DNA of 64,000 nt from Trachythela sp. YZ-2020 (lineage: Eukaryota > Cnidaria > Anthozoa > Malacalcyonacea > Clavulariidae). Each line of letters opens with the position of its first letter. Within the stretch, counting starts at the first letter, position 1. This document shows positions 1 through 64,000 of this stretch, one piece after another. Both the position numbers and the translations under genes were made by a program. Where the stretch lies: contig JADLSH010000052.1 in NCBI GenBank assembly GCA_016169945.1, positions 124,001-188,000 of the forward strand, read 5' to 3'. Under the pieces are notes generated by a model, which ran no database searches, was not told the DNA's origin, and saw only the letters and a program-made list of their open reading frames with translations.

Positions 1-78
1 AATCAGAAAGGAGGAAACCTACTAGCTGCCTTACTACCGCCTGTGTTAAGTGTGCTCAGTAGCTTACTGACAAAATGA
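1..78 (+). CDS. C-terminal end of an upstream element gene (partial)
   Basis: The frame is open from base 1 to a TGA at 76-78 and encodes about 25 residues. The stretch is glycine-leucine-proline rich and hydrophobic (GGNLLAALLPPVLSVLSSLL). The stop overlaps the next start codon as ATGA (75-78), the tight packing expected of a viral or Polinton gene cluster. Short hydrophobic Gly/Leu-rich tails occur in minor virion proteins of adenovirus-like elements, but that is only a suggestion. The rest of the gene is outside the window. Confidence 0.35.
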   Translation, partial: NQKGGNLLAALLPPVLSVLSSLLTK

Positions 79-819
79 AACATACCAAACGAATGGTATT
101 GGTTCCTGAGGATGTGTTGCATAGATACGAACTGAAAAAAGGCTTGAAACGTCACCGCTTATGGCTAACATGATGCATAAAGATACGGCAATGTCAAATA
201 TTCTTCAACGTACAGATATGCCTGATGCTGAAAAACAAAAACTATACTATGCGAATATGGAACGTTATCTAGATCTAAGACGTCAAAAGGCCGGACAGTC
301 AAATACCAACCGTTCGGATAGCACCTAATGCCGAAAATAAAGAACCCAAAGAAAAAGCACAGTTGCCTGATGCGACCATTGTCGACCATATGACCTAAAA
401 CAATGCGTCCAAGAGCCACAGCACTTTTAAACCGTTTGAAAGCAAGACCGGACATTATTTCTTGGGATGAATCTGGACAAGTCAATTTGGACGGTAGGAA
501 AATTCCACAATCAAACATATCAGATCTCATCAGCGATGCCATGAGAGGGAGAAAGAATTTTAATCCTACAGGTTCGAAGGAATTTTTCCGTGCTTTATCA
601 AAGATGAATATGCCTACAGATCTTGTAAGGAATGAGGAAAGATTGAGACAAGCCCAAATGGACAGTTCGTCTGGCGAGGAAGATGTTCATTACAGCAGTC
701 CGCAACGTGCAAGCCAGCGGGGTACAACCTCACAGCGTACAACCCCCTTAAAGTATTTGCAAACCTTTCTAAAGAAACGCGAAGAACAACCTCAAAAACA
801 ATGGCTTAGATATAAATAA
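75..819 (+). pseudogene. Conserved Polinton-neighbourhood gene, frame-broken
   Basis: A start at 75 (MKHTKRMVLVPEDVL) opens a reading frame that is interrupted near 165, near 310 and near 398. The last piece (403-819) is a 138-residue open stretch containing ARPDIISWDESGQ and a region rich in RKNF/NPTGS, then a Ser/Gln/Arg-rich tail. The pieces follow one another in order with small frame jumps, so I read this as one gene of about 240 residues with at least three breaks rather than several genes. I recognise the pattern as a recurrent uncharacterised protein of cnidarian Polinton-like loci, possibly a virion-core or capsid-associated protein. That function is inferred from neighbourhood only. 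The + strand and the ATGA overlap with the previous gene suggest a late-type cluster. Confidence 0.5.
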
Positions 820-916
820 ACAATATGTAATTGTTTTGAAGTTAATAAATGTTAAAGTCTTTTCCTGTCATTTTTGGCACGGTAACAAGACTCTTCTTAC
901 TTGTCATTTTTGTTTT
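820..916. other. Convergent intergenic gap in the Polinton-like element
   Basis: About 100 AT-rich bases separate the end of the plus-strand cluster from the end of the large minus-strand gene. It contains TTAATAAATG (AATAAA-like) for the plus strand. I see no open frame. Confidence 0.3.
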
Positions 917-3369
917 TTAAAGCGCTAGAGGCATTGTGGGACTAGAAATCAAAACACAGGTACTTTTACAGTACTGCCTAGCCCAATACGCTGTATAAGT
1001 TAACAAACAGCAAATCTTTTCCTCGTGGTAAGATAAATGGGTGCCGGAAATGACAATCTTACAACCATCTATTAACTGCTCTTTCTGTTGCTCCAAATTA
1101 TCCCCGGCCTGGTATAGTATGCCATCATCCAGCTTGACAACCAGTCTTTGCTGTCCACAGTTGTCCAAATGTGACCAATTGCAACAACGATGTGTGTTGA
1201 TCCGATGGTTAACTCCGCCAAATTTCTCATGTGCTTGTAGGGCACCATTTCTTCCCTTGTTAGCGTTGGTAGAACTTTAGAAGGCGTCATCGATTCCTCG
1301 TGCACCTTTCTTAACTTTGCTTTTTCTTCTTGCATCTCTGTCATTACCTGTTCCCGCAGATTTTCCATGTCTTCGGCAAAAGCTATGTTGCAGTAAACCA
1401 CAACATTCCTTTGCGGTGTGCGACCCCATCCAGTTATATTTAGGATAGCCAGTGGTTTCTCGTAAAGAGTAAGGTAATTTCGCTTAGGATCTCTTATCTC
1501 CTCTTTGTCTGCATCCGTCAGGTTTTCGCGTAGGTACGTTTCGACTTTCGATATACTTGTTGGAATAGCAGAGTCGTAGCGTTCCGTTTTGGTCTGTCGC
1601 TACTAACATAATGTACTTCTCTCCAAACTGGGTTTAGGTTTCCCGCATGGCCATAATGTTATAAGATCCTAAATGCAGTTCTTTTAAGTGGATGATCTTG
1701 TTGTCGGAAAAAGCGCTGCTATAATTATCCAATAACCGTAACCTGTTCTTTTTTTCTGCGATCGCATCTTCGAAAGGTTGTCGGCTCTCTCGTATTTCTT
1801 TTGCCGCTTCCTTAGCTAGCCACATCTTTCCACTGCTCCTTTCGTTCTTTCTCTGGGGTACTACTTCGCTTTTCGGGTAGCTTAACTTCCAAAATATCTG
1901 CTCTGGACAACTGCATATCCACTTTGCAGTTCTTGTTTCCCTGCACGTGTGCAAGGTAAGGCGTACAGTGTTCGTGGGACCCTAAACCAGCTTTCTCCAA
2001 CAGTTGTAAATTATCTTCATTACTTCCTTCGTACCAGCTGTAGATATATACCACCGTTGGACACCAAACGCGTTGCAAAACCAGAGTCTAGAGCGACACG
2101 GCGACTTTTAAAATAACGCGCACCAGAGATATCCAGGAAAGTATCTTTAGTTTTTCTCTCCTTATCGCCACTCGAGGATTTAATCTGATCGCACACTTCC
2201 ACAATGTCCACAGGTAGTTTCGCGCCCAGGGTCAGGTTGGAAAGACACCAGTTTTCTTTCTCAGACCATTTCTCTATAAATTGTCCACTAATATTTTTAG
2301 TGACTTCGTTATAAGTATAAACTAACAATCCAACATCGCGTGTTCTGTCTATGACCACCAAGCTGTGTAACATGGAGTCACAGTAAGCTCGCCAAGTGTC
2401 GGCGAAAGGTGTAGAGTAAACCAGAGGAGGTGGAACATATTCTGTAATACGTAGCAGAGTATCCTCCATAAGGTTGTCACTTGGAACACGGTCTTTGCAA
2501 TAAAAGGTCACTTCGGCCCGCGTCAAACCACGATCTTTGGCTAAATCGCGAGCGTTTGCCAAACGTGTATCTTTCTGGCAAACCCAATCTTTCCAGTGCT
2601 GCCCAACGATTTCTCGAACGCTCTTGCTCTCCAGCATTTGTACCATTTTGTTGTAAATTTTACAACGAGTTGTTAGATCATCCACAGTTTCCATGTACGT
2701 AAGGCAGTTGTTGCCTACTTGATCGGCATTATCCAATATCGTTCTGCTCGCATCTTTTGCACTTCCTTGGACACGAAATCCTTTCTTCGTTGTCAAATAC
2801 TCTATTACATCGTCCTTGTCAAAGCTGCCAGCGTAATCCATGGTGACGTCAATATCTTTTAAAAAGATATTTCTTATCTTGTACTCGTCGGATCTTAAAA
2901 ACTTGAGAACGTCGCTGTATTCCTTGTCCGCACAGGCAATTTTAAATTCTTGCACGTAGTAGGCAGTTTCGTCAGTCTCTTTCGATGCGAGCCTCCCATA
3001 CACTTTATCCAAATCCTCTGCTTTTAACTCCTCCTTAAGGGGCGACAATGCGATAGCTTTGACTTTACATTTCTGCAAGCCATAGCGGTCGAGCATATCT
3101 CGAATGTGTTTGTTGACAAGGCCGACTTCCGTGTAGGTCTTCTTTGCTGTCACGAAGTACTCAGGCATGTAGACATAAAGCAAAAAGTTGTCTACAAATT
3201 TGTCACTACACGACGCAAAACCCACACCATCTTGCTTTCCATTCGTGTTAAAATTAACAGTCCCTGTTCTGTTTAGGGAGTTCTCTTTAGCAATCTTCTC
3301 TAACACAACAGTACTCTTGTTGGATCGACCAATAATAGCACGACGAGAAAAAAGACCAAGAGCTTGCAT
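917..3369 (-). pseudogene. Large unknown element protein with replication-initiator-like motifs, frame-broken
   Basis: The longest intact part (3369 down to 2020) encodes 449 residues starting MQALGLFSRRAIIGRSNK. The gene then continues through frame changes near 2030-2075 and 1830-1950 and through a poorly open stretch near 1400-1630, ending around 917. The original product was probably about 800 residues. Mid-protein features are DVTMDYAGSFDKDDVIEYL, then RCKIYNKMVQMLES, then LTRAEVTFYC. This order (acidic DVxxDY strand, lysine-rich IYNK strand, R-x-E-V-T-F-Y strand) resembles replication-initiation proteins of the Rep_trans / phage initiation-factor type, but I cannot identify the catalytic tyrosine with certainty. 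The C-terminal part is charged and probably coiled. A structural or virion role is not excluded. A TATA-like box lies ~90 bases upstream of the start. Confidence 0.45.
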
Positions 3370-3455
3370 ATTACCAAGATGACTTGTAGATTTTAAGAGA
3401 GATGTTCACAGCACGAAGTTGTAACACAGAATGAGAAAAAAGCTGCGAAGGACGC

Positions 3456-3464
3456 TTTATATAA
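3456..3464 (-). promoter_or_regulatory. TATA-like box for the large minus-strand element gene
   Basis: On the minus strand the sequence reads TTATATAAAG about 90 bases upstream of the ATG at 3369. The 3370-3676 interval is the divergent promoter region shared with the plus-strand zinc-finger gene. Confidence 0.4.
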
Positions 3465-3676
3465 CGCATTTTTGCAAGCTAATCACTTTTTGTAGTGACG
3501 TCATAATAGCGGAGCTTGACAAGCCCGGGCTTGCCCAGGTTAGGACGCCTGGTCAGCAATCGGGCTATATAGTGCCTTATAGGGCCAAATCGGGCGTGAA
3601 CGGGCAAAATAAAATATCTAACACAAGAAAAAATGAGCCAATTATTGTTAGGAACTCGTTTAGCAAACATCTAAAA

Positions 3677-4021
3677 ATGGGTCGTACACGTAGGAACTGC
3701 CCTGTTTTTGGTTGCGGTAGTACAAATCTTGCTAGACTAGCAAATCATCTCGATCAAGTACATGGCATGGACACAGAAGAACGCAAGAAGTGGTTAAAGT
3801 GGAGTAAGATAGGAATATGTGTACCTCGACAGAATGAAGAACCAAAGGAATTCAATATGGAGGAAAGTGTCGAAAAATTATTAAAGCGACAAGAAGAGAT
3901 GGAAAGAAAATTTAATGTTTACTTACGATCCGCCAAATTAAAGCATGGACAGTACAGTAAACGAGAACATTCTAACTCTGGGGAAACAAAGAAAGAACAT
4001 AAAGAATGGTTAACATATTAA
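3677..4021 (+). CDS. Small C2H2-type zinc-finger protein of the Polinton-like element
   Basis: The frame is open from 3431, but the likely start is the ATG at 3677 (AAAAATGGG context), giving 114 residues starting MGRTRRNCPVFGCG. The N-terminus has a finger C-x4-C-x10-H-x4-H (CPVFGCG...RLANHLDQVH) followed by an RKKWL helix. The rest is a charged, probably coiled-coil region (EKLLKRQEEMERKF). The same finger with the same downstream RKK motif heads the packaging ATPase of the element at 22576-25853, but here no ATPase follows. The role is likely nucleic-acid or virion-DNA binding; this is inference. It is transcribed divergently from the 917-3369 gene and overlaps the next ORF by 16 bases. 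Confidence 0.6.
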   Translation: MGRTRRNCPVFGCGSTNLARLANHLDQVHGMDTEERKKWLKWSKIGICVPRQNEEPKEFNMEESVEKLLKRQEEMERKFNVYLRSAKLKHGQYSKREHSNSGETKKEHKEWLTY

Positions 4022-4206
4022 TTGGCGTAGTAAACTACGAAAAGGTACCTCTGTTGCCTGCAAACAAGAAACGGGAAAAGTGTAAAGTGCTGGATGTTAA
4101 ATCCGTGGAACACAAGGGACTAAAACGTAAGATTCTGCTAACAGAAGATGGAACAGTTTACAAAATAAAACGAAAACAGTGTAAAAGCTGGACAATATGT
4201 TTATAA
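4006..4206 (+). CDS. Small basic hypothetical protein of the Polinton-like element
   Basis: A 66-residue lysine-rich ORF starts MVNILIGVVNYEKVPLLPAN and ends in KRKQCKSWTICL. It overlaps the 3' end of the zinc-finger gene in another frame, which suits a compact element. An AATAAA follows at about 4241-4246. I do not recognise a family. It could also be the shifted C-terminus of the preceding gene. Confidence 0.35.
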   Translation: MVNILIGVVNYEKVPLLPANKKREKCKVLDVKSVEHKGLKRKILLTEDGTVYKIKRKQCKSWTICL

Positions 4207-4353
4207 CTGTATATTTGTGTAAATAATTGTTATACCTAAAGGAATAAACTTGTTGAAAACGTTAATCCGTGTGTTAATTTATGCGCGTATCCAAGCAAAG
4301 CGGTGTCCTAGCTACATTATTTTGCGCTAAAAATGTATACATTTTCGTATTCG

Positions 4354-5037
4354 TTAAACCCCCTTTTTCCTCCTTTTGAAAGGAAGAGAAATGGGGGGAT
4401 CGAGCACAGGTGATCGTAATACAAAACGGACTTGATCATGGGGAGGAATATCTTGGGCGATGGTATTCAACAAATTCTCGAATATTTCATGAAGCCGATT
4501 ATCGAATTGGGAAAGTTCCAAATGTGCAAACATGTCCGTAAATTGAATAGCATAATCCGTACCGGTAGTCTTAAACTTTTTCACTTTTACTTGTTTAACA
4601 TTAGTTACAGTAAAAAAGTTATCGCTAACCTCATCAGATGTTCCTGTACCGTCGTTTACTTCGTCAAACGATCTTTTCAGCCCACGGCCAGTTTGTACGA
4701 AAGGCTCGTCGTTTATCTCTTCGTTCATATCATCATTCGCTTCGTCAAAAGACCTTTTCTGTCCACGGCCAACCTGCAGTATTGGTTCGTCGTCTCGCCA
4801 GTTGATCAAAAACTGTTGTCTTTGTTCTGGGGTCCACTTATCGGTAAAATCAGGTACAAGCCCTAGTTGGGTGTTTTCCATTCGCCATTCCCTTATACGT
4901 TGAAAGATTTCCATTTGCCTTTCAAACACTAGCCGTCGTTCGGTTTCATTGAAGGCACACGTTCTCTCCAAGGAGCTTAACTCTGCTAGAGTTTCACAAT
5001 TGCTTATTCTCGTATTCATTTTCAAATGTTTCTCCAC
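4354..5037 (-). CDS. Polinton polymerase-associated N-terminal domain protein, detached
   Basis: The ORF has 227 residues; ATG at 5037 or at 5019 is possible. The protein has a helical Glu/Arg-rich N-terminus and two near-identical nuclear-localisation-like repeats (GRGQKRSFDEAND and GRGLKRSFDEVND). Its conserved C-terminal domain contains DYAIQFTDMFAHLELSQFD, a central helix, and HDQVRFVLRSPVLDPPISL, then ends in FKRRKKGV. I recall this last domain at the N-terminus of large cnidarian Polinton/adintovirus-type proteins that continue into a protein-primed family B DNA polymerase. Here the frame stops right after it and no polymerase motifs follow, so it is either a truncation or a stand-alone version. 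The recall is from memory and a profile search would decide it. A TATA-like box lies ~45 bases upstream. Confidence 0.5.
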   Translation of the reverse strand: MEKHLKMNTRISNCETLAELSSLERTCAFNETERRLVFERQMEIFQRIREWRMENTQLGLVPDFTDKWTPEQRQQFLINWRDDEPILQVGRGQKRSFDEANDDMNEEINDEPFVQTGRGLKRSFDEVNDGTGTSDEVSDNFFTVTNVKQVKVKKFKTTGTDYAIQFTDMFAHLELSQFDNRLHEIFENLLNTIAQDIPPHDQVRFVLRSPVLDPPISLPFKRRKKGV

Positions 5038-5079
5038 CGAAAGATAAATGCACTATGAGCTGTTTCGCTCAAAACCCCG

Positions 5080-5088
5080 TATTTATAA
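5080..5088 (-). promoter_or_regulatory. TATA-like box upstream of the 4354-5037 gene
   Basis: The minus strand reads GTTATAAATA about 45 bases upstream of the ATG at 5037, a good distance for a compact viral-type promoter. Confidence 0.4.
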
Positions 5089-5604
5089 CGTAATATGACA
5101 TCTTAGTGCGCACACCCTTTAAAAAATCAATGTTTATAGTCTCGCCAAACCGTACGTACAATGCGTACGTACAATACGTACGTACAATGCGTTTGAGGCA
5201 ATCTCGTGTATTTACGGACTATACTGTGAACACAAATAGATTTTTAAACTCTTTTTTTCCTTCGTCGGTTAAAACTTTTAATATAGCTAACTGTAAATAG
5301 ATTTAAATTGAGTTGATAAAGTCGTGTAAATTTTCTCCAATAATTGTATTTTAATCTATACGTTATGTATTTTGCACGCAATTCAGCTCTGTAGCTGCAA
5401 AGTGTAATTTTTAATAATAAACTATTCTATACTATTCTATTCAATGCGTACGTACAATACGTACGTACAAGGCGTACGTACAAGGCGTACGTACAAGGCG
5501 TACGTACAAGGCGTACGTACGGAAAATGACGTCACTTCCCAATATGACGCACGCGACGCCATTTTGAATACTAATTATACGCTATATAGCCAGGATAAGC
5601 TACT
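5089..5604. repeat. Subterminal repeats and right terminus of the Polinton-like element
   Basis: Tandem units built on the palindrome GTACGTAC (12-14 bp, GCGTACGTACAAG type) occur at about 5150-5195 and 5443-5520. A TGACGTCA site follows at about 5527. The terminus then runs to AAGCTACT at 5604. Tandem subterminal repeats inside an AG...CT end are also seen, with a different unit, in the element at 22576-25853. No gene is supported here. Confidence 0.6.
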
Positions 5605-5964
5605 TCTCTCCTAATAATATACATGAAATATTTTCTCAATTCTCATTGGCTGAGAGCAGTGCAGGTTTTTAGGATAGCACTCGTCCATCGGACTCGTGCA
5701 ATTTTGATAGTCTTTGAAAAACTCACTCGTGCATGTTTTTTCCAAGTTGCACTCGAAACTATTACCTATACTTATTGGAGTTTGATGTCTAGCCCGGTGC
5801 ACTTTGTGTTATATACATCCAACGACGAAGGAAGTATTATATAACTGATATTGTAAACCAGCCTTTAATTCAAATTTTATCAAGTTAACTGGATTATTGT
5901 TCTAATGACGTTTTCACCAAATCATTTTTTAATCAAAGTTTTGTTATTAATTTCTTGAATTTAG
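5605..5964. other. Intron sequence of the BMAL-like gene, no gene seen
   Basis: AT-rich DNA lies between the end of the Polinton-like element and the PAS-B exon. It contains ACTCGT/ACTCGTGCA-rich repeat sequence at 5640-5760 that resembles a short interspersed repeat. Short open frames here overlap on both strands and look fortuitous. Confidence 0.4.
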
Positions 5965-6233
5965 CTTCACCAAGATAATTGGTTATTGTTCAGACGAAGT
6001 AATCGGGAAATCAGCGTACAGTTTCTTCCATAAAGATGACCTTAAAATCGTGGCTGAAGCCCATCACAAGGCCTTCAACAACAAGTCTAGCTCACGACTG
6101 GAAGTGATATACAGATTCCGTGCGAAGGCTGGACACTATATTCCATTGAAAACTACATCAGTTGTGTTTCGCAATCCTTATTCGAAAGAAGTTGACTATA
6201 TTGTCACATGCACGGAATGTTGTTATAAGGTTG
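5965..6233 (+). CDS. Bmal1: BMAL-like exon: PAS-B domain
   Basis: The acceptor TTGAATTTAG ends at 5964. The open frame carries [47 protein letters not shown] and [15 protein letters not shown], in the order of a PAS-B fold (PAS core, HPDD-like helix, then the beta-scaffold with the NPYSxEVDYIV strand typical of ARNT/BMAL). The donor is either GTTGGT after 6229, giving phase 0, or GTGAAA after 6233. The second leaves one base and joins in frame to the exon at 14636. The fold mediates heterodimerisation with the CLOCK-type partner. Confidence 0.8.
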
Positions 6234-9200
6234 GTGAAATATATTATCTTATTATTTTTCGTCTCAGTCACATCGTTATTGTAGAAGGGTGCTTCCAGTC
6301 ACACACACTGCTGTTTTTACACTTGACCAATGAGGTGTGGCTCTGATTGGATCTATAGACATAACAAACAGTATAATGAAGTTTGTTTATTGTGGAAGGC
6401 CATGCATTGTGGAAGGCCATGTTACACGGAGCAATTTTTGCTGCAACTTACAACGCAATTTCTGCACAGAGCCATGTTATGTAGGAATGTACGCAAAGAA
6501 ATCGGTGAACATGGCCCGCTTTTCACTCCACTCATTTCTTTGTTGACTTCTGGGCATGTTTAGCAAGAAAAGTTTCGGCAAAGTAAAACGAGATTCATGC
6601 TCACAATTTCTCTGCGAATATACGTTCTACCTAACATCGCTCTGTGTCAGAAATTGCGTTGCAAGTTGCAGCAAAAATTGCCTCGTGTAGCATGGCTTAA
6701 TGTTCAATATTATTATCGGTCTTGGCAAGATTGTAAATTTTTATTTGCCTTGTTTTGTATAGTTCCATTTCACCAAACATGCCAATAAGTGCAACGCAAA
6801 GAGGGACAGAAACATGGTAAGAAATGATAGCAACTTCATCATGGCACAAAGTCATTCGATGCTATATTTAACTTAGTTGAACTAGAATACTGGGTTTGAT
6901 GGATAATCCAAGTGAGTAGATATATACACAATTTAAGACCTAACCAGGAACGGTTGTGAAAAATGCAACACTAGGCCCTCTGGCAGGAATTGAACCCACG
7001 GCCCTGCGATTCCGGTGCAGCGCTCTAACCAACTGAGCTACAGAGGCCAGTTGCTGAGCTGTAACCGTAAGTTATGTATATATAGGTTATCGGGTGTGCG
7101 GGTTGTGATAAGGTAAACTTCAAAGATTTTTTTGCACTTCACTTGGTTGAACTAGAATACTGGGTTTGATGGATAATCCAAGTGAGTAGATATATACACA
7201 ATTTAAGACCTAACCAGGAACGGTTGCGAAAAATGAATCGCAGGGCCGTGGGTTCAATTCCTGCCAGAAGACCTAGTGTTGCATTTTTCGCAACCGTTCC
7301 TGGTTAGGTCTTAAATTATGTATATATACTCACTTGGATTATCCATCAAACCCAGTATATTTAACTTAGCCTCAAGAGAACTAGGCCAGCATTGTTGCGG
7401 AACCATTGTTAACAAAACGCCTGCTGAGGCGTTCACGCTGGCCGCGAGCAGCAAGATACCCAACCTGTAGTTTGGAGTGCAATAGAGAAAGGGGGTGGGG
7501 TTCTCCCTGATGAAAACTTTGGTCGGTAGGTCATTTTCGGCCAAGAGCAAGGAGGCAGTAGTGACTGAAGGTTCAGCTTAACCCCCCCCCCCCATAAAAA
7601 AGGGATGGTTAGGGCTGAACGTAGTAGATGCGATTGTTTACTTGCTTTAACTGCCTAGCTAGCAGTCCTTTATTTTACCCAAGAAAAACAACGAGTAACA
7701 GAGGTTACAACGAGTAACGAGGACAATATCGTCTAGTTGAAGATTTCGTTTTGGAACTTTCCACTTGTTAAATCGTTGTAAGCCATTGAGATATTCAGCA
7801 GACCATCGTTTCCAGAAATGTTGTGTCAATGCTTGACAGAGTTTCCATCTTTTTAGACCAAGAATGGGCTCTTTATAAATGCGGCTAGGTAGAGCTTCTA
7901 AAGGACGTCCAATTAGAAAATGCCCAGGAGTAAGTGGAGATATTCCATCATCATCATTTGTATCAAGCGAAGGTATCAGTGGACGAGAGTTGAGACAGGC
8001 TTCGATTTGGCAGAGGGTGGTTGTCATTTCTTCGAAGTTTAGTTTAGTTTCCCCAACTATTCGCTTCAAGTGCCGTTTACAGGACTTTACCCCGTTCTCC
8101 CAAACCGAACCATGATGAGGACCGGTGGGTGGGCTAAACATCCACTGGATGCCTTGGGACGAACAAAAGTTCATAACAGATTCTTTCATATCTGGTCTTT
8201 GAAGTAGTCGATAAAGTTCCCTTAAATCTTTATTCGTACGCCGAAAACAAGTCGCGTTATCGCTCCAAATCTGCGTGGGTTTTCCTCTTCGAGAAACAAA
8301 GCGACGAAGTGTAGCAAGGAATGCTTCCGCCGTGAGGTCTGATACTAATTCGATGTGACACGACTTGGTTACGAGACAAACAAAAACTGCTACATAGGCT
8401 TTGCGATACGTTGGCTTTCGAACTGATCCAATCTTTAGTGTAAACGGTCCAGCATAGTCTACCGAGACTCTCTCATTGGCAAAGGTGGGCAAAACACGTG
8501 CTGACGGAAGCTGACCCATCAGTTGAGTTGTTATCTTTGGAGATGCTCGCTTGCACACTACACACTCGCGTATCAACTTACGAACGACTCTACGTGCACT
8601 AATGATGTGATAGGGCTGATAGGTATCCTGAAGAGATCCTAACGTAAGCTTTGGACCAGCATGACACAATCGTTTATGTTCACTCTGTACGATGAAGGTT
8701 GACAGATAATGCTTTCCATGAAGAATCAGTGGATGCTGAGATTCGTAATCTTTCATTGACTGCGAAAGACGACCACCAACTCTTAATAATCCGTCTTTAT
8801 CCAAGAAGGCATTCAAGGATTGCAAAGGATCCGACAATGGTAATGGGTTTTTCTTTCTTAACAATTTGACAGTGTTTGGGAAAATTTGAGCTTGGGCTTG
8901 TTTAATCAACCTGGATAGTTCAGACACTGCTAGTGGTGTAGAACTGAATAGGTTTGAACGGGTGACCACGCGAAATACCCAGGCAGTAACTCTCACGAGT
9001 TGAATGTAACTGGAATATCGAGTAATGTCAATCACAGGCTCCGTCGAGGCTGTATCTGTCGTTGTTTGCAGAGTAACTTCTTCCTTCTCTTTTAGTTGTA
9101 AGCAGTCTTTCGTGACACCCAGCGATTGGAGAGCTTCCAGTGAAGGAGGTGCAGTAAATTTCGATGGCCAATTCGACTGATTTTGCTTAAGCCAATCTGG

Positions 9201-12200
9201 ACCAGTCCACCAGAGGGGGTGTTCTTTAATTTCCTTTGCTAATATACCACGAGATCCGACGTCCGCTGGATTTTGTAAACCATCAACGTGCCTCCATCTT
9301 TGAGGTGGTATCAAATCTTGTATCTTTGCAATTCGATTAGCTTCAAAAGTTTTAAACCGCTGGCTAGTGCCATAGATCCTGTAAAGAACGATTGAGCTGT
9401 CTGTGAATGCATGTAAATTCAACAATGGAATGGAAAGGATTTCTTGAAGATGTCTCATCATCTGCGCAAGTAAAAGAGCTCCGCAAAGTTCGAGACGAGG
9501 TAGTGAAACTTTCTTGATTGGTGCAACGCGTGTTTTAGCCATGACAAGAGATATGTGAACTTAACCTGTTGTGTTAGTACTTCTCAAATAAACAGTACCA
9601 CAATAAGCCTTTTCACTGGCGTCAGAAAAACCAATAAGCTGTTGATCAACAATCTGGAAATGTATTGGCGTATAGCAGCGAGGGATTCTTAAGTTGGACA
9701 GTTGAAACAAACTTTCTCTCCAGTTCATAAAGTGTCTCTGCACGTCCGGTGGCAATGGCTCATCCCAATCGATGCTTTGTTTCCATAGCTGTTGGAAAAT
9801 GATTTTCACAACAATCGTGACACACGAGATAAGACCAAGTGGGTCGAAGATCTTTGAAGAATCAGATAATACGTTGCGTTTGGTAAGGTGGGACTGATCA
9901 ACGGAGAGCTCAGCAGTAGAAAATCGGAAATAATCTTGATTTGAGTTGTATTCTATGCCAAGTGTCTTAACGAAGTTGTCTGAATCTCCAAACTTAGATG
10001 TAGTTTGGCTGCTTCGAATTTCTTGCGGAATAGAGTTCAACACTTCAGTAGAGTTAGAGTCCCATTTTTGAAGTTTGAAACCGCCTGTGGCAAAGAGATC
10101 TTGGAGCTGTCGTTGTAACAAGATGGCTTCTTGCTTGGTTTGTACAGAAGGTAAACCATCGTCCACGTAAAAGGATTCCCTTACGACTTTGGCAGCGAGC
10201 GAGAACTTTGCTTCGTTGTCTTCAGCCAGGCGAAATACCGAATTTGTTGCAAGAAATGCCGCACTTGCAATTCCAAACGTGACTCGTGTCATTCGATAAT
10301 CATGGACTGGATCATTAGGATTTTCTCTCCACAGAAACCGATGGTAATCTCTATCCTCAATAGCTAAGCCAACTGCCCGATACATTTTGGAAACATCAGT
10401 GGTAAGGACATAAGGATGTCTTCGGAAACGAATGAGAACATAGTTGAGTGGGGAATATACAGTTGGTCCGACAAGAAGCTGATCATTAAGAGAGACACCA
10501 GAAGTGGTTTTCATTGAACCATCGAAGACAACACGTAGAGGAGTTGTTGCTGAATCTTTGTAAACAGCATGGTGGGCCAAGTAAAAGGTATTCGAAGAGG
10601 GTTTGTTGAGATCATTATCGGGAACTCTTTCAGCATGACCAGAGGAAATATACTCATTCACAACATTTGCGTAATCTTCAAACTGTTCGGAACGACGAAG
10701 ACGACGTTCAAGAGACAAGAAACGACGTAAGGCGAGAGGTCGTGATTCCCCCAAGGTTGATTTCTGTGGTTTGAAAGGGAGGTTAACAATAAAGCGACCA
10801 TTTTCTTCATGCTTGAGATGTTGGTTGTAATGTTGTAATGCTAATTTGTCAGTGAGTGACACAGGTGCTTTAGGTTTAGGTGGCTCCTCCAATGTCCAAA
10901 ATTTCTTCAGAGTTTCTTCGCAACTAGGATAAGCAGTAGATACATGGAGAGTTGTGACTGATTCTGTTGTTGAACGATTACCATTGACATTGCCAAACAA
11001 GACCCAACCAAAAAGGGTTTCTTGAGCTGACGGCGTTCCTTTGGGTCCAAGAATAAGCCCTTGTTTCAAGATGTCGTGATAAGCACTTACGCCAAGAAGA
11101 ATATCAATTGGTTTCGATATATTGAATGCGGGATCTGCTAACTTGAGAGAGAACAGGTGAGGCCAGTGACTTTTTGGAAAGGAAGTGGTTGGTAGACACC
11201 TGGTTAAGGACTGAAGAACAATAGCTTGCACATTTGATAGAGTAGAAGAGCTCTGAGTAGATTTCAAGTTAATGTTCACAGTACTGTTACTTAGGGTAGA
11301 GCACTGGGATCCTCCAATTCCGTTTATGGTGATTTCCTGTTTAGATCTTCTTAACTTAAGGTGTTGAGCTAGTCTTTCGGTGATGAAGGACGCTGTTGAA
11401 GCTGGGTCGAGTAGGGCTCGAGCTGTTATTTGTTGACCAGATGGGGAGCTTACGATGACTTCAGCTGTCATCATAAGAACATTATTCAAACTGTTTGCTT
11501 TGGGTGTCGCTACGTAGCTACTGGTGGGTGGATTACTACTGGTGGGTTCACTACTGGTGTGTGGATTACTACTGGTGGGTTCACTACTGGTGGGTGGATT
11601 ACTTGGTGGAAAGGGGTTTGGGAAAGGGGGAAAATTGTTGTTTAGGGCACCGTGCTTTGACAATTCAGGTTTGTTTTCAGGTGGTTTGGAATCATCAACA
11701 TGCAATAAAGTGTGATGCCTTTTGCCACATTTAAGACATGAATGTGGTGAAGGACATTGCTTTGCCATATGTCTTCCCTTCAGACAATTGAGGCAAAGTC
11801 CCTTTTCATACACAAAGGCACGCTTCTCGGAAAGGGATTTCTCTTTGAAGGCTTGGCAATAAGCTATGCTGTGTTTCTGCCCATTGCAAGCTGAACACTT
11901 AACTTGTGTGGTAGTGGTATGGACTGATTCTGATTTGCCAAAATTCCCAGGACTGTACGACTTTGGTTTCTTGTTAAAGGGCTGAAATTTTCTTTGATTT
12001 CCATCAAAAGAAGTTAGTTCAGTAGTTGTTGCTCTGAGGTCAAGAAATTCAAGGAATTTGGTATAGGAAGGTACATCCTTTTCTGCTTGTGTAAATTTTT
12101 GCCATTCAATCATTGTTTGGGAGTCAAGTTTGGACTCGCCCAATGTTGTCATAAACCTATCAAAGTCAAGCTTGTCTTGCGCTTTCAATGATCTTAAATG

Positions 12201-15200
12201 ATGCTGGAAAGTGTCATGTAACTGTCTCAGTTCTGAGCTTGTGCCATCTTTAACTGGTTTGACATTTAGCAAAGCTCTAGCATGAGCACGATGGATAATT
12301 TGGGGGCGATCAAAACGAGCCTTGAGTGCTGCAATAGCTTCAGGGTAAGCTTCTGCTACTGCGTCGATTCCTTCTATTGCATCTCTAGCCCTTTTAGTGA
12401 CAAGAGATTTCAGAAGATACTGCATGCGAAGTTGATTATCTAATTTCTTCGAGTTATGTATTGTTGCTTGAAATTGTTGCCAATAAGACTTCCATTTAGT
12501 GGTTCCCCATCAAATGTAGGGATATTGAGTGGAGGAAGCTTCACAGTTTTTTGTTCATTTGCTTCAGAACTTTCTAGCGCTTTGACTTTATTTAACAATA
12601 CGTTAAGTTCATGCTGTTGTTGAGTGTTTTTAACTTCAAGCTCTTTATTTCTGCTTTCCTTTTCAATTTCAAGCTCTTTAGTTTGCTTCATTTGTTCACG
12701 GCGATGTTGCTTTATGAGTAGAGATAATTTCTCTTGATTTGACTTAATTTTGTCAAAATAACTAGATAAAAGATCATTCCAATTTCCGCCATCTACACCA
12801 TCTGAATCTGGTATAGATGAGTCAATTTCACTTGTAAAACTATCAAGAGATTTCTCACATTCAGAAATTTGATTTCTGATATCGATAAGATCTTCAATGT
12901 CGCTTTCATTAGGCTTATCAGTTGTTTCTTGAATATTTGCAATTGTTTTGTCTATGTTAGTCACAATACGATTCCACTTTCGTTCTATAATTGCTTTCTT
13001 ATCTTTGCTATCAGATGATTTTGTTTCATGTGAAACCTTGGTAGATTGAGTGTTCATAAAAAATACGAGTTGACTTACAGTTTCTCTGATTCGTTCGTCA
13101 TGAGCATCCAGCTCTTCGTAGTCTTTTGCGATCAGTTCTTCATCCTTAGGATCGATTTGAGCGTTGGCCAATAAATATATTTCCTGAAATTGATTATCCA
13201 AATCACGAAGTTCCTTCAAGTATTGTTCAGCACATACAATGTCGAATTGTGAGCTTTCGATCTTTTGCACCAGTGGTACGACTTTCTTATAAGATTGGTG
13301 ATTTTTCGCTTTGTAATGCTTCGTTTCTGTGCTAGCGTTTCACGAGATTCTTGCGACATGTTTACGTTCTACGATTTGTCTTGTTTCAAAATGAGTCAAA
13401 CGACGCCATTCTTTCGCTGATTTACATCCGTCTTCGAAGGACCATAATAATAGATGCGATTGTTTACTTGCTTTAACTGCCTAGCTAGCAGTCCTTTATT
13501 TTACCCAAGAAAAACAACGAGTAACAGAGGTAAAACTTATATTTTCTTTTTCTATTAAAAACATGTGTTCCTAAGAGCAATAGAGCATGCTTAATGCGCA
13601 TGCGCTTGCTAACTTATGCTAAATACTTTATGTAATACTTATAACGCGTGTCCACGTAGGTCTGAGGAAAATCGTGTCAAAATCGTGTCTGTTATTTTTA
13701 GACAATAATGAGATGTTTGACATATGTATACTGCTAGTAATAACTAAGGAAGGACGTGTTTTTTTATTCATAAGAAAGTTGTTCATTTCATCAACGACGG
13801 TAAAACCAAGTATTCTGCTTCAGAATATTTCATTGTGATTTTGTGAGATTTGAAATTTCCTTAACTAATTTATTATTCGCGATCATATCTTGTACGGTCT
13901 AACACAAGCAATTACATAGAATCCAAAAAGGTGTAGCAAATGCAATCTCGTATTTTTGACCCGTAGCTAATTAAACACGGCCTGTCAAATATATGTAAAA
14001 ATATTTGTATATGTATATTAATATAAATTTCTAAATTTTAACTGTATATTACCTTAGACACGAGATGGATATTAATTAAATTATTATTAAATATTATTAA
14101 TAAACAAACCTTGTCGTAAATATATATTAAGTCGATTGGTTACTTCCAAATTTTGATAAATATAACTTACTCTACTATAATTTACATCCGTATTGGTTCG
14201 TGTTGCTGTGAGTGTCTGTTGGCAAGTTTGGCTAACGCTTATTTATATCTTTGTTAGCTGGTTAACGGTTAAACCCACATGGTTACTATTGTTAAAACAT
14301 ACTTTAATCGTTTACATAATTCTATATTTTTTGTAACCTTTGTCTCGTACTACTGTATTGTGAGTACTTGTCCGAATGCGAAGCTTTGAATTGCCAAGGA
14401 AACGGTATACAAGCGTTAGTCAAATTTGTCCGTTATCACGCCGAAATAGAACATAAAGTGGGAATTTGCCTTTCTTTATAGCACTCTAACTAAGGAAATA
14501 GTTTTTGCCAGAAAACTGTGAAACAAAAGGTTTGTTGTTTGTTGAAAAAATATTTTGAATATATATTTGTTTTCCGTAACGATGATTTCGAAGTTGGGCA
14601 AATATGGAAACGTTTGATGAAACATCAAGTTTCAGATTGCCAAGTGGCACACCAGGGCAGTGCATCCTTTCCAGGTGTTTCTCTGAGTTTCTAAGATTCT
14701 CTGAAATATCAGTCTCTGAAATGAAGATTATTGTATGATTGTGTTTAACTATATTTGTTTGCTGTAGACGTCATCGGATGGTTCTTCAGAACAACAAGAA
14801 ATGGATGAAAATCTACGCAATTTGTTGATGAAACTGGAAGATCTTGACGACAATGAAAGTATGGATTTGTTATTACCAGATTTGCATATTTAGTAAAAAC
14901 TGCTTTTCGGTAATGCGTTTTTTACGTACGTGTACACACAGAAAAGTCTATAAGGAGCTGTTTATATGGGGCGAGCTAGCCCTGGTACCAGAGCTGGCCC
15001 AGTTTTGGCGAGTTCCCACGTTTGTTATTATTTCCTATTAAATTTCATCTTACATTTTTATGGGAACCGAGCTGGCCCGTCTAAGCGAGATCCCGCCTCG
15101 ACTGACCCGAGATCTCGCTTAAAGCGGACTGAAATTTTCCATACAAACGCGATGACCCGAGCTGGCTCGCCTACGCGTGATGAGAATAAATGCTGTATTT

Positions 15201-18200
15201 AAAGACATTTTCTCGGCAGATTTCGTTCTTAAAAGGTCTCTGTGATCGTTTCTGTGAGTTATAACTAAAACCTCTTTGCGAAAGTATGATTTCAGGTTTG
15301 TTGCAAAATTTGTGTATATTATTTAATTCAGCCCGAGAGCCCGTCTGACCAGTCTCATGTAAACACGGGTGAAATTCGTCTCGGGAATGCGAGCTAACTC
15401 GGGTACCTGGGCTGGCTCGCCTCCATATAAACAGTCCCTAAGGACCTGTTCATCTGAGCCCAGCTAACGGGGAAACTCGCCTGTGTGAGATCCGCATGCC
15501 ATTGTTAAAGGCCGTTTTCCACTTCAATCGTAGCGAAACGTAGTGCATAAGAAAATGCTACGGTTTGCAGTGGAAAACGGCCTTAATGCGGATAAATATC
15601 ATTGTGTGTTCATATGAGAGTAGTAATATAGGTACCGTTCGAGCCCCTTTTTTGAGCTGCCGCATGAGCCGCCGCATCATTAGCTTAAGATGAGCTGCCG
15701 CATCATTAGTATAATATGAGCTGCCGCACATTAGCATAATATGAGCTGCCGCAAGGTTAGTTGCCACGAGATGAGCTGCCGCATGAGCTGCCGTACATTA
15801 GCATAAAATGAGCTGCCGCAAGGTTAGTTGCCACGAGATGAGATGTCGCAATGGAGTCGCAATACGATCCGATGAGAAAAGAGCAGTGAACTCAATTTGG
15901 TTACCTGGAACGATAACTGGCGGTGAAAAGTGAAGCCAAAATAACAGTGCCTACGCCATCAAACGTGATTGATTTCACAACGGCCAAAGTTCAAAATAAG
16001 TTACGAAAATAGAAAAAAAACTTGAAAAGCTGTTAAAACCTGCACGATAACTTATTTTATCACATATTTTTATGGCTTTCATAAACCTTTTGCACAAACT
16101 AGCTTATACGGCTTATACGACTGACAAAAAACAAAATATTTTCGCTGTTTGAACAAAAACAGTGAGAAAACTAACTTACTTCAGTCACTCAGTGACAAAG
16201 ATATGTTTTCCTCCTAGTTTTCCTTCTGTAATCTTTTTTAGCCAGTTACAAAGTAGAAACTACTTCGATTTGCAAAAAACCTGTTGTTTTTCTTCCAAAA
16301 AATAACACAAAAATAGAGTTTACGTACGGACCGCGCAGTAAATAAGTTGTGGGGGACTGAAACTGACGTACGGACCGCGTGAAATTGACTTTTGAGGGAC
16401 TGAAACTGACGTACGGACCGCGTAAAAGGACTGGGATTTAGGCTTCACTTTTTTCCGCCTGAATGATTGAATGTTATCGTTCCAGATATTAGAAATTTAT
16501 GGAGTTCACTGGAAAAGAGTGGTCGAAATTTGAAAGTTTCCTTCGAATTTTCGACCTTTTGCCCAAATGATGGTTGGCTATTTGTGAAATGTTCAGCATT
16601 GGCAGTTCAGTCTGATACTTGATAAATAGCCCATGGGTTACGCCATCTTATTAAAATTCTTAAATTTGAATCCGAAATGAGAATAATTTCAATAGGCAGA
16701 CAATAGCTTTCCACAATAGCTTTGCACTCAAGTCCCAATGGTGGAAAAATGCGTTTTCGACCGGCAATTCTTAATCGCGTCGTATTTGGCTATCTTTGAT
16801 CGCAATGATGTAAAAGTGGTATCATTTGACAGCTGAAGATTGATCTTTATTGGTATGAAAAAAGTAAATATATAAACTAAATAAACACGCACAATAGCAT
16901 GCTAAATTTGGATTACCTTTTTTTGATACACCCTGTATAACAAGAAAAATAAATAGAAATAGACCTGCTGTAGGCACTGTGGACACTATCAATTCGTAAT
17001 AGAATCCAAGGCACTATGCTTACGTAGTTTCGTCTCACGGAGGAGGGATATTAGATTGGATATATAAAAACAGTCATATGAACACAGAAATCATCCCACT
17101 TAGTTAAACATTCCCTAAATCCTTCTAGATTTTGTATATATAATAATTAGTTCAACAATTACTCACCGACATGTGTAACAGCTTGATGCAACGCTAAAAC
17201 TTTCCATGGAAAATCAAAACATTTTGATAAACATTCTAGCGTTTCATACTCATTATACTGTTGCCGTAACACGTAGAAACACTGAAGCGCCGAAATGAAG
17301 TAAAATCAGTTGTCCCATGTCCCCACCGATCATTCGTTAAGTTTAAAACCACGCTCGGTAGAGAGAGTATACATACGAGCATTATGCCTAGATTTAGCAC
17401 AAGCATTAACCGTAGGTTTGCTGGAAAGTTCTATTTTCAGGCTGTGCTCATAGGAACTGCAATATGCAGTTGTCTGATTATAGTTTCGCCTCGGTCGCAT
17501 GTTAGACTATACCAAACACCGCAGGTTTTCTCCGGGTGCTTTGGTTAGTGCCTTCGGCGCTAAGACACTTGACCCAATAGAGTTGTCTAGTAAAAATATA
17601 GTTAGTTTACTTTAGATTGTACAAGGTTGAGTTCGATTATATCGGTTTGGGATATTCGAATCTTGCAAGAAGACAAGTCAAGACCAAAATTACAAGCATG
17701 TTCCTGTTTTCAGCCGCTCGTTTCTTGCAATGATTTTGGCGTTTTCTTGCCTGTTCAGCCCAGTTCCAGTCTATTATAGTTCAATGGTTCAGCCCTTGCA
17801 AATGACGTCACAACTCGTAATTGTCTGGTTTCCGTCAGTTTGGGTGGCAAATTCAAACCACTGATTCAAACTAATTGAAATGAAATCCAACATGGCTGAC
17901 ATTGATATGTATGCCAACTTTCCTTAATAACTCGAGTTCTAGAAATGCTAAAACGACAAACTATACACCGAAATACCCCTCGTTATTCAAGGATTATAGC
18001 GAGATATATGTAATGTTTACAACACGAGCGACCGTGTTGTATCGGATATACAAACTCGAGTCGAAGACGAGATTTTGTATATCCGATACAACACTGATGC
18101 GAGTGAAACGTCTTGATGAGAACATTCGTATTCTTCAACAATTTAAAATAAATGAATGATATTTGGTGAGTAATGTAGTATGTAAATCAGCATGATTCTG

Positions 18201-18892
18201 TATCAGACATGCAAACTCATTCACGCTCATGATTTCTTTTGTGTTTTCATCATGAATTATTAATGAGTTTCACAACTTGTTTTATAACTCTCCGTATTTC
18301 ACAAGATAGTAGAAAAAACGATACTTCTATGAAATCCACGATAATGCCACCCAAAATGGCGGTTATTTAGCATGACGTAATATTCTCGCGTGTCAGCACG
18401 AGCTGAATATAACCATCAATATATTTCCTATACTCTATAGTTCCGGATTATCTTAACGTCAAAGCGAGGCATTTTTTGTATTGTGATGTTTTGTATCGTC
18501 TATATCAATGCTTTCTTTGCTGAAAATATTTATAAATTATTTAACTCGTTTTCTCAACATACAGTAACTCCCAGTCAGCGAAGTATTCAAATGTTGACAC
18601 ACCAAAAGAAAGTCCAAATAATCCCGCGAGTTCTCCACGTAATGTGCCCGCACTAGACATGAACTATCAGGTCGAGGCAACTAATGGTATACACCGTACA
18701 AGTGAGAACCAGGACACTCTAGATGATGGCATATTACTCGAGCAATTGGAAGGTATCCAAGGAGCTATTGATGCGATGGAAAATACTGGAGTTGAAGAAG
18801 AAGAAGAAGACAGTTTGTCTTTGTTAATGAATGTTCTAGAAAATGAAGATTTAGGGAGTGTACTTAATGATATGCCTTGGAATTTTATGTGA
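5965..18892 (+). CDS. Bmal1: BMAL/ARNTL-like bHLH-PAS transcription factor, 3' half (spliced)
   Basis: BMAL pairs with CLOCK through bHLH-PAS domains and activates E-box genes in the circadian loop in the nucleus. Seen here: a PAS-B exon (5965-6233), a probable 41-base linker exon (14636-14676) and a Ser/Gln/Asp-rich exon from 14768. The last exon (18565-18892) ends [20 protein letters not shown] then MPWNFM. That tail matches the family C-terminal transactivation helix (a hydrophobic LLxxLE helix, then a W-containing end). This is why I prefer BMAL to ARNT, which lacks it. The linker SASFPG before [10 protein letters not shown] also fits the region after PAS-B in BMAL. The bHLH and PAS-A exons must lie left of the window. 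Introns carry the Polinton-like element, a BEL element, a hAT MITE and SINEs. The junction joining the 14768 exon to 18565 is not settled. Confidence 0.7.
6234..6884. other. BMAL intron segment with inverted repeat, no gene seen
   Basis: It contains ATTGTGGAAGGCCATG duplicated at about 6390-6425. TTGCTGCAACTTACAACGCA at about 6438 is answered by the complementary TGCGTTGCAAGTTGCAGCAA at about 6656, so this is probably a MITE of roughly 300 bp. The short open frames are repeat-derived. Confidence 0.4.
6885..7370. repeat. tRNA-derived SINE, one copy plus an inverted partial copy
   Basis: On the minus strand, 6974-7047 reads as a tRNA-like domain with an A box (TAGCTCAGTTGG) and a B box (GGGTTCAATTCC). 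It is flanked by a common tail (ACTGGGTTTGATGGATAATC ... ACCTAACCAGGAACGGTTG). A second copy starts at about 7143 and folds back on itself at 7225-7360, forming a long hairpin. Related copies lie at about 32940-33175 and 42880-42960. The tRNA part has imperfect stems and a SINE tail, so I do not call it a functional tRNA. Confidence 0.7.
7371..7619. other. Short intronic gap before the BEL element
   Basis: This is non-repetitive looking DNA with a C13 homopolymer at about 7582-7594. A 79-codon frame on the minus strand has no recognisable domain and I do not call it a gene. Confidence 0.3.
7625..7705 (-). repeat. BEL 3' LTR, truncated to 81 bp
   Basis: It is identical to 13451-13531. The first ~123 bases of the LTR and the end of pol are missing, so pol reads straight into LTR sequence (after LDDIVLV). 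The outer end and the CGTAG target duplication are intact, so the deletion came after insertion. Confidence 0.75.
7659..9542 (-). pseudogene. BEL pol: RNase H and integrase, C-terminally truncated
   Basis: A 627-residue open piece in the same frame as the preceding ORF. It starts in the RNase H-like region ([27 protein letters not shown]). Next are an integrase zinc-binding domain ([13 protein letters not shown] ... CVVCKRA) and the DDE core, with [14 protein letters not shown] and the later glutamate in WENGVKS. The final DUF5641-type domain ([15 protein letters not shown]) is cut after LQLDDIVLV, where the frame runs into LTR sequence. The integrase would insert the cDNA with the 5-bp duplication seen here. 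Confidence 0.85.
9561..12425 (-). pseudogene. BEL gag-pol: DUF1759, zinc knuckles, protease, reverse transcriptase
   Basis: A 954-residue open piece. In order: the rest of the DUF1759 Gag domain (residues 1-150); Cys/His knuckles ([37 protein letters not shown], about 175-240); a Pro/Ser/Thr-rich linker with a degenerate repeat ([11 protein letters not shown]); an aspartic protease of the BEL type ([12 protein letters not shown]); and the reverse transcriptase with [20 protein letters not shown] and the catalytic YVDDG. It ends at a TAA (9561-9563) whose frame continues into the next ORF, so one in-frame stop separates them. Confidence 0.85.
12440..13359 (-). pseudogene. BEL gag N-terminal region
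   Basis: A start at 13359 ([13 protein letters not shown]) is followed by a frame change near 13290. The 276-residue open piece (13270-12440) is acidic and coiled-coil rich and ends in [17 protein letters not shown], the beginning of the DUF1759-type Gag domain. A further frame change near 12490 separates it from the next ORF. Gag forms the retroelement particle in the cytoplasm. Confidence 0.7.
13451..13654 (-). repeat. BEL 5' LTR (204 bp)
   Basis: Read on the minus strand it starts TGGACACGCG and ends CGCATCTA. It contains a polyadenylation-type signal (AAAATAAAGG). Its 81 bases nearest pol are identical to 7625-7705. The ends are set by the CGTAG duplication and by the adjoining primer-binding-like sequence. 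Confidence 0.75.
13660..14635. other. BMAL intron, AT-rich, no gene seen
   Basis: A long AT-rich stretch with ATTATTAA/TATATATTAA runs at 13990-14130. I find no convincing exon, repeat terminus or RNA gene. Confidence 0.4.
14636..14676 (+). CDS. Bmal1: BMAL-like linker exon (probable)
   Basis: It lies between an acceptor (AAGTTTCAG, ends 14635) and a donor-like GT after 14676. With one base carried over from the PAS-B exon it reads [13 protein letters not shown] and then continues in phase 0 into [10 protein letters not shown]. The stronger-looking donor GTGTTT two bases earlier would break the frame, which lowers my confidence. Confidence 0.4.
14768..14893 (+). CDS. Bmal1: BMAL-like linker exon with in-frame stop (internal or alternative last exon)
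   Basis: The acceptor TTTGCTGTAG ends at 14767. The only long open frame is [20 protein letters not shown], followed by an acidic [20 protein letters not shown] and a TAG at 14891-14893. If internal, the exon must end before the stop. Candidate donors are GTATGG (14858 region), which leaves phase 1, and GTTATT, which leaves phase 2 and fits 18565. If terminal, it gives an isoform lacking the 18565-18892 tail. The acidic-hydrophobic end looks like a short activation segment. Confidence 0.45.
   Translation, partial: TSSDGSSEQQEMDENLRNLLMKLEDLDDNESMDLLLPDLHI
14945..15445. repeat. MITE-like inverted repeat, ~500 bp
   Basis: The ends mirror each other: AGCTGTTTATATGGGGCGAG at about 14956 and CTCGCCTCCATATAAACAGT at about 15417. 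The interior has repeated GAGCTGGC and GAGATC(C)CGC words. A partial relative starts at 15441. Similar words (CGAGATCTCGCC, CATATAAAC) recur at 19600-19760. I could not find an exact target duplication. Confidence 0.5.
15650..15845. repeat. Short tandem repeat, GAGCTGCCGCA type
   Basis: About eight irregular units of 20-35 bp each begin ATGAGCTGCCGCA, with ACATTAGCATAA and AGGTTAGTTGCCACGAG variants. The open frame over it on the minus strand is a by-product. Confidence 0.7.
15884..16511. mobile_element. hAT-type MITE, 628 bp, 8-bp target duplication
   Basis: The ends are CAGTGAACTC and GAGTTCACTG. An exact 8-bp duplication GAAAAGAG flanks it at 15876-15883 and 16512-16519. Inverted sub-terminal blocks (TGGAACGATAAC, AAAAGTGAAGCC) confirm the inverted repeat. 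The interior carries two or three ACGTACGGACCGCG-containing tandem units at 16323-16422 and no transposase. It lies in a BMAL intron. Confidence 0.85.
16520..18564. other. BMAL intron, repeats but no exon seen
   Basis: It holds a SINE-like block at about 17480-17590 (GCAGGTTTTCTCCGGGTGCT) and a strong hairpin at 18031-18091 (GTGTTGTATCGGATATACAA and its complement). TGACGTCA occurs near 17803. The open frame at 17902-18159 spans the hairpin and is not convincing as a gene. Confidence 0.4.
18565..18892 (+). CDS. Bmal1: BMAL-like last exon: C-terminal transactivation domain
   Basis: The acceptor CAACATACAG ends at 18564 and the frame needs two bases from the previous exon. The exon encodes [19 protein letters not shown], a Ser/Pro-rich linker, a Gln/Asp/Glu helix ([20 protein letters not shown]), an acidic run, and the terminal [14 protein letters not shown] ... 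DMPWNFM, with TGA at 18890-18892. In BMAL proteins the corresponding terminal helix binds CBP/p300 and CRY; that role is known for the family, not shown here. A polyadenylation signal AATAAA lies at 19120-19125. Confidence 0.75.
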
Positions 18893-19119
18893 TACTCTTT
18901 AAAATATACTCTGAAGATATCCTTAGATGACTTTGTAGATGTGTCAAATTTCCCTTTATTAATGCCACAGAATAGGCTTATAAACGTTTAAAAAATTTAA
19001 TACGTAGCATAATAAATTATAGCATTGTAGCATTGGAATTGGCTTATAACTGTAGATGATCGTTTTAGATCTAAAATATATATGGAATGTAAATTAGAAT
19101 AGAATTTTACCTCTGCAGT

Positions 19120-19125
19120 AATAAA
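19120..19125 (+). terminator. Polyadenylation signal of the BMAL-like gene
   Basis: AATAAA lies 230 bases after the stop codon. Another AATAAA occurs near 19010. Confidence 0.5.
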
Positions 19126-19239
19126 TGACTCAATTCTGAATGTCTGAAAGTACTGCGATTTTGTTGACGTTTCCTTCTTCGATGTTATTCAGTAAACCGT
19201 TGTCTTGATCTTTCTTTTATGTTTGAAATTCTTCTCATT

Positions 19240-20987
19240 TCGGAATTGTTTGTGAGCTGCTTTGCTGAGTTTGCCTGACTCAGCCCTTGTTTACATGAAC
19301 CCTGCATGCGGAAGGGCTCTACCAGTAGACCTAGTTTTCTCCTCGTGTTTACATGATCCCTACATGAAGGGCTAGCCCTACAAGTAGGGCTGGTTTTCAC
19401 CTCGTGTTTACAGCATTAAATGGCTTCCCTACAACTCGTCAAGTCCAAAATCATATTTTGCCCATCAAATATTTGAATATTGTTCTAGAGCTGAATATTT
19501 GAATCGAAAATGAGTTCGTAAAGCGGAGTTTGACACAGATACGGCAAGTCCTATATATACTCAGTCCTACCGGAGGGCTTGCCCTCTCTGTTGCGTTCCA
19601 GCCCCACTAGGCGAGATCTCGGATAGTCAATAGCGAGATCTCGCCTAGGAGGGCTGGTCCTCCTCTCATATAAACGAAGCTGAATTGAATTGAATGACTT
19701 GAATTAGCTCGCGGGATCTCGCCTAGGAGGACCATGTAGTGCTCATATAAACAGGGACTCGCTTTTAGCAGGATAAATTGATTAACCACAAGTTAAATGA
19801 ATGCGTGGTTCCATTGCATGTATAGCGATAAACGATATGCTGCGGTATTGTAGAAGCAAACTACCTGAAAAATATAGCAATATGGTAACTTCCTTCTCTC
19901 TAAATCGTCAGTTCTTGATATATTTTTCAGGTTATTCGATCCTACAAACCGGCATTTAATTCTTCTCTTAAACTACCTTAATCCCAGAAATTTCTTCCCT
20001 TAAACTATCCCTATTCCTTGCAATCCTAATACAAATCCAAGCCATATTTCTAACCTTAATCCTCAACTAATCCTTGCCATAATCCTAATACCACTACTAA
20101 CCCTATAATTCCTATATAATCCCCAATCCTGACCCTTTACCCCTAATCCTCGCCGTAATCCAGGTGATGTCATTTCGGAATAGTAATCCCAAGGAAAATC
20201 CCAAGGAAAATTAAGATAAGTATAGCAGGGGTCATCCTAAGAAAAATTTAGAACTGCCCATTTTGGCGGTGGAACAGGCAATGGTGCGGAAGATATGTAT
20301 TATTGGAGGGCTTATAATGTGGCTCTACCAACGAAATTTTGAAATCTAGTATCTCTGAAACCGCATTTCCTGCATTCTGTGGGGAGAATTTCATGGAAAT
20401 TTCAACATTACAAGCTTTCATCTCGAGTGCTAAAAACATTATAGTGCAATAATCTAATATTCAACATTTGTTATATAAACATATTTAATTGAAAGACTTC
20501 AGGCACTGTCACAGGGTTATCCCAACGATAGAATTTTTAAGGAATTTGTTAAAACGTAAAAAGTATTTGAAAGTGTATATTATCATAATGACCAATTCAA
20601 ACAAAATATTAAATATTGAATGTTTAGACACTTTTCTGGTTTGTGAATTCAACATGTTCTCTCCAAAACTCAATTTTTAGAACTGCCCATTTTAGGTTTT
20701 AGAACTACCTGATAAGTAGGACAATTTCTGCATGTAGCTGTAACAACGAATCTAATTGGCTAATACATACTATACATAAGGTAAAAAAATATTCTGTTTC
20801 TGGTCAGTGGGTTTGTGCAGAATTGACGCGGCGACGCGGCTTTTCTTTTTTTTAAGAGTTAATAAGGAGGCGATTTTTTTGAGAAATGGTTGAGTATTTT
20901 TCTATTTTATATAAAGTGTATAGTGATTTTTTATGATTTTAATACTAAACTGTCACCAAATTTGCAGGTTTAATAGAGTTTTAGAGT
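19240..20987. other. Intergenic repeats, no gene seen
   Basis: 19255-19415 has CTCGTGTTTACATGA(T/A)CCCT-type tandem units and 19600-19760 has CGAGATCTCGCC inverted words. 19960-20160 is a degenerate CCTAATCC/CCCTTAA-rich tract. TTTTTAGAACTGCCCATTTT is repeated at about 20246 and 20672. Open frames are short and repeat-linked. Confidence 0.45.
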
Positions 20988-21500
20988 TTAAAGGTGACAT
21001 GACACGAAAATTATTATTGCTTGATTTTAAACTATTCTAAAAATAATGTCAGTGGAATATCAATTTACAGCGGCTTTTCCATATTTCATCTAGGTTTTGA
21101 GATATTTAGATCTAATTAACATATTCGAAATCCTTGTCTATTTTTATGATTGTTGAACGAAACCGCCTGAAACTTTGCATATTGTTACAGTTCATGAAAC
21201 TGAACATCAAACACAAGCAACAACTGATTTTGTTCAATAATGTTAAAGATACAGAAGATTGTCGAATATGTTCATGAGAAAATGTGGAAAAGCTGTAAAT
21301 TGATATTCCACATTATGTTAAGAGTACTTTCAAATCAAGCAATAATAATTTTCGTGTCATGTCACCTTTAAGACTTCATTTTGCAAGGATATTGATGGAC
21401 CGTATTTGCAAAAAAATAAACGTTGACGCGCACGTGCAGTTAAAAATGACGCCCGCGCTGACCAGAAACAGAATATTTTTTTGGCCTAATGTCATATATA
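20785..21500. repeat. Outer inverted repeat enclosing a TTAA MITE
   Basis: AAAAAAATATTCTGTTTCTG at about 20789 is mirrored by CAGAAACAGAATATTTTTTT at about 21465, each followed by GGTCAG/CTGACC. Another MITE (20992-21367) sits between them. I could not define a target duplication. Confidence 0.55.
20992..21367. mobile_element. MITE with TTAA target sites, 376 bp
   Basis: The ends are AGGTGACATGACACGAAAA and TTTTCGTGTCATGTCACCT, flanked by TTAA at 20988-20991 and 21368-21371. This suits a piggyBac-type target preference. A longer mirror (ATTGCTTGATTT, GTGGAATATCAATTTACAGC) extends inward. No transposase is encoded. Confidence 0.75.
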
Positions 21501-22540
21501 ATCATTTCTAATTTTCGTTTCTAACTATCAGTATTTTGTTTTCTGCGACGAACATTTAACACCCGGATTATATTTCGCGCATGTTACAGCATTAAACCTT
21601 TTCGCGCGAATCGGATATTTTTCGCTCAGTTTTTATTTCGCGCACTTATGGTCCGCGCGAATCTAATACTGCGCGAAATTACATACAAGTAAGGACTATG
21701 ATTGGGATTAAGGTTAAGGTTAGAATTGATAATATGGAAATTGTGCCAAACATATATACCGTAGCGCGTATATATAGCTACATTTTGCGTCAATGCTATT
21801 ACTTCTGCTTGCTTATATTCTTCATGCAAGCGGGATACCTTACATGTATTTAAATTCACGTACAGGGGCGTAACTAGTGAGGGGGTTTGGCCGGTGAGAC
21901 ACCCCCCAATGTTTAACAATTGCACTTTTGTAGGCCGGCAAATTTTGGCATGTTGGTCGGGCAAAAATATGTTCAAATCATGTTTAGTAAGAACAAAAAA
22001 CCGCGAAGAGCAATTTGGTCAATTTGAAAAAATTGCTAATCTAATATACAACATTCTCTGAACTGTCAGAATCATCTGTAAAATCTTCCCCCAAAGTGCA
22101 TGCATGAAATGGCGTTTCAGGGACTCTACTTCAAAATGTTCTGGGAGAGCATGCCCCCATACCCCTCTAGTGGCACTCGATACCTGTGCATCCCCGCAAG
22201 CAGCATGCATCAGGGCCCCCATAAACCTTTTTGGCTTTGACCGGCCCCATTACACTGTGTCCTGACCACGCCCTTTCGTCGTGCAAAACGAACCACACCC
22301 CCTAATGTTTAGACCCAAGTTACGCACTAATTGGTACTAATTTCGCGCACCCCAAATGCGATATTTCGCACAGTTTTTATTCACGCATCTTCATACAGAA
22401 CAAAACTAGAAAATCACACTTAATGAAATGATGGTTTCCCTTGTTCAGTATGACACTGAAATCATGAAAGTGCTCAGTTAAAATTTTCAAGCCACCTGAA
22501 CTCGAAAACTGATCCCAAGAGAAAGATAATCAGCAGGACA
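21372..22540. other. Intergenic, no gene seen
   Basis: It contains TTTCGCGC-rich repeat words (21560-21680 and 22335-22400), related to 26530-26610. A CCCCCC-rich GTAACTAGTGAGGGGG segment occurs near 21880. Two minus-strand frames (21626-21976, 22019-22222) lack recognisable domains. Confidence 0.4.
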
Positions 22541-22575
22541 CGGTGAATGTAAAAGGCGGAATGGCATTCGAAATG

Positions 22576-23093
22576 AGTAGCTTATTCGGGCTATATACCG
22601 TCGGAAGTAATTAGTATTCATACGTCACGCCTGGAAGTAAGAATAATAATGAGATGACGTAACATAAAGCGTTGCGTAACATAAAGCGTTGCGTAACGTT
22701 TAAATACTAATAGCGTTGCGTAACAGAAAGCGTTGCGTAACATAAAGCGTTGCGTAACATAAAGCGTTGCTTAACGTTTAAATATTAATAGCGTTGCGTA
22801 ACATAAAGTGTTGCATAACATCCATACCGAGAATATAAATTGAGGACATAGATGTGTTCATACGTCACGCCTGGAAGTAAGAATAATAATGAGGTGACGT
22901 ACCCTCTGAGGTGTGAAAAAGTTTCGCACGAGGCTGTACGGAATGTTTGTTGTCGAGAAATCAATAACAGCAGAGAGTTTTGTGTTTTGATTTTATTTAA
23001 ATTACACACAACAATTTAGATGTTTCTCTTAATAAGTTTTGGCTTTATTGTTCGATAGCCAGGGTTTCTTTAGCCAAGGCTCGGACCGTAGGC
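22576..23093. repeat. Left terminal inverted repeat (~515 bp)
   Basis: Nearly identical in reverse complement to 25338-25853. It contains repeated GCGTTGCGTAACATAAA units at 22664-22820. The inner end reaches into the last ~17 codons of the ATPase gene. Confidence 0.85.
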
Positions 23094-24433
23094 TCGTCTT
23101 CGTGCAGATTCACCCACTTCATATGGCCTGTAGATTGGTGCCTTATTTTGACAGGCCAATAATTTTCATCGTTGATTAAGACACCCGGACGGCTAGGATC
23201 AACACTATTACGCGAATTTTTATACATCTCTATGATAGCATATCCTTTGGGAATGACTCGAACGCGATCGGCTTTGTCGGTGTAGTTTAGCCACTCGGGG
23301 ATAGTTGCATCCGACCAGGTAATATATGTAGGTTGTTTTCTTCCAGGCTTGGTTTCGACGCCAGAGACCGGTGTGGGTGTAGTCACTTTAGTTTGGGTGG
23401 TGAAGGGATAAACATGGCATTCGCCAAATAGGTCTCCAAGAACTTGCTTATCGGCTGGTGTGTCAGGCTTGTTATCCACCAATAAGTATCCAAACGGTTT
23501 TTCGGTCTCTTTGTAATAGGCGTTCATGAAGCGGTCTCCATTCTTATCAAACATGCGTTCTCCAACAATTCCAATTTGTTTCCTATCGCTTGGACTTCGG
23601 AAGAGAGCCAGATATTGGGCATTTCGGCTGATATCCGTATTATATTTCCCCTTAGGAAACATCTTTTGCAGCAATAAGATAACGCTCGCGTTTCGATGGC
23701 GGCCTTGGGTAAACAAGCGAGATACCACAGGACTGTCTGTCGCTTCAGCCATCAAATCGTCCAGGATGATGATGTTGTTGTACCGCGTATCAATCTCGCT
23801 CAAGTTCTCAGACAGCACGGGTACACTTCTCTCAAACCGGATGCTTTTTCCGAGAGACTTTTTCAAGACGTCATAACATTCTTGCCACTGGTTGTAGCAC
23901 CAACGAATGCGAATACTTTTTTGCTCTTCGTACACGATACGATTGTTTTCCAAAATTTGTTGGACAAAATACGTCTTTCCACTTTGACTCGGACCCACGA
24001 CCAATAGCGAAAATTTATGGCGGAAGTTGAATTCCGAATAGGGTTTGATGGTCAAAGATGCTTTAGCTTGTATTGCTTTTGGTTTCTTAGCTGGCAATGA
24101 GTGTGCACTTCGGCTTACACGTTTTTCTCCTGGCTTTTCGGGGTCCGGATATGGAGATTGATATTGCCATGATGACACCTGGGCTTGCTTAAGAACGTGT
24201 TGTCTCTTTGGTTCTGACAATTCATACACTCTGTCTTGCTGCTGCGATAAATTGTTTTCATTTGCTTTGTATACAACAAATTTTACTTTCGGCTGAAGTT
24301 TGGCTTCTTGCAAGTACTTTTTTCTTTGGTTAATATCTAGCAAATGTACATCCGCGAGATGACTCGCCAATCGTACGAGATATTTCGCACCGCAATCGGG
24401 AACAGGACAATCACGACAAACTCGCTTAGCCAT
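23045..24433 (-). CDS. Zinc finger fused to A32/FtsK-HerA-type DNA-packaging ATPase
   Basis: The ORF has 462 residues and looks intact. Residues 6-30 form a finger (C9-x4-C14-x10-H25-x4-H30, CPVPDCG...RLASHLADVH), then come RKKYL and a basic linker (about 95-125). The ATPase domain follows, with Walker A GPSQSGKT at 147-154, Walker B IIILDDLM at 221-228 and a sensor-like strand VILLLQK at 251-257 after TQGRHRNAS. This layout is that of poxvirus A32 / Polinton / virophage packaging ATPases, which pump DNA into capsids. A C-terminal ~100-residue extension (TYITWSDATIPEWLNY...) is unfamiliar. It is divergent from the plus-strand gene across a 225-base spacer. The function is by motif; the partner capsid must come from elsewhere. 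Confidence 0.82.
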   Translation of the reverse strand: MAKRVCRDCPVPDCGAKYLVRLASHLADVHLLDINQRKKYLQEAKLQPKVKFVVYKANENNLSQQQDRVYELSEPKRQHVLKQAQVSSWQYQSPYPDPEKPGEKRVSRSAHSLPAKKPKAIQAKASLTIKPYSEFNFRHKFSLLVVGPSQSGKTYFVQQILENNRIVYEEQKSIRIRWCYNQWQECYDVLKKSLGKSIRFERSVPVLSENLSEIDTRYNNIIILDDLMAEATDSPVVSRLFTQGRHRNASVILLLQKMFPKGKYNTDISRNAQYLALFRSPSDRKQIGIVGERMFDKNGDRFMNAYYKETEKPFGYLLVDNKPDTPADKQVLGDLFGECHVYPFTTQTKVTTPTPVSGVETKPGRKQPTYITWSDATIPEWLNYTDKADRVRVIPKGYAIIEMYKNSRNSVDPSRPGVLINDENYWPVKIRHQSTGHMKWVNLHEDEPTVRALAKETLAIEQ

Positions 24434-24499
24434 GTTTACAACTCGAAGAACAGATGCAACAGTTTGCTATCTCCTGATCTTTTGTTTTTTATCACAGGT

Positions 24500-24600
24500 C
24501 TAACAGGCCAAACAAGCCAAACAGGCCAAACAAGCCAAACAGGCCAAACAGGCCAAAAAGGCCAAACAGGCCAAAAAGGCCAAACAGGCAGGAAAGGAAG
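24500..24600. repeat. 10-bp tandem repeat in the divergent spacer
   Basis: About ten units of GGCCAAACA(G/A) variants (AACAGGCCAA) lie between the two divergent genes, exactly where promoters are expected. It could be regulatory or simple slippage. Confidence 0.7.
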
Positions 24601-24658
24601 TAAAATAAAAAGATAAAACTAACTCTCTGCTATTCTTTATTTTCTCTCTGTTGACGAC

Positions 24659-25319
24659 ATGCTCATAAAAGTGCCGTGCTGCTCAATAGCAAGTCATTTC
24701 TGGACAGTCAGTGGTAACGGAATGAGCTGCAAATTTTGCGGAAAACAATTTAGCCGCGGTTACAATCTACGCAGACACGAAATGGAATACTGTCCACTAC
24801 GCGAACAAGAGAGATATGTCAGAAACAGAAAGTCAGATAATGGATTCCGAAGACGATGATTCAACAAATGCAAATTATGATTCTGAGAGCTCAATGGAAA
24901 CAGTCGACGAGTCTGAAGAAGGAGAAAATGAGTCAGAAACTGAGGATCCTTGGATGCCTTTGGTAGAAGAAGCAAAGCAAAGAAGTAATACAGCTTTTGA
25001 GGAAATGAAAGAGAGCCTTGTAAACAGCGGTCTTGATGAGCAATCTGCTACCGACAAAGCTTACACCAATATTCTGCCTGAACTCCAGAAGGAACTTGAA
25101 AATATTTATATGCAACGTCTCCTGTGGATGAAACAACTAAAGAAAGATCCCGTACATAGAAAAATAATGAAGACAAAGGATGCGCTTGTGGAAAGCGATG
25201 ACTTTGATCCAGAAGAGGCTTTAGAAGCAGCTATTGATAAGAGGAAATTTCTTATAAAAAGACTTTTAAAGGATTACGATTTTGATGAGGAAGATGATGA
25301 CCCAGAAAGCGATGATTAA
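24659..25319 (+). CDS. C2H2 finger plus acidic helical protein of the mini-Polinton
   Basis: Two frames overlap. 24659-24859 (66 residues) holds a C2H2/C2HC-like finger CKFCGKQFSRGYNLRRHEME, then YC. 24816-25319 (167 residues) starts MSETESQIMDSEDDD, has a Glu/Ser-rich acidic stretch, then a helical domain (DPWMPLVEEAKQRSNTAFEE, LQKELENIYMQRLLWMKQLK) and an acidic tail. I recall this pair as one protein in cnidarian repeats. A single frame change near 24810-24820 would join them, or they may be overlapping genes with the second ATG used. The function is unknown; a DNA-binding or chaperone role is possible. Confidence 0.6.
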
Positions 25320-25337
25320 CTCGGTCAAACGGTCTAA

Positions 25338-25853
25338 TACGGTCCGAGACTTTGCTAAAGAAACCATGGCTATCGAACAATAAAAGCCAAAACTTATTAA
25401 GAGAAACATCTAAATTGTTGTGTGTAATTTAAATAAAATCAAAACACAAAACTCTCTGCTGTTATTTATTTCTCGACAACAAACATTCCGTACAGCGTCG
25501 TGCGAAACTTTTTCACACCTCAGAGGGTACGTCACCTCATTATTATTCTTACTTCCAGGCGTGACGTATGAACACATCTATGTCCTCAATTTATATTCTC
25601 GGTATGGATGTTACGCAACACTTTACGTTACGCAACGCTATTAATATTTAAACGTTACGCAACGCTTTATGTTACGCAACGCTTTATGTTACGCAACGCT
25701 ATTAGTATTTAAACGTTACGCAACGCTTTATGTTACGCAACGCTTTATGTTACGCAACGCTTTATGTTACGTCATCTCATTATTATTCTTACTTCCAGGC
25801 GTGACGTATGAATACTAATTACTTCCGACGGTATATAGCCCGGATAAGCTACT
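25338..25853. repeat. Right terminal inverted repeat (~515 bp)
   Basis: Reverse complement of the left repeat. Its inner end holds a relict of the ATPase C-terminal codons (reading VRDFAKETMAIEQ and a stop), though no ATPase gene precedes it here. Repeat units at 25612-25770 match those of the left arm. Confidence 0.85.
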
Positions 25854-27954
25854 GAAATGATTGCGGAATGAATGCGGAATGACATGCAAATGCAAATTTC
25901 GCGACATTTCCCGACATTTCTCTGGTGTTTTTAATAGTATGGATTTGAGTGATTCAAAAGAAAGATGCATTTGTTTTAAAGATACATTGGTATGGCGATG
26001 TGAATGTTTATTGAAGGAACATAGCAGGAGGCTATATAAATTATAGGATTAAAAAGGAAGGATTATATATATTAATAGTAATTCAATGTATACGATTAAA
26101 AAGGAGATTGCCTCTTTGTAGCAAGAGAACATCAGATCCATCTCAGGCGCTCTGCCAGGTCAGCCGACCAGGACAAATAGAACCTTTCACGGTTTGTTCG
26201 ATTTTAGAAAAATGGCGAAGGTTGGTAGTTATATCGTTTGCGGTTGGTGAAGATATATATCGCGACTATAATTCACATCGACACAATTAAAACAAATGCA
26301 TACCTATTTCAAATCACTTAAATCCATTGTATTATCGGTGATTCCATCGTGTTTTGGCGTTTGAAAACTCAGAATGGCCGCAAAAAGCGTCAGAGAAATG
26401 TCGCAAACTAAAATTATCACGAAATAATCTCGCGAAATTTTCTTTCGTATGCCATTCCGCATTCCATTCCGCATGCCATTCCGCACGGCCATTCGGCCTT
26501 TACATTCACCGGTCAGAATAGCAACAGTTTTTTACACACGCGCTAATTTTCGCGCGTGGTACGGCAGCAAACCTTCGCGGTACTGACTTTTTGCTCAGTT
26601 TAAATTTCGCACACCTATGGTGCAAGCAGGAGCGTGTCGACAGGGGGTGTGACGCCCCCCTAATAATTCTAAATATTAAAAAGTTGGTCCAAAAATGGTT
26701 TGTTGTTGGTCAAAAAATATTGAGAAATTATGCGTGAGACTATGCGCTGAAATTATAGAATGTGCAATTAACGCAAGTACAATAGTTCTAAATATTAAAG
26801 AGTTTGTCAGTTGTTGATTAAAATATATTAAGAAACAATACGTTCTAATTTTCAAATATTATGCGCTCCTGAGTACGTAAGCAGTTGGTCAATGGAGTCA
26901 ATGGACTAGTGCAGAATTACTGGAGTGTAGCATACACGCATTACCTCAACATCATTGTTTGATCCTTTCTATCTTAAGTTAAAAAATACTTGCATTTGAA
27001 AAACTTACTAAAAACAAGATGGAGTGTCAGGACAATAAAGGCAAATGAAAGCTGTTTGGGCCAGTTAAGGTTACGAAGAAATTTCATTGTTAAATTGTAA
27101 TCGCTAAACATGCTTGTTAGCAACGTAATATTTATAACCCTTTCAGAGTTGAAGTGATATTTGTGTAGTTCAAAATGAACGTTAGAATTAAGCGGCTTAG
27201 CGCCTTTTTTAACTAATAAACTGGGGTGCCAAGGCCCAATACACCAGGTTTGTTAGGTCCCTTTTAGTTGATGCCCCCCCCCCCCCCCAACTTACGATTT
27301 CTTAACAAAGCCCTGGCTTAGCAGAGTCCCTGTTATATCTGATCATACAACTATTCAGGTTTTTATCAATTCTTTCGTTCGCCACGCCCCTGGGTGCAAG
27401 GGAACACAGCAGACTGAAATTTCTCTATTTTTCAGTATATTTACAATAAATTTGTTGATTATTGTCTTCAGCAAATACGTATAAAACTATATGAAGTATA
27501 AAAGTATATCCATACTTCCCACTGATAAAGAGTTTAGCGGGCGCAGTTTGTCTTCAAGGCCTAACGAAACCCGAGATATTATACGAGGCGCGTCAAACTC
27601 ATTAACCTAACTTATGATATCAAAATTATATTGCTGTTTATGAACAAAAATAGAGGAATTTCCCTTGTATTACAAACAAGTATTTGCAATTCTTCAAGTG
27701 AGTAAATGACGTCACAATGAATAAGTTCATTTCCCCTAAAATGTTATTATGAATATCGTCGTGAAAAGGACCCCTCTTGGCAAACAGCCGCCTAATTCCG
27801 TTGTTTTGCCACTATTCATTGTGACGTCATATTTGACATCAATACTTGAAGATGAGGTCACGCAATATTTGGCAGAGGAAGTTCACATTAGACAGCGGTC
27901 TTTAAAATTTTCTCAGTGGGGTCTTTAGGTAGCCCTACACGAAATGTATATTTA

Positions 27955-28070
27955 ACCCCAACCCCCACCCTAACCCCAATCCTAACCCCAATCCTAACCA
28001 TAATCCTAACCCTAATCCTAACCCCAATCCTAACCCTAATCCTAACCCCAATCCTAACCCTAACCCTATA
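27955..28070. repeat. Degenerate CCTAACCCCAAT tandem repeat
   Basis: Some ten units of 6-12 bp built from CCTAACCC and CCTAATCC. It resembles degenerate CCCTAA telomere repeats, interspersed with CAAT variants. The frames read across it on both strands are by-products. Confidence 0.75.
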
Positions 28071-28427
28071 TATAATCACAGACATAATTCGTGTAGGACT
28101 ACATAAAGAGTCAACCATATTCTCAGCCACGGACGCGGTAATAAATTACAGGTTTTTCGAAAAGAACAAATTTGTTTGCACGTACTTATACACAAACGTA
28201 ACATTCACCTTCAGCTCAGCTCATGGATGTTAACGTTTCACGAGAACTGCACTCGATTCAAATCTGGACACCATAGACCATTTGCAGAATTACTGGAGCG
28301 TACCATTATACACGCATAGCCTCGACTGCATTCTTTGATTTCTTTAGCAAATGGTCTATATATAGATACCGTATTATTTCTCTACAATGCGGCCCTCTCA
28401 AATAAGCCCCCCCTCCCCTCAACAAAT

Positions 28428-28714
28428 TGAAGGTTCGGTTACACAAGGCGACAAGTGGCAGTGACACATGTAAAAATTTTGTAACGTGGACTCAATTGAT
28501 TTGATTTCATGCTACTTGTCGCGGGGACAACTTAGCTTGTCGCATCGTGTGAGCAGCTCATGCGAAATGTCGCTCCGGATGACCCACTGGGATGACCACA
28601 AGTCTCCGCGACTAGTTGTCGCCTAGAAATGTCGCTTCGTATGACCTTTCTCAGGCGACAAGTGCCCGCGATCGACCATTCCCTGAGACTTGTCGCCTCG
28701 TGTGATCGAACCTT
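28428..28714. repeat. MITE-like inverted repeat, ~285 bp
   Basis: AAGGTTCGGTTACACAAGGC, then GACAAGT at the left, is mirrored by ACTTGTCGCCTCGTGTGATC, then GAACCTT at the right. The interior has repeated CTTGTCGC words. There is no coding content. Confidence 0.65.
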
Positions 28715-29376
28715 AAAGAAACACGTGATTAGATCAATTCATGCATTTCTTTCTGATTGCGTTTAGACTAAGTCAATAATCCCCCTCCCCCACGTTCCTG
28801 TAATCCCCTGTTGGCTACCAATTGCTACCAAAAGCCCCCGTACATTTCGGCCACCTTTCCCCCACTCCCCCCTCGCTTTCCCCTATTCGTTTGCCTTGGG
28901 GATTTCACTGATTTCCGGGATAATAGTCAAGCTAGCCTAATAATTGAGCCTAATTTAGAAGCGTTGACAGAATTTGACAACAGATATTGACATCGACAGC
29001 CAATGACAGGTGCCAAAGTTGTTTGTCTTCAGCCTTGCTATGCTTTGACAGGTTGACGTGATCAAAATACTTGCTGAAGCTCGTCATACATGACGTAACT
29101 TGAACCGGCTTATCTCACGAACAAATACAAATTTTCACAATATTTTAAACCCCAAGATTTGGGCAAAAATTTTAAATTTACACAGATTTAAATTTGTTTT
29201 CAAAACATATACTCGAGAACAGAGGTAAATAATTATATTTAATAGATCAATTTTTAATTTTCTATTTTAATTTTGGCGATTGCAGGTGTGATAACCCGCG
29301 GAGGCGAGAGAAGACGCCATTTTGGAAAAGGTGTCTTTGTATTTGTATGATGTCGGCGTGTTGAAACAGCGCTAAA

Positions 29377-51370
<21,994 letters not shown>

Positions 51371-54086
51371 ACAAGTGTGGTTTCAGACGGAAAGTTTTCG
51401 TATCAACAGTGGCGGCCACTTGCGGGGGAGGAAGAGAGGGAGCGAGGGGAAAGCCTGCGAATGATAGCTGAATAACCGTGTAACGAAGCTGTAACAATAC
51501 TTTTACAACCGTGAAAGCATTGGTATATGATTAAATTGAGCAAATTCGCATGAAATTTAAGGCAAAAAGGTTTAGTGAACTGAGATTTGAAGAACGGTCC
51601 AAAATCCCTAAATGCCCTCTCTCCCCCACAATAGAGAACTTAAGCATGTAGGAAGGGGAACGCGACGACGACGGCTTAAAAATACAATGAGTCGATGAAA
51701 AGAAATGAATAATTAAAGTTCCACGGGAGATTTAGACGTGGTCTTCGGTCTGTTTACAACGGCAAATCACAGATTTTCAAGCCTTATATACAACGCCTGC
51801 AATTCAAGCTGAAACAAGTGCTACTTCAAATTGGTTCAGTAGAACTCTTCTCAACCATAAAGCCCATATCTTTAACTTCTTAAACTGTATTAAATTCATA
51901 CGATTGATAATACACGACAAGTTTTCTTTACTATAATTTATTTGAAGGAGTTTGTTTTGGCCGTCGTCGTCGCGTTGCCGTCCTACATGCTTAAGTTCTC
52001 TATTATTTCGCAAAGTTTCCGCCACTGCATGTCAAGGTGTTCAATATGTCATAACACTTAGCATAACAATAGTGCATCAAGCAACGATGCAGTGATGTTC
52101 GGATTCGTATGTTCTATTGTCTTTTCCATTGTTAGAAAATCATCCCACTGGGCCATCCAGTCACTCATTTGTGAAGTTTGCAAAACACCCGTTCACAAAA
52201 TAGATAAAGAAATAAACATGAATGTGTTTCGCACAAAAACAAATCAACTGTATTTAGGAAAACCTGCAAATGTACTTATATCTAATACTACTGATGATCT
52301 ATCTCTGCAATCAGTGAAGACTGATTTATCCCTGCCATCAGCTAAGAATAATCTCCAATCATTTGTAATCAGTGTTACAACACAACACAAAGATAAATCA
52401 AACTGTGACTTATTAAGATTTCTCTGTTCCTCTGACCAAATTATTTTACTGACATGCCTTCGCCTAGCAGACCTTCTGATAATTTGGTCGATTCTTTGGT
52501 CCGATTGTAATGTGATCTTCCATATTTCACATCGGCGAACATCACGTGATGACGACATCCAGACCAAATGTAAACTAAGTGCTTTTGACATAAAAAGACA
52601 TAATGTAGACATCTACACTTTACCACGGTTATCTTGAGTTTTAGTCCATTAAATTGAATGTACAACGTCATGACCGCTCACCTTATGATGACTGCCATGT
52701 TGGGATGAATTTACTGATTTACAAAAGATTTGCGGATCTATCTCTGCAATCAGTGAAGACTGATTTATCCCTGCCATCAGCTAAGAATAATCTCCAATCA
52801 TTTAGGACTAGTGTTCATACAACACACAAAAAGCAAGATAAATCCAGACTTATTAAGATTAAGACGTTCTCTGACCAAATTATTTTACTGACATGCCTTC
52901 GCCTAGCAGACCTTCTGATAATTTGGTCGATTCTTTGGTCCGATTGTAATGTGATCTTCCATATTTCACATCGGCGAACATCACGTGATGACGACATCTG
53001 CGACCAAATGTAAACCATGCTTTGTGGGAAAAAGACATAATGTAGATATCTACTTTACCACGGGTATTGGGGAGAGTTTTATCTCATTAAATTGAATGTA
53101 CAACGTAGGTGGTTCTCACCTTACATCATGACCGCCATGTTGGATGAATTTACTGATTTACAAAAGATATTCTTTTCCAATTCTAATTTCGTCCAACATG
53201 GTGAAATCTCCTGGTCTTTGCTTTGGATCTTTGAGAATTGGTTGCACAGCACCTATAGACCACTTTCACTGTATACTACATACATTTTACAGTATACTAC
53301 GTACATTTACACAAGACCGAACGTCCGGCTCCATTTGTTCACAAGAGAATTCGTGCAGTTAGATTTGCTCGACTTCGTCTGGTTTCATGCGTCCTGTGAA
53401 CTGGAAAGACGGATCGTACAAATTTGAGATCGTATCTGCCGCTCTCGAATAAGCGCCGCACAACAACACGGAGCTTACGGAATTGTTCGAGCTGAAAACA
53501 CCTACAGTACATCTCAATCTTTAATCTGCCTCGGACATTTATTTTCATGTATTACATTGTTTTTAAGTTCAAAGTGAGTATAGTTCAATGCTCTATCGTT
53601 AAACTCTCTCTCCAGAACTTCGGGAAATGCGCAATTCCGTTGTGAAGGTAGAACAAATACCATAATTTTTAAAGAGCGCCGCCCTCGAATAAGCGCCTCA
53701 ACGAAAACACTAAAAATATAAATAAGAGCGCCGGGGTGCTCGAACGAGTACATACGCCGGGTAGGGTTTTGTACTCATCCAATCGTCCTGTCCCCGTGTG
53801 AAACTGACTGCAATATATTTCCAATAAACCTGTGTTGAAATCAGTTCATGTACAGTCATCTACGGTATATAAACGAGTTCAGTACAAGTACAAGTTAAAT
53901 GTATATATTTTTTTAATAATGAATAGCCATTTATTCCTTTACACAAACAGAGAGAATATGAAAATCTTTCGTGATTGTTATGATAATTAAAGTGCTGTTC
54001 TAGACAGTGGCAAGAAAATACGTGTGCTGTATTTATAGTTCCTTGTCTTGCTGATCCAAACTCTACACCTAACGTACCCTCCCCCC
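51371..54086. other. Downstream of TIF1: MITE relic and duplicated repeat
   Basis: 51407-51600 is a diverged copy of the CAGTGGCGGA MITE. About 52288-52562 and 52735-53000 are tandem copies of one sequence (CTATCTCTGCAATCAGTGAA ... CATCGGCGAACATCACGTGA). 53420-53760 is a GGCGCTTATTCGAG-type repeat, mirrored at 60360-60760. The frame at 52092-52637 runs through these repeats and is not accepted as a gene. Confidence 0.5.
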
Positions 54087-54197
54087 TGATATAAAGAGAA
54101 GAGTCGTCTTGTAGTTTGTAATATCTATATTCCCCTTACTACACGTGTTCCCTAAATACCATCGTTCACAGGGTGTGATGATCACGTGGATACCACA
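54087..54197 (-). repeat. Gypsy 3' LTR
   Basis: On the minus strand it runs from TGTGGTATCCACGTG to TTATATCA. Two CACGTG sites lie at 54142-54147 and 54183-54188. It matches 59934-60040 and 62408-62516. Confidence 0.8.
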
Positions 54198-54979
54198 TTC
54201 CTCCTATACTTTAAAGTACTTGTGTTCCGTTTAGTAAATAACAACAAATAACATAATATCAATAAATAAGAATACTTATTGTAAGACTCTGTTTTTAGTC
54301 CAACTTTCTAACGTCTTCATGTTTCATAGTCTCTGAGCCAGCTTGGTGGTTGTCTTTCGCGTTCCGGTCTTGCCATTCCTGCTTCTGCATTGACATCGTT
54401 TGCTCCTTCGTTATCTTGTTCGATATCAACCTCATCATAGTCTTCGTCTTCACCTTGCTCGTTGTGGTCTGATTGAATCGTTTGTATCATTTTCAGCCTC
54501 GTGTATCTCCTCACCGTCCCTTTTACTACTTTGGGGTAGACTCCCATATAACTTGCGAAACTTTTAAGCATCTCTCGTTATTGACCAGTCGTTTGTGCTT
54601 GCAGTAATCATTGACCCTTTTACGTTTGTAATTGTTAATGGTGTTGGATTAAACACAGTTGTAAGCTTATTTTCTGCATCACAACAACCTGATCTCCGAT
54701 CCTTTTAGACGGTGTTCCTTGGCACCAGTGTCTCTGGAAACCATTTTGGCTACCACTTGTTCTCTTTCGACGATGTCATCACAGTATGTCTCCATTGGTA
54801 GTTTCGTTCGCATCTCGCGTCCCCCGTGCATAGCTGCAAATGGGCTTCTCTTTGTTGTCGTATGTGGGCTCGCTTGGTAAGACTGAAGAAAGGTCGTGGC
54901 TGCATTTAATTTCGCATTGATTTCTCTTCCACGTGGCCAGCTTGTATGGCTTCTTTCTTACATCTGTTGAATCGTTCCA

Positions 54980-56185
54980 ATATGTTTTTTCAATTCTATT
55001 ACACGTTAATCTATTCACATTTACTTTACTGCTGTACACTCTGGGGAAACGCAAGCAATGAACTATTACCCTGCTTGCTAAAATTACAAAAACGAGCCGC
55101 AAGATTAATTCTTGAACAAGGCCCAGATGTGCCTTCCCTTCAACTGTTCCGCAACTTGAGCTGGATTCCGATTTTAATATTATAAAAATGATAAAAATTT
55201 TGGTTGTGTTCAATACTTTAAAAACATCCTGGCCTTTGGATCTACGCAAATTATTCATGTTTGTAAGTGACTCTCATCCAATCTCAACACGATCGTCCAC
55301 CACTGATTTAACAGTTCCCTTAGTAAAGTCTCAAGTCTCAAGTCTAAGATATCTTATAGTGGTGCAAGATTGTTCCATTCATTACCTCTCGATTAGGCTT
55401 TTCTCGATTGTGCTAGCATAATTTTTGGGATAATTGGCATATTTATATAAATTTCAAAGCAAAATACTATAGCTGTGACAAGTTTCATGCCTTATACTGG
55501 TGCGTTAAAGCTTTCTTCAATCAAGTTAGGTCATCCTCTGGAAATACGTTTTTAAAATATTAAGACCCATTCCACTACTGTACTCCACAATCTCATCAAA
55601 AATTCAAAATGGCGTTAGCGACGACGGGAGATGATTTAGAGGTCATACAAGAAATGCAGGAGGTTGACACTCCTGACAGTGATGCCGATAGGCCAGCACC
55701 TGCTGAAATTTGTCGGAAGCGTTGGTGGAGCCTCTGACGTAAAGAATATTTCACTGTTAGAACTTATTTTCTCTCACAATTCACAAATAAGTTAAATTAT
55801 GAACTTTAGAGTGTATTTTGTCTATAGCATTATTTAATAAAATCTAGCATATTTTTGTAATGCAGCATAATTCGAGCAAAATTAAGGGGGAAAACGAGCA
55901 TTGCTAATGGCATAATATGCCAGTTTTACGAGCACAATCGAGAAAAGCCTACTCTCGATCTATAAGAGACATTGAAAATCATTCAGTTAGCTCTTTTAAA
56001 AACAAACTCAAAACCTACTTTATCAAACTAAATCACGAAGTTGACGATCTCAGTAGATTTTCTTGTGTTGAATGCAAATATATTATTAAGTGTCAATGTT
56101 ATACCTAATATTCCAAATACATTGGGAAGAATACTGTAATAGTAACAATGTAACTCCCTCTTGAAATAAAGTTTTTATTATTATA
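54980..56185 (+). mobile_element. 5'-truncated LINE inserted in the Gypsy integrase
   Basis: Plus-strand coding remnants are YYTLIYSHLLYCCTLWGNAS, LLKLQKRAARLILEQG, then SRSIRDIENHSVSSFKNKLK at the end. These match the C-terminal region of CR1/L2/jockey-type RT proteins. It ends with AATAAAGTTTTTATTATTAT. No clear target duplication is seen. It is interrupted by the MITE at 55394-55951. Confidence 0.75.
55394..55951. mobile_element. hAT-type MITE, 558 bp, 8-bp target duplication
   Basis: The ends are TAGGCTTTTCTCGATTGTGC and GCACAATCGAGAAAAGCCTA. CTCTCGAT is duplicated at 55386-55393 and 55952-55959. A short frame at 55610-55738 (MALATTGDDLEVIQEMQEVD ...) may be a relic of the parent transposase gene; it has 42 codons and ends in a stop. 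Confidence 0.85.
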
Positions 56186-56528
56186 CAGTTCCATTTGCCC
56201 GTGGCCACTCCGGTGTTATATGTTTTAACACGAATCCTTGTTTCGACTCGAATGATTTGATCTCTGCGGATTGAAACGGCTGATCATTATCTGACTGACA
56301 TACCGCTGGTATGCCTTTATTGGCGAATATGCATTGCATCACGTTGATGGTGGTTTTTGCTGTTGGTGGTTGCCTGAAGAATGCGATTTCGGGCCAGTGG
56401 CTGTATCTGTCGATCATCACGAATATGTATTCCCCGTTGGGATATGGCCCTTGAAAATCCATTTCAACGAATTGCCAAGGTCCCTTTGGTAATTCTCAAG
56501 CTTTGATAGGCTCGTGGTATCGACTTGG

Positions 56529-58682
56529 TTACGTTGTTCGGCAAGCAAGGCATTCTTTGATTTTGCGTTCCACTTTGGCATCGAGGCCAGGAAACCAACA
56601 AAATTGTCGGATGAAAGATTTCGTCTTGCTCATTCCCTGATGACTCTCATGACCCAACTCGATAACTCGTTGTTGTAAAGTTTCAGGTACGATTAATTGT
56701 TTTCCGCGATAAATTACTCCGTCTATGATATGCAAGTCGTATTTAACCTCAGCTGCCATATATGGCAAAAGTTCTTCATCTGTTTCATTCTGGCCAGTAC
56801 GTACGGTGTACAGAAGTTTCGTGAGAGTTGCGTTCTTACGTGTTTCTTCTCTGATTTCCAGTATGGTAACTGCTGCGGGGTTGTCGATTAACATAACTCT
56901 TTCCGCTCCGACCACGGTCCGAGCGAATTCGTCAATTGCCTGGACGTGGCTTGAGATGGCATGCGTTCTTGGGTGTCTGGATAAGTAATCCGGCGATGTT
57001 GGTCTTCCCTGGTCGATATTCCACAACATACTCGCAATCCTGTATGCATGGAGATCCATAATACACTTCTCGATGCGGGGTGGTAAGTCACCTGCGTCTT
57101 TGTTGAAAATCGCTTGCAGTGGTTTGTGGTCTGTGATCACTTTGAATTGTTCTGCTCCCAAGAGGTCTTTTCTCAGCTTCTTGATCCCCCATCTGATGGC
57201 AAGAGCCTCTCTCTCGGTAGTTGAATAATTGGATTCTGGTGGGTTAAGGATTTAAATACCACAGGGCGGAAACCTTCCGCTGTCGATCATTTCTGCAAAA
57301 GAACCGCTCCAAAACCATCAAGGCTTGCATCTACCACTAACTGCGTTTCTCGACCAATCTCGTATGGTTGCAATTCTCGTATGGCGTGTCTTCTTGTAAG
57401 GCTTGTTGTAGCTCTTTAAAGGCATGTTGGTGTTTCTCTTCCCAGTCCCATGTGCCTTTCAACAATTCTCGAAGGGGCGCTGTGATTTTGGCGTAGTTGG
57501 GTATGAATCGCTCGCTAAACCCTGCCATGCCCAAGAGTGATCTGAGCTCTTCCTTACTCTTTGGTTGACAGGCGGGGTGGAGGGCCTCTACTTTGGTCGG
57601 GTGGGGTTTGATACCTTCCTTATTGAAAATGAGTCCAACAAATGGTGTTTGTTCAACTGGCATTTTTCTGTGTTAGCCGTCGTGCCGTTGTCCCGTAATC
57701 TTACGAGGACAAGTTCCAGTGCTTCGTCGTGTTCTTTTACAGATCCGGTTATCAGGATGTCGTCTGCGATGTTGATTTGGTTTGGTATACCTGCAACGAT
57801 GTTTCGCATTTCGTTTTGTAGGATGTCTTGCGCCGATTTTGTGCCATAATTCAGTCGCTTATAACGATACAATCCGTCTGGACCGTAGAAGGTCGTGATC
57901 TTGCGTGATTCTGCGGTAAGCTCGAACTGGTGATACGCGCGCCTCGCGTAAATCCAATTTGGAGAACTTCTTCTCACCATGAAACTTGTTGATCACGTCT
58001 TCCATCGTGGATAATTGAGTGTATGGGCGGAGAATAGCCTTGTTTGCGATCCTCATATCTACACATAGGCGAATCTGATCAGAATTTGGTTTTGGAGCAA
58101 TGACTGTTGGGCTGACCCAGGTACGTGTTTCGTCGTCTGGTACTTTCTCTATGATGTCTTGACTTAACAAGAAGGCAATCTTTGCTTCTGCTTTGTCTGC
58201 GAGGTTGTATGGTACACGTCTTGGCTTTTGGACAACTGGAGTCACCGTCTCATCTGTCATTATGGTCACTTGTTTGCCGACAGCTTTCCCGATATTTGGA
58301 CTGAAAACTTCGCTGTGGGTCTCCAAGATTCTTCTTACGTTGGGGCGGACTTTCTGCGATACTTCTGCAAGGTCTGTTTTTTCGTTGATTTGTTGGACAA
58401 GGAATTTCTCGTTGTACTGGACAAGCCCGAGCTTTCTTAGTGAGGTTTCCGACAAGAGTGGGAAGATGATGCTTCCTTTGTAACGACGATGGTAGTTTCC
58501 AGGCTCTTTTCACCGGCGCATAATACTGCTTGAAATTGACCAACTAGGTCAAGGCTTCGACTGCTGCCATACGCAAACCATCTAATTGAAGATGGGGAAA
58601 GGGTGGCTTTTCCTCCCACCTCTTTCTCATACTCTCGTAGGTGTCGTTCGTCCATGATGTCTCTTCTGGCACCTGTGTCCGG
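56529..58682 (-). pseudogene. Gypsy pol: protease, reverse transcriptase, RNase H, integrase zinc domain
   Basis: Pieces in order: 58655-58437 (protease, next to DTGA), 58455-57859 (RT start: VVQKPRRVPYNL, KLDL), 57980-57588 (RT palm with the ADD of NIADDILI), 57663-57337 (thumb, FVGLIFNKEGIKPHP), then a broken stretch, and 57161-56529 (RNase H: KVITDHKPLQAIF; integrase zinc domain H-x-H...CLACRTT). Frame changes lie near 57950, 57660 and 57160-57340. It is not functional. Confidence 0.82.
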
Positions 58683-59751
58683 TTAACATGTCACCTCGTG
58701 ACCATTGATTTTGGCTTTGATCAGAGCGGGGCGTGTTCCTACTTTAAAAATCTGGTCGTCTGTTGTCGCTTGCCCATACTCGACGTTTGTGTTGTTTGTC
58801 AAGTGTATTGATCCCGGAAGTCCCGGCTCCATTTCTGCAACTTTTGCTACCTGCTCATCACAGTCGGTCTCATCGGTATCACTCGGGTTGGGCTTTTCTT
58901 TAACACTGTTTACCAACTTTTTAAAACAAACTTTGGCAAAATGTCCTGTTTTCTTGCAAAAATCACATTGTTTTCCTAGAGCTGGGCATTCTCCTCTGAT
59001 TTTGTGTCTTCGATTTCCACAGCGCAAGCATTGTCCTTCGTCTCTGCCTTTGCTTTCATATCTGATTTTGTCTTTTTCTTGTGCCTCTTCCTTCCGTTGG
59101 TGTAAACCTTTAAATGGGTGTCGTTGCTTCACATTATTTACCTTCTCTTTCTCCCCGTCGTTTTTGTGCATGACCTCGTTCATGGCCATGGCATCTTCTC
59201 TCTTTCGTGCTTTCTCCAGTAGCTGATCAAGTTAGCTGATCATTTGGAAACATATCAATCGTAGTTGATCGTCATGTAAGAAAGTTGCTTATAATGAGAC
59301 ATTTTATCATTTTGTCTGCGGACCAGTTTGCAAAATCGCATTTCTCAGCCGCTTTCCGTAGTCTGGCTGCGTAGTTCCCAGTCCTCTCGCCTTCTTCCGG
59401 TTTCACTCGCATGAGCTCGAATAAAGCGAAGTCATTTGACTTTTGGCGAAGGAAGTATTGATTTAATTTTTCCTTCGATTGTCGATAATCCGTCCACTGC
59501 TCACTGGAAACGCTTGTCGGTCTGGTAGGAGAAGGCAATGAATCGTGGATATCCTCTACTTGTATCCCAGCGTAAATCAGCAACGCCATTTGTGCTGTTT
59601 CGCTGTTTTCTGCTTCGTCGGGGCTGCAGCCATTGTATTTGAGGTCTCTCTCGAATCTTTCCAACCATCTCTCCCACCGTTTGCCTAAATTTAGCCTGTC
59701 TCCGTGTGGATCAAATGGGAGGATTTTAAGCTTTGGTCCTTTCGTGGCCAT
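58683..59751 (-). pseudogene. Gypsy gag with two zinc knuckles
   Basis: The start at 59751 (MATKGPKLKILPFDPHGDR) gives 159 residues of capsid-like Gag (WLERFERDLKYNG) to a stop at 59272. A disrupted stretch follows, then 59189-58683 continues with a basic linker and the knuckles CLRCGNRRHKIRGEC and CDFCKKTGHFAKVC, ending before the protease. A TAA falls a few codons before the protease Asp-Thr-Gly-Ala motif. Confidence 0.8.
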
Positions 59752-59933
59752 AATAATCGAAATTAAATAAGTTTAAAGCGTCAATAATTTCCGTTTACTC
59801 GCCTCGTAAAAGTTCCGTTTACTGTTGAATACACTCTGGGTCCGCCTGTAATTCTTCGTATTTATTTGCTTATTTATACCGAATTACTTTTCCAGTCCTC
59901 TTAGCTTCGTTTTTTCTAGATCCTCGTCGCCAG

Positions 59934-60040
59934 TGATATAAAGACAAGAGTTTTGTAGTTTGTAATATCTATATTCCCCTAACTGCACGTGTTCCATAAA
60001 TACCATCGTTCACACGGTGTGATGATCACGTGGGTACCAC
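59934..60040 (-). repeat. Gypsy 5' LTR
   Basis: It matches the 3' LTR with scattered substitutions. The outer end is slightly altered (GTACCACGCA), so the exact boundary and the target duplication (possibly CCCC) are uncertain. Confidence 0.78.
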
Positions 60041-60359
60041 GCACCCCTCCCCACTTGCCCGTTGCACCGAATAGTTACTTGTTCTGAATAATTAGCACGC
60101 GCTAAATTCAAATCGGGCGCACGCTTACGCCGATCCATATTGATCCTTCACGTTTGGTAGAAATTTCTAGTGGTTATAGCCTATAAGTAGCTAGGCTATT
60201 TTCCAAAACACCATTTGTAAACAAATCGAAAAATACTGAAAGTCGAAGGAAATAGTGTCAGCACTCATGTTATGCTTTTAAATCTCGCTAAAGCTTTCCT
60301 ATATATTTTCAAATACTTTGCAGTTTGTGCTAGTAGCTTCATATTTCACACAATTTTTA

Positions 60360-60760
60360 GTGGTTTCGATGCGGCGCTTATTCCAGAGTGGCGCTCTTTA
60401 AAAATTATTCTATTTGTAATATTTGTATCTGCCTAAGTTCACAACGTACGGAATTGCGCATTTCCAATGTTCTGGAGAGAGATCTAGCTAGAGTTTAGCG
60501 GCTGAGCATTGAAATGTACTCACTTTGAACTTAAAAACAATGTGGTACCAGATAGTAAATGTCTGAGGCTGATTAACGATTGAGAATTAAGAATTGTAGT
60601 TGCTTTTAGCTCCAACAATTCCATCTAACGGTGCTTCGATTAGGCGCCACGTTGTTGTGAAACTTGTGCGGCGCCTATTCGAGGGCGGCGCACTTTAATA
60701 TTTTTGCTCTCATATCTGACGCATATCCGGCGCTTAAACGAGTAAATACGGTATTCATTT
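60360..60760. repeat. GGCGCTTATTCGAG repeat copy
   Basis: It shares in reverse orientation several blocks with 53420-53760, such as CACTTTGAACTTAAAAACAA and GGAATTGCGCATTTCC-like words. It ends in GGCGCTTAAACGAGTAAATA. A MITE family with GTATTTACTCG-AATAAGCGCC ends is likely. Confidence 0.6.
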
Positions 60761-61081
60761 TTCAACATTCATTATTTATTTCTTACATAAACCTGTTATT
60801 CATTATACATTATACATCCCCATAAGATAATAAAAATGATTCCTACCTTATACCTGCGCTTCAATACTGACTGTTTTTTTAGTTTTGCTTAATTTATTCA
60901 TTCAGTTTCTTCTCGTGTTCTCGATGGGAGAATCAATTACTTCTGATCTGATTGAAAAATAGACAATTTCTCCGAGAACTGCTAAAGTGAACATTTTCAA
61001 TGATTTTAGCCTTAAAGCAGTTCTCGGAGAAATTATTTTTTCATTCTCTTTGCATTCATAAAGCTTTGTTTAACTGGGATT

Positions 61082-61239
61082 CAGTAGCGTAGCCAGCCCG
61101 CCGATTTAGTCCCGCTATGCAAATTTGTTCGTGTTCCGATTATTGACGGTGAAAACAATCAATTTCTAAAGAAATGAATTATGATAATGATTTGAAATTT
61201 GCATAGTGGGACCAAATCGGCGGGCTGGCTGCGCCACTG
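61082..61239. mobile_element. hAT-type MITE, 158 bp, 8-bp target duplication
   Basis: The ends are CAGTAGCGTAGCCAGCCCGC and GCGGGCTGGCTGCGCCACTG. CTGGGATT is duplicated at 61074-61081 and 61240-61247. The mirror extends inward (GCTATGCAAATTT / AAATTTGCATAGT). Confidence 0.88.
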
Positions 61240-61621
61240 CTGGGATTGAAGCACTCACATTAATTTCTTGTTCAGCACTTGCCATTTTAAGACGTACTAT
61301 AGGAATTAATTTATACTACGAGAGACGATGAAATTCCTGATGAATTCGCCATGTTGATATAAAGAGTGAGTTGGTTTGACGCGACGTAAGTAGTCAGCCA
61401 ATTATGAAGTTCATTATAACGTCAAAGCTTTTCACTTCACAAAAAGTTGTCCGCCATTATGTCATGGACGGTCTTCTACGTTATGCGCATGCGCGAGTTT
61501 AGGCCGGGAGAAAACTGGTAACTAGCGACCTCATGATTGGCTAATACAAAGATTTTTTTTTAATGTTGCGTCAGAATTTTAACTGCCACTTTGCAAACAT
61601 TTTTCAAAAAAAATTTTATAC

Positions 61622-61920
61622 TCGGGGCTTCGGTGGCGCAGTCGTCAGTTCGTTGAGTTCGATTCTCGCTGAGGACTATGCTAGTCACACTCATGTGAAA
61701 AGAGTAAGTCAACGCTCTGCCGAAAGTCGTGGGTTTTCTCCGGGCACTCCGGTTTCCTCCTACAGGGAACGTTGACTGGGTGGGTTAGGATATACAGATT
61801 AGGAAAGTAATATCACAATTGTTGTAAAAATAGATAATGTAGGCTACGTACATAATATAGGTAAGCGAGATACTTGATGTAATCGGTCACTGAAAAGCCC
61901 CAACGGGGAGTGAGCTGAAT
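61622..61920 (+). repeat. SINE with tRNA-like promoter
   Basis: GGGGCTTCGGTGGCGCAGTC, followed by GAGTTCGATTCTC, gives A box and B box-like elements. The body has GTGGGTTTTCTCCGGGCACTC and the end has AAGCCCCAACGGGGAGTGAG, then passes into a TATG microsatellite. The block at 17480-17590 shares the TTTTCTCCGGG core. Confidence 0.6.
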
Positions 61921-62013
61921 AATGTATGTATGTATGTATGTATGTATGTATGTATGTATGTATGTATGTATGTATGTATGTATGTATGTATGTATGTATG
62001 TATGTATGTATGT
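61921..62013. repeat. (TATG)n microsatellite
   Basis: About 22 TATG units form the tail of the SINE. The minus-strand frame reading HTYIHTYI is a by-product. Confidence 0.95.
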
Positions 62014-62407
62014 GTGTATGTATACTCAAGAGGAGAAAGTCAAGGAGAAGTCAACAGGAGAAAAAAACAGTCGAATGACCGGAAAAAGGACACAAGTTTG
62101 AAGTTCTGAAGCATTAGTGTCCATGGGTAAGTGTCTATTTTGCGTACTTGCTATTGGCGTGCAGTTTAGTTTGTGGATATTTGGCAAAGGCGTATTGATT
62201 AAGCTTATTAAAAGGTATTTTAGCAAGTCCAAACTTGAATTTAAAGAAACAACATAATCACAAAAACTTCATTTCAAAGTTAAAGTTTAAGAAAATTACT
62301 GTTCAAAAAACAGTAGAAGTTTTATGAAAATATTATATTCTTTGACGTTTTTGTGAAATGTCTAAGGTTGAATTTTACAGCAAATCAAATTTAAAAGAGT
62401 AGATAAT

Positions 62408-62516
62408 TGTGGTATCCACGTGATCATCACACCCTGTGAACGTTGGTATTTAGCGAACACGTGTAGTAAGGGGAATATAGATATTACAAAACTACAAGAC
62501 TCTTGTCTTTATATCA
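62408..62516 (+). repeat. 5' LTR of the second Gypsy copy
   Basis: 109 bp, orthologous to 59934-60040 and 54087-54197 but in opposite orientation. It contains two CACGTG sites. Confidence 0.82.
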
Positions 62517-64000
62517 CTGGCGACGAGGATCGAGAAAAAACGAAGCTAAGAGGACTGGGAAAGTAATTCGGTATAAATAAACAAATAAATACGAAGAATT
62601 ACAGCCGGACCCAGAGTGTATTCAACAGTAAACGGAACTTTTAATTTACCAGGCGAGTAAACGGAAATTATTGACACTTTAAACTTACCCAGGTATTTAA
62701 TTTCGATTATTATGGCCACGAAAGTTCCAAAGCTTAAAATCCTCCCATGTGATCCACACGGAGACAGGATCCACACAAGAGAGAAGATGCCATGGCCATG
62801 AACGAGGTCATGTACAAAAACGACGGGGAGAAAGAAAAGGTAAATAATGTGAAGCAACGACACCCATTTAAAGTTTACACCAACGCGGAAGGAAGAGGAA
62901 CAAGAAAAAGCAGAGGAGAATGCCCAGCTCTAGGAAAAAATGTGATTTTTGCAAGAAAACAGGACATTTTGCCAAAGTTTGTTTTAAAAAGTTGGTAAAC
63001 AGTGTTAAAGAAAAGCCCAACCCGAGTGATACCGATGAGACCGACTGTGATGAGCAGGTAGCAAAAGGTGCGGAAATGGATCCGGGACTTCCGCGATCAA
63101 TACACTTGACAAACAACACAAACATCGTGTATGGACAAGCGACAACAGATGACCAGATTTTTAAAGTAGGGACACGCTCCGCTCTGATCAAAGCCAAAAT
63201 CAATGGTCACGAGGTAACCGGACACAGGTGCCAGAAGAGACATCATGGACGAATGACACCTACGAGTGTATGAGAAAGAGGTGGGATGAAAAGTTACCCT
63301 TTCCCCATCTTCAATTAGGTTGTTTGCGTATGGCAGGAGTCGAAGTCTTGACCTAGTTGGTCAATTTCAAGCAGTATTATGTGCCGGTGAAAAGAGCCTG
63401 GAAACTTCCATCGTCGTTACAAAGCCTCATCTTACCCACCAAGAAAGCTCTGGCTTGTCCAGTACCACGAAAAATTCCTTGTCGAACAAATCAACGAAAA
63501 GAGGGACCCTGCAAAAGTATCGCAGAAAGTCCGCCCCAACCTAAGAAGAATCTTGGAGACCCATAGCGACGTTTTCAGTCGAAATATCGGGAAAGCTGTC
63601 GGCAAACAGGTGACCATAATGACAGATGAGACGGTGACTCCAGTTGTCCAAAAGCCAAGACGTGTACCACACAACCTCGCAGAGAAAGCAGAAGCAAAGA
63701 TTGCCTTCTTGTGAAGTCAAGACATCATAGAGAAAGTACCAGACGACGAAACACGTACCTGGGTTAGTCCAACAGTCATTGCTCCAAAACCAAATTCTTA
63801 TCAGATTCGCCTATGTGTAGATATGAGGATGGCAAACAAGGCTATTCTCCGCCCATACACTCAATTACCCACGATGGAAGACGCGATCAACAAGTTTCAT
63901 GGTGAGAAGAAGTTCTCCAAATTGGACTTTACGCGAGGCGTATCAACAGTTCGAGCTCAGTGGCGTAACTACTATGGGTTCAGACCGGGCGAACCCGGGG
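62408..64000 (+). mobile_element. Second Ty3/Gypsy copy, plus strand, cut by the window edge
   Basis: The 5' LTR is 62408-62516 (TGTGGTATCC ... TTATATCA), followed by the primer-binding-like TGGCGACGAGG at 62518. Gag starts at 62712. An internal deletion removes most of gag, joining the first ~20 codons to the region before the zinc knuckles (CDFCKKTGHFAKVC at ~62937 onward). The protease region is shifted out of frame near 63220 and the RT start is recognisable at 63400-64000 with at least one stop (63712). It continues beyond the window. Confidence 0.85.

What the first reader, a model, noticed from the sequence alone, without database searches (positions are those of the whole stretch)
22576..25853. 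A 3.3-kb Polinton-style element that carries its own packaging ATPase but no integrase or polymerase
Seen: exact 6-bp duplication GAAATG, AG...CT ends, ~515-bp inverted repeats, an intact 462-residue ATPase with Walker A GPSQSGKT and Walker B ILDD, and a divergent acidic gene. Known: A32/FtsK-type packaging ATPases serve capsid-forming DNA elements, and Polinton integrases make 6-bp duplications. Inferred: this is a satellite that borrows integrase, polymerase and capsid from a full Polinton or virus but brings its own ATPase, perhaps to bias packaging to itself. A non-autonomous element that keeps an intact packaging motor and nothing else would be unusual.
Basis: partly seen in the sequence, partly recalled or inferred. 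Interest (0 to 1): 0.85.

Follow-up and report, generated by a model that had tools for sequence, protein, structure and literature searches.

The report
Polinton satellite carrying its own motor
In a coral-like animal genome a small mobile DNA shares the end sequences of a large virus-like transposon, has none of that transposon's integrase, polymerase or capsid genes, and carries its own selected DNA-packaging-type motor and a zinc-finger gene, so it looks like a satellite that may steer virus-like particles to its own DNA.

Summary
In detail: an exact GAAATG duplication, inverted repeats of about 515 bp, an open 462-aa A32-type ATPase and a divergent acidic gene. The element belongs to a large family. 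Of 28 related insertion sites read, 23 keep both genes at least in part and 14 have perfect 6-bp duplications. The same genome holds a 14.5-kb Polinton with the same ends (TIR 91% identical over 280 bp) and its own, different ATPase, integrase, PolB and protease. Of 92 listed small-ATPase places, 0 lie within 15 kb of a listed Polinton integrase, against 60 of the 84 best Polinton ATPases. The satellite reading is well supported; that the motor packages the satellite's own DNA is inference. Two corrections: the ATPase is not the helper's gene left behind but a separate lineage (about 30% identical) joined to a zinc-finger-like stretch, with relatives in other anthozoans; and it is not alone, since a zinc-finger gene goes with it (frame-broken in the window copy).

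The parts
22570..22575 (.). target-site duplication GAAATG, left copy
22576..23090 (.). left terminal inverted repeat, AGTAGC end; outer 280 bp 91.4% identical to the left TIR of the 14.5-kb Polinton at C45
22658..22830 (.). 17-bp subrepeats (GCGTAACATAAAGCGTT type) in the left TIR
   Evidence: family D3
23045..24433 (-). ATPase gene, 462 aa; its last codons and stop lie inside the left TIR
24299..24433 (-). N-terminal Cys/His stretch of the ATPase (about residues 1-45), zinc-finger-like by eye (no Pfam finger hit); 49% identical over 43 aa to a small gene of the Rep-bearing Polinton (L052 3474-3602)
23972..23995 (-). Walker A, GPSQSGKT (residues 147-154)
23756..23767 (-). Walker B, ILDD (residues 223-226)
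24494..24592 (+). 9-bp tandem repeats (ACAGGCCAA type) between the two genes
   Evidence: family D1
24659..24859 (+). zinc-finger part of the second gene (zf-C2H2 23.2 bits, cut-off 25.2), in another frame from ORF2 in this copy
24816..25319 (+). ORF2, 167 aa, acidic C-terminal part of the zinc-finger protein
25338..25853 (.). right terminal inverted repeat
25854..25859 (.). target-site duplication GAAATG, right copy
1..5604 (.). right part of a second, roughly 7.2-kb Polinton-type element (terminus 5583-5604) with a fragment of the Polinton-type ATPase just left of the window; probably a deletion derivative

Best explanation
The element is a satellite of the Polintons (Mavericks) resident in this genome. 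Shown: it has the same AGTAG ends and 6-bp duplications as a full Polinton here, lacks integrase, polymerase and capsid genes, and forms a multi-copy family whose two genes are kept by selection. Inferred: Polinton integrase and protein-primed polymerase act on its TIRs in trans, and Polinton capsid proteins form the particle. Its finger-bearing, A32-type ATPase then takes the place of, or joins, the helper's own ATPase at the particle and loads satellite DNA preferentially. The finger, or the finger protein coded beside it, would give the preference by binding satellite or TIR DNA. I put the satellite status at about 0.9 and the self-packaging role at about 0.5.
Confidence: 0.65

Rival explanations
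1. The satellite is real, but its ATPase works in mobilisation or replication (for example as a TIR-bound translocase) and not in packaging.
For: The finger-like stretch and the TIR-rich architecture fit a DNA-bound factor; the family is separate from the Polinton ATPase at about 30% identity.
Against: Best profile and fold matches are packaging ATPases; its relatives within the genome are Polinton-type ATPases (30-35% over the core).
Confidence: 0.2
2. The ATPase and the finger protein mainly interfere with the helper: the small ATPase forms dead mixed rings with the Polinton motor, and the satellite profits, or the host does.
For: The small ATPase coexists with a helper that has its own intact motor; interference through a packaging-related protein is known for PICIs (Rpp, PMC6739421, abstract).
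Against: Key Walker residues (G152, K153, T154, D225, D226) are invariant in the 17-sequence alignment and at least 90% conserved in 42, which a dead decoy would not need.
Confidence: 0.12
3. The copies are plain internal-deletion derivatives of one Polinton that happened to keep the ATPase.
For: Deletion derivatives do occur here: the window's neighbour and L035.
Against: Neither gene is the Polinton's: ATPase 31% over 203 aa, finger and ORF2 absent from L036 and L050; same two-gene plan at 23 of 28 sites; core dN/dS 0.16.
Confidence: 0.03
4. The genes belong to a multipartite Polinton whose parts depend on each other.
For: ATPase on one element and capsid on another resembles a divided genome.
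Against: The full Polinton has its own complete ATPase frame, kept open in many copies.
Confidence: 0.03

Closest known systems
Polinton/Maverick
   Same: AGT-type ends, 6-bp duplication, long TIRs, an A32/FtsK-type ATPase; TIR sequence shared with a Polinton of the same genome.
   Different: 3.3 kb instead of 14.5 kb; no PolB, integrase, protease or capsid match; ATPase of another lineage with a finger-like N-terminus; a finger/ORF2 gene not found in that Polinton.
Phage satellites that redirect packaging (PICIs)
   Same: A small dependent element that would carry a packaging-related protein of its own.
   Different: Eukaryotic, TIR-bounded; carries an ATPase, not a partner of the small terminase subunit such as Rpp (PMC6739421, abstract and outline seen). 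The resemblance is functional and inferred.
Virophages and Polinton-like viruses
   Same: A32-type ATPase, TIRs, short duplications (PMC12220804, passages).
   Different: Those encode their own capsid proteins; this does not.
Non-autonomous TIR transposons (MITE-like)
   Same: Would move in trans through shared ends.
   Different: Has two genes under purifying selection, one an ATPase.

Membership tests
Polinton/Maverick | 6-bp target-site duplication | tested here: met
   Window copy and 14 of 28 sites
Polinton/Maverick | TIRs with AGT/AG-type ends | tested here: met
   AGTAG...CTACT; TIR 91% to the C45 Polinton; end motifs as in PMC8097293 passages
Polinton/Maverick | protein-primed PolB | tested here: not met
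   No match of the C45 PolB in the 3278 bp; no frame of that size
Polinton/Maverick | retroviral-type integrase | tested here: not met
   No match of the C45 integrase; no listed integrase within 15 kb of any of 92 small-ATPase places
Polinton/Maverick | capsid proteins and protease | tested here: not met
   Protease, one major-capsid-like and one minor-capsid-like frame of C45 have no match in the element; the capsid names are recalled, not from Pfam
Polinton/Maverick | packaging ATPase | tested here: met
   A32-type, but of a separate lineage
Satellite mobilised by Polintons | ends shared with an autonomous-type element in the same genome | tested here: met
Satellite mobilised by Polintons | many copies with one structure, not varied deletion breakpoints | tested here: met
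   23 of 28 sites keep both genes at least in part; 50 of 50 pairs divergent
Satellite mobilised by Polintons | movement and encapsidation in trans by the helper | not testable with these tools
   needs experiment
A32-like packaging ATPase | profile match above cut-off, Walker A and B | tested here: met
   30.0 against 22.8 bits; 42 of 42 aligned members match at E up to 0.1
A32-like packaging ATPase | packaging-NTPase fold | tested here: inconclusive
Packaging-redirecting satellite (PICI-like way of working) | own packaging factor prefers satellite DNA | not testable with these tools
   inference only

The most novel reading that the evidence does not exclude
A long-lived lineage of satellites of animal Polintons that carries a dedicated DNA-packaging motor with its own finger-type targeting module and uses it to load helper-made particles with satellite DNA: the animal counterpart of a packaging-redirecting phage satellite, living beside a recently active helper population in the same genome.
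Probability: 0.45. Interest if true: 0.92.

Novelty: new variant of a known kind. Interest (0 to 1): 0.82.

Why it matters
Polintons encode capsid genes, but a 2021 paper says that Maverick particles have not been observed (PMC8097293, abstract start seen in the listings, passages). A satellite that keeps an intact packaging-type motor under selection would have little use for it unless particles form, so it is indirect evidence that animal Polintons package DNA. It also makes the question testable: protected 3.3-kb and 14.5-kb DNA should be found together. It would extend packaging piracy from phages to virus-like elements of animals.

Tried and rejected
Looked for relatives outside the own genome. 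Six scans of viral contigs, two of prokaryote genome contigs, plasmids (ATPase) and phages (the Rep-like protein) gave no relative. PDB by sequence gave nothing useful.

First thought the window's left-edge element was the helper. The wider look showed it is about 7.2 kb with only the N-terminal part of the PolB frame and an ATPase fragment, so probably a derivative; the C45 element is the better helper. Its left terminus was not found within four edits.

Thought shared ATPase deletions in L015/L016 and L018/L022 showed transposition after deletion. They are alleles of single insertions, so this was dropped.

Automatic ends failed or took an inner AGTAG in some rows (9 of 29 rows without ends, 6 with fewer than 5 matching bases). 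L034 and L010 were read by eye. L017 and L020 match at 5 of 6; L018, L046 and L048 do not match; L029 and L033 are unclear. L026 and L039 are one site; L036 and L037 were left out of the tally because they are Polintons; the C230 chimera (L042) is among the 28 sites and its duplication is not among the 14. Rows dropped before counts: the Polinton-ATPase rows at 43-46% identity and the last row shown (129 of the 151 matches used); only the first 84 Polinton-ATPase rows, but all 117 integrase rows, which go down to 55% identity; only part of the contig lengths were typed; only pairs with dS of 0.05 or more count. For the tree 13 of 120 listed relatives were picked by me.

Literature: the phrases searched for non-autonomous, defective, miniature or satellite Polintons gave 0 papers; eight wider searches listed none whose title or shown start of abstract describes such an element. 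The library holds open-licence papers only, and most hits were seen as listings.

Full report
WHAT IS THERE. The element lies at 22576-25853, 3278 bp, between exact copies of GAAATG. It begins AGTAGC and ends GCTACT and has TIRs of 515/516 bp, 93% identical with gaps; most of the difference is a register shift among 17-bp subrepeats. Two genes point away from each other: an open 462-aa ATPase on the minus strand and an acidic 167-aa frame on the plus strand. Other frames of 60 aa or more overlap these genes or lie in the TIRs (a 74-aa frame in each TIR) and were not tested further. Of seven proteins of the Polinton described below, only its ATPase matches the element.

THE SECOND GENE. Relatives of ORF2 (548 at E up to 0.001, best 120 listed) often start with a C2H2 finger, then an acidic linker, then a conserved region. 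In the window copy the finger is in a different frame from the rest, so this copy's second gene is interrupted; in at least 9 of 15 copies checked finger and acidic part share one frame with no stop between. One contig length, 13,322, is shared by an ATPase relative (P0002) and an ORF2 relative (P0121), which suggests the pair exists elsewhere.

THE FAMILY IN ITS OWN GENOME. The genome search was busy most of the time but answered five times. The assembly has 578 Mb in 396 contigs; the window is C141:124001-188000. The TIR has 54 matches, and 16 places form inverted pairs 1.9-3.8 kb apart (pairs read by eye; two are second alleles). I read 20 stretches, then wider or further ones. After collapsing two allelic pairs and one double row, 28 sites remain: 23 keep both genes at least in part, 14 have a perfect 6-bp duplication (12 by script, two by eye), and two have 5 of 6. 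Sizes of the 12 are 1525-4189 bp. The protein search gave 93 ATPase rows (92 places) from 1943 first-look candidates, 75 of 93 without a stop; these are the best-scoring places, so the share of intact copies is biased upward. 50 of the 92 have one of the 150 listed ORF2 places within 4 kb, all 50 divergent.

SELECTION. Codon comparison (Nei-Gojobori, own script) over residues 128-340 gave 246 pairs (not independent; dS at least 0.05), median dN/dS 0.16, 230 below 0.5 and 3 at or above 1; the window against near-complete distant copies gives 0.10-0.14. ORF2 residues 40-150: 161 pairs, median 0.37. The ATPase C-terminus (372-462): 164 pairs, median 0.59. Against the window, core dS falls into a low group (0.06-0.16) and a high group (0.31-0.58), while C-terminal dS is mostly 0.06-0.18 with one value of 0.34. 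ORF2 groups otherwise: against L044 and L048 its dS is 1.1-1.2 while core dS is 0.14. So core, C-terminus and ORF2 have been exchanged between copies. A neutral-decay simulation kept the frame open in 0 of 1000 runs at 72% protein identity.

THE HELPER. One TIR match led to C45:45862-60380, 14.5 kb, flanked by GTCGTC, with TIRs 98% identical over 241 bp. It encodes a DNA_pol_B_2 polymerase (125.5 bits), an rve integrase (48.0 bits), an adenovirus-type protease (19.6 bits, just under the cut-off of 21.3), a GRF zinc ribbon (62.1 bits), a 223-aa ATPase with GQSQSGKS and ILDD (Pox_A32 17.3 bits, below the cut-off of 22.8), and frames that I recognise, from memory, as major and minor capsid and other Polinton proteins; Pfam did not name the two capsid-like frames tested. 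The window TIR is 91.4% identical to its left TIR over the outer 280 bp and 90% to the right over 246. The integrase search gave 117 rows down to 55% identity; at least 33 near-complete rows have 95% identity or more and no stop (alleles not collapsed), so helpers look recent. PMC8097293 (passages) gives 6-bp duplications, TIRs and AGT-repeat ends for vertebrate Mavericks, in line with what is seen here.

TWO MOTORS. Polinton and satellite ATPases are 31% identical over 203 residues (E 1e-34). In a tree of 23 cores the satellite genes and all 13 relatives that I picked from the protein database fall on one side of a branch with support 1.000, the Polinton ATPases and a third class on the other. 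The third class (L054, 460 aa) also has a C2H2-like start and sits beside frames that look Polinton-like to me from memory, so finger-ATPase fusions may not be unique to satellites. Positions separate the two: 60 of the 84 best Polinton ATPases have a listed integrase within 15 kb (median spacing 5.1 kb), 0 of 92 satellite ATPases do, and 2 of 92 lie within 30 kb, near the chance expectation of about 1. Against Polinton-type ATPases the separation is less clean: 4 of 93 rows lie within 30 kb of 129 typed places, where about one would be expected. One of these mixes the two: C230:6055843-6065315 is a 9.5-kb element with duplication AACGTA, a Polinton left arm with its ATPase and the satellite gene pair inside.

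HOW IT MOST LIKELY WORKS. Shown: shared ends, shared duplication length, missing mobility and capsid genes, two selected genes. Inferred from established Polinton biology: helper integrase and polymerase act on the TIRs, helper capsid proteins build the particle. Inferred further: the satellite's motor favours satellite DNA, through its finger-like stretch or the finger protein. Selection on the motor in a small, separate element needs a benefit to that element; self-favouring packaging is the simplest, interference with the helper or a non-packaging role are the main rivals. A motor acting in trans would also help other satellites, and copies with damaged ATPases exist, so preference for its own DNA is the step that most needs proof.

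WHAT IS NEW. In the held library no paper used the phrases for satellite or non-autonomous Polintons that I searched, and wider searches listed none. I rate it a new variant of a known kind: a satellite of a Polinton, with its own packaging-type motor. The host is an animal; relatives in corals and sea anemones, and a 79% match over 47% of its length in the octocoral Paramuricea clavata to a neighbouring gene, suggest an anthozoan, perhaps an octocoral, which I did not establish. Whether the relatives in other species sit in small elements too was not seen.

Noticed in passing
window 2020-3405 (-); L052 908-3202 (-): A 600-aa-class gene carried by Polinton-type elements here. The AlphaFold model of its relative P0241 (pLDDT 86) has as best Foldseek hits plasmid rolling-circle initiators RepDE (E 0.004 and 0.007); VIA ranks TBP-like folds first. 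136 homologues; no Pfam family shared by its members. A rolling-circle-type initiator in a Polinton would be unexpected.
   Followed up: partly
window 1-5604 and L040 about 5391-10000: Right part of a roughly 7.2-kb Polinton-type derivative: ATPase fragment, small basic protein (by eye), Rep-like gene, finger gene, N-terminal part of the PolB frame; right end like the satellite's.
   Followed up: partly
L042 444 to L053 2915 (C230:6055843-6065315): Chimeric 9.5-kb element with duplication AACGTA holding a Polinton ATPase and the satellite gene pair flanked by a 317-bp inverted repeat.
   Followed up: partly
L054 1112-2491 (-): Third ATPase class, 460 aa with a C2H2-like start, beside frames that look Polinton-like from memory; rows at 43-46% identity with frames up to 536 aa.
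   Followed up: partly
L030, L031, L034, L035: Satellite subfamilies with TIRs of 880-1034 bp and AGTAGAT ends outside the AGTAGCT end (L030, L031, L034), and a 1525-bp derivative with a perfect duplication (L035).
   Followed up: partly
window 48222-50127: Tandem array with a period of about 98 bp, copies about 97% alike.
   Followed up: no
window 7659-13339 and 56529-59772: Long retroelement-type frames (integrase, protease, reverse transcriptase-like), recognised by eye.
   Followed up: no
window TIRs 22614-22661, 22854-22901: TGACGTA/TACGTCA-type motifs repeated in the TIRs and near the neighbour's end (GACGTCA); they resemble CREB/ATF sites (recalled, not tested).
   Followed up: no
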